54,412 nucleotides of DNA. Source: an uncultured Lentisphaerota bacterium. GTDB taxonomy: Bacteria; Verrucomicrobiota; Kiritimatiellia; CAIQIC01. A program made the position numbers and the translations under genes. The notes beneath the pieces are model-generated. The model did not search any database. It was not told where the DNA came from and saw only the letters and a program-made list of their open reading frames with translations. Positions 1-54,412 of this stretch are shown here, one piece after another. The stretch spans positions 1 to 54,412 of the forward strand of contig CAISWQ010000069.1 in NCBI GenBank assembly GCA_903889245.1. The letters are read 5' to 3'. Position 1 is the stretch's first letter. The number at the start of each line of letters is the position of its first letter.

Positions 1-38
1 CGTTCTTTTTCAGTCAACTGCGTGTACTCTCGCTTCAT
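1..38 (-). CDS. IS30-family-like transposase, N-terminal fragment (cut by window edge)
   Basis: Only the first 13 codons are visible, reading MKREYTQLTEKE and then a CGN codon before the window ends. A short polar start followed by a QLTxxER pattern is typical of the N-terminal helix-turn-helix of IS30-family DDE transposases. A GGAG-type ribosome site (complement of positions 46-50) precedes the ATG at 38. What remains is far too short to prove the family. The flanking putative inverted repeat and the insertion into a palindrome fit IS30, whose members are known to prefer palindromic targets. Confidence 0.5.
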   Translation of the reverse strand, partial: MKREYTQLTEKE

Positions 39-128
39 GGACGGGTCTCCTTGCGGGGGTTGTTAGGTCCAACAACCGTTAGGTGTACCCGTCCGCTTTC
101 GGTGGTGCACTTATTATGTGCATGCGGG
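1..128 (-). mobile_element. End of an IS30-like element, inserted in a palindromic unit
   Basis: The stretch between the transposase start (38) and about 128 contains a likely terminal inverted repeat at roughly 100-124, around GTGCACTTATTATGTGCA. Immediately outside it, position 129 onward reads GCCTTGGAAAAC, exactly the right half of the palindrome family described below. The missing left half would fall at 120-128. The next complete palindrome is centred at 161, 31 bp from the expected centre at 130. The junction is inferred, because the other end of the element is outside the window. Confidence 0.5.
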
Positions 129-170
129 GCCTTGGAAAACGGGACGCGATTTTTTCCAAGGCTTGGAAAC
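129..170. repeat. Palindrome array 1 (half unit plus one full unit)
   Basis: The right half of a unit (centre 130) is followed by a full unit at 152-169 (centre 161), TTTTCCAAGGCTTGGAAA. Spacing is 31 bp. It lies in the 5' region of the DUF2723 gene. Confidence 0.85.
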
Positions 171-232
171 CTTCCCGGTACCGGGACACCTGGAAACTTG
201 CACGTGCGACCGCGCTCCCGTAGGCTGCGGCC

Positions 233-3200
233 GTGACTGACGAGCACAACGCGGCAGTGGAGGGACCGGTTTTCCAGCGCGGCGACTGGTTGGCTGCGCT
301 CACCACGTTCGGACTGGCGCTCGCGGCCTACCTCGCCACGCTCGCGCCCACGGTCACGCTCGAGGATTCCGGCGAGCTGGTCACGGCCGCCGCCCAGCTC
401 GGCGTGCCGCATCCGCCGGGTTATCCAAGTTGGACCCTCATCACATGGCTGTTCACCAAGCTATGCGGCGGCGCCACCTATCTCGGTCATCCGAATCCGG
501 CGTGGGCGGCGGCCTTCGCCTCGGCCTTCTTCGGGGCGCTGACCTGCGGGGTGCTCGCGCTGCTGATCAGCCGCAGCGGGCGGGCGCTGGCGGATAACGG
601 CTGGAGGCTAGCAGAGCAGACCGACGGCTCTTCCATCCGCCATCCGCCATCCACGATCCGCGAACTCCCGTTGCTCGCCGCCGTCGCCGGCGGCTTGGCG
701 CTGGCGTTCAGCCCGGTGCTGTGGTCACAGAGCACGATCGTCGAGGTCTATGCGCTCAATGGTTTTTTTCAGACGACGATCCTGGCCTTGCTCTACCGCT
801 GGCTGTGCCGTCCATCGCAAAGCTGGCCGCTCTGGCTCCTCTGCTTGCTGTTCGGCCTCGGCGTGACCAATCACCAGACCCTGTTGTTCCTCGGCCCCGC
901 GCTCGCCGTCGCCGTGTGGCTGCGCGATGTAAAGCTGTTCCGCGATTTCTTTCTCGTCGGCGCGGGTTTGTTGCTGCTCGTGTTCGCCAACTTCTGGCTC
1001 GCGCAAAAGGCCGATGCGCTGGCGCATCTGGCCGCGAGCAGCGCGAACACCGCCCTGGCGGCGCACGCGCAGACGCAGCAGGCGTGGTACCTCCACGCGC
1101 AGTGGCTCGCGGGTCCGGCACACGCGGGCTTCTGGGTGTGGTCGGCGCTGGCCTTGCTCGTGCCGCTCGCCGGCCTGGCGCTGCCCAACGGCCGCAAGGT
1201 CGGCCTCGCCTTTCTGCTGGGCGGGGCCGGACTGCTTTTCTATCTCTATCTGCCGTGGGCCTCGGCGCGCAACCCGCCGCTGAACTGGGGGTATGCGCGC
1301 ACCTGGGAGGGTTTCCTCTACGTGCTCACGCGCGGCCAGTACGCGACGCTGGAGCTGGCGGACATCATGAGCGCGCGCTTCCTCGCGCAGGTCGGGCAGT
1401 ACCTCGGCGATCTGCGCCAGCAGTTCACCCTGCCGCTGGCGCTTGCGGGCCTGCTGCCCTTCTGCGCCTGGAGCGTACACATCGGCGCGCGCCGCGTGCA
1501 GGCGCTGGCCGGCGCGGCGCTGCTGGTGGCGATCGCGCTGGCAGGCAGCCTGCTGGAAACCTGGCTGGCGTCGCCGGCCCTCGTGGCGCTGAACCGCGCG
1601 CTCGCCATCGCGCTGCTCCTCGCGGCGGCCGCCGGCCTCGGCCTGATGCTGATCAACTTCGCCCGCGACTGGTTCGCCGATCTGCGCCAGCCGGAGCACG
1701 GCCGCGCCACGCGCGTCGTCGCGCTCCTGTTGCTGGCCGGCATGGCGGCGGTGTGCGGCGGCGTGGAAGTGTCGTTGCTGACGAAGGCTGTGCGGCACTT
1801 CGCCGGCGGCACGGCGGGGCGCGGGTTGCTGGTGGCCGCCGCGACCCTCGCGCCCGTGTTCGTAGTGTGGTTGCTTGTGAAGCTGGCGCGCTCGCCCCTG
1901 GCATTGCGCTGCGAGCTGGCCCCGCTGCCGCAACGCTGGTTGCTGGCCAGTCTGGCCGCCTTCCTCGGCTTGAGCATCCTGTTCATTTCCTTTCAGAATC
2001 TGGACATGGACATCCAGACACAGTTCATCGGCCGTGTGCAGTTCATCCAGTCGCATTCCGTCTTTGCGCTCTGGATCGGCTACGGCCTGTTGTTGGCGCT
2101 TACGCTGCTGCGCCGCGCCGCGGCCGCAGCCGGTGCCGTGCTGGCCGCGCTTGTGCCACTGACCTTGCTCGCGCAGAATTATTTTGACGCCGGCCAGTTG
2201 CGGCTGGTCGGCGGCGCGGAGCAGAACGGTCACGACTTCGGCTGGCAGTTTGGCGCGGGCGCGCTCGAAGGCATGGCCGGATTGCGCCCGACGCTGCAAG
2301 CGGACGAGCTGCCGCCACCTGATCCCGCCTGGCCGCCGCCGATGGAGACCAACGCGGTTTATTTCGGCGGCACCGATCCCGGCCGCTTCGTCCCCACCTA
2401 CATGGTCTTTTGCGCGCGCGTCCGGCCAGACGTCTGTGTGCTGACGCAAAATGCGCTTGTGGACAAACTGTACCTGGCACCGGTGCGCGACTTCTATGGT
2501 GACCGCCTCCGGCTGCCAACGCCCCGGGACATTGAAGCGGCCCAAAGCCGCTATCTCGCCGAGGTCGAGTCCGGTCGTGTCCGCAACCGCGGCGAGGTGC
2601 TCTATGAGAAGGGCGTGCCGCAGCTTGTCGGCCGCGCCGGCGTGCTGGCGGCCAACGGGGTCATCGCCCGGCTGATCTTTGAGGAGAACAAGGACCGGCA
2701 TGCCTTTTACATTGAGGAAAGCGAGCCGCTCGAGTGGATGTATCCCTATCTGACGCCGCATGGCTTCATCCTCAAGCTCAACGCCGAACCGCTCGAGGAA
2801 TTGCCGCCCGCACTCGTGCGCAAGGACCACGAATTCTGGGATTGGCAGACCCGCCGGCTCTGCGCCAACTGGCGCTTCCGTCACGACACCGTAGCCATGC
2901 GCGTCTTCCACAAGCTGCGCTGCGCCGGCGGCGGCGTCTATGCCAAGCGCGGCCTGTATGCCGAGGCTGAATATGCCTTCCGACAGGCAATGCAACTCTA
3001 TCCGCTCGGCCCCGAGGCGCGGCTGCGGCTCGCGGACATGCTCGTGGCACAGAACCGTTGCGCGGAAGCGCGCCGTGTCGTACTGGACTTGCTGCAACTC
3101 GACGACCAGTTGCGCGGCGCGCACACCTTCCTCGCCTACATCAACACGGTGCAGCAGGCGCGGGCGCGGCGCGACGTGCTCGAGCAACTGGCGGCCACCG

Positions 3201-3589
3201 GCCCGCTCGCAATCACCAACGCCTTTGAGCTGGCCGAGCTATATGACCGGCTGGGCCAACGGACGAATTTTCTCCAGAGCGTCGAGCGGCTGCTGACCTC
3301 CACCAACGATGTCGCGCTGGCCACGGCGCAGTTCCTGATCGAGCGCCAACATTTCGAGCTGGCAGCGCGCGCGTTCACCCTGCACCTGGAGCGACAGCCC
3401 GCCGACGTGCCCATCCGCGTCGAGTTCGCGGCCTTCCATCTCTACCGGCGGCAGACCAATGCCGCGCTGGAACAGGTACGCCTCGCGCTCTCCGCCGACG
3501 CCACCCGCACCCAGACGCTACTGCGCGGGAATCCGCGCTATGCCGACCTGCGCGCCGTGGCCGCAGGGCCGCCACGGCCGGAGCGCTGA
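233..3589 (+). CDS. DUF2723 / TMEM260-like protein O-mannosyltransferase family membrane protein with C-terminal TPR region
   Basis: A 1118-residue polytopic membrane protein starting at GTG 233. The N-terminal motif around residues 30-75 (ATLAPTVTLEDSGELVTAA, then HPPGYPSW) is the signature of DUF2723, a family related to the TMEM260 O-mannosyltransferases (GT-C-type, lipid-linked sugar donor, extracytoplasmic active site; the acidic residues of the ED.GE motif are the likely catalytic ones). Many hydrophobic helices fill residues 10 to about 650. A soluble C-terminal half follows, with TPR-like helices from about residue 895 (AEAEYAFRQAMQLYP and similar). Glycosylation of exported proteins is the probable role; the acceptor is unknown. 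One cytoplasmic or luminal loop (residues 135-144) is encoded by a heptanucleotide repeat. The start is the least certain point, because no strong ribosome site is visible. Confidence 0.8.
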   Translation: MTDEHNAAVEGPVFQRGDWLAALTTFGLALAAYLATLAPTVTLEDSGELVTAAAQLGVPHPPGYPSWTLITWLFTKLCGGATYLGHPNPAWAAAFASAFFGALTCGVLALLISRSGRALADNGWRLAEQTDGSSIRHPPSTIRELPLLAAVAGGLALAFSPVLWSQSTIVEVYALNGFFQTTILALLYRWLCRPSQSWPLWLLCLLFGLGVTNHQTLLFLGPALAVAVWLRDVKLFRDFFLVGAGLLLLVFANFWLAQKADALAHLAASSANTALAAHAQTQQAWYLHAQWLAGPAHAGFWVWSALALLVPLAGLALPNGRKVGLAFLLGGAGLLFYLYLPWASARNPPLNWGYARTWEGFLYVLTRGQYATLELADIMSARFLAQVGQYLGDLRQQFTLPLALAGLLPFCAWSVHIGARRVQALAGAALLVAIALAGSLLETWLASPALVALNRALAIALLLAAAAGLGLMLINFARDWFADLRQPEHGRATRVVALLLLAGMAAVCGGVEVSLLTKAVRHFAGGTAGRGLLVAAATLAPVFVVWLLVKLARSPLALRCELAPLPQRWLLASLAAFLGLSILFISFQNLDMDIQTQFIGRVQFIQSHSVFALWIGYGLLLALTLLRRAAAAAGAVLAALVPLTLLAQNYFDAGQLRLVGGAEQNGHDFGWQFGAGALEGMAGLRPTLQADELPPPDPAWPPPMETNAVYFGGTDPGRFVPTYMVFCARVRPDVCVLTQNALVDKLYLAPVRDFYGDRLRLPTPRDIEAAQSRYLAEVESGRVRNRGEVLYEKGVPQLVGRAGVLAANGVIARLIFEENKDRHAFYIEESEPLEWMYPYLTPHGFILKLNAEPLEELPPALVRKDHEFWDWQTRRLCANWRFRHDTVAMRVFHKLRCAGGGVYAKRGLYAEAEYAFRQAMQLYPLGPEARLRLADMLVAQNRCAEARRVVLDLLQLDDQLRGAHTFLAYINTVQQARARRDVLEQLAATGPLAITNAFELAELYDRLGQRTNFLQSVERLLTSTNDVALATAQFLIERQHFELAARAFTLHLERQPADVPIRVEFAAFHLYRRQTNAALEQVRLALSADATRTQTLLRGNPRYADLRAVAAGPPRPER
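635..662. repeat. Heptanucleotide repeat inside the DUF2723 gene
   Basis: Four consecutive heptads on the plus strand, ATCCGCC, ATCCGCC, ATCCACG and ATCCGCG. They are translated in frame as part of the loop SSIRHPPSTIRE between membrane segments, which suggests a tolerated insertion in a loop. Confidence 0.75.
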
Positions 3590-3600
3590 ACAAAATGAAC

Positions 3601-3687
3601 GGCCGGGTTTTCCAAGGCTTGGAAAACCCGGCCGTCATTTCTCCAACCCTTGGAATATTTCAGCTGCCGCTTTCCAAGGCTTGGAAG
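3601..3687. repeat. Palindrome array 2 (three units) between convergent genes
   Basis: Centres are at 3617, 3648 and 3679, spaced 31 and 31 bp. The first unit is part of a perfect 33-bp inverted repeat (3601-3633, 16-bp arms around a single G) in which GGCCGGG and CCCGGCC extend the core. The middle unit is degenerate (TCCAACCCTTGGA). The array sits 11 bp after the DUF2723 stop and 47 bp before the sod stop, so a bidirectional terminator role is possible. No classical U-tract follows the stem. Confidence 0.9.
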
Positions 3688-3733
3688 CGCCGGGGTGGAC
3701 AGGTCCGCCGCAGGCGGAGACCCAGCCTACACA

Positions 3734-4363
3734 TCAGCCGCGGGCGGCGGCGTAGAGGCCCTCAACCTTCTTCCAGTTGATCAGGCTCCAGAAGCCGCCG
3801 ACGAAATCGGCGCGGCGATTCTGGAACTTGAGGTAGTAGGCGTGCTCCCAGACGTCCACGACGAGCAGCGGCTTGCCGCTGATGTTGGCCGCGCCGCTCA
3901 TCAGCGGGTTGTCGTGGCCAGGCGTGGAGCCGATCGCAAGCTTGCCCTTGTCGTCAATGAAGAGCCAGCCCCAGCCGGATGCGAACTGCGCGACGGCGGC
4001 GGCGTTGAACTTCTGCTGGAAGGCGGCGAAGTCGCCGAAGCTCTTCTGGATGTCGGCGAGCAACTCGCCACCGGGCTGACCACCGGCGTTGGCCGCGAGC
4101 AGGTCCCAGTAGAGGTTGTGGTTCCATGTGCCGCCGGCGTTGTTGCGGACGGCGGTGCGGATGTCCTCCGGCACGGCCTTGAGGTTGGCCATCAACTCCT
4201 CGAGGCCCTTGTTGTGCCACTCGGGATGCTTGTCGAGCGCGGCGTTGAGGTTGTTGACGTAGGCGGCGTGGTGCTTGTCGTGGTGCAGCCGCACGGTCTG
4301 CTCGTCCATGAAGGGCTCGAGCGCGTTATAGGCATAGGGCAGATCGGGCAATTTGATCGGCAT
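3734..4363 (-). CDS. Fe/Mn-type superoxide dismutase
   Basis: A 209-residue SodFM protein that converts superoxide to hydrogen peroxide and oxygen; no signal peptide, so cytoplasmic. The four metal ligands are visible: His27 (RLHHDKHHAAYV), His82 (TWNHNLYW), Asp170 and His174 (DVWEHAYY). The second-sphere position that holds Gln in E. coli MnSOD is His150 here (STPGHDNPLM), and the FeSOD-type Gln position is Gly. Metal preference (Mn, Fe or cambialistic) therefore cannot be read with confidence. The start at 4363 is chosen because AGGAGA lies just upstream; an in-frame ATG seven codons earlier lacks this spacing. It is convergent with the preceding gene and divergent from the esterase. Confidence 0.96.
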   Translation of the reverse strand: MPIKLPDLPYAYNALEPFMDEQTVRLHHDKHHAAYVNNLNAALDKHPEWHNKGLEELMANLKAVPEDIRTAVRNNAGGTWNHNLYWDLLAANAGGQPGGELLADIQKSFGDFAAFQQKFNAAAVAQFASGWGWLFIDDKGKLAIGSTPGHDNPLMSGAANISGKPLLVVDVWEHAYYLKFQNRRADFVGGFWSLINWKKVEGLYAAARG

Positions 4364-4533
4364 GTTCGGTTCTCCTATTTGCATGGTTTATTTTCGCGGG
4401 GCTAAAATACCCGACCTTCCCGCGCTGTCAAATACCGAGGGGAAAAGTCGGCCTTCCCACCGCCGGATTCCGCTTGCTTCCGCAGCGACGGCTTTGCATC
4501 CTGCGGCGCGACGTTTTCGATGAGGAGCACAAC

Positions 4534-5295
4534 ATGAACCTGCGAGGTGTGGCGATGGCAGCAGCAAGTGTGGCGGTGGCGGCGGGGTGTGCGACGACCG
4601 GCAGCAAGGTCGAGACGCGGTCGGGCCAGCACGCGCAAAAATTTTCAGCCCCGGTGACCGTCAAGGCCCGGGCGGAGTTGGACTACCTGCTCTACCTGCC
4701 GGAGGACTACGCGAAATCACGAAAAAAATGGCCACTGATCCTCTTCCTGCACGGTGCGGGCGAGCGCGGCGACAAGGTGCAGTTGGTCGCCAAACACGGT
4801 CCGCCTAAGCTGGTTGCCGAAGGCAAGGCGCTCCCCTTCATCATCGTCTCACCGCAATGTCCGCAGTGGGAATGGTGGCCCAACGCGATGCAGATCGCGG
4901 CGCTCGATGGGTTGCTCAAGGAGATCGTCGCGAACTACCGCGTGGACAAGGACCGCCTCTACCTGACCGGCTTGAGCATGGGCGGCTTTGGCTCGTGGAA
5001 GTTGGCGACGGAATGCCCGACGCGCTTTGCCGCCGTCGCACCAATCTGCGGCAAGGGCGACCCGACCAAGGCCAAGTTAATCAAGGATCTGCCGATCTGG
5101 GTCTTCCATGGCGCAAAGGATCCCGTCGTGCCGCTCGCCAATTCCAAGGACATGGTGGACGCGCTGAAACAGTGCGGCAGCGACGTAAAGTTCACCATCT
5201 ATCCCGAAGCCCAGCACGATTCCTGGACCGCGACCTACGCCAATCCCGAACTCTACGACTGGTTCCTCCAGCACCAGCGCGGCGCAATGAAATAG
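4534..5295 (+). CDS. Alpha/beta-hydrolase lipoprotein (carboxylesterase / phospholipase-like)
   Basis: A 253-residue protein with a short lipoprotein signal and lipobox VAAGC (Cys19), so likely anchored in a membrane. The core has the esterase/peptidase-like alpha/beta-hydrolase pattern: oxyanion motif LFLHGAGERGD (71-80), nucleophile elbow GLSMGG with Ser148, acid Asp196 (FHGAKDPVVP) and His228 (EAQHDSW). Such proteins hydrolyse carboxyl esters, often decorations of plant polysaccharides or phospholipids; the substrate is unknown. The start ATG 4534 follows GAGGAG; an upstream in-frame ATG at 4474 would hide the lipoprotein signal. Confidence 0.85.
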   Translation: MNLRGVAMAAASVAVAAGCATTGSKVETRSGQHAQKFSAPVTVKARAELDYLLYLPEDYAKSRKKWPLILFLHGAGERGDKVQLVAKHGPPKLVAEGKALPFIIVSPQCPQWEWWPNAMQIAALDGLLKEIVANYRVDKDRLYLTGLSMGGFGSWKLATECPTRFAAVAPICGKGDPTKAKLIKDLPIWVFHGAKDPVVPLANSKDMVDALKQCGSDVKFTIYPEAQHDSWTATYANPELYDWFLQHQRGAMK

Positions 5296-5434
5296 GTTAC
5301 ACGCCTTGCCCGGCTGACCGATGGTCCTGCATCCCGCGGATTGCAGCCGACGGTCCTGCTTGCTATCCTTTCCAACGCTGGCCCATAAAAACGATGTGGC
5401 CAGCAGGGAAACGCGGCGGGAAAGGAGCCTGCAG

Positions 5435-6907
5435 ATGAAGAAGTTCCTGCGGTGGTTGGCGGTCATTGTCGTCCTCGTGTTGGTGGGTGTATATCTGGTG
5501 TTGGAGTTGGTCATCAAGGCCAAGCCCATGGGCACAGCCACGGACTACTGGGCGCAACGTGCCAAGGGCGAACTCACCCATGATGTTATCGGACAATGGA
5601 ACTTCGCCCAGTCGGTGGCGGTCTCCCTGTCCTATCTGGAGAAACCCTTCTTCGAGGAGGGCGAGCCGTACCGTCTGGAAAAATATACCGAGTGGTGCAA
5701 GGAAAACATGTTCAACACCGCGGTGATCGGGCGGCAGGGTTACGCGTTCGCCATGGACGATGATTACGGCTGGCCCATGGAAATGCGCGGCATGGGCTGG
5801 AGTTATGCGCTGGCGCCTATCGCCTATGCCGCGGCCTCGATCGCCGTCATCGAGCCGGCGCGCACCAAGGAGGTGGTCTATTACCTCGGCGAACTGGCCG
5901 AGGCCCACCGCCGCCCGCCTTTCTGGCTGGATTACGCCATCCAACAGCAGTGGGGCTCGCCCCTGCGCGATAACATCATGTGGAAAGGCCCGCACCTGAT
6001 GCTGCTGGGTCTCTACACGCTGGTCTCCGGCGACAAGGAACGCTTCGGGCCGGAGCTGCAGGCCTTGAGCCGCGATGTGTATAGGTTGCACCTGACCAAC
6101 ATGGCGAAGCCGGAGGGCAAGGGCCGCACCGCCGGTGTCTGCTGCGAGCCGAACCACTGGTTCCCGCAGTGCAACTCTTGGGCCGTCACCGGGCTGGCGC
6201 TCTATGACAAGATCTTCGGCCCCGACAAGGAGTTCGGCATCCTCATCGGCGAGGCCTATCGCAAGGACTATCTGGCGATGGTCAAGAGCAAGCTGCAGAA
6301 TCCCAAGTCCGGCATGTTGCGGCGCAGTTTCCATCCACGCGAGGGGTTCGTGGAGAAGTTCGATGGCGCGTTTCCCTCGGCTTTCGTCGCGCTCATGCTC
6401 AAGCAGTATGATCCGGAGTGGGCGGGCGAACTCTATCGCACGATCCGCGACAACTACGTCAAGGACATCCCGCTCGACCTCGGCGCCTCGGTGCTGGAGT
6501 CGCTGCCGACGACCGCCAAGGGCGAGTTGCTCAAGCGCGATGTCAGCGTCGGCATGGTGGGCGAGGGCGCGCTCGCCATCCTGGTGATGCTGGCGGCCAC
6601 GCGGGAGTTCGACGACCCCGCCACCTTCGACCGCATCAACAAGACCATGACCAACATCATGCACCCCCGGTGGACGGAATATGAAATCCGCTTTGACCAC
6701 TGGTGGAACGACGATGAGACGGGCATCCCCAACTTCACGATGGGCAAGCTGTTCAACATGTACAGCGGCTGGTGGCTCTGGGCCAAGGTCCACGTTGGTT
6801 GGAGCACGCTCCTGCATCACGACTGGGCGGCGCAACGGGATGCACAGGGCAACCTCAAGGACTACACCGCGGCGCCCCGCAAGGCCCCGCGCGCGCGGAG
6901 GGGCTGA
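5435..6907 (+). CDS. Membrane-anchored linalool dehydratase/isomerase-like protein
   Basis: A 490-residue protein with one N-terminal transmembrane helix (residues 5-27), then an alpha-helical domain resembling the linalool dehydratase/isomerase (Ldi) fold. The support is the motif GVCCEPNHWFPQCNS, with Cys237 and Cys246 nine residues apart as in the Ldi catalytic pair Cys171/Cys180. An upstream acidic/aromatic stretch MDDDYGWPMEMRGMGW (108-122) and NIMWKGPHLMLLGLY around His187 add to it. Ldi acts on linalool and myrcene; here terpenoid activity is only an analogy, and an (alpha/alpha)6-barrel enzyme of other specificity is equally possible. The start at 5435 follows AAAGGAG. It is operonic with the next gene, its stop lying one base from the next ATG. 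Confidence 0.55.
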   Translation: MKKFLRWLAVIVVLVLVGVYLVLELVIKAKPMGTATDYWAQRAKGELTHDVIGQWNFAQSVAVSLSYLEKPFFEEGEPYRLEKYTEWCKENMFNTAVIGRQGYAFAMDDDYGWPMEMRGMGWSYALAPIAYAAASIAVIEPARTKEVVYYLGELAEAHRRPPFWLDYAIQQQWGSPLRDNIMWKGPHLMLLGLYTLVSGDKERFGPELQALSRDVYRLHLTNMAKPEGKGRTAGVCCEPNHWFPQCNSWAVTGLALYDKIFGPDKEFGILIGEAYRKDYLAMVKSKLQNPKSGMLRRSFHPREGFVEKFDGAFPSAFVALMLKQYDPEWAGELYRTIRDNYVKDIPLDLGASVLESLPTTAKGELLKRDVSVGMVGEGALAILVMLAATREFDDPATFDRINKTMTNIMHPRWTEYEIRFDHWWNDDETGIPNFTMGKLFNMYSGWWLWAKVHVGWSTLLHHDWAAQRDAQGNLKDYTAAPRKAPRARRG

Positions 6908-6908
6908 T

Positions 6909-8336
6909 ATGAAATACCTGCTGGGCCTGCTGCTGGGTGTTGCGCTGACTCTCCTGGTCACCATGGTGCTCTGGCCGCGCCTCATCAGCCGCCTCGTGGC
7001 GGATGAGTTCGAGCACTTCCTGGACGCCGATCCCTCGCTGGTCTTCCACGCCTACAATCGCGATGACCTCGAGCGCTTCGTCCGTTATTCCATTCCTCAA
7101 TACAGCCCGCATCTTTCGGAGCGGGTCTTCGACCGCGTCGCCGGACACATCCAGAAAAAATTCGCCGCGCGCCTGCAGGCGGCGGGCCGGGATTTCACCA
7201 GCGACCGGGACTTGGCCGGCTATCTCGTAGCCACGGGTGTTTTTTCCAACAGTACGCCGGAACAACTCGCCGCAGCGCTGACGCAAGTGGACATGCGCGA
7301 GCGGTTCCTACCTCCGAAGAAAGCCGCGACTGCCTACTTCGCGCATTCCGGCGGCCTGCCGGACGCCCGGCTCGGCGCCGAATGGGAACCGCTCGGCGGC
7401 GTCCTCGTCGGCTGGCCCTGCTATCTGCCGGCCAACTGGCACACGGCGGCCCGGCTCGTCCACGAGATCGCGGAGCAGGCGACCGCGCTGGTCATCGTGC
7501 CCAATGCGTGCTGGCAAAAAGCCGTCGAGCAGTTCCTGCGCACGCACAGTTATCGGCTCACTGGCGTCCGCTTCCTGCACCTCCGCAACGACGACGTGTG
7601 GACGCGCGACTACGGCCCGCTCACCGTGACCACGGGTGAGGGGGCGCTGGCCTTTGTCGCCAATCCCTACGTCATCCCCGGCCAGCCGCACTACAAATTC
7701 GACTCCGAGATCGCGCTCCGGCTCGGCGGCTACTTCGATGTGCCCGTCCACAAACTGCCCGTGGTGCTCGAAGGTGGCAACATCATCACCGACGGCCGCG
7801 GCACCCTGCTGCTCTCGGATTCGGTCCTGCTGAATAATCCCGACGTGGACCGCGTACGGCTGGAGCACATCCTCGCCGCCTATCTCGGCGCGCGGCGCGT
7901 CATCCTCGTGCCCCACCTGCCCGGCGAGGTTACCGGGCACATTGATGGCATCGTCAAGGTGCTGGATGCCGACACGCTGCTGATCACGCAACTGGACCGG
8001 CAGCACAAGTGGTATGCCGCCGTCGAGGACTGGGTGCAACGGCTCGGCAGGGAAAAATCCGTCAACGGCAAGCCCTACCAGATTCACCGCATCGTGACGC
8101 CGCGCCCGCCGTTCGATTACCAGACATGGACCTACATCAACAGCCTGACGCTGAACGGCAAAGTCATCGTGCCCATCTATGGCGTGAAGGAGGACGAGGA
8201 AGGCCTCGCGACCTACCGCAAGGTCATGCCTGGCTGCAAGATCGTCGGCGTGGATTACACCCGCTACACGGTGGGCGCCGTGCATTGCCAGACCAAGGAA
8301 TTTCCTGCCGCCCTCACGGACCGCGTGCTGAAGTAG
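6909..8336 (+). CDS. Agmatine deiminase / peptidylarginine deiminase family protein, membrane-anchored
   Basis: A 475-residue protein: transmembrane helix (1-25), a linker of about 130 residues, then a guanidino-group-modifying-enzyme domain of the Porphyromonas-type peptidylarginine deiminase family (from WEPLGGVLVGW). The catalytic set is present: Asp in NDDVWTRDYGP, His and Asp in TGHIDGIVK, Cys460 in GAVHCQTKEFP, plus the VLEGGNI motif. The expected reaction is hydrolysis of a guanidino group to ureido and ammonia, with agmatine or peptidyl-arginine as substrate. The membrane anchor and N-terminal extension are unlike soluble AguA, so peptide or extracytoplasmic substrates are plausible. 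It starts two bases after the preceding stop codon, so it is almost certainly co-transcribed with the Ldi-like gene. Confidence 0.85.
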   Translation: MKYLLGLLLGVALTLLVTMVLWPRLISRLVADEFEHFLDADPSLVFHAYNRDDLERFVRYSIPQYSPHLSERVFDRVAGHIQKKFAARLQAAGRDFTSDRDLAGYLVATGVFSNSTPEQLAAALTQVDMRERFLPPKKAATAYFAHSGGLPDARLGAEWEPLGGVLVGWPCYLPANWHTAARLVHEIAEQATALVIVPNACWQKAVEQFLRTHSYRLTGVRFLHLRNDDVWTRDYGPLTVTTGEGALAFVANPYVIPGQPHYKFDSEIALRLGGYFDVPVHKLPVVLEGGNIITDGRGTLLLSDSVLLNNPDVDRVRLEHILAAYLGARRVILVPHLPGEVTGHIDGIVKVLDADTLLITQLDRQHKWYAAVEDWVQRLGREKSVNGKPYQIHRIVTPRPPFDYQTWTYINSLTLNGKVIVPIYGVKEDEEGLATYRKVMPGCKIVGVDYTRYTVGAVHCQTKEFPAALTDRVLK

Positions 8337-8362
8337 CCGCGCGGGCTCCAGCCGGCAGCGTA

Positions 8363-8412
8363 TTTCCAAGGATTGGAGACCAAACCTCCGCTGTTTTCCA
8401 AGCCTTGGAAAA
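8363..8412. repeat. Palindrome array 3a (two units)
   Basis: Centres at 8371 (degenerate, TTTCCAAGGATTGGA) and 8403 (TTTTCCAAGCCTTGGAAAA), spaced 32 bp, just after the deiminase stop. Confidence 0.85.
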
Positions 8413-8423
8413 CGCAAGGTAAA

Positions 8424-8466
8424 GCGTGACCTCCGGGCACGCTATGAACGCACCCGGAGGTCGCGT
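8424..8466. terminator. Stem-loop between convergent genes, possible bidirectional terminator
   Basis: Arms GACCTCCGGG (8428-8437) and CCCGGAGGTC (8453-8462) pair perfectly, extended outward with one mismatch to 14 bp, around a 15-base loop. Its place between two convergent genes suggests termination, but there is no U-tract on either side. Confidence 0.4.
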
Positions 8467-8487
8467 TCCACCTTTTCAAGCGCGCCT

Positions 8488-8569
8488 TCTTCCACACATT
8501 GGAAACCGGGAAGGATGGATTTTCCCAAGGCTGGAAAACCTTGCGGAATTTTCCCCGAGCCTTGGAACC
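8488..8569. repeat. Palindrome array 3b (three degenerate units)
   Basis: Centres at 8497, 8529 and 8560, spaced 32 and 31 bp; the distance back to the unit at 8403 is 94 bp, about three further periods. Arms have diverged (CCACACATTGG, TTTTCCCAAGGCTGGAAAA, CCGAGCCTTGG). Confidence 0.65.
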
Positions 8570-8668
8570 GCTACACACCGGCTCGGGGAACGGAGCTACA
8601 CCATCTTCGATGTTCATCCTGACCGGGTCGCTGACCCGGCGTTCTTCATCTCGGGAGGCGTGGGAAAC

Positions 8669-9196
8669 TCACAGCCTCCGCTTCTCGAACCACGCGAAGA
8701 GCGCGAGGACGGCAGGGATGAAGAGGGCGATGACCAGCCACGGCGGGACGCCGAGTAACCCGGGGAGGCTGACCTTGCCCAGATCTTTCCACGCGAGAAT
8801 GGTCGTCGTGCAGGTTGGATAGAGTTCGGCGTAGAGCGCAGCGCCGGCCAGCATCCCCAGCACGGCGAAGAGCGCGTGCCAGCGGCCTTCGCCGAGGGCG
8901 CCGACCGCGGTGCCGGGGCAGTAGCCCATCACCGCCCAGCCGACGCCGAACAGCGCGCCGCCAAGCCCGAGCGCGCCAAGGTTTAGCGCCTTGTGGCTCA
9001 TCGTGATGACGTGCAGCGCGGCGAGCAGGTGCAGGCCCACCATGCCAACAAGGATCGCGGAGAGCATGAACTTCAGGATGGTCATGTCGCGCAGTAGCAT
9101 CGCGCCGACCTGTTTCTCGAAGCGCAGCACGCGGCCCTTCTGCAACAGGAAGCCGAAGATGAGGCCGGTGACGAGGCCGAGCAGTTGCTCATTCAT
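8669..9196 (-). CDS. YeeE/YedE-family (DUF6691-like) transporter half, C-terminal partner
   Basis: A 175-residue inner-membrane protein with about four to five helices. The motif GYCPGTAVG carries the conserved Cys of YeeE/YedE thiosulfate/sulfur-compound channels. The family is often a single protein with two halves; here the halves are separate genes. The start ATG 9196 follows GGAGG and overlaps the stop of the upstream partner by 8 bp, indicating translational coupling. Likely role: uptake of thiosulfate or another reduced sulfur species. No sulfurtransferase (TusA/rhodanese) gene is adjacent. Confidence 0.82.
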   Translation of the reverse strand: MNEQLLGLVTGLIFGFLLQKGRVLRFEKQVGAMLLRDMTILKFMLSAILVGMVGLHLLAALHVITMSHKALNLGALGLGGALFGVGWAVMGYCPGTAVGALGEGRWHALFAVLGMLAGAALYAELYPTCTTTILAWKDLGKVSLPGLLGVPPWLVIALFIPAVLALFAWFEKRRL

Positions 9197-9734
9197 GGCG
9201 GCCTCCGCGGTAGAGCAGGTGGGCACAGAGGACGCCGACGCCGAAGAACAGCGCCAGCGCGAGGAAGCCGCTCGCGGAGAGTTGCATCAGGCCGCTCAAG
9301 CCGTGGCCACTCGGGCAACCATCGGCGAGGCGCACGCCGAACATCGCGACCGCGCCGCCAAGGAAGGCCCACACCGCGCGCTTCGCCACCGAGTTGCCGA
9401 AGCGCTGCGCCCAGGTGGGCGGCACACCTTCGAGCTTGAAGCTTTTGTCGGTGAGCGATGAGAGCGCCGCGCCGAGAAAGATGCCGAACACCAGCATGAA
9501 CTGCCATTCCACCCGGACCTTTTCCTTGGTGAAGTAAGCGTTGGCGGTGACGTGCTCCGGCGCAACCTGTTTTTCCACGAGGCCCGCCGCGCGCACGAAC
9601 GTGGTTGAGGTCCCGAGGTAACTGGTTTTACCGAGCACCGCGGTCGTGGCCAGCGCCGAGGCCAGCGCCAGCAGACCCGCCAGCGCGCCGGCGAGATAAG
9701 GGCTCCAGCCTCCGTCTGCTGTTTTCAAATGCAT
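9189..9734 (-). CDS. YeeE/YedE-family transporter half, N-terminal partner
   Basis: A 181-residue membrane protein. The motif GVRLADGCPSGHGLSGLMQLS is the classical YeeE/YedE signature with its conserved Cys. Hydrophobic helices lie near residues 10-35, 75-95, 115-135 and 148-172. AAGGAG precedes ATG 9734. It pairs with the overlapping downstream gene to form one functional transporter. Confidence 0.85.
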   Translation of the reverse strand: MHLKTADGGWSPYLAGALAGLLALASALATTAVLGKTSYLGTSTTFVRAAGLVEKQVAPEHVTANAYFTKEKVRVEWQFMLVFGIFLGAALSSLTDKSFKLEGVPPTWAQRFGNSVAKRAVWAFLGGAVAMFGVRLADGCPSGHGLSGLMQLSASGFLALALFFGVGVLCAHLLYRGGRHE

Positions 9735-9750
9735 CCGCGCTCCTTACGCT

Positions 9751-10305
9751 TCATTTCCGCAGTTCGGCGGCCAGCAGATCATACAGTTCTTCGAGCGCCT
9801 GCGGGATGACCTTGATATCGGCGAAGAGCGGCATGAAGTTGACGTCGCCGTGCCAGCGCGGGACGACGTGCAGGTGCAGGTGATCGCGCAGGCCCGCGCC
9901 GGCGGCGTGGCCGAGGTTGAGGCCGAGGTTAAAGCCGTGCGGATTCATCACCTTGCGCAGCACGGCGACCATTCTCGTCGCCATTTGCATCAGTTCCGCC
10001 TGTTCGGCGGGGCGCAGCGCGGCGAGGTCGGCCGTGTGGCGGCGCGGCGCGATCATCAGGTGGCCGCCGCCGTAGGGATAGCGGTTGAGGCAGACGCAAC
10101 AGGTCTTACCACGAACCAGCAACAGATGCTGGCGATCCTGCGCACGCGGTGCCTTGAGCATGGCGCAGAGGAAGCAACCGAGCGGTTTGTGCGTCTGCTG
10201 TACATAGCGAATGCGCCACGGCGCCCAGAGTGCGCGGGCAGAGGGGGGCGAGGATCGAGGGCCGAGGGTCGTCGGATGCGGGTGTGCTGCCTTTGTCTTC
10301 TTCAT
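9751..10305 (-). CDS. HIT-family nucleotide hydrolase/transferase
   Basis: A 184-residue HIT protein. The triad motif HLHLHVVPRW gives His142, His144 and His146, the last two flanking the catalytic position. The N-terminal LWAPWRIRYV and the CxxC (Cys44-Cys47, followed by CCVC at 69-72) match the bacterial branch related to Ap4A phosphorylases and Fhit-like hydrolases. Likely action: hydrolysis of dinucleoside polyphosphates or AMP conjugates in the cytoplasm. It is divergent from holA, sharing a 114-bp upstream region. AGGA lies four bases before ATG 10305. Confidence 0.9.
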   Translation of the reverse strand: MKKTKAAHPHPTTLGPRSSPPSARALWAPWRIRYVQQTHKPLGCFLCAMLKAPRAQDRQHLLLVRGKTCCVCLNRYPYGGGHLMIAPRRHTADLAALRPAEQAELMQMATRMVAVLRKVMNPHGFNLGLNLGHAAGAGLRDHLHLHVVPRWHGDVNFMPLFADIKVIPQALEELYDLLAAELRK

Positions 10306-10419
10306 GATCCTGATCTTGCTCGTAATCCTGATCGTTCCTGCGGCCCGCCGCTTTCGGGGTTGCGCCCCGTCGTGGAAGCGGGCTAATGTCCGCGCGGATT
10401 ATCGGCAAGGACCAGCGCG

Positions 10420-11556
10420 ATGGCGACACAAAAACAGGCGGGCGCGGGCAAGGCCGCCGGCAATTTTTTTCTGATCCACGGCGAGGACGAGTTCCGCGTC
10501 AAGGCCGCGGCGCGCGCGCGCGTGGACGCGCTCTGTCCGCCGGCCGACCAGGCGTTCGGCCTCGAAATCCTCAATGGCACGGTGGATAACGCCGAGGGTG
10601 CGGCGCTGGTGCTGCGGCGCTGCCTGGGCGCGCTGCGTACGCCGAGTTTCCTCGGCGGCCGCAAGGTCGTCTGGTTGCAGGACGCCAATTTTTTTGCCGA
10701 CACCAACCTCATCAAGGGCGACGCACTCAAGGACGCGCGTGATGGTTTTGCGCAAGAACTGAAGCAGGGCCTCGGCGACGGCTTCGTGCTCGTCATCAGC
10801 GCCGGCAAAGTGGATGGCCGCACGGCCTTCTTCAAGACGTGCAAGGAACTGGCGGCCATCGAAATCTTCGCCGTGGCGGAAAAAAGTTATCAGCAGGAGA
10901 AGCCTGCGCTCGAGTGGGCGGGCGAATGTTTCCGCAAGGCCGGGTTGCGGGTGTCCGGCGAACTGCTCAAGGCTTTTCTTGACCGCGCCGGCTACGACAC
11001 GCGCCAGATCATCACCGAGGTCGAGAAACTCTCCGTCTATCTCGGTGCGCGCAAGGAAATCACCGCGGAGGACATAGCCCTGCTCGTTTCGCCGGCGCGT
11101 GAGTCAGAAAACTGGGATCTGCCCAACGCCGCAGGTCACCGCCAGTTACAGCGGGCGCTGGATATTCTGCGGCAGTTGCTTTTCCAGGGCGAAAGCGAGG
11201 TCCCGCTCATCATCGGCCTCGAAAATCTGTGGCGCGATTTGTTGATCCTGCGCGGCTGTCTGGATCGTGGCTGGTTGCGCCTGTCTTCTGATGGCTGGAA
11301 AACCGAGGCGCAGTGGAGTACCGCGCCGGAGGTGGAGGCCGCGCTGGGCAGCCTCGACAAGGACCCGCGCAAGATTCATCCGTTCCGCGTCATCAAGCTG
11401 GTGGAGCAAGCCCGGAAATTTTCCAGCAGCGAACTCCAGCGCGCGCTGGCCGAGACGCTCGCCACGCACGAGCGGATGGTCTCCGGCAGCGGGGCGCCGG
11501 ATGTGCTGCTGGAAATGTTGCTGGTGAAACTACTACGGCCCACAGGAAGCAAGTAA
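10420..11556 (+). CDS. holA: DNA polymerase III subunit delta
   Basis: A 378-residue protein matching the clamp-loader delta subunit: the N-terminal Walker-like segment FFLIHGEDEFRVKAAARARV (16-36), a conserved RKVVWLQDANFF strand, then the helical domain (SGELLKAFLDRAGYDTRQIITEVEKLSVY) and the C-terminal collar (LLRPTGSK end). Delta opens the beta clamp during loading. Length is slightly above the usual 330-350. AAGGA lies nine bases before ATG 10420. It is followed after 11 bp by a small membrane protein gene, probably co-transcribed. Confidence 0.88.
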   Translation: MATQKQAGAGKAAGNFFLIHGEDEFRVKAAARARVDALCPPADQAFGLEILNGTVDNAEGAALVLRRCLGALRTPSFLGGRKVVWLQDANFFADTNLIKGDALKDARDGFAQELKQGLGDGFVLVISAGKVDGRTAFFKTCKELAAIEIFAVAEKSYQQEKPALEWAGECFRKAGLRVSGELLKAFLDRAGYDTRQIITEVEKLSVYLGARKEITAEDIALLVSPARESENWDLPNAAGHRQLQRALDILRQLLFQGESEVPLIIGLENLWRDLLILRGCLDRGWLRLSSDGWKTEAQWSTAPEVEAALGSLDKDPRKIHPFRVIKLVEQARKFSSSELQRALAETLATHERMVSGSGAPDVLLEMLLVKLLRPTGSK

Positions 11557-11567
11557 AGGAGTACGTC

Positions 11568-11906
11568 ATGAATCAACTGTTATCGAGCCTGGCTTGGGTG
11601 GTGCCAGCGTTCATCGTCGGTATTACCGGTTTGGTTCTGGCGATCAGCAGGTGGTCGCGCCATCCGCAAGCCTCGCTGCTGGTCACGCTGGGCATCGGTG
11701 TGAGTTTGGTCACCCATGTGATCCAAATGGTGCTCTATGCCCTCGTCTTGCCCAAGCTCATGGCTTCCACCGGCCATGCCAACGCCGGGCTGGTCTATGG
11801 GATCACAGGCTTTGTCTTCTCCCTGTTCTATCAGGCTGGCGTTCTGCTGCTGATCCTCGCGGCGTTCGCCAACCGCAAACCGGCAGCCCCACCACAGAGG
11901 CAATGA
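11568..11906 (+). CDS. Small hydrophobic membrane protein, unknown function
   Basis: A 112-residue protein with three predicted membrane helices (about 8-27, 38-62 and 74-100) and a short Pro/Gln-rich tail. AAAGGAG precedes ATG 11568. No family is recognised. It lies 11 bp after holA and ends three bases before the stop of the convergent coiled-coil gene, so the two genes abut tail to tail. Confidence 0.7.
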   Translation: MNQLLSSLAWVVPAFIVGITGLVLAISRWSRHPQASLLVTLGIGVSLVTHVIQMVLYALVLPKLMASTGHANAGLVYGITGFVFSLFYQAGVLLLILAAFANRKPAAPPQRQ

Positions 11907-11909
11907 GGC

Positions 11910-12965
11910 TTACTGGGTGGCAGGAGCGGTGGCGGGAGCGCCGCCGAGCCCGGGCACGGCCTGGAAGATGAAGTTGGCGGCCATCTGGCCGGCCTGCGCG
12001 CCGACACCGCCGAAGAACGCGCCGCCCGCGGCGGTGATGGTGGCACCGACGATGCCCTTGAGCTTGGCGCTCCAACTATCCTTCTCCTGCTCGATCGCCT
12101 GCTTCTCGTTGTCGGCCAGCCGCTGCGCGTGGTTCTTCATGGCCTCGGCTTCGGCGGATGCCTCGGCCTGTTTCTTGGAGGCATATTCCTGCTCGGCAGC
12201 CTGCCGCTCGGCGGCGACCTGCGCCATCGCCTCCTGGGCCTCCTTGACTGCGCGTTCGCGCCGTTCCTTGCGCTGCGCGCCGAAGGCCTCCAGCGGATTG
12301 CTCCCCGGCGCAGCCTCGTCCTCGGGCTTGAATTCCGGCATCGGCGCTTCGGCGCTGGCGAGCTGCTGCGCGACGGTCTTCTGCGGCGGCGGCGCGACGC
12401 GCGCGTCCGAAACCGCCAAGGCCGCGGTGGCGTCGCGCGCGAGCCACACGTTCAGCGGCGGCATGTTCGGCGTGCGGCTTTTCAACTGCAACCAGGTCTG
12501 GACGTCGGCGAGAAATTTCGAGCTGGCCTGGATGTCCGGTTGCAGCCAGGCGTTCAAGCCCAGTTGCCGCAGTGCGGCGTAATCGGCGGGCAAGGGGGGA
12601 CGCGCGCCGAGGACGCCGCAGAGTTCGCGCAGATAACCCGCATCATTGTTCTTTTCCGCCTCGGTATAGGTGGCAAAAAACTGCTCAAACTTCGGGCGGC
12701 CCTGCTCGCCGAAGTGCAGCACAAGATCCTGCCGGACCACCTCCATGCGCTGACCGTTCCAACCCGTCACCGCGGCCTGCACCGCGGCAGCATCGCTCTT
12801 GGGCAACGGCGCGGTCATGGTCTGCACCTGCGCAGCAACCTGCTGCGTGAGAAGGTAGCGGTAGTAGGAGCGCAGCAGCACAACGGCGTCGGGCGCCCGC
12901 GCGACCATGGCGCAGATCGGCGCAACACACGTGAACAGCAGCATCACACTCATCCATTTTTTCAT
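11910..12965 (-). CDS. Exported coiled-coil protein with glycine-zipper C-terminus
   Basis: A 351-residue protein with a Sec signal peptide (1-20, MKKWMSVMLLFTCVAPICA). A mostly helical region follows to about residue 230, then a charged coiled coil (about 235-305, rich in KERRERAVKEAQEAM-type heptads). The C-terminal stretch is small-residue-rich (GATITAAGGAFFGGVGAQAG), resembling the glycine-zipper segments of the four paralogues upstream. The function is unknown. It is the last gene of the ten-gene minus-strand locus and starts 19 bp after the preceding lipoprotein gene, with GGGAG as ribosome site. Confidence 0.75.
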   Translation of the reverse strand: MKKWMSVMLLFTCVAPICAMVARAPDAVVLLRSYYRYLLTQQVAAQVQTMTAPLPKSDAAAVQAAVTGWNGQRMEVVRQDLVLHFGEQGRPKFEQFFATYTEAEKNNDAGYLRELCGVLGARPPLPADYAALRQLGLNAWLQPDIQASSKFLADVQTWLQLKSRTPNMPPLNVWLARDATAALAVSDARVAPPPQKTVAQQLASAEAPMPEFKPEDEAAPGSNPLEAFGAQRKERRERAVKEAQEAMAQVAAERQAAEQEYASKKQAEASAEAEAMKNHAQRLADNEKQAIEQEKDSWSAKLKGIVGATITAAGGAFFGGVGAQAGQMAANFIFQAVPGLGGAPATAPATQ

Positions 12966-12984
12966 GGCACAACTCCCGGCGGTC

Positions 12985-13935
12985 TCACTGCGCCGCAACG
13001 GCGCGGAGGTCCACCTTGCCCGCACTGACGTTGAGCACCTGCAGCTTGAGCCCCTGCGGCGGCTTGAGCACGAGGGTCTCGGAAAACTCCTCGGCCGCAA
13101 GCGTGCTCTCGAGGTCGAACATCACCATGCCCGCGGTGTAATTACGCTGCACGATATTCTGGGCCTTGGTGCCCAGCCCGTGTAGCATCTCGCGCAGGGC
13201 CTTCAGCTTCCAGATCTGGTCCACGCCGCCGATGGTGAGCGAGATGCGTGTCAGCGCCAGTTCGCTGCCGCCGACGCCGCCGCTCTTCTCCCACGCCTCG
13301 ATCATCGCGGGGATCAGCGACTCGAAACTCTTCTGCCCGGCGGCGCGCAGCGCCTTGGCGCTGCCGCCGATGTCATCAAGCGCGACGACGGACACATCCT
13401 CGGAGGCCGAGGCGAGCGTCGCGGCGTTATCGGTGCGCACCGCGCGCAGCGTGGTGACGGCCTGGTAGGTGCGCAGGTTGCTATCGGCGATGCGCCGCGC
13501 GGAGGGCTTGGCGACGGCCTCGCCCATGATGACCACGTCGGCGCCGAACTGCATACCGAGCGCGGCCGCGCCGCGCGGGTCGCCGGCCATCTTCAGGAGC
13601 TGCTGGCTCTTGGCGATGTTGGCCTTGACCATGTCCTGGTCCACGACCGGGATGTTTTGCTGGAGCAGCAGCTTGGCGGCGAGCGCCTCGACCTCGGCGG
13701 TGGGGATCGAGCCGAGACTTTTCTCGTCCACCATCATCAGCACGCGCGGCAGCCGCGAGGTGGCGCGCAGCTTGATGCGGCCCTCGGCGCCAACCTCACC
13801 CGCCCCCGCCGCACCGCCTTCGCGGATAACCACGGTCTGGGTCGAGGTGCACCCGGCCATCAAGCCAAGCAACAACACGCCCATGAACCGCCGGCCCTGT
13901 CCCGCCAGCCCTGATTTTTGCCGCCTCTGCTTCAT
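12985..13935 (-). CDS. Exported lipoprotein with CsgG/FlgT-like alpha/beta domain
   Basis: A 316-residue protein with a lipoprotein signal and lipobox LMAGC. The next about 200 residues follow the pattern of CsgG/FlgT/LPP20-type domains: a strand RVLMMVDE, a helix with VPVVDQDMVKAN, then GADVVIMGEAVA and a following strand/helix. The C-terminal part (ETLVLKPPQGLKLQVLNV) may be a separate beta domain. Function unknown; assembly or outer-membrane association is plausible given two CsgG-like neighbours. GGAGG precedes ATG 13935; palindrome array 4 lies directly upstream. Confidence 0.6.
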   Translation of the reverse strand: MKQRRQKSGLAGQGRRFMGVLLLGLMAGCTSTQTVVIREGGAAGAGEVGAEGRIKLRATSRLPRVLMMVDEKSLGSIPTAEVEALAAKLLLQQNIPVVDQDMVKANIAKSQQLLKMAGDPRGAAALGMQFGADVVIMGEAVAKPSARRIADSNLRTYQAVTTLRAVRTDNAATLASASEDVSVVALDDIGGSAKALRAAGQKSFESLIPAMIEAWEKSGGVGGSELALTRISLTIGGVDQIWKLKALREMLHGLGTKAQNIVQRNYTAGMVMFDLESTLAAEEFSETLVLKPPQGLKLQVLNVSAGKVDLRAVAAQ

Positions 13936-13950
13936 AGCGCCTCCGTCAGA

Positions 13951-14031
13951 TTTCCAAGACTTGGAACATGTGCTGCCCTGTTTTTCCAAGGTTTGGAAAA
14001 GCCCGCGCCGTTTTTCCCAGGCCCTGGAAAA
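13951..14031. repeat. Palindrome array 4 (three units)
   Basis: Centres at 13959, 13991 and 14022, spaced 32 and 31 bp. Cores vary: CCAAGACTTGG, CCAAGGTTTGG and CCAGGCCCTGG, the last keeping pairing through paired changes. It occupies the whole gap between two co-directional genes of the locus. Confidence 0.9.
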
Positions 14032-14040
14032 CCGTAGCCA

Positions 14041-14607
14041 TCAGTTCCATTTCTGATACAGCCCGCTCATCATCTCGTGGACAATCGCCCGGGCGTGCTC
14101 CGGCATGGTGACGTCCTTGCTGTCCGCGCGCTTGGCAAGGTCCACGCTCCAGATGATCTTGCTGTTCTTACAGTCAATCATGCGCGCAGTGACGCCGACG
14201 ACGGGATAGGGATGGCCGCGCTGGGCGACCGTCGCGTATTCATCCACGGTGCCGATAATGACGCCATCGGCGCCGAGCATGTTGCCGACCTCGGCGGCGC
14301 GCGAGGCGGAGAGACCGGCGAGCGCGAGCTCGGACTCGCTCAAGACCTGCGCCATGCGGCCGCGCTCGACCAATTCATATTTGCCGGAGCGCAGAATCTC
14401 GGTGACGAACAGATCGGAGACGGAGGTGCCAATCAACTCGGTCTGACCCTTGAAAGGCATGACCGCCACCTTGGTGATGGCGCCACGCGCCGGCGAGACG
14501 AAAACATTGGCGCGGCTGCGGCTGCCGCCAAAATATTCCTGCTCCGGCGTGGCACAACCCAGCCATCCCATCGCCAGCACAGCCACCAGCAGATTACGTT
14601 TGCTCAT
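14041..14607 (-). CDS. Stand-alone CsgG-like lipoprotein
   Basis: A 188-residue lipoprotein (signal MSKRNLLVAVLAMGWLGC) with a CsgG-type domain: KVAVMPFKGQTELIGTSVSD, the helix of LFVTEILRSGKYELVERGRM, a Gln/Glu helix QVLSESELALAG, and GADGVIIGTVDEYATV. CsgG forms the outer-membrane export channel for curli; shorter relatives such as LpoB regulate cell-wall synthases. The protein lacks the long beta-hairpins of true CsgG (about 260 residues), so pore formation is doubtful. It is a close paralogue of the N-terminal domain of the FN3 protein encoded at 30092-34342, sharing long identical runs. Confidence 0.8.
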   Translation of the reverse strand: MSKRNLLVAVLAMGWLGCATPEQEYFGGSRSRANVFVSPARGAITKVAVMPFKGQTELIGTSVSDLFVTEILRSGKYELVERGRMAQVLSESELALAGLSASRAAEVGNMLGADGVIIGTVDEYATVAQRGHPYPVVGVTARMIDCKNSKIIWSVDLAKRADSKDVTMPEHARAIVHEMMSGLYQKWN

Positions 14608-14622
14608 AGACGGTTCCTCGGT

Positions 14623-15894
14623 TCAGCGAATATAGCCGACACACTTGGGGCAACCGGTCAGCGCGCCCCGGCCATAATATTTCCCATGGCGCGGGCAAGA
14701 CTGAACCCAGTGCATGGGACTACCCGCCTGCACGCCTTCGCCCAGCGCAGCCTTGGTCTCCAGCGTCTTGACGCCCTTTTGGAAAACTTCCGCGTCAACA
14801 TGGTACTGCGGTTGCGCGATGCGGCGGTCCCGACCTGCGGCCTGTTGCTGCATGTTTGGCAGACTCACCGCCGGACCGGTGTTCGGGATGGCCGGCCGGC
14901 CTTCGGTCTGGTACTGCTTGGGCGGCAGATAGGGTTTGCCATCGGTCTGATATCTCGTATTCGGGACGTAGGCGCGCTTGCTGGCCGAGCGGAACGCGCT
15001 CATCTCGGCGGCAGCTTCCATGTTGGCGGATACCGGCGCGGCCGCCGGCGCATCAACAGGCGGCGCGCCCACAGCCGGAGTGGCCGCCGGCGCCGCACCG
15101 CCACCGCCAAAAATCTGTCCGGCTGCCGCGCTGGCCCCAGCCGTCGCATCACCAGCGCCACTGCCAATGCTGCCACCGCTACCCGGGGCCGAACCCGCCA
15201 CGCCGCGCATACGGCCGGCCGCACCGCCGCCGATCGCCTGACCCGCAGCCTGCGCGCCTTGCTGAACACTTTGCACCAAACTATCGCCCAGCACAGCACC
15301 CATGCCGCCCGCGGCCTGCTGCGACGCTGCGCTAGCCGCGTCCTGCTGCCGCTGCGCCAGCGCCGAGGCGCCGGCTTGATTACGAAGATTCTGCGCCTCG
15401 CGCAGCTTGGCTTCGCTCTCGCGCGCAGCGTTGTCCATCTCCTGTTGAACCTTGACCAAGCCCAGGGACGACATCGCCTTCGCCGAAGCTTCGGCATCGC
15501 GCCCCTTGGAGAAATTCTGCAGCACCGCACTCCCGCCCACCGCTACGTTCGCCGGCAGGGGCGCCGCCTCGGCTTCCGCCAGAGTATGCGCTGACGCAGC
15601 CGGTGGCGCCGCAGGCACCACCATGTTCATTTTCTTGACCTCGGCAATAGTCAGTCCGCGCTGATTCCACTCGAGCAGATGCTGGATGGATGGCTTACGT
15701 TCCGCCGGTGTATTGCCATCATTGAGCATATCCAGCAGGGCTCCGCGTTCCGCTGTTAGTTGCCGGATATGGGTATCGCCACCCCTGGCTTCAGTTTCAG
15801 GCACGCCTTGTGCGTACCCCTGCCCCAGCGACCACCACAACAGCCCCAACCCTGCCACCACTAAGCGCCAGCCCTGATTGCCTGTTGTTTTCAT
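14623..15894 (-). CDS. Exported paralogue P1: helical region, glycine zipper, zinc-binding tail
   Basis: A 423-residue protein with a signal peptide (1-29). The shared architecture is: helix with LTAERGALLDML (45-57), LLEWNQRG (73-80), LAEAEAAPLPANVAVGG (105-121), FSKGRDAEAS (128-137), a charged helix RESEAKLREAQ (158-168), and a Gln/Ala/Gly segment with glycine-zipper spacing (GAQAAGQAIGGGAAG, 213-227). A Gly/Ala/Pro variable region leads to a C-terminal C-x2-H...C-x2-C motif (Cys400, His403, Cys415, Cys418; CPRHGKYYGRG then GCPKC). The function is unknown. It is the last of four tandem paralogues, and the next gene, csgG-like, starts 15 bp downstream. The start uses GAGG before ATG 15894. 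Confidence 0.8.
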   Translation of the reverse strand: MKTTGNQGWRLVVAGLGLLWWSLGQGYAQGVPETEARGGDTHIRQLTAERGALLDMLNDGNTPAERKPSIQHLLEWNQRGLTIAEVKKMNMVVPAAPPAASAHTLAEAEAAPLPANVAVGGSAVLQNFSKGRDAEASAKAMSSLGLVKVQQEMDNAARESEAKLREAQNLRNQAGASALAQRQQDAASAASQQAAGGMGAVLGDSLVQSVQQGAQAAGQAIGGGAAGRMRGVAGSAPGSGGSIGSGAGDATAGASAAAGQIFGGGGAAPAATPAVGAPPVDAPAAAPVSANMEAAAEMSAFRSASKRAYVPNTRYQTDGKPYLPPKQYQTEGRPAIPNTGPAVSLPNMQQQAAGRDRRIAQPQYHVDAEVFQKGVKTLETKAALGEGVQAGSPMHWVQSCPRHGKYYGRGALTGCPKCVGYIR

Positions 15895-15973
15895 TTTGCC
15901 TCGCGGCTGCATCCTATACACTTCACCCTTCTTCTGAAATCCCTTTTATGACCCGGCCTGGAATATTTTCCAT

Positions 15974-17350
15974 TCACTTGGCATCCCGGATGATCCATTT
16001 CTTGCACTTGGGACAACCTGTAATGGGCCCCTGCCCTCCGTACGCGCCATGACTGGGACAAACCGCATCCCACATCATGTACTTCTCCTGCTCGCACCGC
16101 GGACAGGCGGTGCCTCTGCTGATGTCGCCACCATATTTACCATGCTTGGGACAAACTGCGTCGAACAGGCCGCGTACGCGGCCTGCCGCAGCCCCTGATG
16201 TCCGCAACGCGCCGGCGGCGCCGCTACCCGCCACAATCCGATCCGCGGCTGGGCGCGCGGCCACGCCCCCCGCGCTGGCACCCGCACCCGCCACATTCCG
16301 ATGGCCCGTCGGATATTCATCTCTTCGTATCGTCTGGGCCCGCCGCGTACCGCTCGCAGATTCGGGTCCCGCGCCCTGCACCCGTTGCCACGGCTCCGGC
16401 CCATCGAGCCGCTTGCCGACGGCGCGCTTCGCGCTGCCCTCGCCCATCGCGCTGGCCTCAAAGCCGATGGTCGCGGGCACTGGATTGGCCACGGGTTCTG
16501 CCCCGCCGCCTTGTCCGCTGCCAACCGCGGCCGGCGCAGCAGACGCACCGCCCCCGAAGATTTGTCCGGCGGCCGTGCTTGCGCCGACCGCATCGCCAGC
16601 GCCACCGCCGATGGCGCCGCCAGCGCCCGAGGCAGAGCCCGCCACACCGCTCATGCGCCCGGCCGCACCGCCACCAATCGCCTGGCCGGCGGCCTGCGCT
16701 CCCTGCTGCACACTCTGCACGAGGCTCTCGCCCATCACCGCGCCAAGTCCGCCCGCGGCCTGCTGCGAGGCCGCGCTCGCCGCGTCCTGCTGGCGCTGCG
16801 CCAGCGCCGAGGCGCCCGCTGCGTTGCGGACCTGCTGCGCCTCGCGCAGCTTCGCCTCGCTCTCGCGCGTGGCATTCTCCATCTCCTGCTGTGTCTTCAC
16901 CAAGCCGAGCGACGCCGATGAACGCGCCGCGGCTTCCGCATCACGCCCCTTGGAAAAATTCTGGAGCAAGGCGCCACTGCCCACATTGACGTTGGCGGGG
17001 AGCGGCGCGGCCTCGGCTTCCGCCAGATTGTTGGGGGGCGGCGTGGTGGCCGCCACGGCCGGCGGTGCGGAAGGTGCCATCAAGGCCTGCCGCTGTTTGA
17101 ACTCGCCGATAGTCATACCACGCGTGTTCCATTCGAGCAGTTGCTGGATCAAGGCCCGCTTCTCCGCCGGCGTGTTCGCATCGTCCAGCATCGCCTGCAA
17201 GGCCGCGCGCTCGGCGGTCAACTGTTGCGCGTGCAAGGCCGCGCCCTCGCCTTCAACACCGGCCGCCGCCTGTGCCTGCGCCGGCGGCAGGCTCATCAAC
17301 AACTGGCCCAAGGCCCAACACGCACACAAAACCATCCCGTTCATTTTCAT
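15974..17350 (-). CDS. Exported paralogue P2
   Basis: A 458-residue protein with signal peptide ending near AQAQA (about 27). The first about 250 residues follow P1 closely, with nearly identical runs in the helix and glycine-zipper part (ASALAQRQQDAASAASQQAA; GESLVQSVQQGAQAAGQAIG). The middle (about 250-380) is unrelated in detail to the other copies. The tail carries two CPxHGxYGG...CPxC units, one about 40 residues after the other. GAGGTGAG precedes ATG 17350. Confidence 0.8.
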   Translation of the reverse strand: MKMNGMVLCACWALGQLLMSLPPAQAQAAAGVEGEGAALHAQQLTAERAALQAMLDDANTPAEKRALIQQLLEWNTRGMTIGEFKQRQALMAPSAPPAVAATTPPPNNLAEAEAAPLPANVNVGSGALLQNFSKGRDAEAAARSSASLGLVKTQQEMENATRESEAKLREAQQVRNAAGASALAQRQQDAASAASQQAAGGLGAVMGESLVQSVQQGAQAAGQAIGGGAAGRMSGVAGSASGAGGAIGGGAGDAVGASTAAGQIFGGGASAAPAAVGSGQGGGAEPVANPVPATIGFEASAMGEGSAKRAVGKRLDGPEPWQRVQGAGPESASGTRRAQTIRRDEYPTGHRNVAGAGASAGGVAARPAADRIVAGSGAAGALRTSGAAAGRVRGLFDAVCPKHGKYGGDISRGTACPRCEQEKYMMWDAVCPSHGAYGGQGPITGCPKCKKWIIRDAK

Positions 17351-17378
17351 TTTCTCACCTCACCCTTGCGCCTCATCA

Positions 17379-17425
17379 TTTCCAAGCCTTGGAAAATTCA
17401 TCCCTCTTTTTCCCAAACCCTGGAA
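17379..17425. repeat. Palindrome array 5 (two units)
   Basis: Centres at 17387 (CCAAGCCTTGG) and 17418 (CCAAACCCTGG), spaced 31 bp, in the 96-bp gap between paralogues P3 and P2. Confidence 0.88.
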
Positions 17426-17446
17426 CCTCATCACCAGCCATGGTTT

Positions 17447-18907
17447 TCAGCGAATATAGCCCGGCCGGGGCAATAGCTTCGCGCACTTGGGGCAGCCGGT
17501 GACCGGCCCGCGCCCGCCATATTTGCCGTGAATCTGGCAGAACGCATCCCACATCTGATATTTCTCCGCCTCGCACCGCGGACAACCTTTAACCTTGCCG
17601 ACCTCGCCGCCGTATTTGCCGTGCTTGGGACAAACCGCATCGAACACGCCCTGCGACCGCGGGACGTAGACTTTCTTGCTGGCGGCCGCCGGCTCGACCC
17701 ACGCCTGCACATTGGCCACCGAGTGGTCTAACGTCCTTCTGGCCTTTGTATCCATGGCTTTGTTCACATGCTGCTCCGCTTGCACGACGCTTCTTCCGAT
17801 TTGACCACGTTGTGTATCCAACGTATTAGCTGTGGCTCGTTTTTGCTGAATGGCGACACCATCTATGCGGCCTATGTGTTGCGCAACGGCCGCCGACTTT
17901 CTGGCATCCAGGGCTACATCGTCCAAACGACCGACCACGTGTCGCGCGCCAGCTTTGTACTGTTGGAGACCCACCCGCGCACCGATGGCCATGGTGGCGT
18001 TCTCATCCACCGCCACGCCGCCACCATCAGCGCCACCGCCGACCGGCGCAGTACCCATCGCCGGCTCGACCGCCGGCGCCCCGCCACCGAAGATTTGTCC
18101 TGCCGCCGCGCTCGCCCCGGCCGAGGCCGCGCCGCCAAGCGCATCGCCCATACCGCCACCGCCGCCGGCCGCAGCACCGCCGCTGGACACGGTCTGACCA
18201 AGCGCGCCGCCCATACGACCGACCGCGCCTCCGCCGATCGCCTGACCCGCGGCCTGCGCGCCCTGCTGTACGCTCTGCACGAGGCTGTCGCCGAGCACGG
18301 CACCCAGCCCGCCCGCCGCCTGCTGCGACGCCGCGCTCGCTGCGTCTTGCTGACGTTGCGCCAAGGCCGTCGCACCGGCGGCGTTGCGGATTTGCTGTGC
18401 CTCGCGCAGCTTGGCCTCGCTCTCGCGCGTGGCCTGCTCCAGGCCTTGCTGCACTTTGACCAGACCCAGCGACGAGGCCGCCTTGGACGAGGACTCGGCA
18501 TCGCGGCCCTTGGAGAAACTCTGGAGCATCGAGCCACCGCCCACGTTGACGTTGGCGGGCAACGGCGCGGCCTCGGCCTCGGCAAGGTTGTTCGCCGGCG
18601 GAGGCGTACCCACCACCACGGCCTGCGGTTGCAGCGCGGGTTCGTCCGCCCGCTGGGCCTGCCGCTGCTTGAACTCGCCGATGGTCACGCCACGCGTGTT
18701 CCAGTCGAGCAGTTGCTGGATCAGCGCTCGCTTATCAGCCGGCGTGTTGGCGTCGTCGAGCATCGCCTGTAACGTGCTGCGCTCGGTCGCCAGTTGTTCG
18801 ACGTGCGTGACCTCGCCGGCCTGCCCGGCACCGGTCTGGGCCAGTCCCGTCACCATCCAGCACAGGCCCAGCAACCCACCCAGCACTCCCGCCATGGTTG
18901 ACTTCAT
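17447..18907 (-). CDS. Exported paralogue P3
   Basis: A 486-residue protein with a signal peptide (about 1-24, ending at GLAQ). The conserved head runs to about residue 240, including SFSKGRDAES, RESEAKLREAQQIRN and GDSLVQSVQQGAQAAGQAIG. The variable region from about 290 to 400 is polar and differs from P1, P2 and P4 (Gln, Arg, Asp-rich). The tail has two zinc-binding units, CPKHGKYGG...CPRC and CQIHGKYGG...CPKC; in the second the first Pro is changed. AGGAG precedes ATG 18907. Confidence 0.8.
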   Translation of the reverse strand: MKSTMAGVLGGLLGLCWMVTGLAQTGAGQAGEVTHVEQLATERSTLQAMLDDANTPADKRALIQQLLDWNTRGVTIGEFKQRQAQRADEPALQPQAVVVGTPPPANNLAEAEAAPLPANVNVGGGSMLQSFSKGRDAESSSKAASSLGLVKVQQGLEQATRESEAKLREAQQIRNAAGATALAQRQQDAASAASQQAAGGLGAVLGDSLVQSVQQGAQAAGQAIGGGAVGRMGGALGQTVSSGGAAAGGGGGMGDALGGAASAGASAAAGQIFGGGAPAVEPAMGTAPVGGGADGGGVAVDENATMAIGARVGLQQYKAGARHVVGRLDDVALDARKSAAVAQHIGRIDGVAIQQKRATANTLDTQRGQIGRSVVQAEQHVNKAMDTKARRTLDHSVANVQAWVEPAAASKKVYVPRSQGVFDAVCPKHGKYGGEVGKVKGCPRCEAEKYQMWDAFCQIHGKYGGRGPVTGCPKCAKLLPRPGYIR

Positions 18908-18991
18908 AGAGCTACTCCTGTTCAGCAAACAAAGCCCGATCCGACCAACCACCAAACGCGCGCGCCGCGCCTTTAGCGTGCGCCATCATAG

Positions 18992-20401
18992 TCATCTGAT
19001 CATCACGCCACTCGGCGGCACCACCCGGATTTTGCGGATTTCCTCGGTGTAGCATTGCGGGCAGCCCTCGCGCGAACGGCCCACGCGTCCGTGCCGGGGA
19101 CAATCCATGTACATCAAATCCTCGCGCTGGCATTTGGCGCAGATGTGCATGTGCTTGGCCATGACGCCGGGATCAGGATTGGCGCAGATATCGCAGCGAT
19201 AGGTGGACCGGCAGCGACCACAGGTCACCTGCCCGCGGCCGCTCTGCGCGGTCAGCGGGCCACGCTGGCATTTGGCACAGAGGTGATCGTGCTTGGCGCG
19301 TGAACCGCCGGCGCACAGGTTGCACTTGAACGGCTGCTTGCAGCCGCGGCAGGTCATCCAGCCCGCCTCTTTGCCGGCGGGCGCCGCCATGCGCCGCGTC
19401 ACCAGTTTGTCGCTTGACTGGTATTCCGCCTCCCTGATCCTGACATGCGCGGGCATTTTCTGGACAGGCGTGTATTCCTCGCTGATCTTCTTGCCCGTTT
19501 CTGTGTACACGCGTCGTTCGCGATTACGGGTGACATCCATCATCGCTTCCGACTGTGCCGCCACGCCGCCCTCGCCAGCCATCGCAGGACCAGCGGCGGG
19601 CATCGCCTCGCCTCCGGCCGCAGCCGGGGAAGCCGGCGTACCACCGAAGATTTGTCCGGCAGCCGCGCTGGCACCCGCGACCGCACCACCAGCAGCCTCA
19701 CCGCCAGCCGCAGTTCCACCGGCGGAGCCGAGCCCGCCACCCATGCGACCCGCTGCGCCGCCGCCCATCGCCTGACCGGCGGCCTGCGCGCCCTGCTGTA
19801 CGCTCTGCACGAGACTCTCGCCCATCACGGCGCCGATGCCGGTCGCCGCCTGCTGCGAAGCCGCGCTCGCCGCGTCCTGCTGCCGCTGCGCCAGAGCCGA
19901 GGCGCCGGCCGCGTTACGGATTTGCTGCGCCTCGCGCAGCTTGGCCTCGCTCTCGCGCGTCGCCGTCTCCAGGCTCTGTTGCGACTTGACCAGGCCCAGC
20001 GAAGCCGCTGCCTTCGAGGACGCCTCTGTCTCGCGGCCCTTGGAAAAACTTTGCAGCAGCGCGCCGCCGCCCACGTTGACGTTCGCCGGCAGCGGCGCGG
20101 CCTCGGCTTCCGCCAGATTGGGCGCGGGTGGCGGCGCGGCCACGGGCGGCGGTGCGGCCTGTCGTTGCTTGAACTCGGCGATGGTCACGCCACGCGCGTT
20201 CCACTCCAGCAACGTCCGGATGAGCGCCCGTTTTTCCGGCGGCGTATTGGCGTCATCGAGCATCGCCTGCCACGCGCTGCGCTCGGCCGCGAGTTGTTGG
20301 GCGAGAATACCGACCGCCCGTGAATCAACATCCTGACCCCTGCTCCAAAGGTCAGAGCCAATCCATATAACCAAGCCAATCAATCCAAGCAGCTTTTTCA
20401 T
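18992..20401 (-). CDS. Exported paralogue P4 with multiple Cys-rich zinc fingers
   Basis: A 469-residue protein and the first of the four paralogues in transcription order. Signal/anchor residues 5-22. The conserved head (QQLAAERSAWQAMLDDAN, LAEAEAAPLPANVNVGGG, GESLVQSVQQGAQAAGQAMG) matches P1-P3. The C-terminal about 110 residues hold five Cys motifs: CRGCKQPFKCNLC, CAKCQRG, CGRCRSTYRCDIC, CAKCQRE and CPRHGRVGR...CPQC. The doubled C-x2-C-x6-C-x2-C arrangement looks like a small two-finger domain absent from the other copies. Role unknown. The ribosome site is weak (GAGAG close to ATG 20401), so the start could be the earlier ATG 20437. Confidence 0.78.
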   Translation of the reverse strand: MKKLLGLIGLVIWIGSDLWSRGQDVDSRAVGILAQQLAAERSAWQAMLDDANTPPEKRALIRTLLEWNARGVTIAEFKQRQAAPPPVAAPPPAPNLAEAEAAPLPANVNVGGGALLQSFSKGRETEASSKAAASLGLVKSQQSLETATRESEAKLREAQQIRNAAGASALAQRQQDAASAASQQAATGIGAVMGESLVQSVQQGAQAAGQAMGGGAAGRMGGGLGSAGGTAAGGEAAGGAVAGASAAAGQIFGGTPASPAAAGGEAMPAAGPAMAGEGGVAAQSEAMMDVTRNRERRVYTETGKKISEEYTPVQKMPAHVRIREAEYQSSDKLVTRRMAAPAGKEAGWMTCRGCKQPFKCNLCAGGSRAKHDHLCAKCQRGPLTAQSGRGQVTCGRCRSTYRCDICANPDPGVMAKHMHICAKCQREDLMYMDCPRHGRVGRSREGCPQCYTEEIRKIRVVPPSGVMIR

Positions 20402-20502
20402 CTTCTCTCTCGCAGTCTTGGAAGCCCCATTTCTCATCCTGGTACCACAGGGGCAACGAGCGCCCTAAGACCTCGCACCGCCGGCACCGAGAGGGGATGA
20501 GC

Positions 20503-23500
20503 TTATTTCATATTTAACACATTCTTGATCTGATCCAACGTCGGCGCGGGCGCGAGCGACGGTGGCACCGCCGCCCCTGAAAGGTCAAGGGGGGGGATAT
20601 TAATGGTGATATCTTTCAAGCTTAAGGAGCCACCGCACATCGGACACCTGGAGGGTTGCGCCGCGGGCTGCTTGGCATTGAACCAAGCCCCATTTGAGTT
20701 TTTCCCCGTGACCGCGCACCCGATGCAGTAGCGCAATTTGTCGTAACGGTTCCCATCCAGCAGAACCAAGCAGCCTCCTTTGCTAGGCGGCTTGGGAGCA
20801 CTGCCACCGCCCGGAGGCGCAACCGTATTGACACTACGGCATTTCGGGCAACGCGCAGTGCCTTGGCTGGCAGGCCACGTTGCGCCGCAGCGGGCACAGG
20901 AGGACATTGCCGTGACATTAGCTCCACTCTTTTGTGGTAGGCCCCCACCTCCATCCGGCTCGGAGCCTCTGGCGGGACCCGTGTTTGCCGTGGTGGAGGC
21001 CTGATCGCCCTGTCCGCACTTCGGGCACTTGGGCGGAGCCGGCGGAGGGCCGGTGAACGTATTCCCGCAGGAATAGACCACCGTGATCGTGCCATCGGGA
21101 TTGGTCGTGCTGCCGACGATGCCCTGATCGCCTCCTCCGCCACCGCCACCTCCTCCTCCCCCGCCAGAACCATCACCACCGCCACCACCACCGGGCGGCA
21201 TACCGCCCCCGCCATCACCACCGCCGGGATCTCCGCCGCCGCCGCTCCCCGTACTGGTTCCCCCCGGACCATCACTGGCGCTACCCGGCCCGCTGCCGCC
21301 AGAGCCATCGCCACTGCCATCGCCGCCTTGGTCAGGCGGCTTGGTGCCCTGCATGACATTCTTCACCACGTTGGCTCCAGCCCCGCCAACGGCATCGCCA
21401 AAATTTTTCCCGCCTTGTGTCAGTGAATCCACCAGTGAGTTGCCCAGGATGCTGCCCCAACTATTGGCGTTCTGCGACTGCGCCAGCAATTGCGCCGCCT
21501 GCGAACGGGTCAGGCGGCCCTGATAACCGGCGGCTTCGAGGGTGTTCTTGATCTGGTTATAAACATCGTAGGAGACCCAGTTGGCCTTCACATCCTTCGA
21601 CTGCACGTCCAGATTCGCCAAGGCCGAGGTGGTGTTCTTGGCTTTCTCGGCATCGAAGTTGCCCATGACGCCCGCCAGCACCGACACCTGTGGGATCTTG
21701 ATGTTTTTCCCATCGCCTGCGTTCGGCTCCATGCCGGACAGCGTCGGGTCGCCCTGCCCCAGCGCATTCAGCAGTTTGTTGTTATCGTTCATGTCGTTGC
21801 CCAGGCCGTTCAGCTTGTTGAACTTGTCCTGTAACTGGTTCATCAGCTCTTTTTTCTCCGACGAATTGTGCGAGGCGAAAATCTGCGCCTGCAACTTGGC
21901 AATGTCATCGCCCAACCCGCCGGCTTGATTCGAGATCTGCCAGTTGTTGTTGTTGAGCTGATTGGCGTTATAGCCGTCGGCGGTGGCCGGCTTGCCAGTG
22001 TCATCATAGGTGACCTTGGGCGGCGTCACGCCCGGCGTATAATTTACACCCAAGTCCTGTAATTCTTTCTGTGTCGCACTGACACGACTATTGTAGTCGT
22101 CCTTGGTTTTCTGCAACTCCGCCAGTTGCGCCCGGAGGTCTTTCTTCTGGGAACTGTCGTGCGAATCGTTGATCTGCTGCTGGAGCGCATCCATCTTCTT
22201 TTGTGTGTCGTCACCCCAGCCGTTCATGCTGTCGGCATAATTCTGGAGCCGGCGTTTCTTGTCGGCATCCGGATCGGGCGGCGGTTCCGGCGGCATCTGT
22301 TCCACGGGTTCCGGTTTGTCCGGGAACAAATTCAGCGCTTTTTGGATGGGGCTTTCCGGGCCTGTATTACCTGCGGTATCCAGCCGGTTTTTCTTCATGA
22401 GTTCATCGGTCAATTGATTGGCCAGTTGCGCACGTTCTTCCGGGGTGAGCTTGCGGGTGGTTGGCGTGGAAGGTGTGGTTGCGGAGGTGGTTTGGTCGCC
22501 ACCGGTGGCATCCTTGATTTTTTCCGCGATAGCCTGATTCACGAAAGCGGCGGCTTCCTTGTCCGTGAGCAGCCCTAGCTTCTTCAGGTTCTCCGCTTCC
22601 TGCATGATCTTGTTGAAATCATCCAGCTTGTCGCCGGCAGACTTGGTCCAGTCCTTGACGGTCTTCACCCCGGGCAGGGAATCCGGCAGCAAGCCCAAAT
22701 ATCCCGCGCCGGAGGCATTGCCGGACTGCTGGGCATTTGCGGAGCCGGCCATGGATGAATCGCCGGAACCATCTGGACGGGACTGTGGCGATTGCAGACC
22801 TGCAGAAGACGAGCGATTTCCTAGACCGGCCAAGTCGGTACGGGCCTGTTTCTTCTGCTCCTCGTCGCCGTACTGCAAGGCTTGGTAGAGATCACCCAGT
22901 TGGGCCTTCTTGGTGGGATCACTCTCCGTTTCCCACCGGTCCTTGATGTCGCTGATTTTTTGCTGGTCTGTCGTGCTCAAGGGCGCATAGCGGGAGGGCA
23001 AATCCGGTAGTGGCGTCTGGGCCTTGAGCTGTTGCTGCTGTTTGTAGGTTTCGAGTTGCTGATGCGCCTTAAGTCGCTCCTCGTTATTCCCAACCTTGAG
23101 GTCCACATAAAGTTTGTTAAGCATCATTGCGTCATCACTGCCGGGGCGTGTTTTGTTAACCAAGGCATCTATATCGCCCATATCCTTGTTGGCGGTGGCG
23201 CCCAGATTGGCGCTATTGAGGATCATATCTCCACGGCCAAGCGCCGACGGTCCTTTGCCCACCGACGCCATCAGTTGATCCCTGGTGACACCAGGAGCCA
23301 GTGAAATTTCGCCACTATCGAGCTTGCGGTTGTACATGTCCTGCACATTCTTGATCTGCTGCTCGCTCATCTTCACGGCGTTGTGCTCTTCCAGCTTGGC
23401 TTGGCCCAGTTTGCCAGCCTCGTAGCCGGCCTGGCCGACGGCGACGCCGGAGGCGAGCACCATGCCGCCCGGGGTGGCGGCAACTATCATGCCGCCCGCG

Positions 23501-26500
23501 CCCATGGCGATCAGGTTCTTGGCCGCCGCATCCATCTCGTCAAATTTCTTGTTGGCCTCGGCATCGGTGATGTTCTTCCATTGGCCTTTGCGGACATCAT
23601 AGACATCGGTGCCCGCATTTGCGTAGTTATAGCCCTGATGACCAGCCTCCAGGATGATGATGCCCTTGCCAGCCTTATCCAATACGTTTTGTCCGCTCCA
23701 TTTTCCCTCACCACTGTTAAGCCACTGCCGCGCACCGGAGGAGCCCGCCGGCGCCTCGGTAGTGGCCCCCAATTGTTGCATCAGTTTCGCGTCCGCTCCC
23801 TGGACATTCTGCTCCCATCCTTGGAGCGCGCCACGGACCGAACTGGCACCCTTACCCACCGCATCGAGACCGCGGGACATGGCTCCGGGCTCGTCCGGGG
23901 CCACAAAACTGGACTTGCCGCCATCCAGCAGCGACTTCGGTGGTCCACCCCTGGAGGAGGAGCCCTCTGCAATGGTCACATTCGCGGCTTCGTGTCCGAC
24001 AGGCCGGGTTGGATTGTTGAGATCAATCCTGGGAGCCCCCTCCGGTTTCTTCATCTGGTTCAGCTCAATCCGGTCACGCACATTTTGCACGAAGGGATCC
24101 GGTCCACCACCGGCCATAGGGCCACCTTTGGAACCTCCGCCCGGCTTTAGCTTATCCAAGGCCTCCACCAAGCCAGCGTTCTTTTGGATGATACTATCAG
24201 GTGTTTCACCCATACCGGCCAGTTGTTGACGCGCCTCGCCGGGACTAAGGTTCCCGTCCTTGACTCTCTGCAAAATATCCATCCCCTTCTGGACATGTTC
24301 GGGAATCTGGGCGCGAACATCGCTGCCCTGCGCAGCCAACTGCGTATTCTTCTGATCAACGTAACCCGGCCGGTAATTGCCTTGGGCATCCTTGCCGCCC
24401 TTGATGAAATCATTCATCTTCGCGCCTTGGCGCATTTGCTCCATCTCCCAAGGCTCCATTTGCACCGTTGGCTGGTTACCCTTTTGCGCATCCAGTCCTT
24501 TATTACGTGCGATATCGCTCTTGTGTTGCATGGCTTTGGACACCTGCGCCGGATCGTTGAATTGTTGCGGCACCTCGCCCTTGGCAAGTTGCTGGCCGGT
24601 CTTGGGGGAATTGTCAAAGGCCTCCGGATGCAGGTGGTCCGTGGTCATCACACCCAGATGATCAGCAACACCGTGCGGCGTCTGCGGTACGCCACGCGAA
24701 GTGGCCAGCGGTGAACCGGGTTTGCCTTTGGTCGTGTTGTAGGTGGCCTGCTCGACAATCGGGCGCGCATCCTTGGCGGGCACTTCTATCGTTCGTCCAT
24801 CTGCGGTCTTCACCTTCACCGTATGATCCCAATCCTGCCCCACTTTGGGAGCATCACCGGGTTTGCGGGAAGTCATATCGTCAACCACCACACGACTGGT
24901 GTCCGGCGTGCCGTCAGGCTTCAACAGGTTATACTTCTTGGCAATCTCTGTCTTGACCTGCTCCCGGATGTTGTTTTTGACGCCATCTGTGGCATCCACG
25001 TGCGCCTGCTTGACCTCCGGTGAGGAGTTCTTGTTCATGCGTTGCACAGCGAGAGGGTCCGACTGTACTTCCAAGGCGAGCTGCGCCTTGTTCCCCCTGC
25101 CATACTTCACCGCGTCTTCAAAGTTCTTGATCTTGGCATCCGCGATCTGCTCCGCCTGTTGCCAAGTGGCCGCGCGATCACCTACGCGCGGCCCGGTCTG
25201 TGGGTCCTGCGGCCAAAATGTGGCGGCCGACGGTCCCCTGGGGGGCTGCGGTGGTGGCCCCTTGCCCTTCGAGTTCTTCCACTGCTCCACGGCGGCATGA
25301 TATTCCTCCACCTGCTGTTGGTTTTGGAAGAGCCCTCCACTCGCTTTGACCATCTCAGGATCAACGGTCACGGGCCGGGTCTTTCCGGTAGGCGGCGGTT
25401 GCGCATTGCGCGCATCGGAGGCCGCCTTGGCGAAGTCGGCAGCGCGCTTCTGCTGGGCGGCGATCGCCCGGTCGGCCGCCTGCTGCGCCGCCTGGATTTC
25501 CTTGGGCGAATTACCGGAAGAGGCGGCCTGCTGCTTGAATTTCTCCAGCTTGGCAATAGCTTCGTCCGGCGTGTTGTGGGGATCAAAGACTTCTGACTTC
25601 AGCCCATCGCCATGCTTGCCCATATCGCGCACTTGCTTCTTCTGATACGCGGCCAGTTCCTCTTGCTCCAAAGCGCTCAAATGACCTTTGAGTTTTTGGG
25701 AGGCTTCGTTCTTCATCTGCTGCAAGGCAGCTTGGTGCTCTGGCGAACCTGGGGCCACATAGCGCGTGCCATCGTTGGGCGGACGCGGGCCTTGCGGCCC
25801 ACCCGCCGCAGCCGTACTGGCCGGCGGAGTCGGTGGCCGCGAAGGCGGCGGACGCTGATTCCCCGGATGACCATCCAGCGTACCCAACGTCCGGCCTGTT
25901 TCATTGACATTCCCCAAGGTCACTTCAGAACCCGTGACCGGCGGACGCCCCTGCGTCGGCGGGCGATTGCCGGGATGACCGTCCAATGTTCCCAGTGTGC
26001 GGCCCGGATCCGTAGCATTGCCCAGTGTCACTTCGGAACCTGTGACCGGCGGACGTCCCTGCGTTTGCGGACGATTGCCCGGATGACCATCCAACGTGCC
26101 CAACGTCCGGCCCGAATCCATCGGTTGGTTCAATCCCGATGGAGGCGGCCCCTTGCCGGTGGGACCGGCCGTTGTGCTGTGCGGCTGATTACCAGATCGC
26201 GTACCGGGGACAGCCTGCGCGGTGGGTTCTGGCCGCGGACCAGTTGTGGACACCGTCCCGTGCCCCGTGGCCGCAGCACTGCCTTCCGGTTTGTACACTT
26301 GCTGGGCGCGCTGGGCAAAACCTTTGGCCTCTTGAAATTTCCCATTCTTGGTTTCGTAAAACACGACCTTGTTCTTCAGGCGTTCCCAATTCTCTATGAC
26401 GTAACGCAACTCCGTGGATGTGACCTTATCCATATGCGCCTCACCACGCAGGATCTTTTCCACATCCTGCATATGTGTGAGGTCGAAGCGAATCTTGCCA

Positions 26501-29364
26501 TCCGGACTACTTGCCACTTTGTCTATCAACCGCTTGGTGACTTCGTTGGGGTGTTCGTCAGGGGACAGCCGGATATCGTCATAAACATCGTTCAACAACC
26601 GCGCCCCACGCTTATCGCCCATCTTCCGCAACTCACCTTTTGCCGAGGGACCGTAAGCATAGTCACCCGGCTCGAAAGTAATGGTGGTATTGGGATTGGC
26701 GCCAACCGGCGGCGCGCCGGAGGAAGGCTTGACAAACCTGCTCTCGGTGGCGGGACTGTGTGGAGGCTCCACACGGCCCGTTGCCCGGGTCTGTGTGGGG
26801 GCATGGGGTTCCTCCGTCACTGCCACAGCGCCAGCGCCACCACCGCCATGATGTCCACCGCCGCCATCGCCCCGGGGTGGTGGCTTGTCCACTGTCACCG
26901 GCGGGGGATGCTGGCCGCCAGAAGGAGGCTTGGTGCTGCCAGACCCTGCCATATTCTTCGGCGGAATCTCTGTTGGCGAGGAGCCTTTTGAGCCTGGTTC
27001 TGGCCGGTAGTAGTTGGCCCGCTCGTCCGGCCCGGGGCCGATTTGCTTCAAATCGCCAGCCAGCTTGCCCTCGGCTTTCACATAATCCGGATCGCCCGGC
27101 TTCAGGCCGCGCTTGAGCATGTCGAGTTGGAATTTATTGATCGCATCGGCCCGGGCAGCTTGAACCCGCTGATCGCGCGCGCGCCGAAGCACATCGTTCA
27201 ATTCCGCATTTTCTGGCGTCCCTTTTTTCAGGTAGGGAGGCAGTTCTTTCGCCACCGTCGGAGTTGGCTCCTGGACGGCCGGCAGATTTCTATTAGCCTC
27301 TTGCGCCTTCTTGATGGCTGCCACCAGTTTGTCATATTCCGGCGTCCCCTTTTGGGGCAAACCCTTTGGCCGTTTGGCAACCTCTTGCGAGGGCGGCGGC
27401 ACTTTCAAATCCTTCTCCGTGGTCGTCCCCGGTAATTTCGACTTGTCGAGTTTCCCATCCGGCGTCCGCGGCAGTTCGCGTACGTCCGTCAGCGTGATCT
27501 CACCCGACAACTTCGCTTTGTCTATCCGTCCATCCGGCGTCCGGGGCGGCACTTTTAAATCCTTCTCCGTGGTCGTCCCCGGCAACTTGGACTTGTCAAG
27601 CTTCCCATCCGGCGTCCGCGGCAGTTCGCGCACATCCGTCAGCGTGATCTCACCCGACAACTTCGATTTATCTATCCGTCCATCCGGCGTCCGGGGCGGT
27701 ACTTTTAAATCCGTCTCCGTGGTCGTTCCCGGCAATTTCGACTTGTCGAGTTTCCCATCCGGCGTCCGCGGCAACTCGCGCACATCCGTCAGCGTGATCT
27801 CGCCCGACAACTTCGATTTATCTATCCGTCCATCCGGCGTCCGGGGCGGACCCTGCGGCGGACGTTTGCCGCCATCGCCACCCGCGGCGGCTGCCGCCAC
27901 GGGCGGATTGGGTCCTTGTGGCGGCTTGCCAGGGCCAAGCCGACCAGCCTTGAGGTCCGCCAGAATCTGGGTGTCCGAACGCCCCTTCATGATCTCTTCC
28001 AGAATGGCTTCATACACCTGCGGATTCTGGGCATATTCGGGCAGGATATCGCCGCGTGTATTGCGCAAGCGCTGCTGGTTGCCGGCCGGAGACTGGCTGG
28101 CGCCCGCCTGCTGGGGTTGCCGCTGCAAGGCTTCCAGACGGCGCTGGTTCTCTTCGATCAAACGACGCGCGTTATTGAGCGCCTCATCGTTGCTGACGGG
28201 CGGAAGATTTTGTGCGCTGGTGGCGACGGGCGGGGCTGGAGGCGGCGCGGTCCGCGCTGGAGGTTCGGGGAAGAAAGCCTTGGTGCCGGCATGCAGCGTG
28301 GGCGCCGTCTTGCTACGGAACTGGTCCAACGCCGCCTTGGCGGCGGGATCAGGTGGCAGGACCCGCTCCAGACGCTGCCCTACGTTTTGCAGCGCGCGCC
28401 CCTGTTCGATGTTGAACTGCCGCACCGCCTGCTCGCGCGCCCACGGCGACATGTCGGCCGTGTACACGCCAGCCTCCAACGGCGTTGCGCCCTGCTGCAG
28501 TTTCCGGACCTTTTCCCAAAACGCCGGGGAAGACGCCGCATCATCCGCGTGAAAACCCGTCAAGCCACCCACTCGCCCGCCGGATTGCGCCGGCAAAACG
28601 CCCGCCCGTTCCGCGCTCTGTCCCAACGCCTGCGCCAGATTCCGGGCGCTCCCATCACGCACCAGCATTGGATCATTGAGTTGCGCCTCGTAAATCTTGC
28701 GTTCACCGGCGTAGTAATCGGCCATGCTGTTCACCCGCGGCGCGACGGTCGGCGCTTTCAAGCCCTCGCGGCCATACGTCTGTTCGACCATGGTCACGGC
28801 CCGGTCATAACGATCCATCAGACCCTTGAAGGCCGGCGAGTCCCGCTGCCCGCGCAGTCCATTCTGTTCGATCGTCCGCTCGTATTTCTCGCGCAGTGCC
28901 ACCAGTTCGCGTGTCTTTTGCGCCAGCAGGTCCGCCTGCGACGGCGGCTCCGCCACCGGTGTCGCCGGCAACTCCACCACCCGCGCCCGCTCCCGCGCCT
29001 GACGGCCGATCATTTCCGCCTTCTCCTTGCGGAAATTTTGCATCAAATCCCGGTACGCCGTGGAATCGCTGCTCAACTTGCTGGCCGGTTCCTGATATTT
29101 CGCCTGCAACTGTTGCATTTCCTGATGCTGACGGCGCAGCATCTCGTCCTCGGTCTCCGCACAGGCGACGCCAAGCCACAGGCCGGCGCCGGCGAGCAGC
29201 GCGAGCGCGAACTGTTTCCAGGGATTGGAAAAGTGGACGGCTGGTTTTTCCAGGGATTGGAAAAAGTCAGTCACACCTTTTCCAAGCCTTGGGAAAAAGC
29301 AAGGGACGTTTTTCCAAGCCTTGGAAAACGTCCCTGCGGTCACACGACCACACGATTTTTTCAT
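20503..29364 (-). CDS. Giant (2953 aa) exported low-complexity, repeat-containing protein with C-terminal zinc ribbons
   Basis: The start ATG 29364 follows AGGAG with good spacing. The N-terminus is odd: MKKSCGRVTAG, then about 40 residues translated from a palindrome array, then the hydrophobic core FALALLAGAGLWLGVACAE of a signal peptide ending near residue 70. Next come coiled-coil segments (to about 500), three 50-residue TPDG repeats (about 505-655), three 36-residue GTLDGHPGN repeats (about 1080-1170), and long Gln/Lys/Pro-rich stretches. A small-residue hydrophobic segment lies near 1935-1975, with more coiled coils after it. Then a module SILGNSLVDSLTQGGKNFGDAVGG (about 2635-2665) matches the zipper module of P1-P4, followed by an almost pure Gly stretch (about 2680-2745). 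Three Cys-x2-Cys ribbon motifs lie between about 2775 and 2910. The function is unknown; surface scaffold, adhesin or polymorphic effector are candidates. Confidence 0.8.
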   Translation of the reverse strand: MKKSCGRVTAGTFSKAWKNVPCFFPRLGKGVTDFFQSLEKPAVHFSNPWKQFALALLAGAGLWLGVACAETEDEMLRRQHQEMQQLQAKYQEPASKLSSDSTAYRDLMQNFRKEKAEMIGRQARERARVVELPATPVAEPPSQADLLAQKTRELVALREKYERTIEQNGLRGQRDSPAFKGLMDRYDRAVTMVEQTYGREGLKAPTVAPRVNSMADYYAGERKIYEAQLNDPMLVRDGSARNLAQALGQSAERAGVLPAQSGGRVGGLTGFHADDAASSPAFWEKVRKLQQGATPLEAGVYTADMSPWAREQAVRQFNIEQGRALQNVGQRLERVLPPDPAAKAALDQFRSKTAPTLHAGTKAFFPEPPARTAPPPAPPVATSAQNLPPVSNDEALNNARRLIEENQRRLEALQRQPQQAGASQSPAGNQQRLRNTRGDILPEYAQNPQVYEAILEEIMKGRSDTQILADLKAGRLGPGKPPQGPNPPVAAAAAGGDGGKRPPQGPPRTPDGRIDKSKLSGEITLTDVRELPRTPDGKLDKSKLPGTTTETDLKVPPRTPDGRIDKSKLSGEITLTDVRELPRTPDGKLDKSKLPGTTTEKDLKVPPRTPDGRIDKAKLSGEITLTDVRELPRTPDGKLDKSKLPGTTTEKDLKVPPPSQEVAKRPKGLPQKGTPEYDKLVAAIKKAQEANRNLPAVQEPTPTVAKELPPYLKKGTPENAELNDVLRRARDQRVQAARADAINKFQLDMLKRGLKPGDPDYVKAEGKLAGDLKQIGPGPDERANYYRPEPGSKGSSPTEIPPKNMAGSGSTKPPSGGQHPPPVTVDKPPPRGDGGGGHHGGGGAGAVAVTEEPHAPTQTRATGRVEPPHSPATESRFVKPSSGAPPVGANPNTTITFEPGDYAYGPSAKGELRKMGDKRGARLLNDVYDDIRLSPDEHPNEVTKRLIDKVASSPDGKIRFDLTHMQDVEKILRGEAHMDKVTSTELRYVIENWERLKNKVVFYETKNGKFQEAKGFAQRAQQVYKPEGSAAATGHGTVSTTGPRPEPTAQAVPGTRSGNQPHSTTAGPTGKGPPPSGLNQPMDSGRTLGTLDGHPGNRPQTQGRPPVTGSEVTLGNATDPGRTLGTLDGHPGNRPPTQGRPPVTGSEVTLGNVNETGRTLGTLDGHPGNQRPPPSRPPTPPASTAAAGGPQGPRPPNDGTRYVAPGSPEHQAALQQMKNEASQKLKGHLSALEQEELAAYQKKQVRDMGKHGDGLKSEVFDPHNTPDEAIAKLEKFKQQAASSGNSPKEIQAAQQAADRAIAAQQKRAADFAKAASDARNAQPPPTGKTRPVTVDPEMVKASGGLFQNQQQVEEYHAAVEQWKNSKGKGPPPQPPRGPSAATFWPQDPQTGPRVGDRAATWQQAEQIADAKIKNFEDAVKYGRGNKAQLALEVQSDPLAVQRMNKNSSPEVKQAHVDATDGVKNNIREQVKTEIAKKYNLLKPDGTPDTSRVVVDDMTSRKPGDAPKVGQDWDHTVKVKTADGRTIEVPAKDARPIVEQATYNTTKGKPGSPLATSRGVPQTPHGVADHLGVMTTDHLHPEAFDNSPKTGQQLAKGEVPQQFNDPAQVSKAMQHKSDIARNKGLDAQKGNQPTVQMEPWEMEQMRQGAKMNDFIKGGKDAQGNYRPGYVDQKNTQLAAQGSDVRAQIPEHVQKGMDILQRVKDGNLSPGEARQQLAGMGETPDSIIQKNAGLVEALDKLKPGGGSKGGPMAGGGPDPFVQNVRDRIELNQMKKPEGAPRIDLNNPTRPVGHEAANVTIAEGSSSRGGPPKSLLDGGKSSFVAPDEPGAMSRGLDAVGKGASSVRGALQGWEQNVQGADAKLMQQLGATTEAPAGSSGARQWLNSGEGKWSGQNVLDKAGKGIIILEAGHQGYNYANAGTDVYDVRKGQWKNITDAEANKKFDEMDAAAKNLIAMGAGGMIVAATPGGMVLASGVAVGQAGYEAGKLGQAKLEEHNAVKMSEQQIKNVQDMYNRKLDSGEISLAPGVTRDQLMASVGKGPSALGRGDMILNSANLGATANKDMGDIDALVNKTRPGSDDAMMLNKLYVDLKVGNNEERLKAHQQLETYKQQQQLKAQTPLPDLPSRYAPLSTTDQQKISDIKDRWETESDPTKKAQLGDLYQALQYGDEEQKKQARTDLAGLGNRSSSAGLQSPQSRPDGSGDSSMAGSANAQQSGNASGAGYLGLLPDSLPGVKTVKDWTKSAGDKLDDFNKIMQEAENLKKLGLLTDKEAAAFVNQAIAEKIKDATGGDQTTSATTPSTPTTRKLTPEERAQLANQLTDELMKKNRLDTAGNTGPESPIQKALNLFPDKPEPVEQMPPEPPPDPDADKKRRLQNYADSMNGWGDDTQKKMDALQQQINDSHDSSQKKDLRAQLAELQKTKDDYNSRVSATQKELQDLGVNYTPGVTPPKVTYDDTGKPATADGYNANQLNNNNWQISNQAGGLGDDIAKLQAQIFASHNSSEKKELMNQLQDKFNKLNGLGNDMNDNNKLLNALGQGDPTLSGMEPNAGDGKNIKIPQVSVLAGVMGNFDAEKAKNTTSALANLDVQSKDVKANWVSYDVYNQIKNTLEAAGYQGRLTRSQAAQLLAQSQNANSWGSILGNSLVDSLTQGGKNFGDAVGGAGANVVKNVMQGTKPPDQGGDGSGDGSGGSGPGSASDGPGGTSTGSGGGGDPGGGDGGGGMPPGGGGGGDGSGGGGGGGGGGGGDQGIVGSTTNPDGTITVVYSCGNTFTGPPPAPPKCPKCGQGDQASTTANTGPARGSEPDGGGGLPQKSGANVTAMSSCARCGATWPASQGTARCPKCRSVNTVAPPGGGSAPKPPSKGGCLVLLDGNRYDKLRYCIGCAVTGKNSNGAWFNAKQPAAQPSRCPMCGGSLSLKDITINIPPLDLSGAAVPPSLAPAPTLDQIKNVLNMK
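25855..26125 (-). repeat. 108-bp tandem repeats inside the giant gene
   Basis: The element GGATGACC recurs at 25865, 25973 and 26081, a period of 108 bp (36 residues). The protein repeat is GRTLGTLDGHPGN followed by a Pro/Gln linker and PPVTGSEVTLGN. Low divergence suggests recent expansion. Confidence 0.9.
27397..27850 (-). repeat. 150-bp tandem repeats inside the giant gene
   Basis: The element CTCCGTGGTCGT recurs at 27415, 27565 and 27715, a period of exactly 150 bp (50 residues). Each repeat encodes two related half-repeats, RTPDGRIDKSKLSGEIT and RTPDGKLDKSKLPGTTT. Copies are nearly identical at DNA level. Confidence 0.92.
29214..29335. repeat. Palindrome array 6 (four units) inside the giant gene
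   Basis: Centres at 29223, 29255, 29287 and 29319, all 32 bp apart. The last unit extends to a longer inverted repeat, AGGGACG and CGTCCCT flanking the core (29302-29335). The array is read in frame on the minus strand as TFSKAWKN, FFPRLGK, FFQSLEK and FSNPWK. It separates the start codon from the signal-peptide core. Confidence 0.92.
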
Positions 29365-29483
29365 GGCTACCACTCCTGCCTATTCACGCCCAAACACCAT
29401 CGGGACACACCACAGCCCGACGACGCATAGTCCGCCCCTTCCCTGCAAATTTCAAGCGGTATTTGGCAGCTTTTTGGTGGCGG

Positions 29484-30080
29484 TTATTGCCGCTGGCGGA
29501 GGGCTTTTGTGATGCGGTCGAAGAGGTCGCGGTAGGCTTCCGGCAAATCCACGCCCACCGCCTGTTCCGCCGGCGGCGCGTGGATCAGCACGCTGCGGCC
29601 ACGGCGATACCAGGTGCCGTCCTGTTCCTCATAATAGGACATCGCGGGCAGCGTGCCGCGCTGGGTCAGCACAATCCGCTGCCGGGTCTGGCTCCCGCCC
29701 TGCCACGGCTCGGTGTGGATGACCAGTTCCTGCCAGCGCGCCCACTTCTTGGTGATATCGGCGTGTAGCCGCGTGGTCGCGTGCCGCGTCTGCAAATTCA
29801 GCTCGCGCTCGTCCTCCGGCCCGAGCGACTCGTTCTTGCGCGCGGTCGCGGCGCGGATCAGCCCGGCAGGCTTATCCACCGCCTCCAGTTTCCAGCCGAG
29901 GTCCTGCAAGACGGAGATCGTCGCGGCGAACACAGCGTCCAGCCGGCCGGTATGGATCATCGTCTGCATCGCGGCGCGGTCGGCGGGCGCGAGCGCCTTC
30001 ATCTCCACGGCTTGCGGCGCCGGCGTCCGGCAGCCCGCAAGTAACGCCACCAGCGCCAGACCGGACAGCATTTTCTTCAT
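29484..30080 (-). CDS. Small exported lipoprotein, unknown function
   Basis: A 198-residue protein with lipoprotein signal MKKMLSGLALVALLAGC and lipobox LLAGC (Cys17). The mature part has a helix with AVFAATISVLQDLGWKLEAVDK, then beta-rich stretches (TTRLHADITK, RQRIVLTQRG), and a C-terminal amphipathic helix (EAYRDLFDRITKALRQ). This layout, a helix plus strands testing sequence position-dependent cell-envelope folding, resembles small NlpC/BamC-like envelope lipoproteins, but no family is identified. The start 30080 has AGGAAA upstream; an ATG at 30095 overlapping the preceding stop is an alternative. The FN3 gene ends 11 bp upstream. Confidence 0.65.
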   Translation of the reverse strand: MKKMLSGLALVALLAGCRTPAPQAVEMKALAPADRAAMQTMIHTGRLDAVFAATISVLQDLGWKLEAVDKPAGLIRAATARKNESLGPEDERELNLQTRHATTRLHADITKKWARWQELVIHTEPWQGGSQTRQRIVLTQRGTLPAMSYYEEQDGTWYRRGRSVLIHAPPAEQAVGVDLPEAYRDLFDRITKALRQRQ

Positions 30081-30091
30081 GACGGTTTCCT

Positions 30092-33000
30092 TCATTTCTT
30101 TTCCGCCGGTGGCGCGACTTCCAGCGGCGCGCTCCTGGCGCTCTCTAGTTTTTCGGCATCCACCGCGCTGACCAGCACGCGCAGACCCTTGCCCACCTGC
30201 TCCGAAGTCAACACACAGGTGTTCGCCTCGACCGTCGTGAGCAGGTCCGCGCCAAAGAAGGTTTTCTTCCACACCTTATAGACCTTGATATCGGGCGAGG
30301 GCGAGGCCGCCCACGTGAGCGTGACCTGCGCCGCCTGCCATTGCGCGGCGAGGTTCTGCGGCGCAACGGGCAGCGGGCGCGACGCGCCGGCGACCACGTC
30401 ACTCCAGCCGCTCTCCAGTTCATCGCGGTCAATGGCCTTGACGCGGTAGCAACGCGCCTCGCCATCGCCGAGGCCCGTTTCGGCGGCGGCCATTTTTTCA
30501 TCGGCCGTGGCGTTGACGCGCGCGACCTCGCGGAAGCGCGCGCCGGCGTTGGCGGCCGCCTCGACCACATAGCAGGCGATATCGCTCTCTGGATTCGCGC
30601 GCCACACGAGCTTGACCTGCTTGGCCAACCCCGCCGTCGCGGCCAGCTCACGCGGTACAGCGGGCGCGGGCTTCGTCACCGCCGCCACCGGCTCCGATGG
30701 CGCGGACCGGACGCGCGCGGTGTTGAACGCCACAACTTGGTAGCGGTATTCGGTCTTGTCGCCCAACTGACCGAGACCGCGCCGCGCGCCGCCGCGGTCC
30801 AGATGGCTGGCGACCTCGCGCCCCTGCACGGTGGCGATGTTGGTGTAGACGTTCTCGCCGGGCGCGAGCCGCAGAATGTCGTAGCCGATCACCTTCTCGT
30901 CAGGCGAGGCTTCCCACGCCACGGGGATTTCGCGCGGCCGGCCGCCCTTGGCCTTGACGCCGGCGACCACCGGCGGCGCACCGCGCGTCGTCGCCTGCGC
31001 GATGTCGGAATCCGCGCTCTCCGCGGTGACGCCGTTGATCGCGCGGATCCGGTATTCATAGCCGCGTTCGTCGGCGAGGTTGCCGGGATCGGCGCCGCCA
31101 TCGAGATAGCTGGTTTTCGCGCGCCCCTCGACGCTGGCGATTTTTTCAAACGCGCGGTCCGCGGCGTCGCGCCGGAAGAGTTCATAGCGCACCACGTCGG
31201 GTTCGGGGCTGGGCGACCACGCCAGCGGCACACAGCGCACTTCGCCACTCTTCGCCACGAAGTTGCGCACGACCGCCGGCGGCGGCCGCGTCGTCACCTC
31301 CGCCACCTCGGAGACCGGCCCGGCAACGCCGAGCCGGTTGACCGTGGTGATGCGGTAGAGATACTTCGTGCTGTCCTTCAGTTCGGACTGCGGCGTGCCG
31401 CCCTCCTTGAACTCGGTGTCCTTGACCTCGCCGAGTTTCTGGAACTGGTCGGGCGTCGCGCCCGCAGCGCGCTCGACGACGTACTTCGCCACCCAGTCGG
31501 CCGTCGAGGCCTTCCACGTCACGCGCACCGCGCGCGAGGCGGAGGCCTCCGCGTCCACGCTGGCCGGCGGCGCGGGCGGCGGCTGTGTCGTCACCACCAC
31601 CGGCTGGCTGGGCGCGCCGCTGCTGCCAACGCGATTGATCGCGGTGACGCGGTAGCCATACTTCGTGCTGTCCTGCAGTGCGGTCTGTTCCGTGCCGCCC
31701 TCCTCAAAGACGGTGTCCTTGAGGTCCGCGACCTTGACGAATTTTTCCGGCTGCTCCGCCGACGCGCGCTCCACGACATATTTCACCACGCCCTCGCTCG
31801 GCGAAGCCAGCCAGGTCACCTTCAGTTTGCGCGGCCCGCTGGCCTCGGCCTTGACCTCCGGCGGCGGCGCGGGCGGCGGCGCGGTCAGCCCGGCGGCGAC
31901 GGCGCCGGCCTCGCTCTCGCGCCCGTTGGCCGCGAGGGCGACGAGCCGGTAGAAGTAGGGCTTCGCGTCGCCGAGCGGTGCCTGTTCGAGGCCGGCGTCG
32001 CGATACTCGCCATCGCCCGGCGCGACCTTGGCGACGATGCCGAAGGGTTCATCGCTGGCCTCGGCGCGCTCAATGCGATACTGCTTCGCGTTGTCATCGG
32101 GCTTGCGCCAGCGCAGCACGACCTCGCGCAGGCCGTTGGTCGTCGCGGTCAGCTCCAGCGGCACCGGCGGCGGCGGCTCTTCCAGTTCGAGCGGCACGCC
32201 CGGCGCGCTCTCCAGGCCATCCGCCTCGATCGCCGTCAGCACCACGGTCAGCCGCTTGCCCACGTCGCCAAAGCGCAGCACGAACTCCGGCTTCGCCGTT
32301 GTGCCGAGCGGTTCCTTCTCGCCCTTCTTCCAGACGCGATAGGTTGTGATGTCCTTGAGCGGCGGCTGCCACGCGAGCTTGATCAGGCCCGGCCGGTACT
32401 CCACCGCAACCTTGTCGGGCGCGGGCGGCAGGGGCTTCGTCCGCGCCGGCGCGGGCGGCGACCACGGCCCCGGCAACGCGGTGTCGTTGAGCGCGCGCAC
32501 GCGATAGCGATAGGTGAAGTCGTCCTGTAACGCGCCCACGCCGGCCGGCTCCTTCGCCGCGCCGCGATCCATATAGGCCATCGTCTCGCGCCCTGTGACC
32601 TTGGTGAATTCCACGAACGGCCCATCGGCGCCCTCGCTGCGCTGGATTTCGTAGCCGAGCACCGTCGGGTCCGGCGAGGCCTTCCACGCCAGCCGTACCT
32701 CGCGCGGCAGGCCGGACGCAACCTGCACGCCGGCGACCGCGGGCGGCGCGCCGCGCGTCATGGCGGGGATTTCCACCGCCGTCGCGCTGATCACGCCGGC
32801 GGCGTTGACCGCGCGAAGCTGATAGCGATAGAGCGTGCCATCGGCGAGCTTCTCGTCCTTCCACGCCGTTGTGTTGCGGCCCTGCACCTGTGTCAGCGGC
32901 GCGTACTTCCCGCTCTTCGGGTCGGCGCGGTAAAGGTCATAACGCACCACGTCCTCTTCCGGGCTGGCCTTCCACACCAGCGTCACGCTGCGCAGTTCGC

Positions 33001-34342
33001 CCTCCTTCGCCACCGCCTGCACCGGCAGCGGCGGCGGCCGCGTCGTCACCTGCACCGGCGCGCCGGGCGCGCTCTGCGCGTTCACGCGGTTGATCGTCGT
33101 CAGCCGGTAGGCATAGGTCGCGCCGTCGCTCGTCGCGGTCGTGTCGCGAAATTCCGCCTTCTCCGATTCGCCGATCTTCGCGAACGCGTCCTTCGCGCCC
33201 GGCCCCGCGCGCTCGATCACGTAGCGCGCGACGCCGTCGGACGCCGCGGGCTGCCACACCAGTTGCACCACGCGCGCCGCGGGCGCCGTCACGCGCACAT
33301 TCGCCGGCGGCTCCGGCGGCGGCGCGGTCATGCTCTCCTTGATCGCCGAGGGCGCGCTCTCGTAGCGGTCGGAGAGCGCCACGAGGCGGTAGTAATAGGT
33401 CGTGCTGTCCTTCAGCGGCAGGTCGCGCTCGCCGGTGTCGCGATACTCGCGCTTCCCGGCGCTGACCGTCGCCAGCGCCTGGTAGGGCCCCTTGACCGCG
33501 CGCGACCGCTCGACGCGGTACTGCACGCCGCCCTCCTTCGGCGCGGGCCACGCGAGCACCACCTCGCGCAGGCCCATGTCGGACACCTTGAAATCCGGCG
33601 CCGCGAGCAGCGGCTGGCTGCTTGCCGCCGGTGCCGGCCGCGCGTCGGGCGCGGGCGCGAGCACCGCCGGCGGCGGCTCGCTGCCGCGGCCGACCGGCGT
33701 ATCCGGCGACGCCACCGTGATCCCGCCGCCGCCCGTGCGGCCCGCGGACGCCGTCCACGGCTGCACGTGCCACTTGCCATAAAGCCCCGCGACAATCTCG
33801 TGCGTGACCGCGCGCGCCTGCTCCGGCAGCGTCGTGTCCTTGGAATCCGCGCGCTTCGCCAGGTCGGAACTCCACATCACCTTCCCGCTCGCGCAGTCAA
33901 TCAGCCGCACCGTGATACCGACCACCGGGTAGGGATGCCCGCTCTGCGCCACGGTCGCGTATTCATCCACCGTCCCGATGACGACGCCCTCCGCGCCGAG
34001 CATGTTGCCGACCTCCGTCGCCTTGGACGCCGAAAGCCCCGCGAGCGCCAGCTCCGACTCCGAGAGCACCTTCGCCATCTGGCTGCGCTCGACCAGCTCG
34101 TAGCGCGCCGCGCGCAGCATCTCGGTGACGAACAGATCGGAGACGGAGGTGCCGATCAACTCGGTCTGCGCCTTGAATGGCATGATGGCGATTTTCTTGA
34201 TGGCGGACGGCACCGGCGCGACGAAGACATTCGCGCGCGAACGCACGTCGCCGAAGTACGCCTCGTGCTCGGTCGTCGCGCAGCCCGCCAGCCAGAGCGC
34301 GACCAGCGACCCGCCCGCCCACTGCCATATTCGTGCCTTCAT
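30092..34342 (-). CDS. CsgG-like lipoprotein fused to twelve fibronectin type III domains
   Basis: A 1416-residue protein. Lipoprotein signal with lipobox LAGC (about Cys21), then a CsgG-like domain to about residue 195 (KIAIMPFKAQTELIGTSVSD, GAEGVVIGTVDEYATV) almost identical to the 188-residue gene at 14041-14607. A Pro/Ala linker leads to twelve FN3 domains of about 90-105 residues (each with a VxLxWxASP-type strand and a YRxxAxN strand). Domains 1-5 match 6-10 and 12 in order, indicating an internal block duplication. FN3 arrays in bacteria are usually extracellular spacers or binding surfaces, so the protein probably projects from a membrane anchor. GGAGG precedes ATG 34342. It is the first gene of the ten-gene locus. 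Confidence 0.85.
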   Translation of the reverse strand: MKARIWQWAGGSLVALWLAGCATTEHEAYFGDVRSRANVFVAPVPSAIKKIAIMPFKAQTELIGTSVSDLFVTEMLRAARYELVERSQMAKVLSESELALAGLSASKATEVGNMLGAEGVVIGTVDEYATVAQSGHPYPVVGITVRLIDCASGKVMWSSDLAKRADSKDTTLPEQARAVTHEIVAGLYGKWHVQPWTASAGRTGGGGITVASPDTPVGRGSEPPPAVLAPAPDARPAPAASSQPLLAAPDFKVSDMGLREVVLAWPAPKEGGVQYRVERSRAVKGPYQALATVSAGKREYRDTGERDLPLKDSTTYYYRLVALSDRYESAPSAIKESMTAPPPEPPANVRVTAPAARVVQLVWQPAASDGVARYVIERAGPGAKDAFAKIGESEKAEFRDTTATSDGATYAYRLTTINRVNAQSAPGAPVQVTTRPPPLPVQAVAKEGELRSVTLVWKASPEEDVVRYDLYRADPKSGKYAPLTQVQGRNTTAWKDEKLADGTLYRYQLRAVNAAGVISATAVEIPAMTRGAPPAVAGVQVASGLPREVRLAWKASPDPTVLGYEIQRSEGADGPFVEFTKVTGRETMAYMDRGAAKEPAGVGALQDDFTYRYRVRALNDTALPGPWSPPAPARTKPLPPAPDKVAVEYRPGLIKLAWQPPLKDITTYRVWKKGEKEPLGTTAKPEFVLRFGDVGKRLTVVLTAIEADGLESAPGVPLELEEPPPPVPLELTATTNGLREVVLRWRKPDDNAKQYRIERAEASDEPFGIVAKVAPGDGEYRDAGLEQAPLGDAKPYFYRLVALAANGRESEAGAVAAGLTAPPPAPPPEVKAEASGPRKLKVTWLASPSEGVVKYVVERASAEQPEKFVKVADLKDTVFEEGGTEQTALQDSTKYGYRVTAINRVGSSGAPSQPVVVTTQPPPAPPASVDAEASASRAVRVTWKASTADWVAKYVVERAAGATPDQFQKLGEVKDTEFKEGGTPQSELKDSTKYLYRITTVNRLGVAGPVSEVAEVTTRPPPAVVRNFVAKSGEVRCVPLAWSPSPEPDVVRYELFRRDAADRAFEKIASVEGRAKTSYLDGGADPGNLADERGYEYRIRAINGVTAESADSDIAQATTRGAPPVVAGVKAKGGRPREIPVAWEASPDEKVIGYDILRLAPGENVYTNIATVQGREVASHLDRGGARRGLGQLGDKTEYRYQVVAFNTARVRSAPSEPVAAVTKPAPAVPRELAATAGLAKQVKLVWRANPESDIACYVVEAAANAGARFREVARVNATADEKMAAAETGLGDGEARCYRVKAIDRDELESGWSDVVAGASRPLPVAPQNLAAQWQAAQVTLTWAASPSPDIKVYKVWKKTFFGADLLTTVEANTCVLTSEQVGKGLRVLVSAVDAEKLESARSAPLEVAPPAEKK

Positions 34343-34553
34343 AGAGCCTCCAGCCAACGCAAGCCCGACGCATCATCCGCAACCGCCCCGCCGGAAGCAA
34401 GCGCATTCCCGGCCCGCGCCCATTTTTCACCATCCCCGCGCCACTTTTTCCAAGGCTTGGAAAAATTTTTCAGGCCCCGGGAAAAAAACGCGCGAGATTT
34501 TCCAACGCCTGGAAAATCCGCGCTTTCTTTTTCCAATCCTTGGAAGAGCCGGG
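34343..34553. other. Intergenic region upstream of the ten-gene locus
   Basis: This gap lies between the kinase stop (34554) and the start of the FN3 gene. Both are on the minus strand, so it must hold either the promoter of the exported-protein locus or the terminator of the kinase gene. It contains a four-unit palindrome array and no recognised promoter. Confidence 0.6.
34445..34546. repeat. Palindrome array 7 (four units)
   Basis: Centres at 34455, 34476, 34507 and 34538; spacings 21, 31 and 31 bp. The 21-bp step, two helical turns, is the only clear exception to the 31/32 rule. The second unit is degenerate; the third keeps an extended palindrome GATTTTCCA...TGGAAAATC. Confidence 0.88.
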
Positions 34554-37500
34554 TCAGCGGACAGGTTGCTGCGCCCAGAACGCGGCGGCGGGCTGGCCGT
34601 TGATTTTCTTGAGCGTCGTGATGGAGCGCAGCAGCGCGGCATCCCGCTGGGGTACGAAATCGCCCTGGCATTCTTCCAAGGGCAGGCCGCGCAGCACGCC
34701 GAAATCCGTCACCTTCGTATGGTTCACCGCCAGATGCGTCAGGCGCAGCCCTTGCAGCGGACGCAGATCGCTCACGCCAGTGCTGGTGCAGAGCAGCTTG
34801 CGCAAGCGCCCGCCGCTCAGCGGCGCGAGGTCGGCCAGCGGTGTGCCGTTGACATTCAGTTGCTCTAGCGGCAGCCCGCGCAAGGGGGTCAGATCGTTGA
34901 CCAGCGTGGAGGAGATATAGAGGGTGGTCAGGGGCATGCCCTTGAGCGGGGCCAGGTCCCGGATGGGATTATAGTCGCAACGCAAGTCTTCGAGCTTGAG
35001 CCTCTGTAGCGGCGTTAAATCGGCCAAGGCGCCCTTGGTGGGCCATTTGCCTATGCAGGCGAGAGTCCGCAGCCCGGTCAGGGCGCGCACTGGCGAGATG
35101 TCGGCCACGGCCACCGTGCTGAAGGAAAGTTCCGTGATCTGTCCGTTCTCGATCTTGTGTGTTTCCTGCCCATCAAAACCCGGATTGAGTTTCTTCAGTT
35201 CCGCCACCACGCGCTGGACCTGCTGCTCCGCCGGCAACGCGGCGACGACCTTGATGAAGGCATCATCAGCGGTGCTTGATGGCGTCAGGACCATCGGCGC
35301 ACCGCGCGTGAAGGTGCCTTTGCCGGTGACTTCGCGCACTTCGATGCGATGGAAAACGAGCCAACTGGTGTGGGCATACAGGCCCAACACACCGCCATCT
35401 TTCAGTTGCCAGCCGTCACTTAGACTGGTGTCCTGAAAATCCGTCTTCCACTCGGCGATGAACCTGCCATCAAAAATCCCTTTCACCCCGTCCTTGCGAA
35501 CCTGCACAAGCATCGAATGACGCAGGCCGTTTTCCACGGGGACAGGCAACTGGATGCACCCGGGGAGCACGCTCGTTCTGGCGTATTCCATGGCCCGGCC
35601 ACCAATCCGCTCGAAGCCGAAACCGCGTCTGTCGAGTGCTGCGGCGACCAGGGAAAACTGCCGGCCGCCACCGACGACGATTTGTGCGATACCGCCGGAG
35701 TTGAACTTCCGGGTGAACTCAACGAGAAAATCGTACTCTTCCGGCGGGCGGTAAGGAATCCCCACGCGGGAGTTAGCCAGATTTCCGCCTTCGTCCCCAC
35801 CCACCAGTTCACCCGCTTGCATGCTCCACCTGCCCCGTACCGCATCCTGCTGCGGATCCATCAACGGCAGCAGGTTGATGGCGTTTTGCCAGGCCGCGTC
35901 GTCCGTCACAGATGCCTTGCCCGCGTCCACTTGTTGCCAGAACTCGGCGGCGGGCAGTTTGTTGATACTGGCCAGCGTCGTGATTGAGCGCAGAACCTTC
36001 GCGTTGGCGGGTTGATTGACGACATAGGGATCGCAGACAAATCTCTCCAACGGCATCCCGGCGAGCGGTGAGAGGTCTGAAATCCCGGTAGCGCTGACAG
36101 TCAGCGATTTCAAAGGCAGTCCGCGCAACGGCGCCAAGTCTTGCACCCGAAGGTTCCCGTAAAGCACAAGTTCCTGCAATTGGCGGGTGGTGCCCAATGG
36201 TGTCAGGTCATCAACTTTTGAGGACATGCAGTTTAAGGCTTCCAGCGGCATCCCTTGCAACGGAGTGAGGTCCTTCACATGCGTGGTGAAACAACTCAGC
36301 GATTTCAGCAGCATCCCGCGCAGTGGCGACAGGTCGGCGACTTCCGTATGGTAGCAGAGCAGGTAGGTAAGCGGCAGCCCACGCAATGGCGAGAGGTCCT
36401 GCAAAGGCGAGCGTTTCCCTGCCTCCTGCGGCCCGGAGCAATCCAAATGGTACAACCGTGTCAACGCACGGACGGGTGCAAGGTTCGTGACACCACTGGA
36501 GCAGAAACCGAATATGCAAACCTCTTGGCGGCCGCCAATCTTGTGTTTGACTGTTGATGGATCAAAACCCGGATTCAGCCGCTTCAACTCCGCGACCACG
36601 CGCTTGACCTGCTGCTCCGCTGGCAACGCGGCGACCTCCTTAATGAAGGCCTCGGACGTCACAGTCACCGGAACGGCCGGTGGTCGCTGGGTCACCGCGG
36701 CGGATGGCGGCCGTTTGACAGGCGACGGCTTGGAGGCCCACGGCGACCAGAGGAACAACCCCAGCGCCAGCACGCTGACCACCGCCGTGATGGTCATGAT
36801 CATCCCGAACGATGGCGACTTGGTTTCTGACGCCAGCGCCTTTTTCTGCGCCATGGTGACCGGCTCGTGCGTCACCGCCTTTCCCGGAACGGGTTTCGGC
36901 GCGACGGCTTTCGCTTCGGCGGGCTTGGGCGCGGCGGCTTTCGCTTCGGCGGGCTTGGGCGCGACGGCTGGAGCATGAAGCAAAGCGTGCCGCACGGCGG
37001 CGAGTTCGGCCAGCAGTTCCTCGTAGGTCTGCGGCCGGTCCTCCGGCTTCTTCGCCATCATCCAGTCCACGGTTTCCGCGAGTGCCTCCGGGCACCCGGG
37101 CGCGGCCTGGCGCAACGCCGGCGGCGCCTCGTGAACGTGCTTATAGATCAGCGTCGCGGTGCTCTCGCCCTGGTACGGCGGATCGCCGGTCAGCATGTGA
37201 TAGAGCACGCAGCCGAGGCTATAAATATCGCTGCGGCAATCGAGCTGCTTGTCGCCGCGCCCCTGTTCGGGGCTCATGTAGTGCGGCGTCCCCATGATGG
37301 TACCGCTCAACGTCAGGCCGCTGGCGGCGTCTTGCAGGCTCTTGGCCAGACCGAGGTCGCCGAGTTTCACCTCGCCATCCTTCGAGAGGAAGATATTCGC
37401 CGGCTTGATGTCGCGGTGGATCAGCTTGGCTTTGTTCCAGGCATAGGCCAGCGCCTGCCCGATATACGTGGTGATGGCGACGGCCTCGCGCGGCGCCATG

Positions 37501-37817
37501 CGGCCCTTGCGCTCCAGCCGGTGCGCGAGCGACTCGCCCTCGACCAGTTCCATGATGATGAAATGAAGGTCATTGCTTTCGCCGATATCGAACACCTGCA
37601 CCAGGTTGCTATGGCAGAACTGCGCCGCCGCGATCGCCTCGCGCTGGAAACGCTGGACGAACTCCTCGTCGGTCGCCAGTTGCGCCGGCAGGATCTTGAT
37701 GGCGACGCAGCGTTGCAGGCGGGTGTCGCGCGCCTTATAGACCGCGCCCATCCCGCCCTGGCCGAGCTTCGCCTCGATCTCATAATTGCCGAGCTTCTGC
37801 CCTTCGAGTCCAGCCAT
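34554..37817 (-). CDS. Membrane Ser/Thr protein kinase with leucine-rich repeats and a LamG-like domain
   Basis: A 1087-residue protein. Hanks-type kinase domain 12-290: Gly-loop LGQGGMGAV, Lys41, catalytic HRDIKPAN (Asp136), DLG in place of DFG (Asp154), and APE-like SPEQ. An Ala/Pro/Lys repeat linker (about 295-330) and one transmembrane helix (about 332-357) follow. The extracytoplasmic part has LRR block 1 (about 430-600, DLSPLRGLPLxxL units), a LamG/DUF1080-like beta domain (about 650-840), and LRR block 2 (about 880-1045). Such proteins sense envelope or extracellular ligands and phosphorylate cytoplasmic targets. The start is one of two adjacent ATGs; 37817 is used. It lies upstream of, and transcribed toward, the ten-gene locus, so it could regulate it; this is only positional. 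Confidence 0.88.
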   Translation of the reverse strand: MAGLEGQKLGNYEIEAKLGQGGMGAVYKARDTRLQRCVAIKILPAQLATDEEFVQRFQREAIAAAQFCHSNLVQVFDIGESNDLHFIIMELVEGESLAHRLERKGRMAPREAVAITTYIGQALAYAWNKAKLIHRDIKPANIFLSKDGEVKLGDLGLAKSLQDAASGLTLSGTIMGTPHYMSPEQGRGDKQLDCRSDIYSLGCVLYHMLTGDPPYQGESTATLIYKHVHEAPPALRQAAPGCPEALAETVDWMMAKKPEDRPQTYEELLAELAAVRHALLHAPAVAPKPAEAKAAAPKPAEAKAVAPKPVPGKAVTHEPVTMAQKKALASETKSPSFGMIMTITAVVSVLALGLFLWSPWASKPSPVKRPPSAAVTQRPPAVPVTVTSEAFIKEVAALPAEQQVKRVVAELKRLNPGFDPSTVKHKIGGRQEVCIFGFCSSGVTNLAPVRALTRLYHLDCSGPQEAGKRSPLQDLSPLRGLPLTYLLCYHTEVADLSPLRGMLLKSLSCFTTHVKDLTPLQGMPLEALNCMSSKVDDLTPLGTTRQLQELVLYGNLRVQDLAPLRGLPLKSLTVSATGISDLSPLAGMPLERFVCDPYVVNQPANAKVLRSITTLASINKLPAAEFWQQVDAGKASVTDDAAWQNAINLLPLMDPQQDAVRGRWSMQAGELVGGDEGGNLANSRVGIPYRPPEEYDFLVEFTRKFNSGGIAQIVVGGGRQFSLVAAALDRRGFGFERIGGRAMEYARTSVLPGCIQLPVPVENGLRHSMLVQVRKDGVKGIFDGRFIAEWKTDFQDTSLSDGWQLKDGGVLGLYAHTSWLVFHRIEVREVTGKGTFTRGAPMVLTPSSTADDAFIKVVAALPAEQQVQRVVAELKKLNPGFDGQETHKIENGQITELSFSTVAVADISPVRALTGLRTLACIGKWPTKGALADLTPLQRLKLEDLRCDYNPIRDLAPLKGMPLTTLYISSTLVNDLTPLRGLPLEQLNVNGTPLADLAPLSGGRLRKLLCTSTGVSDLRPLQGLRLTHLAVNHTKVTDFGVLRGLPLEECQGDFVPQRDAALLRSITTLKKINGQPAAAFWAQQPVR

Positions 37818-37902
37818 CATGGCCCCCACTGTTGCCGGGAGTCTAAAGACCACCCTTGTTGCGTCAAGGCATTTTCCTGACGCTGCGCGCGAGCTCCGCC
37901 GG

Positions 37903-37953
37903 TTTTCCAAGGCTTGGAAAAAGCAGGGCGCGGGCTGTCCAAGCTTTGGAAAA
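37903..37953. repeat. Palindrome array 8 (two units)
   Basis: Centres at 37912 (CCAAGGCTTGG) and 37944 (CCAAGCTTTGG), spaced 32 bp, in the gap between the PEP-CTERM gene stop and the kinase start. Confidence 0.88.
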
Positions 37954-37976
37954 GTTATGCGTGCCAGCGGGGCCGG

Positions 37977-40900
37977 TCAGCGCCGGGCCAGGCGGCGGCG
38001 GAGACCGCGCCAGCCGCAGGCGAGGGCACACAGCAGCAGCAGGTTGAGCGTGGCGGGTTCGGGGATAACGGTGAGGACGATGTCGTTGGCGGTGCCATCG
38101 CTGTTGAAGTCGTAGCGGATGGTGAAGGAGTTAGTCGCGCCGTTGCCGAGGGCGTAGAAGGAGGTGCCGTTCAGCAGGTTCAGGCCGTGGCTCGGTCCTC
38201 CGAGGTCGCTCAACCTGAACCACTGGTTGGTGCCGTCGAAGGCGCTCATGCCGGTGAACAGGTTCTGGTAGAGGACGATGGTGCGGCCGGCGTCGGCGGG
38301 ATTCTGCACGTAGGCGGAGAGGTCGAGCTTGAGCAGAGGGCTGCTGCCATCGCCGGTCAGGCTGTTGGTGATGACGCTCATGTCGTGGGTGGCGTAGCTG
38401 GGGCCGATCCAGTAAAGGTTCGTGGAGCTGCCGGAGAGGGAGATGTTCTGGAAGAAGTTGGTCGCGCCGCCGACGCCGGGGGTTAGCAGGCCACCGGAGA
38501 GGTTGGTGACGCCGCCGGCGAAGCTGCCGCCGCCGCTGACGCTGGCGTTGTAGGCGATGATGAGTCCGCCCATGACCGTGCCGCGGTTGGTCAGGCTCTG
38601 GCCGCCGGCAAGCGTGAGGCTGCCGAGGCCGGTGACATCAAGCGTGGCACCGGCGGAGATGTTGAGGGGACCGGTGCCGGGCGCGCCGCTGCCGGTCAGC
38701 GCGAGCGTGCCGCCGCCGACCGTGGTGCCGCCACTGTGGGTGTTCGCGCCGGAGAAGGTGGTGACGCCCGCGCCGGTCTTGGTGACGCTGCCGCCGTGGG
38801 AGAGCACGCCGCTGTAGGTGGTGGGCAGGTCGTTGCCGCCGAAGGTCACCGCGAGGGGCGCACCACTGGCGTTGGTCAGGGCGATGTCCTGCGTGCCGGC
38901 GAGGCCGCCGAGAGTATAGCTGGTGCTGGCGGGGCCGAAGCTGGCGCTGCCGTTGGTGTAGTTCAGCGTGCTGTTCTGCAAAGCTTGGGCGCTGTTGATG
39001 AGCAGCTCGCCCGCGCCGGGCACGGTTTCGCCGGTGTGCGTGTTCACGCCGGCCAGCGTCAGAGTGCCGCTGCCGGTCTTGATTAGCGGCGCGCCGCCGT
39101 TGAGCTCGGCGACGTTCTGCAGGGTGCCGCTCTGGAAGACGAGGTTGCTGATGTAGCCGTTCGCGCCATCGCCGAGCGTGTGGCCATGCAAGTCGAGCGT
39201 GCCGCCGAGCAGGTTGAGCGTCGAGAGACCGCGCCCACCGAGCAGGTTCGCAAAGCTGTTGACCGTGCCGCCGGCAAAATTGACCGTGCCGGTGATGCTG
39301 CCACTGCCGAGGCGTTGCGCGATGACAAAGGTGTGGTTCACGTTCAGCACGCCGCCGTTCTGGGTCAGCACGCCATTGACCACGCCCTGCGTCACGCCCG
39401 AGAGGCTGCGGCCCACGACCGCCGTGTTGACGTCCACCACCCCGCCATCGAAGGTGAAGACACCGGTCGGGCCATTCACGCCACTGGGGGTGGCATCGAG
39501 TGTGGCCAGCACGAGTTGGTCGAGGTTGGCATAGATGGCGGCGCCCGCATTGGTGATCATCAGATAATTGGAGGCGTTGACGCCGGTGCCGCTGGTGAGG
39601 CGGCCGATATAGACGTTCGCGCGGTCGGTGCCGCCGGTGCCCGCGAGCGTGAGCACGGGGTTGATGAGGCCCGCCGCAAAGGTCATGGCGCCAAAGCCCT
39701 TGTAATGGCCAAGCACGAGATGGGCCACGTTCAGGGTATTGCTCTGGCCCAGGAAGACCTGGCCCTTCACCGAGCCGTCCTGATCAGACCAGCCCACCGT
39801 CATGGCATTGGCGGTGATCAGGCTGTTGCTGGCCAGCGCCCACTGCGCGTTACGGCTGCCCTGCGTGAAGCCCGACTTATCGTAGCCCACCACGATATTG
39901 CTCACGCTGACATTGAGCGCGCCGAGTTGCGAGGCATCCAGACCCAGATAGGCCGCGACGTTGTTGGAACGGCCCCAGATCAGCAGGCCGCCCTGCGGAT
40001 CGTTGATGTTGAGCGTGCCGCCGCCGGACAGGATGACGTGCGTGCCATGGCCGATGTTGACCAGGTTGCTGTTGGCGGCGGACACCACGTTGAGCGTCTG
40101 GCCAGGCCCCAGATTGATAACCGAGTTAGTCAGCGCCAGATTGTTGACCGGATTATTGACCGGCGTGACCAAGCCGCCAAGGGTCTGGCTAAAGCCGCTC
40201 ATATCGAGGGTGCCGCCGGTAGTCGCGCCATCGCCCAGGAAGAGGACGGAGCCGGCGGGCAACGTCTCCGCCGCGCCCAGTTGCAGCGTGCCCTGCCGGA
40301 TGGTCGTACTGCCGCCGTAGGTATTCGCTCCGCTCAACGTCCACAGGCCCGTGCCGCCCTTGACCAGTGAACCGCTGTTGGTGATGAGGCCGGCAAAGGC
40401 GCCGCTGGCACTTTGGTTGACCGTCAACACGTTCGCGCCCACATCAATGACCGCTGTGGCGTCACCGGTCAGGTTGCTGACGGAGAGCGACTGTGCAAGT
40501 TGCAGCAGGCTGTTGGTCAGCGCCACCGGCCCGCCACCCAGCGCACTGGCCTGCGCCGCGATGACCACGCCAGTGCCGATGACTGTGCCGCCGCTGTAGG
40601 TGTTCGCCGCCGCCAGCGTCAGCGGATTCACGCTGACCAGATTCAGGCCGAAGCTGCCGCTGATGACATTACTCAAGGTCAGGCTGCCGCCAGAGGTGTC
40701 CACGACGCTGTTGGTGAGGAGCGTAATCTGGTTGGTCACCGTCCAGCCGCCGCCGTTGGCCACGCCGAGCTGGCCGTTGTTCAGCACCAACCGGCCGCGG
40801 CCCAATGCATTCACGCCGCCAACGGCGACCATGCCGGCGTTGTTCGTGAGGTTGCCGGTGAACGTACTCGTCCCGGCGAGCGTCAGCGTGCCGGTCCCCT

Positions 40901-43900
40901 GCTTGACCAGGAAGCCGGAGCCGCTGATGACGTTGGTGCTGGCGAGGCTGCCGGCGACGTTCATCACGCCGCCGCCGGTCTGCAGCACGATGGCGCGGTT
41001 GGCGAGCGTGAAGCCGCCCGCGCCCACATCCAACACGGCGCCGTTGGTGAACGTCAGGCTGCCGCCCGTCGCGCCGAGGTTGTTATCGGCGCTGATCTGC
41101 AAGGTCCCGCCCGCCAGGATGGTGCCGTTGCTATAGCTGTTCGCGCCGGCCAGCGTCAGCGTGCCCGCCGCCAGTTTCCGGAGGGAACCGCTGCCACTGA
41201 TCGCGCCGCCAAAGGTCAGCGGATTGACGTTGGCGAAGACCAGCGCGGCGTCGTTGGAGATGTTCCCGATCACCACGCCATCGGCGCCCGCGCCATCACC
41301 CAGTTGCAGCACGCCACCGGAGAGGAGCGTGCCGCCGGTGTAGGAGTTGGTGCCGGTCAGCGTCAGGGTGCCCGCGCCGCCCTTGGCCAACACACCGGCA
41401 TTGGTGATCGCGCCGGCAAACGTGCTGTTGCCGGCCTGAGTAAGCGTCAGGACATGGCTGCCCAGGTCAATGGAGGCCCCGGCGTTGCCGGAGAGGTCGC
41501 CACTGATGGTCAGTGGCTGCGCCAGTTGCAACGCGCCGTTCGTGATCGCCACCGCGCCGCTGCCCAAGGCGTTGCTGTGATTGGCGATCAGCGTGCCGGC
41601 GTTGATGAACGTGCCGCCGCTGTAGAGGTTCGAGCCCGAGAGCGTCAGGCTGTAGGCGCCGTTCTTGAGCAGCGCCCACGAGCCATCGGCCTCGCTGATA
41701 ACGCCGTTGACCACCAGGCTGTTGCTGTAGGCGTTGAACGGCCGGCTGAAGCCATCGAGCACCAGGGGCAGGTTGATGGTCTGGAGAGCAGGGCTGTTGT
41801 TCTCCACCGCGCTGGTCAGGTTGACCGCGTTGCCCTCGAGCACGAAGGCGTCGGCGTTGGCGGCAAAAGTGAGGCCGGCAAACTTCGTGTTGGCGGCGAA
41901 GTCGTTCGTATTGATGAGGCGCGCCGACCCCGCGAAGATCAGCGGCACACCCGCGGAGGGGAAGACGGACCAGTTGTCGTTGCTGGTCCAATAGCTGTCC
42001 ACGGCATTGCCGCCGGTCCAGCGGAAATCGGCGTTGGCGATGTCCACCGTGATCCAGACCCCGTTGGTGTTGAAGGTGTATTTCTTGTAGGGCGCGGTAT
42101 TGACGCTCAAATCCTCGAGCAGGCCGGAGAGCAGGCCATCCACGCGCACCAGATAGAAGGTGCCGTTCGTGGTCCACGCCGTGGTGGTCCCTTCCTCATA
42201 GAAGTTGAACGCGCCGCCGCCGATGGCCACATCGCCCAGCACCACGATCTGGTCGTTGGTCTGCGGATGGCCGAGGTTGAACTCGTAGTCATAGAGACTG
42301 CCGGAGTTCATCGTCAGGTTGCTCATCGTCAGCGTGCCGATGCTGTTACCGGGCACCACGCGGCCGAGGGAGTTGACGACCACGGCGGCGACCGCGCCGG
42401 TCCCCTGCAGGCTGCCGCCATTATGTATGGTCACCGTGCCCGGCCCGGTAGCCAGGCCCGTGGCGTTGTTCACCAACAACACACCGTTGCTGATGATCGT
42501 GCCGCCCGTGTAGGTGTTGGCCGTGTCGAGCAGCAGCGTGCCGCCGGTGGTCTTGACCAGCGGCGTCAGGCCGCCATTGAGCTCGGCGACATTTTGCAGC
42601 GTACCCGCTTGGAAGTTGAGGTTGCTGATGAAACCGGAGGCCGTGCCCAGGTTGAACCCCTGCATGTTGAGCGTACCGCCATTGAGCGTCACCACCCCGC
42701 GCCCGCCCACATTGTTGGTGATTTCGCCACCGAGCGTGACCACGCCGCCCGTGATGTGCAGCGTACCCGTGTTGGTGGCCGCGCCAGATAGGTTGACGCC
42801 GCCCAGATTGACCGTACCGCCGCCGATACTCACCAAGTTCACCCCGCGCCCACGCAGACCCATGACCAGGTTGGTGATGTCCATGATGCCCTGGTCGAAG
42901 AAAAGGGCATTGGTATAGACGCCGTTGCGGTTCTGGTCACCCATGGTCAGCGTGCCCATCAGCAGGTCGGCATAGTGGCCGGCGAGATTCACCAAGTTGT
43001 TGGCCGTATAACCGGTGGTCGTGTTGTTGATCAGGATATTGACCGTCACACGACCGGTGCCGTTCGTGTCGCGCAGCAACAGGCTGCCACTGCCGCCACC
43101 GAAAACAAGGTGCCCGCTGTCGCGCGAGCCGGAACCCAGGTTGAGCGTGGCCGTATTGAACACGTTGGAACCCGGCCCCAACACGAGCGTCTGGATGCTG
43201 CCCAGACTGCTGCCACCCACCGTGATGGTGGCCGCTTTCAGGAAGTTCGAGCCGGCCAGGATCAGGCTGTGGGGATAGGCCGCACTGTTATCACCGCTGT
43301 AGGCCACCGACAAGGTGCCGGTGCCCAGATCCATGTTGAAGGAGGCCAGACCCGAAAGGTCCAAGGTCGCCTTGCCGCGCAAATCCGTGCCCGTCACCAC
43401 GCCCAACCGTACAAAACCGCCCTCCTTGGCGATGACCAGATGGCCGCCGCCGGTCATGGCCAGCGCGGTGCTCGAGGTATTCAAATTGGTGCCGATGGTC
43501 ACATCGCCATTGATCGTCAGGGTCTGGCCGGCGGTGATGATGATCTGGTTGGTGACCGCATCGCTCGTGCTGCGGGAGAGCAAGCCCGTGAGCGACTGGC
43601 TGAAGCCGTTGAGGTCGAAGAGTCCGTAGTTGGTGGACTCGCCGATAAACAACGTCGAGTTCACTGGCAGCACATTGTGGGTGGCCGCCCGTAGCGTGCC
43701 GCCGCGGATCAGCGTGTCACCGCCATAGGTATTGGCGGCGCCCAGCACCAGCGTGCCCGGTCCGGCCTTCACCAGCCCGGCGGTATTGGTCAGGACGTTG
43801 TTGAGGGTGGTGATGCTGTTGGAGATGGTCAACGTTCGCGTGGTGGTACCCAGGTCGCCAAAGGCGCCGGACAGCGTCAGATCACCGAACCCAGCGACCC

Positions 43901-46900
43901 CGAGGTTGGCATCAGCCATAAAGGCGAGGTTGTTATTCAACGTGCGCGCGGCCGCACTGTCGGACGAAAGGTAGCCGCCATTGAACACCAGCGTGCCCGA
44001 CCCAAGCACATTATCGGCGCCAAGCGCCAACGCGCCCGCGGTGTTGGTCGTGTTGCCGCTATAATTGTTGGGCCCTGACAGCACCAGCACACCAGAACCC
44101 AGTTTATTGAGCCCGCCCTCTCCGGTGATCAGGCCGGGGATCAGGTTGGTGGTGCCCAGCGGTTCAAGGTTGGCCGTGGCACCGCTGTTGAGCAGGAGGG
44201 TGCGGTTGACCTCGAGGGTGAAAGAGGCGGCAAACTGTAAACCTGCATTCCCGTTGAACACCAGGTTGCTGGCCGGCACCCCGGGGGCCACACCCAGCGC
44301 CGCGTCCGCCTGGATATGCAGCGCACCGGCGTTGAACACCGTGGCCGCCGTGTAGGTATTGACGTTGGTGAAGACCACCGTGCCCACGCCGCCCGGGGAC
44401 CCGATGATGACATTGCTGCCGGCGCCAATGCTGGCAGGATAGTTCAAGGTGCCCCCGCCACCACCGAGCCGATAGGTCGCGTCAAAGCCGGTCAGTGTGC
44501 CCGTGAAAGTGCCCGTTGTGCCGGAAGCCGCGCCGAGGAAGAGATTACTGAAACCGCCCGCAGTGAAATCTATGGCCTCGCTGTTGTCGCTGACGATGGC
44601 GATGGCGCCGGAGGAGGTCGGCAGAATCCGGCCGGACCCCAACCAGGCGTTCACAGAGGCATAAGCGCCGGTGGCGCCCAGCGCGCCGCCACTGTTGATG
44701 AGGATGCTGCCCGTGCCGGGTAGCGCGCCCGCGCCAAAGGTCAGACAGCCTCCGTTGAGCACCGCACCGCCGGAGAAGCTGTTCGCACCCGTAAGCGTCA
44801 GTCCGCCATGCCCGGCCTTGGTCAGCGCGCCCACCTGACCGACCGCATCCTCCAACGGCTGGGCCACTGTGATGTCCTTGTTAAGGCCCACATCGAAGGT
44901 CGCACCATTGGTAGTGATGAACGCGTGGGTCAGATTGCTCATGTAGTTCGCGCTGGCCGCCACGGGCCCCAGACTGCCGCCATCAAGCAGAACCTCGGAA
45001 TACGAGCCGGCGCCGCGTGTCACCGGGAAAGCACCCAGCGTAACCCGCGCACCCTGACCGATATAAATTTGCCCGGTGCTGTTGTTGCCACTGGCCAAAC
45101 CGCCAAAGGAGGTGGCCCAGAAAGTGCCGTTGCTGATCGCGAGTACAGCCAGATTGTTGGAACTGTTGGCCGCAGTGCCGCCCGCCATGGTCAGCGAGGC
45201 CAACCCGACCGAGCCGCCCGCCTGATGGAAGTAGCCGATGGCACCGACGGCGGCGGCATCCGACCGAGCCACCTGCATCTGGTTGCCGGTCACCACGCCG
45301 GTGACCATGTTGAAGATACCCGTCGAGTTCGCGTTGATACCGAGGAGCATACCGCGGTTGCCGGTAGTCAGGGCGTTCAACGTGCCGCCGTTGAGCAGAT
45401 AATAGCCCGCGCCGCCGCCGGCCCCCAGGATCAAACCATTGCCGCCACCGGTGGCCGAGACGAAACCACCGACCTGCTGGATCATGCCCGTCGCGCCGGT
45501 CACATTGCCAACGCGGACATCCTGCGCGCCAAAGAGATTGCTGGAGGTCGGGCCCAGCGTCAGTGTGCCGCCGTTGACATAGACATTATTGGTCAGCGTG
45601 TTGAAACCGGTCAGCACCAGTTCGCCGGAGTTGGTCTTATAGAACGCGCCCGCGCTGATGAACCGCGCCGTGTTGGTAAAACTGTCCGACCGGTTCACGA
45701 CCAGCGTGCCCTGATTGACAATCTGCGTGGCGCCGACCCAGCCGGAAGCGCCGCCCGTACCCAGCCACAAGGTATTGCCGGAGGCGTTGGTCAGGATGCC
45801 GCTGGCATCGTTGTCGAAGGGCAACACCGTGATGCCGCCGCCGCCCCGCCCGATGGTCACGTTCACGCCCACACCAGTGAACAGGTTGGGCGTGGCGTTG
45901 GTGATCGTGCCGCCGCCACCGCCAAAATAGTAGCCCGCCGCGCCGGGGAACAGGCCCCCGCTGAACGTCACGCTCCGGCCCGCCGCCGCGCCGATCGAAA
46001 GCCCGGCATACACGGACAGCCCCAGCGCCTCGGCGCTGTCGGCCACCAAAGCCAGCGAGCCGGCCGAGTTGGTGGCCAACCGCCCGGAGGAGATCCACTC
46101 ACCCAGCGTGGCGTAGGGACCCGTCACCACCAGCGCGCCGCCGACATTGTTCGAGATGAAGCCGCTGGCCGGCAACGCTCCGGCGTTGTCGAACTGCAAC
46201 CGGCCTGCATTGATGGTGAGTCCGCCGGTAAAATCATTTGCGCCGCTCAAGATGGCGAACCCGGAACCGCTGACCGTCAGCCCCCCGCTGCCGGACACCA
46301 CGCCGGTGATGAGGTTGCTGCCGTTGTTGGGATTCAGGCTCAAGGTGTAGGAGTTCAGTTGGATGTTACCGCTCTCCGTCATCACGAACGTGGAGGCCGC
46401 ATGGGTCATGGTCGCGTTGTTGGAAAGCGTGAGCGTCCCGGTCAGCGTGGTGTTGGTGGTGGGGCGCAACGCGCCACTGCCCGCGCCGGTACCGGCGAGG
46501 GTGAAGTTGTTGCCATAGGTAGCGTTGGCCGCCTGCAGGAACAAGGAACCGTTGACCACCGTCACCGCGCCCGGCCCAAGGGACGCCACCTGCTTGGCCA
46601 GCACTGCGCCGTTACTGATCACCAGCCCGCCGGAAAAATCGTTGGCGGCCACCAGCGAGAGATTGCCGGAGGAATTGAAGTTGGTCAGGTTCACCACCAG
46701 CGCGCCGGGACCAAACACATTGGAGTTGAGCGTAAGCAGGCCCCGACCGCTGCCATCGAACAACGTGTTGGCCGCCAGGTTGAGGACCTGGTTGAACGTC
46801 ACGTTGGTGGAGGTGAACTGCCGCATCCGCGGCAAGGTCGCCCCGTTGTTGGTGAACACCAGCGTGGTGCCAGCGCTACCCACGATCGTCAACGCCCCCA

Positions 46901-47159
46901 CCGCGTTCGAGAAGACCAACTGGTTCAGGTTAAAGGCGAGGCTGGCGTCACCCAGATTGTTGGTGCTAAGGACCGCCCCGCTGTTGGTGAACACCAGTAC
47001 ATGGTTGGCCGCGCCGCCTGCCGCGGGGATGCCCGTGCTCCAGCTACCCGCCACGCTCCAGTTGCCCGTGGCCTTGTTCGTATAATTTTGCGCCGCAGCC
47101 GGCCAACCGGTCAGCCACACGCCCAGCCACACAACACGCCAGCCCGCCCACTTGCTCAT
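37977..47159 (-). CDS. Giant autotransporter-type beta-strand repeat protein with PEP-CTERM sorting tail
   Basis: A 3060-residue protein with signal peptide (about 1-23, ending AAAQ). The body is built of autotransporter-associated beta-strand repeats: recurring units such as GTLTLAGANSYSGGT followed by GTLQLG, predicting a very long right-handed beta-helix rich in Asn, Gly, Thr and Leu. No beta-barrel translocator is present. Instead the C-terminus ends VIPEPATLNLLLLCALACGW and an Arg-rich tail, a PEP-CTERM signal, processed by an exosortase. Expected location is the cell surface or biofilm matrix. Exosortase and polysaccharide genes are not in the window. GAGGTG precedes ATG 47159; the gene is divergent from the GH97 gene. 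Confidence 0.9.
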   Translation of the reverse strand: MSKWAGWRVVWLGVWLTGWPAAAQNYTNKATGNWSVAGSWSTGIPAAGGAANHVLVFTNSGAVLSTNNLGDASLAFNLNQLVFSNAVGALTIVGSAGTTLVFTNNGATLPRMRQFTSTNVTFNQVLNLAANTLFDGSGRGLLTLNSNVFGPGALVVNLTNFNSSGNLSLVAANDFSGGLVISNGAVLAKQVASLGPGAVTVVNGSLFLQAANATYGNNFTLAGTGAGSGALRPTTNTTLTGTLTLSNNATMTHAASTFVMTESGNIQLNSYTLSLNPNNGSNLITGVVSGSGGLTVSGSGFAILSGANDFTGGLTINAGRLQFDNAGALPASGFISNNVGGALVVTGPYATLGEWISSGRLATNSAGSLALVADSAEALGLSVYAGLSIGAAAGRSVTFSGGLFPGAAGYYFGGGGGTITNATPNLFTGVGVNVTIGRGGGGITVLPFDNDASGILTNASGNTLWLGTGGASGWVGATQIVNQGTLVVNRSDSFTNTARFISAGAFYKTNSGELVLTGFNTLTNNVYVNGGTLTLGPTSSNLFGAQDVRVGNVTGATGMIQQVGGFVSATGGGNGLILGAGGGAGYYLLNGGTLNALTTGNRGMLLGINANSTGIFNMVTGVVTGNQMQVARSDAAAVGAIGYFHQAGGSVGLASLTMAGGTAANSSNNLAVLAISNGTFWATSFGGLASGNNSTGQIYIGQGARVTLGAFPVTRGAGSYSEVLLDGGSLGPVAASANYMSNLTHAFITTNGATFDVGLNKDITVAQPLEDAVGQVGALTKAGHGGLTLTGANSFSGGAVLNGGCLTFGAGALPGTGSILINSGGALGATGAYASVNAWLGSGRILPTSSGAIAIVSDNSEAIDFTAGGFSNLFLGAASGTTGTFTGTLTGFDATYRLGGGGGTLNYPASIGAGSNVIIGSPGGVGTVVFTNVNTYTAATVFNAGALHIQADAALGVAPGVPASNLVFNGNAGLQFAASFTLEVNRTLLLNSGATANLEPLGTTNLIPGLITGEGGLNKLGSGVLVLSGPNNYSGNTTNTAGALALGADNVLGSGTLVFNGGYLSSDSAAARTLNNNLAFMADANLGVAGFGDLTLSGAFGDLGTTTRTLTISNSITTLNNVLTNTAGLVKAGPGTLVLGAANTYGGDTLIRGGTLRAATHNVLPVNSTLFIGESTNYGLFDLNGFSQSLTGLLSRSTSDAVTNQIIITAGQTLTINGDVTIGTNLNTSSTALAMTGGGHLVIAKEGGFVRLGVVTGTDLRGKATLDLSGLASFNMDLGTGTLSVAYSGDNSAAYPHSLILAGSNFLKAATITVGGSSLGSIQTLVLGPGSNVFNTATLNLGSGSRDSGHLVFGGGSGSLLLRDTNGTGRVTVNILINNTTTGYTANNLVNLAGHYADLLMGTLTMGDQNRNGVYTNALFFDQGIMDITNLVMGLRGRGVNLVSIGGGTVNLGGVNLSGAATNTGTLHITGGVVTLGGEITNNVGGRGVVTLNGGTLNMQGFNLGTASGFISNLNFQAGTLQNVAELNGGLTPLVKTTGGTLLLDTANTYTGGTIISNGVLLVNNATGLATGPGTVTIHNGGSLQGTGAVAAVVVNSLGRVVPGNSIGTLTMSNLTMNSGSLYDYEFNLGHPQTNDQIVVLGDVAIGGGAFNFYEEGTTTAWTTNGTFYLVRVDGLLSGLLEDLSVNTAPYKKYTFNTNGVWITVDIANADFRWTGGNAVDSYWTSNDNWSVFPSAGVPLIFAGSARLINTNDFAANTKFAGLTFAANADAFVLEGNAVNLTSAVENNSPALQTINLPLVLDGFSRPFNAYSNSLVVNGVISEADGSWALLKNGAYSLTLSGSNLYSGGTFINAGTLIANHSNALGSGAVAITNGALQLAQPLTISGDLSGNAGASIDLGSHVLTLTQAGNSTFAGAITNAGVLAKGGAGTLTLTGTNSYTGGTLLSGGVLQLGDGAGADGVVIGNISNDAALVFANVNPLTFGGAISGSGSLRKLAAGTLTLAGANSYSNGTILAGGTLQISADNNLGATGGSLTFTNGAVLDVGAGGFTLANRAIVLQTGGGVMNVAGSLASTNVISGSGFLVKQGTGTLTLAGTSTFTGNLTNNAGMVAVGGVNALGRGRLVLNNGQLGVANGGGWTVTNQITLLTNSVVDTSGGSLTLSNVISGSFGLNLVSVNPLTLAAANTYSGGTVIGTGVVIAAQASALGGGPVALTNSLLQLAQSLSVSNLTGDATAVIDVGANVLTVNQSASGAFAGLITNSGSLVKGGTGLWTLSGANTYGGSTTIRQGTLQLGAAETLPAGSVLFLGDGATTGGTLDMSGFSQTLGGLVTPVNNPVNNLALTNSVINLGPGQTLNVVSAANSNLVNIGHGTHVILSGGGTLNINDPQGGLLIWGRSNNVAAYLGLDASQLGALNVSVSNIVVGYDKSGFTQGSRNAQWALASNSLITANAMTVGWSDQDGSVKGQVFLGQSNTLNVAHLVLGHYKGFGAMTFAAGLINPVLTLAGTGGTDRANVYIGRLTSGTGVNASNYLMITNAGAAIYANLDQLVLATLDATPSGVNGPTGVFTFDGGVVDVNTAVVGRSLSGVTQGVVNGVLTQNGGVLNVNHTFVIAQRLGSGSITGTVNFAGGTVNSFANLLGGRGLSTLNLLGGTLDLHGHTLGDGANGYISNLVFQSGTLQNVAELNGGAPLIKTGSGTLTLAGVNTHTGETVPGAGELLINSAQALQNSTLNYTNGSASFGPASTSYTLGGLAGTQDIALTNASGAPLAVTFGGNDLPTTYSGVLSHGGSVTKTGAGVTTFSGANTHSGGTTVGGGTLALTGSGAPGTGPLNISAGATLDVTGLGSLTLAGGQSLTNRGTVMGGLIIAYNASVSGGGSFAGGVTNLSGGLLTPGVGGATNFFQNISLSGSSTNLYWIGPSYATHDMSVITNSLTGDGSSPLLKLDLSAYVQNPADAGRTIVLYQNLFTGMSAFDGTNQWFRLSDLGGPSHGLNLLNGTSFYALGNGATNSFTIRYDFNSDGTANDIVLTVIPEPATLNLLLLCALACGWRGLRRRLARR

Positions 47160-47344
47160 TGCGCACCTCGCCTTTTCCGGCTTGTTTCATCCACGCAACG
47201 ACATGTCTGACAGCGTGCGTATAAAAAGCAGATTTTAGGCCGCCTGTCGAGCCTCATAACACCCCCACCCGCCTGTCGTTAAGTTCTGGTAAAAAATCCA
47301 GTAATAGCTATATTCCGCGCCCGTTCAACCAGAAGGTGTCTTTC

Positions 47345-49291
47345 ATGAAAAGTTTCGGGTGGATGCTGGGTCTGTTGTGGCTGATCAGCGGCGGGGCGCG
47401 GGGCATGGATTTGTGCGGCTGGGAAGTGAAGTCGCCGGACGGTAACCTCGCGGCGCTGCTGACGCTGAACAAGGAAGGGAATCTTTCCTATCAAGTGAAA
47501 TTCCGCGGCGAGGTCGCCCTGGCGGATTCGCCACTGGGCATCGTCCGCGCCGACCAGCGGTTCGTCGAGAACCTGAAGTTCGACGCCGAGCGGCGCGACA
47601 AGCTCGCCGAGGACTACACCCTGCCCCACGGCAAGCGCAGCCGCCGGCATGTCGAGGCCAACGAGATGACCATCGCGTTCCGCAACCGCGATAGCGCGTT
47701 CGTCCACCTCATCTTCCGCGCCAGCAACGATGGCGTCGCGTTCCGCTACCGCTTCCCGGAAACCCACCCGGAGGCCCGGACCGTCATCGCCGAGCTGACC
47801 GGTTTCCAGCTTGCCGGCGCGCAGTCGCGGGTCTGGCGGCAGCCCTATGACCCGGCGACGATGTGGACGCCGGCCTACGAGCGCTTCTTCGAGAACGGCG
47901 TGCCCGCCGACACCGCCACGACCAACAAGGTCGGCTGGTGCTTCCCGGCGCTCTTCCAGGTGCGCGACCGCGGGCCGTGGGTGCTGCTGACCGAGGCGCT
48001 ACTCGACGGCTCCTACTGCGGCTGCCGGCTGGACTCCGATGCCACGAAGGGGCTTTATCGCATCCGCTTCCCCGACGCCGCCGAGGGCAACGGCATCGGC
48101 CAGGTCGCGCCGACGCACGCGCTGCCGTGGGCCACGCCGTGGCGCGTCGTGCTCGTCGGCGCGACGCCCGCCGCGTTCGTGGAATCCACTTTTGTTGACG
48201 ACCTCAACCCGCCACCCGCCGCGCCCGCGCCGGCATGGATCAAGCCCGGCCGCGTCGCCTGGAGCTGGTGGTCGGAGCAGGATAGCCCGCGCAAGCCGGA
48301 GCGCATGAAGCCGTTCATTGACCTCGCCGCCGAGCTGGGCTGGGAATATTTCCTCGTGGACGCGAACTGGAATTTCATCCCGGAGCCGGAGTTCCTCGCG
48401 CTGCTCGACTACGCGAAGCAGAAGAACGTCGGCCTCCTGCTCTGGTACAATTCCGGCGGCCCGCACAACACCGTCACCGAGGCCCCGCGCGACCGCATGA
48501 TGCCACGCGACGTCCGCCGCGCGGAGCTCGCCAAGCTCCAAAAGTGGGGCGTCAAGGGCATCAAGGTGGACTTCTTCCAGAGCGACAAGCAGAACATCGT
48601 GCAGCACTATGTTGACATCCTCCGCGACGCCGCCGAGTTCGGCATCCTGGTCAACTTCCACGGCTGCACCATGCAGCGCGGCTGGGCGCGCACCTTCCCG
48701 CACCTGCTGACGATGGAAGGTGTCCGCGGAGCCGAGTGCTACATCTTCGACCCCAAGTTCCCCGCCGCCGCGCCCAGCCACAACACCATCCTCGCCCTCA
48801 CGCGCAACGTCGTCGGCTCGATGGACTACACGCCGGTGACCTTCGCCGATAACAAGAACAAACACCTCACGACCCTCGGCCACGAGCTTGCCCTCGCGGT
48901 CGTCTTCGAGTCCGGCTGGATGCACTTCGCCGATGGCGCCGCCAGCTACCGCGCCACGCCCGACTACGTGAAGGATTTCCTCCGCCGCGTCCCCGTCGCG
49001 TGGGACAACACCAAGTGCCTCGCCGCCGCGCCCGGCGAGGAGGTCGTCATCGCCCGCCAGCGCGGCCACGAGTGGTGGCTCGGCGCCATCAACGGCACCG
49101 ACAAGCCGCGCACGGTCACCCTCGCGCTCGACTTCCTGCCCGACGGCAACTTTGCCGTGAACCGCATCGGCGATGGCAAAGGCCCGCGCGACTTCGCGCA
49201 GGCCGCGCCCGCCACCGTCAAGCGCGGCGACAAGCTCACCGTGGAACTGCTGCCCTACGGCGGCTGCGCCGCCCGCCTCGCCCCGCAGTAA
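47345..49291 (+). CDS. GH97-family glycoside hydrolase
   Basis: A 648-residue exported protein (signal 1-20). It starts with the GH97 N-terminal beta-domain (KSPDGNLAALLTLN...YQVKFRG), followed by a (beta/alpha)8 barrel with AWSWWSEQD, FLVDANWNF, KVDFFQSDKQ, NFHGCTMQRGW and TMEGVRGAE, and a C-terminal beta-domain. Asp409 in KVDFF falls where retaining GH97 alpha-galactosidases keep their nucleophile, while the inverting enzymes (SusB type) lack it. A retaining alpha-galactosidase-like activity is therefore favoured, by analogy only. Glu in MEGVRGAE is another conserved GH97 site. ATG 47345 follows AGAAGG; a GTG three codons upstream is rejected as too close to it. It is divergent from the PEP-CTERM gene. 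Confidence 0.9.
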   Translation: MKSFGWMLGLLWLISGGARGMDLCGWEVKSPDGNLAALLTLNKEGNLSYQVKFRGEVALADSPLGIVRADQRFVENLKFDAERRDKLAEDYTLPHGKRSRRHVEANEMTIAFRNRDSAFVHLIFRASNDGVAFRYRFPETHPEARTVIAELTGFQLAGAQSRVWRQPYDPATMWTPAYERFFENGVPADTATTNKVGWCFPALFQVRDRGPWVLLTEALLDGSYCGCRLDSDATKGLYRIRFPDAAEGNGIGQVAPTHALPWATPWRVVLVGATPAAFVESTFVDDLNPPPAAPAPAWIKPGRVAWSWWSEQDSPRKPERMKPFIDLAAELGWEYFLVDANWNFIPEPEFLALLDYAKQKNVGLLLWYNSGGPHNTVTEAPRDRMMPRDVRRAELAKLQKWGVKGIKVDFFQSDKQNIVQHYVDILRDAAEFGILVNFHGCTMQRGWARTFPHLLTMEGVRGAECYIFDPKFPAAAPSHNTILALTRNVVGSMDYTPVTFADNKNKHLTTLGHELALAVVFESGWMHFADGAASYRATPDYVKDFLRRVPVAWDNTKCLAAAPGEEVVIARQRGHEWWLGAINGTDKPRTVTLALDFLPDGNFAVNRIGDGKGPRDFAQAAPATVKRGDKLTVELLPYGGCAARLAPQ

Positions 49292-49296
49292 AGCGC

Positions 49297-49336
49297 CAGA
49301 GGGCAGAAGTCAGAGGGCAGAGGTCAGCGGTCAGAG
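49297..49336. repeat. Heptanucleotide repeat H2 directly after the GH97 stop
   Basis: Five to six heptads, CAGAGGG, CAGAAGT, CAGAGGG, CAGAGGT, CAGCGGT and a partial, starting five bases after the stop codon. Confidence 0.8.
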
Positions 49337-49360
49337 TTCCAGGCCGGAAAATCACCCTCG

Positions 49361-49411
49361 TTTTCCAAGGCTTGGAAAATTTTCCCCCTGTTTTTCCAAG
49401 CCTTGGAAAAA
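49361..49411. repeat. Palindrome array 9 (two perfect units)
   Basis: Centres at 49370 and 49401, 31 bp apart, with full TTTTCCAAGGCTTGGAAAA-type cores. A further degenerate half-like unit lies near 49343. The array follows the GH97 gene. Confidence 0.92.
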
Positions 49412-49464
49412 CCTGACGGCGGCGCCATGCGCCGCCCGCCCATGGAGGGCGAGCCGAGCCGCTG

Positions 49465-49515
49465 CTGTAGCGGCGCGCTATGCGCGCCGACGGCGGGCAT
49501 AGCCCGCCGCTACAG
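49465..49515. repeat. 51-bp cloverleaf-like repeat, copy A
   Basis: The outer 9-bp stem CTGTAGCGG / CCGCTACAG encloses two perfect hairpins, GGCGCGC / GCGCGCC (loop TAT) and GGCGGGC / GCCCGCC (loop ATA), like a three-way junction. Confidence 0.9.
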
Positions 49516-49759
49516 GGGAACAGCGAAGTCGAGCAGGGTTTTCCTCGCGCCTTCCGGCCTTCCCTGTTCATCTCCCGCCTCATTTTTCTGCCCACCCCCT
49601 TTCTGCCACGAACTCTTCGCCCCCGATTCAGACAAAGGAATGAAGACAAAGGAATTTTTTTCGTGGGCTCCTCCGCATTCCTCTGTCTCCATTCCCTTGT
49701 CTGTTGGACTGTCGCTGCCAGCCACGACGGAGCGTGGCCCTCCAGTTCTTGGGCTGCTG

Positions 49760-49810
49760 CTGTAGCGGCGCGCTATGCGCGCCGTCGGCGGGCATAGCCC
49801 GCCGCTACAG
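49760..49810. repeat. 51-bp cloverleaf-like repeat, copy B
   Basis: Same structure as copy A. It is preceded by a conserved flank containing GCCACGACGGAGCGTGGC, shared with copies C and D; the offset to C is 312 bp. Confidence 0.9.
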
Positions 49811-49854
49811 GGTAACAGTGAAGGCGACCGGGATTTCTTCGCGCCTTCCCTCCT

Positions 49855-50010
49855 TCCCTGTTCATCCCCTCTTCTTTTTCTGTCTCCCGTTTTTCTGTCC
49901 ACCTTCCGCCCTCGGCCCCGCAACATCACCCACCGTGCGCACCTTCGATGTTGGATGTTCGGTGTTCGATGTTCGATGTTCGCCGCCCATTCCCCTGTCT
50001 CCATTCCCTT
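49855..50010. repeat. Direct repeat flanking the kinase/FGE gene, left copy
   Basis: About 155 bp (CTTTTTCTGTCTCCC, then CACCGTGCGCACCTTCGATG, then CCCATTCCCCTGTC) is nearly the same as 54041-54196 on the other side of the kinase gene, in the same orientation. Includes heptad repeat H3 (49944-49982): TTCGATG, TTGGATG, TTCGGTG, TTCGATG, TTCGATG. Confidence 0.88.
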
Positions 50011-50236
50011 GTCTGTTGGGCTGTCGCTACCGGCCACGACGGAGCGTGGCCCTCCATTTTTTGGGTCGCTGCTGTAGCGGCGCGCTATGCGCGCCGTCGG
50101 CGGGCATAGCCCGCCGCTACAGACGGACTGGCAGAAAAATGGTGGGCAGAAAAATTCAGACCTGCGGCACAAGTTCACGGTGGTGCGGACTAGTTCGCTG
50201 ACGGTCGCGATAACAGAGTCTATTCATCATTCAACT
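50001..50236. repeat. Direct repeat, first copy (partner 50381-50616)
   Basis: Starts with CCATTCCCTTGTCTGTTGGG and continues through the cloverleaf unit C, then a stretch ending TATTCATCATTCAA. The partner at a constant offset of 380 bp differs at scattered positions. Confidence 0.85.
50072..50122. repeat. 51-bp cloverleaf-like repeat, copy C
   Basis: Same structure. It lies in a 236-bp direct repeat (50001-50236) duplicated 380 bp downstream. Confidence 0.9.
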
Positions 50237-50451
50237 GCTCGACTCACTCGGAATGCGCCCTGGCGGGCGCGCTACAAACGACGACCTCCCGCGGCCATAC
50301 GTATTTCTCCTCCCAGCGCCGTTGGTAGCCCCGCCGCCAGGCGGGTTCATTCACCATTCAAGGTCTGACCCTACCCGTCCCCATTCCTTTGTCTGTTGGG
50401 CTGTCGCTACCGGCCACGACGGAGCGTGGCCCTCCATTTCTTGGGCCGCTG

Positions 50452-50502
50452 CTGTAGCGGCGCGCTATGCGCGCCGTCGGCGGGCATAGCCCGCCGCTAC
50501 AG
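50452..50502. repeat. 51-bp cloverleaf-like repeat, copy D
   Basis: Same structure as C, in the second copy of the 236-bp direct repeat (50381-50616). Confidence 0.9.
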
Positions 50503-50717
50503 ACGGACTGGCAGAAAAATGGTGGGCAGAAAAATTCAGACCTGCGGCACAAGCTCCCGGTGGTACGGGCTGGTTCGCCCTCGGTCGCGGCTATAGCGCC
50601 TATTCATCATTCAAGGTCTGCCCCTGCTCGGCCCTGCTCGCCCCCCCCCTACTCGCCCCTTTTATTTCGGCCGCCGCTGCGCGGCGGGTAAAAGGGAAAA
50701 TGCTAAAAAATCAGCCC

Positions 50718-53700
50718 TCAGCGGACAACCACCCGAAAACCGAGGTCGCGGTTCCGATAGACGAGATCGATGCTGGCCCGGGCCGCGGAACGACAGCCCT
50801 GCGCGCCGCTGATCCAACCGCCGCCGCGAAACACGCGCGACGACCCCGCAGCTTCCGGGTCCTGTTGAGCCTCCGCCGTGTAGGACCTCTTCCCATCCTG
50901 GCACCATTCCCATACGTTCCCGTGCATGTCATAGAGTCCCCATGTGTTCGCCTCCTTCTCTCCCACCGCGTGTGTCTTACTGTCACTATTGCTGCCATAC
51001 CAACCCGCGCGCGCCAAGTCAGCATCTGTGTCGCCCGTGTTGAAGCGCGTCTTTGTCCCCGCCCGGCAGGCATATTCCCATTGCGCCTCCGTCGGCAGGC
51101 TCGCTTTCAGGTTTGAAGCCAGCGGCAGAAGCTGCCGACCGGTTTCTAGTTTCAGGTTTAGTTGCTTGACGAATTCCTGGCAGTCATTCCAACTCACCAT
51201 CTCCACGGGCAGGTTGGCGCCCTTGAAGTTCGCAGGATTGTTGCCCATTACTTTTTCCCACTGCGCTTGCGTCACCTCCGTCTTGCCTATCCAGAAACCT
51301 TTGGAAAGCGTCACCCGATGCTGTGGGCTTTCATCGTCATCCCGCCCCTCCTCACCCGCCGGGCTACCCATCAGGAATTCCCCCGCCGGAATCCAGGCGA
51401 ACTCCATCCGCACGCCACCGCCGAGGTCCACGGTCATGGCTTCGCCGGGTTGCGGTTCTTTTTGCTCTTCCAGCTTCACCGTTCGGGTCTGCGGGCCGCG
51501 CCAGTCCGCGGTCAGCTCCACCGTCGCCGGTTTCCAGCGTCGTCCCCCCGACCGATCCGACGGATCGGCCGGATACGTCAGGTTGAAAACATAGCGCTTG
51601 TCGCCGGTCAGGCTGAACGTGTGCGGCGCGGTCCAGCTTTGGCCGCCGGCCTCGACCCGCGCGGGCACTTCGCGGCCTTCCGCCTCGACCACGAGCTTCA
51701 AGCTCGGCGTCAGGTTCTGCTCCGCCTCGGCCTTGAGCCGTTGGGCCTCGGCGTGGCCAGCCTCCAGCGCCAGCGCGGCCTCGGTCTGACGCACGACCTC
51801 TTCCCATCGCGCAGCCACCCGCGCCGTGCGCGCCGCCGCGAGCGCGCCCTCCAGCTTGCTCTGCCGCTCGCGGCTCTGCGCCTCCAGCACCGCCGCCGGC
51901 AATTTGGCCAGCGCAGCGGCAAACGCCTTGTGTCCCACCACCGGATCGTTCGCGCTCGCCGCGCCGAGCCGCGCTTGTTCCTGCACCGCGTTCCATTGCG
52001 CGCCGCCGTGGGCCTTGAGCAAGCTCTCGTCCGCTGCCAGCGCCTGCTCGAACTTCGCCTGGGCGGCCTGATAGCTCTGCACCGCCAGCGCGCGGTTTTC
52101 CGAGCCTTGGAAAAGTTCCGCCGCTTTTTTCCAAGCCTTGGAAGCCGCCGCGAAATCACCCTGACCGAACGCCGTCATCGCCGCCTGTTCCTCTTTTTGC
52201 GCGCCGGTGAACTCCGCCGCCGCATCGCGAGCGGCTTGCGCCGACTCCGCCTTCTGCCGCGCCGCATCCGCCGCCGCGCCTTGCGTCTTGGCCGCGGCGC
52301 GCGCGGCGTCGCTCTCGCCCAGCGTTTTGGCGTTCGCAATCACCAAGTCATAGGCTTTGAGCGCCTGCCCCCACGTCTTGCCTTGCCGGGCGGCCTCGGC
52401 CTCGCGCCATTTCAGTTCCAGTTCGTCGAGCTTTGCGCCCAGTGTTTCGCCGCGGTCAAGTTTCTGCGCGGCCTCGCGGGCGAGCGAAGCCTTGGCGTAG
52501 CGGCTGTTGGTCTCGCGCTCGCCGGCCTTGGCCTCATACTTGGCGTTCAACTCCGCGACGCCCGCGCCGTTTTTGCCGACCAGTTGTTCCAACTCCGCGA
52601 TCTTCGCGCCAGCCTGTTCCAGTTCGCCGGCGGTCAGCGCCGCCTCGGCGGCGCGCTGGAGCGCCTCCGCCTGCGCGCGCTTCAGTTCACCCAGCCGCGC
52701 GGTTTCCGCGGCGGCCGCGGCGGCTTTGGTGCGGCTCGCTGCATTCGACTCATAGGTCCTATAGGACGCATAGGCAAGCAGCGCGACCACCACCGCCGCC
52801 GCCAGGCCCAGCCACACCTTCCTGCCCGGTGTGCTCTGTGCCCGCTGTGGCAAAATCTTCTTCCCGCCGAGCGCGTCCACAAACTCGGTGCAGGAGGCAA
52901 AGCGTTGCTCGCGCTCCTTGGCCAGCGCGCGCAGCAGCACGGTCCAAGTCTTGGCATCCATGCCATCCGGTTTCTTGGGCGCGCTGTTCAAGACGGCCCG
53001 GCGCAGCACGTCGGCGTCGGGACTCTCGAACGGCAGGCGGCCGGCGAGCAGTTCATAGGCGAGCACAGCGAAGGCATATTGGTCGGTGCGGGCGTCCTGA
53101 TATTGGCCTTCCCACTGTTCCGGGGCCATGTAGGGGCCGGTGCCGCTGGTGCCGTAGCGGACGTGGCTGACGCGGCTCATGCTGGTGTGGACTTGCGTCG
53201 CCAGCCCAAAATCCAGCACCTTGACGCCGCCGTCCGGCGCAATCATCACGTTCGCCGGTTTGATGTCGCGGTGAATGATCTTCTGGCCGTGGGCGTAGTC
53301 CAGCGCCGCCGCCATCTGGCGCAGTACCGGAAGAACCTGCTCCAATTCAGGTTTCAGGTTTCCAGTTTCAGGTTTCCGGCTTTGCTTCTGCCATTTTCGC
53401 AGGCTGACGCCCGGCGCGTACTCCATGATCAGATAGTAGTCGCCGGCGCTGTCGCGTTCGAGGGTCTTGACGGTGCAGATGTTGGGATGAGCCAGCCGGG
53501 AGACCAGTTGGAAGTTCTCGCGGACTTCCTCCATCTCGCCGGTGTCGTGGGAGACCTCCGGCGGCAACATCTTGAGCGCGACCTCGACGCCGCCGACCTC
53601 GTCGAGGCAGCGGAAGACCAAGCCCATGCCGCCCTGGCCCAGTTCGCCGAGGATTTTGTAGCGGCCGAGCAGGACATCGCCGGTCTTGTAGCGCAGCCGC

Positions 53701-53855
53701 TGGCGGCGGGTCAGTTGGTCGCTCAACGACGCCACCCCGCCGGCGCTTTCCGCTGGCCCCTGGAGCGGCCCTTGCAGGGTGGGTTGGCTGCTCACGCTCT
53801 GGTCAGCCGCCGCCGCCCGTTTGCGCCCATCAGGCCCGTTGTCCTTCGCGGTCAT
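50718..53855 (-). CDS. Membrane Ser/Thr protein kinase fused to a formylglycine-enzyme-like (FGE-sulfatase) domain
   Basis: A 1045-residue protein. Kinase domain about 66-330: Gly-loop LGQGGMGLV, Lys95, HRDIKPANV and DFGLA. One transmembrane helix (about 347-368, VWLGLAAAVVVALLAYASY) is followed by a long Ala/Glu/Lys coiled-coil region (about 375-700), then a linker and a C-terminal FGE/SUMF1-type domain from about 807 (MEFAWIPAGEFLMGS, ISxAQWEKVMG-like TQAQWEKVMGNNPA, LPTEAQWEYACRAGT, GNVWEWCQDG, RVFRGGGW, RDLGFRVV). FGE activates sulfatases, but fusions of this type usually lack proof of that activity and may only bind. Two repeat insertions are translated: heptads near residues 160-169 and palindromes near 572-587. 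AAGGAG precedes ATG 53855; the upstream in-frame extension is repeat DNA. Confidence 0.87.
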   Translation of the reverse strand: MTAKDNGPDGRKRAAAADQSVSSQPTLQGPLQGPAESAGGVASLSDQLTRRQRLRYKTGDVLLGRYKILGELGQGGMGLVFRCLDEVGGVEVALKMLPPEVSHDTGEMEEVRENFQLVSRLAHPNICTVKTLERDSAGDYYLIMEYAPGVSLRKWQKQSRKPETGNLKPELEQVLPVLRQMAAALDYAHGQKIIHRDIKPANVMIAPDGGVKVLDFGLATQVHTSMSRVSHVRYGTSGTGPYMAPEQWEGQYQDARTDQYAFAVLAYELLAGRLPFESPDADVLRRAVLNSAPKKPDGMDAKTWTVLLRALAKEREQRFASCTEFVDALGGKKILPQRAQSTPGRKVWLGLAAAVVVALLAYASYRTYESNAASRTKAAAAAAETARLGELKRAQAEALQRAAEAALTAGELEQAGAKIAELEQLVGKNGAGVAELNAKYEAKAGERETNSRYAKASLAREAAQKLDRGETLGAKLDELELKWREAEAARQGKTWGQALKAYDLVIANAKTLGESDAARAAAKTQGAAADAARQKAESAQAARDAAAEFTGAQKEEQAAMTAFGQGDFAAASKAWKKAAELFQGSENRALAVQSYQAAQAKFEQALAADESLLKAHGGAQWNAVQEQARLGAASANDPVVGHKAFAAALAKLPAAVLEAQSRERQSKLEGALAAARTARVAARWEEVVRQTEAALALEAGHAEAQRLKAEAEQNLTPSLKLVVEAEGREVPARVEAGGQSWTAPHTFSLTGDKRYVFNLTYPADPSDRSGGRRWKPATVELTADWRGPQTRTVKLEEQKEPQPGEAMTVDLGGGVRMEFAWIPAGEFLMGSPAGEEGRDDDESPQHRVTLSKGFWIGKTEVTQAQWEKVMGNNPANFKGANLPVEMVSWNDCQEFVKQLNLKLETGRQLLPLASNLKASLPTEAQWEYACRAGTKTRFNTGDTDADLARAGWYGSNSDSKTHAVGEKEANTWGLYDMHGNVWEWCQDGKRSYTAEAQQDPEAAGSSRVFRGGGWISGAQGCRSAARASIDLVYRNRDLGFRVVVR
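51141..51161. repeat. Heptad-like segment in the FGE domain of the kinase gene
   Basis: GGTTTCT, AGTTTCA and GGTTTAG form three degenerate heptads related to the H4 repeat. In the protein they fall in a loop between FVKQLN and SLPTEAQWEYA, where this domain is longer than usual. Confidence 0.5.
52096..52144. repeat. Palindrome array 10 (two units) inside the kinase/FGE gene
   Basis: Centres at 52105 (CCGAGCCTTGG) and 52136 (CCAAGCCTTGG), 31 bp apart. Translated on the minus strand as SKAWKKAAELFQGSEN within the coiled-coil region. Confidence 0.85.
53348..53375. repeat. Heptanucleotide repeat H4 inside the kinase domain
   Basis: Four heptads, CAGGTTT, CAGGTTT, CCAGTTT and CAGGTTT. On the minus strand they encode KPETGNLKPELEQ, an insertion of about 12 residues in a kinase-domain loop ahead of the segment ALDYAHGQKIIHRD. 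Confidence 0.75.
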
Positions 53856-54286
53856 GTCCCTGCTCCTTGCCACCGCCGTTTGGCTGGCACTGGCTACACC
53901 AAAACCCAGCGCCAAACAAGGAAAAGCTAAGCGGCGGCGCAACGCGCCGCCCTCCAGTGGAGGGCGAGCCGGGCCGCTACAGGGGAACAGCGAAGACGGG
54001 AGGACGCGAAGTCGAGCAGTTCTTCGCGCCTTCCGGCCTTCCCTGTTCCTCTTCTCTTCTTTTTCTGTCTCCCATTTTTCTGTCCACCTTCCGCTCTCGG
54101 CCCACAGCATCACCCACCGTGCGCACCTTCGATGTTCGATGTTGGATGTTCGGTGTTCGATGTTCGCTGCCCCATTCCCCTGTCCCCCTTCCTTGGCCTC
54201 CCCTCTTTTCCTGCCTTCCTGATTTCCTCATTCAAAATCCGAATGGCCGAAAAAAAAGAACAGCAGTGGATAGAAAAACCGGAGAC
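53856..54286. other. Gene-free region between the kinase gene and the right-hand IS
   Basis: This 431-bp stretch carries a cloverleaf-related segment at about 53928-53986 that resembles the flanks of copy A but lacks the 51-bp unit, and the right copy of the flanking direct repeat. The last 90 bases show nothing recognisable. It must contain the promoter of the kinase gene; none was identified. Confidence 0.7.
54041..54196. repeat. Direct repeat flanking the kinase/FGE gene, right copy
   Basis: Right partner of 49855-50010. Heptads at 54128-54166 are TTCGATG, TTCGATG, TTGGATG, TTCGGTG and TTCGATG: the same heptads in a different order from the left copy, as expected for slippage or unequal exchange. 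Confidence 0.88.
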
Positions 54287-54412
54287 TGAGGTTGCCCCGG
54301 GTTGATGGACACGCGGGGGTCATGATTAGTTTTGTTGATACCTGAATTGGGTTTCGAAGTCTACGGGGCTTTTAAAGCCGAGTGCGGAATGTTTCCGCCG
54401 CCGGTTGTAATA
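54287..54412 (-). mobile_element. End of an IS3-family insertion sequence
   Basis: The terminal repeat appears to begin at 54287 with TGAGGTTGCCCCGGG and includes TGATGGACACG, a pattern typical of IS3-family ends (TG..., CCCC, TGGACAC). The transposase stop lies 39 bp inside it. The rest of the element is outside the window. Confidence 0.8.
54326..54412 (-). CDS. IS3-family transposase OrfB, C-terminal 28 residues (cut by window edge)
   Basis: Reads YYNRRRKHSALGFKSPVDFE and then TQFRYQQN before TAA. The YN..R.HSALG..SP..FE block is the conserved C-terminus of the rve integrase domain of IS3-family OrfB. The DDE residues are outside the window. Confidence 0.9.
   Translation of the reverse strand, partial: YYNRRRKHSALGFKSPVDFETQFRYQQN

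Follow-up and report, generated by a model that had tools for sequence, protein, structure and literature searches.

The DNA analysed here (the window, 54,412 nucleotides) is contig C69 of a 5.26-Mb genome assembled in 125 contigs. Its left edge cuts through an IS30-type element, whose left (transposase-start) end occupies positions 1 to 128 on the minus strand and is common to 16 copies in the genome; 15 of the 16 are 99-100% identical over whatever part of positions 1 to 127 each of them holds. Positions 1 to 38 (minus strand, with the ATG at 38-36) hold the opening 12 codons of the transposase gene, read from the sequence; the N-terminal residues that they encode, MKREYTQLTEKE, are the basis for assigning the element to IS30 within the window. 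A second copy (L011) extends the reading to 31 residues, which is all of the protein assembled in this genome, and these residues match the start of a relative (L107) carrying the Pfam domain HTH_38 (PF13936, 3.4e-14). The IS30 family model found no match in the element's own genome, because the interior of the element is unassembled there.

The same model (NF033563) scored 168.8 bits on the copy in a sister genome (G001) and 252.2 bits on a relative in the genome G187. The N-terminal helix-turn-helix domain PF13936 was found in the relatives L107 and L109, and the integrase core rve was above the cut-off in L071 and below it in L109. Transposase homology, a helix-turn-helix domain and an integrase core in relatives, and imperfect terminal inverted repeats together lead to the prediction that the element is of the IS30 type. 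A 254-amino-acid frame in the G001 copy was considered as a compact transposase, and this candidate was dropped: the G002 copy has the N-terminal part missing there and is itself broken. The frames in G001 and G002 probably represent decayed copies.

The element terminates in a left inverted repeat of 27 bp (positions 102 to 128, minus strand) ending with GCATGCGGG at 128; its inner part and the GGG end are identical in 16/16 copies. A preliminary description of this DNA had placed the IS end directly against an exact right half of a palindrome. We confirmed this arrangement, with the true end at 128 and not away from it, followed at 129-139 by GCC and TTGGAAAA. The spacer triplet GCC (positions 129 to 131) would be a 3-bp target duplication, in line with the agreement of the left and right spacer tallies given below, and TTGGAAAA (positions 132 to 139) is the right half of the palindrome TTTTCCAANNNTTGGAAAA. 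The missing left half would complete a unit centred at 130. The next unit (positions 152 to 170, one mismatch) is centred at 161, 31 bp from the interrupted one, so that the spacing first described also holds. The window matched no Rfam family.

Palindrome arrays in the genome

This genome has 1,339 exact copies of TTCCAANNNTTGGAA, and three sister genomes have 853, 789 and 271; the reversed control of this sequence was found 0 times in 37 of 38 genomes and once in the remaining one (G005). Within the window, CCAANNNTTGG is present 20 times against 0.79 expected, a number reached by 0/100 shuffles. In a 454-kb sample consisting of parts of three contigs and the window, 283 units matched at least 12 of 16 positions, compared with 7 and 9 in two shuffled versions. 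The consensus unit is TTTTCCAANNNTTGGAAAA, which is symmetric and lacks a GTAG or CGTC tag. Among the 165 unit spacings of at most 200 bp in this sample, 89 were of 31 bp and 62 of 32 bp. The 12 to 13 bases between phased units are nearly all different (100/100 and 67/68), with little information content.

Arrays of two units are located at positions 8362-8412, 13950-14000 and 37903-37953 of the window (32 bp apart), at 49361-49410 (31 bp apart) and, within a long open frame, at 52096-52145 (31 bp apart). Three units 31 bp apart lie at 3608-3688, four units 32 bp apart at 29214-29328, three units of which the last two are 31 bp apart at 34446-34547, and a unit followed 31 bp on by a degenerate one at 17378-17427. 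At 3608-3626 and 29310-29328, GC-rich complementary flanks lengthen the units into longer palindromes, a feature of few units in the sample, with at most 9 extra pairs. The window also contains a 7-bp tandem repeat (TTCGATG, 5.6 copies) present twice, 4 kb apart (49944-49982 and 54128-54166), and two very long open frames on the minus strand, one of 2,956 codons (20503-29373), which includes tandem repeats of 108 and 150 bp at 25857-26119 and 27395-27849, and one of 3,060 codons (37977-47159).

Relative to gene calls from a simple script, which are rough, 96 of the 123 placeable arrays lay outside genes and 27 inside (27/127 of the arrays). Among gaps of at least 60 bp, arrays were present in 17/31 convergent, 51/119 tandem and 10/38 divergent ones, and their placement leans away from promoters.

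Positions of the element ends

A search of the genome with positions 1-170 of the window retrieved the copies of the element, with 51 matches in total. The top 16 all represent this element end and lie, almost without exception, at the ends of contigs; the remaining matches correspond to palindrome arrays, except for one (C85) that is the other end of the element. This right end, used in turn as a query, gave 15 copies, each with an inverted repeat equal in length to the left one. The inverted repeats are imperfect (27 bp each, 18/27 identical, counted by eye). The assembly breaks inside every copy in this genome, and left and right flanks could not be joined copy by copy.

At all 31 ends (16 left, 15 right), three variable bases separate the element from a half-palindrome, and every end lies at the centre of a palindrome unit. 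TTGGAAAA was matched at no fewer than 6/8 positions by 30/31 ends, compared with 0.31% of 200,000 random sites; the match was 8/8 in 20 ends, 7/8 in 6, 6/8 in 4 and 4/8 in 1. GGA stands at +5 to +7 in 31/31 ends. The weakest end (L013, CTGGAGCG), with 4/8 half-site bases, still keeps CTGGA, and unrelated sequence was not found next to any of the 31 ends. Retrieval of all copies, definition of their ends and inspection of their flanks had been proposed as the check on whether the repeat acts as a genome-wide landing site; the half-palindrome at each end, with the agreement of the sister genomes described below, supports that proposal.

The presence of a half-palindrome at every copy could also mean that it belongs to the element's own end. 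However, the arm and the spacer vary between copies, and intact palindromes exist without the element: 1,339 were counted here and 459 in the genome G009, in which no transposase relative was found at E 1e-20. These observations refute this explanation, to which we assign practically no weight. Beyond the half-site, the sequence differs from copy to copy at left and right ends alike and, since the flanks farther out differ, the copies are separate insertions. Random insertion with survival of only the harmless intergenic copies agrees with the mostly intergenic position of the arrays, as judged from the rough gene calls, but it cannot explain why 31/31 ends share a single position within the 19-bp unit; it is refuted by the exact insertion position and is equally negligible. 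Landing in arrays instead probably spares the host, because the arrays are mostly between genes.

Because the assembly breaks inside each copy, we compared the spacer tallies of the two kinds of ends in place of joined flanks. Read in the transposase sense, the left-end spacers were GGC (5), GGT (4), GCC (4) and ACC (3) (n = 16), and the right-end spacers GGC (5), GGT (4), GCC (3) and ACC (3) (n = 15). A partner spacer was thus available for 15/15 right ends (p 0.0004 against the genome spacer pool, 0.04 when the pooled spacers were permuted). The sole copy assembled across (L071, in G001) has half-sites on both sides, and its spacers, GTC and GCC, differ by one base. When first-gene synteny in three sister genomes was used to find a right flank for the left flank of the window, one weak match and no pair resulted. 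From the spacer tallies, a 3-bp duplication at the target is likely. The target duplication in the IS30 family may also be 3 bp.

Spacer use bears on a further explanation, namely that the element follows a general IS30 taste for imperfect palindromes with a GC centre and AT-rich arms, the arrays being merely the best such sites in a GC-rich genome. According to the portion of PMC9927407 drawn on here, the targets of IS30-family transposases are imperfect palindromes that are GC-biased at the centre and AT-rich in their distal parts, a description that the unit fits. Yet the GGA at +5 to +7 in every end is tighter than a composition rule. In addition, GGT/ACC spacers are rare in intact units (16/214) and were nevertheless found at 7/16 left and 7/15 right ends, while GGA/TCC spacers, present in 36/214 intact units, were never used; a sequence preference is therefore indicated. 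We consider a general taste of this kind rather unlikely as the explanation.

A further palindrome unit lies 31 or 32 bp off, on the visible side, at 19/31 ends, compared with 0.3% at random. Such neighbours would be expected if a host protein seated on the phased arrays recruited the transposase, so that the element followed the protein and not the sequence. On the other hand, 12/31 ends have no phased neighbour on the visible side, their opposite side being unseen, and the insertions are at the exact centre, a position that a dimer bound there could be expected to shield. Moreover, IS30 relatives choose palindromes without such arrays, as far as the cited part of PMC9927407 describes them. 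Recruitment by a host protein is accordingly an unlikely account, even with the lineage pattern given below in its favour.

Direct recognition of the palindrome by the transposase is the most likely explanation to judge from the sequences, since recognition by a dimer would fit the centring of the insertions, the symmetry of the half-sites and the N-terminal helix-turn-helix of an IS30-type transposase. Taking the centred position, the half-sites at both kinds of ends, the matching spacer tallies and the independence of the flanks as established, the mechanism could be as follows. The N-terminal helix-turn-helix domain would allow a transposase dimer to recognise both half-sites and, by analogy with IS30, a circular intermediate would attack the unit centre with its joined ends. 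A cut at that centre would leave a half-palindrome on each side of the copy and duplicate the 3-bp spacer. The arrays come close to an ideal IS30 target. We estimate at roughly 85% the probability that TTTTCCAA-NNN-TTGGAAAA, the genome-wide palindrome, is the landing site of an IS30-type element, present in about 16 copies here, that inserts at the unit centre.

Related elements and arrays in other genomes

The sister genomes gave the same picture. Half-sites matching at 6/8 positions or better were found at 5/5 left and 5/5 right ends in G002, at 5/5 ends in G001 (DP16D_bin.41) and at the single end in G003 (TAGGAAAA). One additional match in G001 (L052) had no readable end. A second, distinct IS30 element in G001 has one end at TTTTCCAAGGG.

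Phased pairs of units (31/32 bp) were present in 39 of 387 genomes of the phylum (e.g. G000, G043 and G367), all from the window's class or closer; none was found among the genomes of this sample related only at phylum level. Pairs of TTCCGANNNTCGGAA in the same 31/32-bp phase occurred in 10/146 genomes of the class, all of family f21 (e.g. G044, G187 and G421). In one of them (G187), three TTCCGA units lie at intervals of 31 bp, and the third is interrupted by an IS30 end, seen in one copy. On a Kiritimatiellae contig (L108), an intact unit is followed by TTTCCAACGA abutting an IS30 end.

The 3.1-Mb Kiritimatiellae contig WLWN01000001.1 carries an unusual expansion of one IS30 relative, with 58 loci fetched (among L110-L171). 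Of its 51 copies with both ends, 25 have TGGA at a distance of exactly 4 bases from their right end, and 15 have another unit in phase at 32 bp. The left flank is weak, and a target duplication was not clearly above chance in the 51 two-ended copies. Across a 380-kb sample of the same genome the unit was no more frequent than expected by chance; one row of four phased units was present. Two IS30 relatives, L082 (G202) and L254 (G412, TTCCGA family), are not in a half-palindrome, although both genomes carry arrays, and L255 (G421) had no recognisable element end. This survey of ends covered 37 loci and judged those relatives whose ends carry the finder motif AAGTGCA.

IS30 insertions in the palindrome were seen in lineages that spell it differently, with TTCCAA in the element's own genus, TTCCGA in G187 and N4TGGAA in WLWN01000001.1, a pattern that recruitment by a host protein would also explain. 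A broader and more tentative reading, which we hold possible at somewhat less than even odds, is that the class as a whole carries previously undescribed arrays in which a symmetric palindrome recurs every three helical turns (31/32 bp). Each genome would have between a handful and hundreds of them, their period being fixed and their letters differing by lineage. The arrays would be bound by a dimeric protein, and several IS30 lineages would have evolved to land there, their target shifting with the palindrome.

In the present element and its target, a mobile element is matched to a repeated chromosomal sequence down to the single base; this is a clean natural case, and the match can be traced through lineages in which the palindrome has changed. 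The case also draws attention to a phased, class-wide palindrome: its real and accessible units are marked by the insertions, and the transposase could readily be used as a probe. Given so predictable a target, IS30-type elements of this kind could become tools for site-directed insertion in laboratory strains.

Comparison with known systems

Like the REP repeats associated with RAYT in the part of PMC3733652 considered here, the palindrome is short, in high copy number and mostly extragenic. It differs from them in that the unit is symmetric, without a GTAG/CGTC tag, and strictly phased at 31/32 bp with unique intervening sequence. No Y1 transposase lies next to the units in this genome: it gave two weak Y1 matches, one at a locus without a unit and the other with one unit about 1 kb off, so that a link to a RAYT is not supported.

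Insertion sequences of five families (IS3, IS110, IS4, IS256 and IS5) target REPs, ISPsy8, ISPpu9, ISPpu10, ISRm22 and ISPa11 being named in the portion of PMC1525189 used here. The present element resembles them in that all or nearly all copies lie in a repeated extragenic palindrome. In contrast, IS30 is not among the five families given there, whereas the IS30-type element described here is in the palindrome at 31/31 ends. IS1655, an IS30-family element according to the title of a cited reference, is in REPs at just 2/13 and 2/6 copies in a table of that source.

IS30, IS1655 and ISApl1 have in common with the present element an IS30-type transposase, imperfect inverted repeats and near-palindromic sites, judging from the sections of PMC9333248 and PMC9927407 relied on; the former reports a circular intermediate, 2-bp repeats and a hot spot of nearly palindromic sequence. 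The duplication inferred for the present element is 3 bp, versus 2 bp for IS30 and ISApl1 in the same sections, and its target is a unit repeated over a thousand times and cut at its exact centre.

In the open-licence literature on Kiritimatiellia/Verrucomicrobia repeats and on IS30 in Kiritimatiellia, titles and abstract openings contained no description of the arrays. The targeting of repeated palindromes by insertion sequences and the liking of IS30 for palindromes are already known; what looks new is that an insertion sequence relies almost entirely on a phased array that is class-wide.

What the first reader, a model, noticed from the sequence alone, without database searches (positions are those of the whole stretch)
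14623..20401. Four tandem paralogues with a constant head and a variable tail
P1 to P4 are nearly identical over a central segment of about 100 residues (ending GAQAAGQAIGGGAAG), then diverge completely before a zinc-binding end. The pattern of constant export/assembly part plus variable part plus metal-binding tail recalls antigenic or polymorphic effector families diversified by recombination. The near-identical DNA in the centre could support gene conversion.
Basis: partly seen in the sequence, partly recalled or inferred. Interest (0 to 1): 0.7.

Follow-up and report, generated by a model that had tools for sequence, protein, structure and literature searches.

The report
Old cargo paralogues sharing a tail module
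Four neighbouring bacterial genes that looked like rapidly recombining surface proteins are old, stable duplicates built around a helical segment that also occurs near the end of many otherwise unrelated large exported-type proteins, all encoded beside the same set of outer-membrane-type lipoproteins, which suggests an undescribed cargo-handling locus.

Summary
Four tandem paralogues (W1-W4, minus strand, 14623-20437) share a central ~125-residue segment (82-87% aa identity) and end in zinc ribbons.

The "near-identical DNA" is not there. The centre is 78-83% identical in DNA, dS is 0.65-1.13, and the longest shared run is 35 nt. Same-genus genome G002 has one-to-one orthologues of W1-W3 that keep the matching "variable" tails (48-63% aa between orthologues, 19-31% between paralogues). 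These are old, individually conserved duplicates, not a recently recombining antigen family. One old exchange in the centre remains possible.

The constant segment is a module also found near the C-terminus of 25 large "slot" proteins (75-304 residues from the end; cysteine pairs follow in 24 of 25). Their upstream parts fall into 9 unrelated groups, one of them RHS. The slot proteins lie beside CsgG/PelC-like lipoproteins, a 334-aa lipoprotein and a 396-aa protein that carries the module too. Module and 334-aa lipoprotein co-occur in 39 of 346 class genomes (Fisher 6e-44).

Best reading: the module docks exported cargo onto the lipoprotein machine, and W1-W4 are a genus-level set of small subunits. 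Docking is inferred; no function is shown.

The parts
14623..15909 (-). Paralogue W1 (P1): signal-peptide-like start, helical head, central module 15202-15582, own linker, one zinc ribbon (14641-14700)
   Evidence: module position; orthologue G2c in G002 (63% in the variable part)
15974..17350 (-). Paralogue W2 (P2): module 16646-17026, two zinc ribbons within 15977-16171
   Evidence: orthologue G2b (52% in the variable part)
17447..18907 (-). Paralogue W3 (P3): module 18200-18586, two zinc ribbons within 17450-17674; AlphaFold2 model made
   Evidence: orthologue G2a (48% in the variable part)
18992..20437 (-). Paralogue W4 (P4): module 19736-20116, extended cysteine-rich tail 18995-19372; no orthologue in G002
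   Evidence: tail module resembles the one in G2b
20503..29373 (-). Giant slot protein (2956 aa): variable N-terminal and middle parts (middle type A 24004-25203), conserved C-terminal part with module 21346-21741, then cysteine pairs
   Evidence: only its C-terminal 458 aa match the giant of same-genus G002 (76%)
29484..30098 (-). Small lipoprotein-like protein (lipobox LLAGC) of the locus
   Evidence: sequence; present in G002, G003, G006 loci
30092..34342 (-). CsgG/PelC-like lipoprotein followed by fibronectin-III-like repeats (1421 aa)
   Evidence: sequence; its N-terminal domain is homologous to the 188-aa CsgG protein (E 1e-84)
14041..14607 (-). 188-aa CsgG/PelC/GNA1162-like lipoprotein
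   Evidence: Pfam CsgG 3.4e-14; PDB profile hits GNA1162 and PelC
12985..13935 (-). 334-aa lipoprotein (lipobox LMAGC), distant CsgG-fold relative; marker gene of the locus
11910..12965 (-). 396-aa-ORF protein: helical head, LAxAEA motif, coiled coil, SW-glycine-zipper end; carries the same module (11961-12362) without zinc tail
   Evidence: hhalign probability 97.5, E 6e-12, 134 columns

Best explanation
W1-W4 are old duplicates within an operon-like envelope locus. Shown: the 'constant' segment is a module (predicted as a single ~100-residue helix, ending in a Gly-zipper-like stretch) that sits near the C-terminus of many otherwise unrelated large proteins. It is almost always followed by cysteine pairs and linked to CsgG/PelC-like lipoproteins, a 334-aa lipoprotein and a 396-aa protein that carries the module itself. 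Inferred: proteins with this module are exported by Sec (signal-peptide-like starts). The module helix then co-assembles with the matching helix of the 396-aa protein at a ring or scaffold of the lipoproteins on the outer membrane's periplasmic face, so it works as a C-terminal docking/sorting signal. The zinc ribbons form a small stable cap or ligand site. The giant slot protein is the main cargo (adhesin- or effector-like, exchangeable front part). W1-W4 are small, specialised companion subunits, each kept by selection for its own tail.
For: Module hits in 40 of 346 class genomes, of which 39 also have the 334-aa lipoprotein (Fisher 6e-44); 41 of 51 module ORFs lie within 15 kb of it. In 25 slot proteins the module lies 75-304 residues from the C-terminus, with cysteine pairs after it in 24 and hardly any before it; upstream parts form 9 unrelated clusters, one with RHS repeats (E 1e-64). 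A profile built only from W1-W4-type proteins already finds slot proteins of other families. The module and the 396-aa protein are homologous over 134 columns, and the 396-aa protein was not in the module alignment. In same-genus loci the other locus genes compared are 74-87% identical while the giant's front part is unrelated. CsgG-type proteins match GNA1162 and PelC structures; PelC forms a 12-subunit periplasmic lipoprotein ring (PMC12141448). AF2: helical head pLDDT above 90, helix 121-220 at pLDDT about 52-89, disordered linker, ribbons.
Against: No component has a demonstrated function here. Helical, Ala/Gly-rich modules give compositional similarity, so some profile scores are inflated. 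Ten of 51 module ORFs are not within 15 kb of the lipoprotein (some lie at contig ends). No outer-membrane barrel was identified in the locus, so passage to the surface is unexplained. Docking to the 396-aa protein is inferred from shared homology only. The tail models are low confidence (pLDDT 34-70).
Confidence: 0.45

Rival explanations
1. Antigenic or polymorphic surface-protein family: a constant centre kept uniform by ongoing gene conversion, with tails diversified by recombination.
For: Constant centre and paralogue-specific tails; loss of the orthology signal in the centre of the W1/W2/G2b/G2c quartet; W4's cysteine-rich tail resembles a piece in G2b, which suggests shuffling of zinc modules.
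Against: Centre dS 0.65-1.13 between paralogues, about the same as orthologues 1.03-1.21; longest identical run 35 nt; tails conserved one-to-one in G002; no sign of copy turnover beyond 1-4 copies per genome in g1/g2.
Confidence: 0.06
2. Periplasmic structural or scaffold proteins: the module helices and zinc ribbons build a periplasm-spanning or outer-membrane-anchored lattice, with no cargo export at all.
For: All locus lipoproteins are PelC/GNA1162-like and periplasm-facing by homology; FN3 repeats and long helices suit a scaffold; no barrel was found in the locus.
Against: Front parts of slot proteins are exchangeable and unrelated, including an RHS core, which suits cargo better than a scaffold.
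Confidence: 0.3
3. Polymorphic toxin-like delivery: slot proteins are contact-dependent toxins (one has an RHS core) and W1-W4 are chaperones or companions sharing the docking module.
For: RHS repeats and a teneurin YD-shell match in one slot protein; different front parts at the orthologous site within one genus.
Against: The variable part lies upstream of the conserved C-terminal module, the reverse of usual C-terminal-toxin polymorphism; no toxin, nuclease or immunity family was recognised; the middle-type-A model has no PDB match at E below 0.5.
Confidence: 0.12

Closest known systems
CsgG / PelC / GNA1162 outer-membrane lipoprotein families
   Same: The 188-aa protein and the head of the FN3 protein belong here by sequence (Pfam CsgG 3.4e-14; PDB profile hits GNA1162 4hrv 1.2e-5 and PelC 9h80 5.8e-5); lipobox present.
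   Different: Pel and curli partners (PelB, CsgA/B/E/F) were not recognised among the window proteins scanned; here the lipoproteins sit with FN3 repeats, a 334-aa lipoprotein, a 396-aa protein and module-bearing cargo.
C-terminal sorting-domain systems (type IX secretion CTD, PEP-CTERM), from general knowledge
   Same: One conserved C-terminal region shared by otherwise unrelated exported-type proteins in the same genomes.
   Different: The module is a ~125-residue helical segment followed by zinc ribbons, not a beta-sandwich CTD nor a short transmembrane signal; no type IX component was sought or seen.
RHS / polymorphic toxin proteins
   Same: One slot protein (G132) has RHS repeats; front parts differ at the same genomic site.
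   Different: The conserved part is C-terminal and carries zinc ribbons; no toxin or immunity domain was recognised.

Membership tests
Antigenic-variation / gene-conversion families | Recent near-identity of the donor/acceptor segment at synonymous sites | tested here: not met
   dS 0.65-1.13 in the centre; longest identical run 35 nt
Antigenic-variation / gene-conversion families | Variable regions not orthologous between species | tested here: not met
   W1-G2c, W2-G2b, W3-G2a tails 48-63% aa against 19-31% for paralogues
Antigenic-variation / gene-conversion families | Phylogenetic conflict between centre and tails | tested here: inconclusive
   One quartet loses the orthology signal in the centre (Fisher 1.6e-7), but species-type vs cross-type is p 0.21
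CsgG/PelC-like lipoproteins (188-aa gene) | Sequence-profile match to the family and a lipobox | tested here: met
CsgG curli pore | Own transmembrane beta-hairpins (CsgG is longer) | tested here: inconclusive
   The 188-aa protein matches only positions 21-107 of 210 of the CsgG model and resembles the barrel-less PelC/GNA1162; hairpins not modelled
Curli system | CsgA/B-type amyloid repeats and CsgE/F partners | tested here: not met
   No such Pfam match in the window proteins scanned
RHS polymorphic toxins (slot protein of G132 only) | RHS repeats / YD-shell | tested here: met
   PF05593 1.1e-64 above its cut-off; PF25023 YD-shell 1.8e-12, just under its cut-off
RHS polymorphic toxins (W1-W4 and window giant) | RHS core or a known toxin domain | tested here: not met
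   No Pfam or NCBIfam toxin match for W1-W4 and the giant; no PADLOC match for W3 and the giant
C-terminal sorting-signal system | Module at the C-terminal end of unrelated proteins, co-occurring with a dedicated machinery | tested here: met
C-terminal sorting-signal system | Module required for localisation or export | not testable with these tools
   Needs an experiment

The most novel reading that the evidence does not exclude
An undescribed outer-envelope cargo system of this Verrucomicrobiota class (a close relative's record is titled uncultured Lentisphaerae): a ring or scaffold of CsgG/PelC-like lipoproteins plus a 396-aa helical adaptor recognises a C-terminal helical/zinc-ribbon module, and so presents or exports large exchangeable proteins, with W1-W4 as dedicated minor subunits.
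Probability: 0.3. Interest if true: 0.75.

Novelty: new variant of a known kind. Interest (0 to 1): 0.5.

Why it matters
If the docking reading is right, one short module predicts the cargo of an undescribed envelope machine in a poorly cultured bacterial class, and gives otherwise unannotated giant proteins a testable address. It also corrects a tempting misreading: strong protein-level constancy between tandem paralogues came from purifying selection on a shared functional module, not from recent gene conversion.

Tried and rejected
Recent gene conversion in the centre: rejected on synonymous divergence. Species-specific tails: rejected by the G002 orthologues. Known protein families for W1-W4: none in Pfam, NCBIfam or PDB by sequence, none in PADLOC for W3, and no phage record encodes a relative of W3; the best PDB profile hit (SUZ12, 0.004) is Gly/Ala low complexity. 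Foldseek on the W3 model and on the middle-type-A model of the giant gave no match at E below 0.5. NCBIfam SDR hits on the giant (6e-8, far below cut-off) cover a short stretch and look spurious. Zinc-ribbon naming in Pfam is weak and non-specific; two hits just above cut-off (PaaD zinc ribbon, DUF5472) in the multi-ribbon G003 relative. Literature searches on CsgG with Lentisphaerae, zinc ribbon with Lentisphaerae, and giant proteins or genes of these groups found no description of the locus. Consensus promoter scan: no sites; the terminator count is at chance.

Full report
Observation. The window is contig C69 of a 5.26 Mb draft genome. A same-genus genome, G002, corresponds to a record titled uncultured Lentisphaerae bacterium (CAIWHP010000117.1). 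On the minus strand lie four tandem reading frames: W4 20437-18992, W3 18955-17447, W2 17350-15974 and W1 15921-14623. They align over signal-peptide-like start, helical head, Pro-rich spacer, a 125-codon centre, a Gly-rich linker ending in AGASAAAGQIFGG, a paralogue-specific stretch, and zinc-ribbon-like ends. The centre is 82-87% identical in protein but only 78-83% in DNA.

Recombination test. Nei-Gojobori dS in the centre is 0.65-1.13 between window paralogues and 1.03-1.21 between W1-W3 and their G002 counterparts. The 'variable' part is 19-31% identical between paralogues but 48-63% between orthologues, with 56 position-fixed and 1 species-fixed site. Codon identity at synonymous positions in the centre is 0.52-0.65 for paralogues and 0.51-0.57 for orthologues (saturation about 0.41), and the longest identical run is 35 nt. 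So the paralogues are old, their centres are held by purifying selection, and the tails are inherited with their gene. One exception is not excluded. In the quartet W1/W2/G2b/G2c the centre gives 15 species-type, 5 orthology and 8 cross sites, against 19/105/18 elsewhere (Fisher 1.6e-7), and the G2b and G2c centres pair in the tree (bootstrap 85). Species-type over cross-type alone is p 0.21. One old exchange is possible.

Copy number. Profile search of 346 class genomes finds W-type proteins only in the genus (4 in the window genome, 3 in G002; one full-type copy plus one lacking the centre in G003) and a related fused protein in G004. G003's second copy has the same head, no central module and four zinc ribbons, so the parts are modular.

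The constant segment is a shared module. By blastp, the W centres match the C-terminal region of the 2956-aa giant gene upstream in the operon, and of giants in G002, G003, G004 and G048 (best about 7e-12). A module alignment (A8) shows the pattern L..(A/M)E(A/P)...L..F..R......QQ...A...GD...R.A...R.AGG..A......AA..A..Q...SWG...GDAL..G...GG.AFG.A.G..AA.....IFG. In 25 slot proteins the module lies 75-304 residues from the end, followed by CxxC/CxxH pairs in 24; cysteine pairs before it are rare. The parts upstream of the module fall into 9 clusters without detectable similarity. One (G132) contains RHS repeats (PF05593 1e-64). Another cluster shares a middle domain found in 9 class genomes, whose model (pLDDT 75) has no PDB relative.

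The locus. Component searches show a recurrent set: CsgG/PelC-like lipoprotein with FN3 repeats; sometimes a small lipoprotein; one to several slot proteins; a 188-aa CsgG-type lipoprotein; a 334-aa lipoprotein; a 396-aa-type protein. Not every genome has every piece. The 334-aa lipoprotein occurs in 45 of 346 class genomes (35 of 121 genera) and the module in 40. 39 genomes have both (Fisher 6e-44), and 41 of 51 module ORFs are within 15 kb of it. The 396-aa-type protein carries the same module (hhalign probability 97.5, E 6e-12 over 134 columns), with a similar head and LAxAEA motif. The 334-aa lipoprotein is a distant relative of the 188-aa CsgG-type lipoprotein (hhalign probability 87). 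The latter's best structural relatives are GNA1162 and PelC; PelC forms a ring of twelve lipoproteins on the periplasmic side of PelB (PMC12141448).

Where polymorphism really is. Between the window and G002 at the orthologous locus, the CsgG-FN3, CsgG, 334-aa and 396-aa proteins are 74-87% identical. The giant proteins match only in their C-terminal 458 residues (76%) and not in the 2217 and 1232 residues before. G003 carries one giant of each type at two loci. Cassette-like exchange thus affects the slot gene, not W1-W4.

Mechanism. Best-supported inference: the module is a C-terminal docking/sorting element. Proteins bearing it are Sec-exported, join the 396-aa protein through like helices, and are held at CsgG/PelC-like lipoproteins on the outer membrane's inner face; the zinc ribbons cap the end. 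In the AlphaFold2 model of W3 the head is a confident helical bundle, the centre is one long helix (residues 121-220), residues 222-400 are mostly low-confidence and two small ribbons end the chain (mean pLDDT 56). W1-W4 would be companion subunits with distinct tails. Shown: homology, position of the module, linkage, co-occurrence, age of the duplicates. Inferred: export, docking, zinc binding, role of the tails.

Limits. Genomes are draft assemblies, one per species, so within-species variation could not be tested. The module profile includes three W sequences and is Ala/Gly-rich; independent support comes from the W-only profile, the 396-aa proteins that were not in the profile, and gene linkage. 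No function is demonstrated.

Noticed in passing
window 154, 3610, 3672, 8396, 8490, 13952, 13984, 17380, 29216, 29248, 29312, 34448, 34500, 34531, 37905, 49363, 49394, 52129: Dispersed short palindromes of the type TTCCA-N5-TGGAA: 18 in the window against 0.16 expected in base shuffles, often in clusters near gene starts, three of them overlapping the 5' end of the giant gene. They look like a family of intergenic repeats; purpose unknown.
   Followed up: partly
window 27395-27849: 75-bp units in alternating (150-bp) tandem repeat inside the giant gene, 5 overlapping copies, alternate copies 92-94% alike (PPRTPDGRIDKSKLSGEITLTDVREL type).
   Followed up: no
window 25831-26112: 108-bp tandem repeat, about 3 copies, inside the giant gene (GRTLGTLDGHPGN type).
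   Followed up: no
window 37977-47159: 3060-aa autotransporter-like protein made of beta-repeat units, with a PEP-CTERM-like end (VIPEPATLNLLLLCALACGWRGLRRRLARR).
   Followed up: no
window 34554-37910 and 50718-54113: Two large Ser/Thr kinases, one with leucine-rich repeats and one with an FGE-sulfatase-type domain, near the locus.
   Followed up: no
L088 7928-13072 (G132): Slot protein with RHS repeats upstream of the C-terminal module and zinc pairs.
   Followed up: partly
L061 5419-13495 (G002:C11) and L084 (G000:C31): Second copies of the locus in G002 and a truncated one at a contig start in the window genome.
   Followed up: partly
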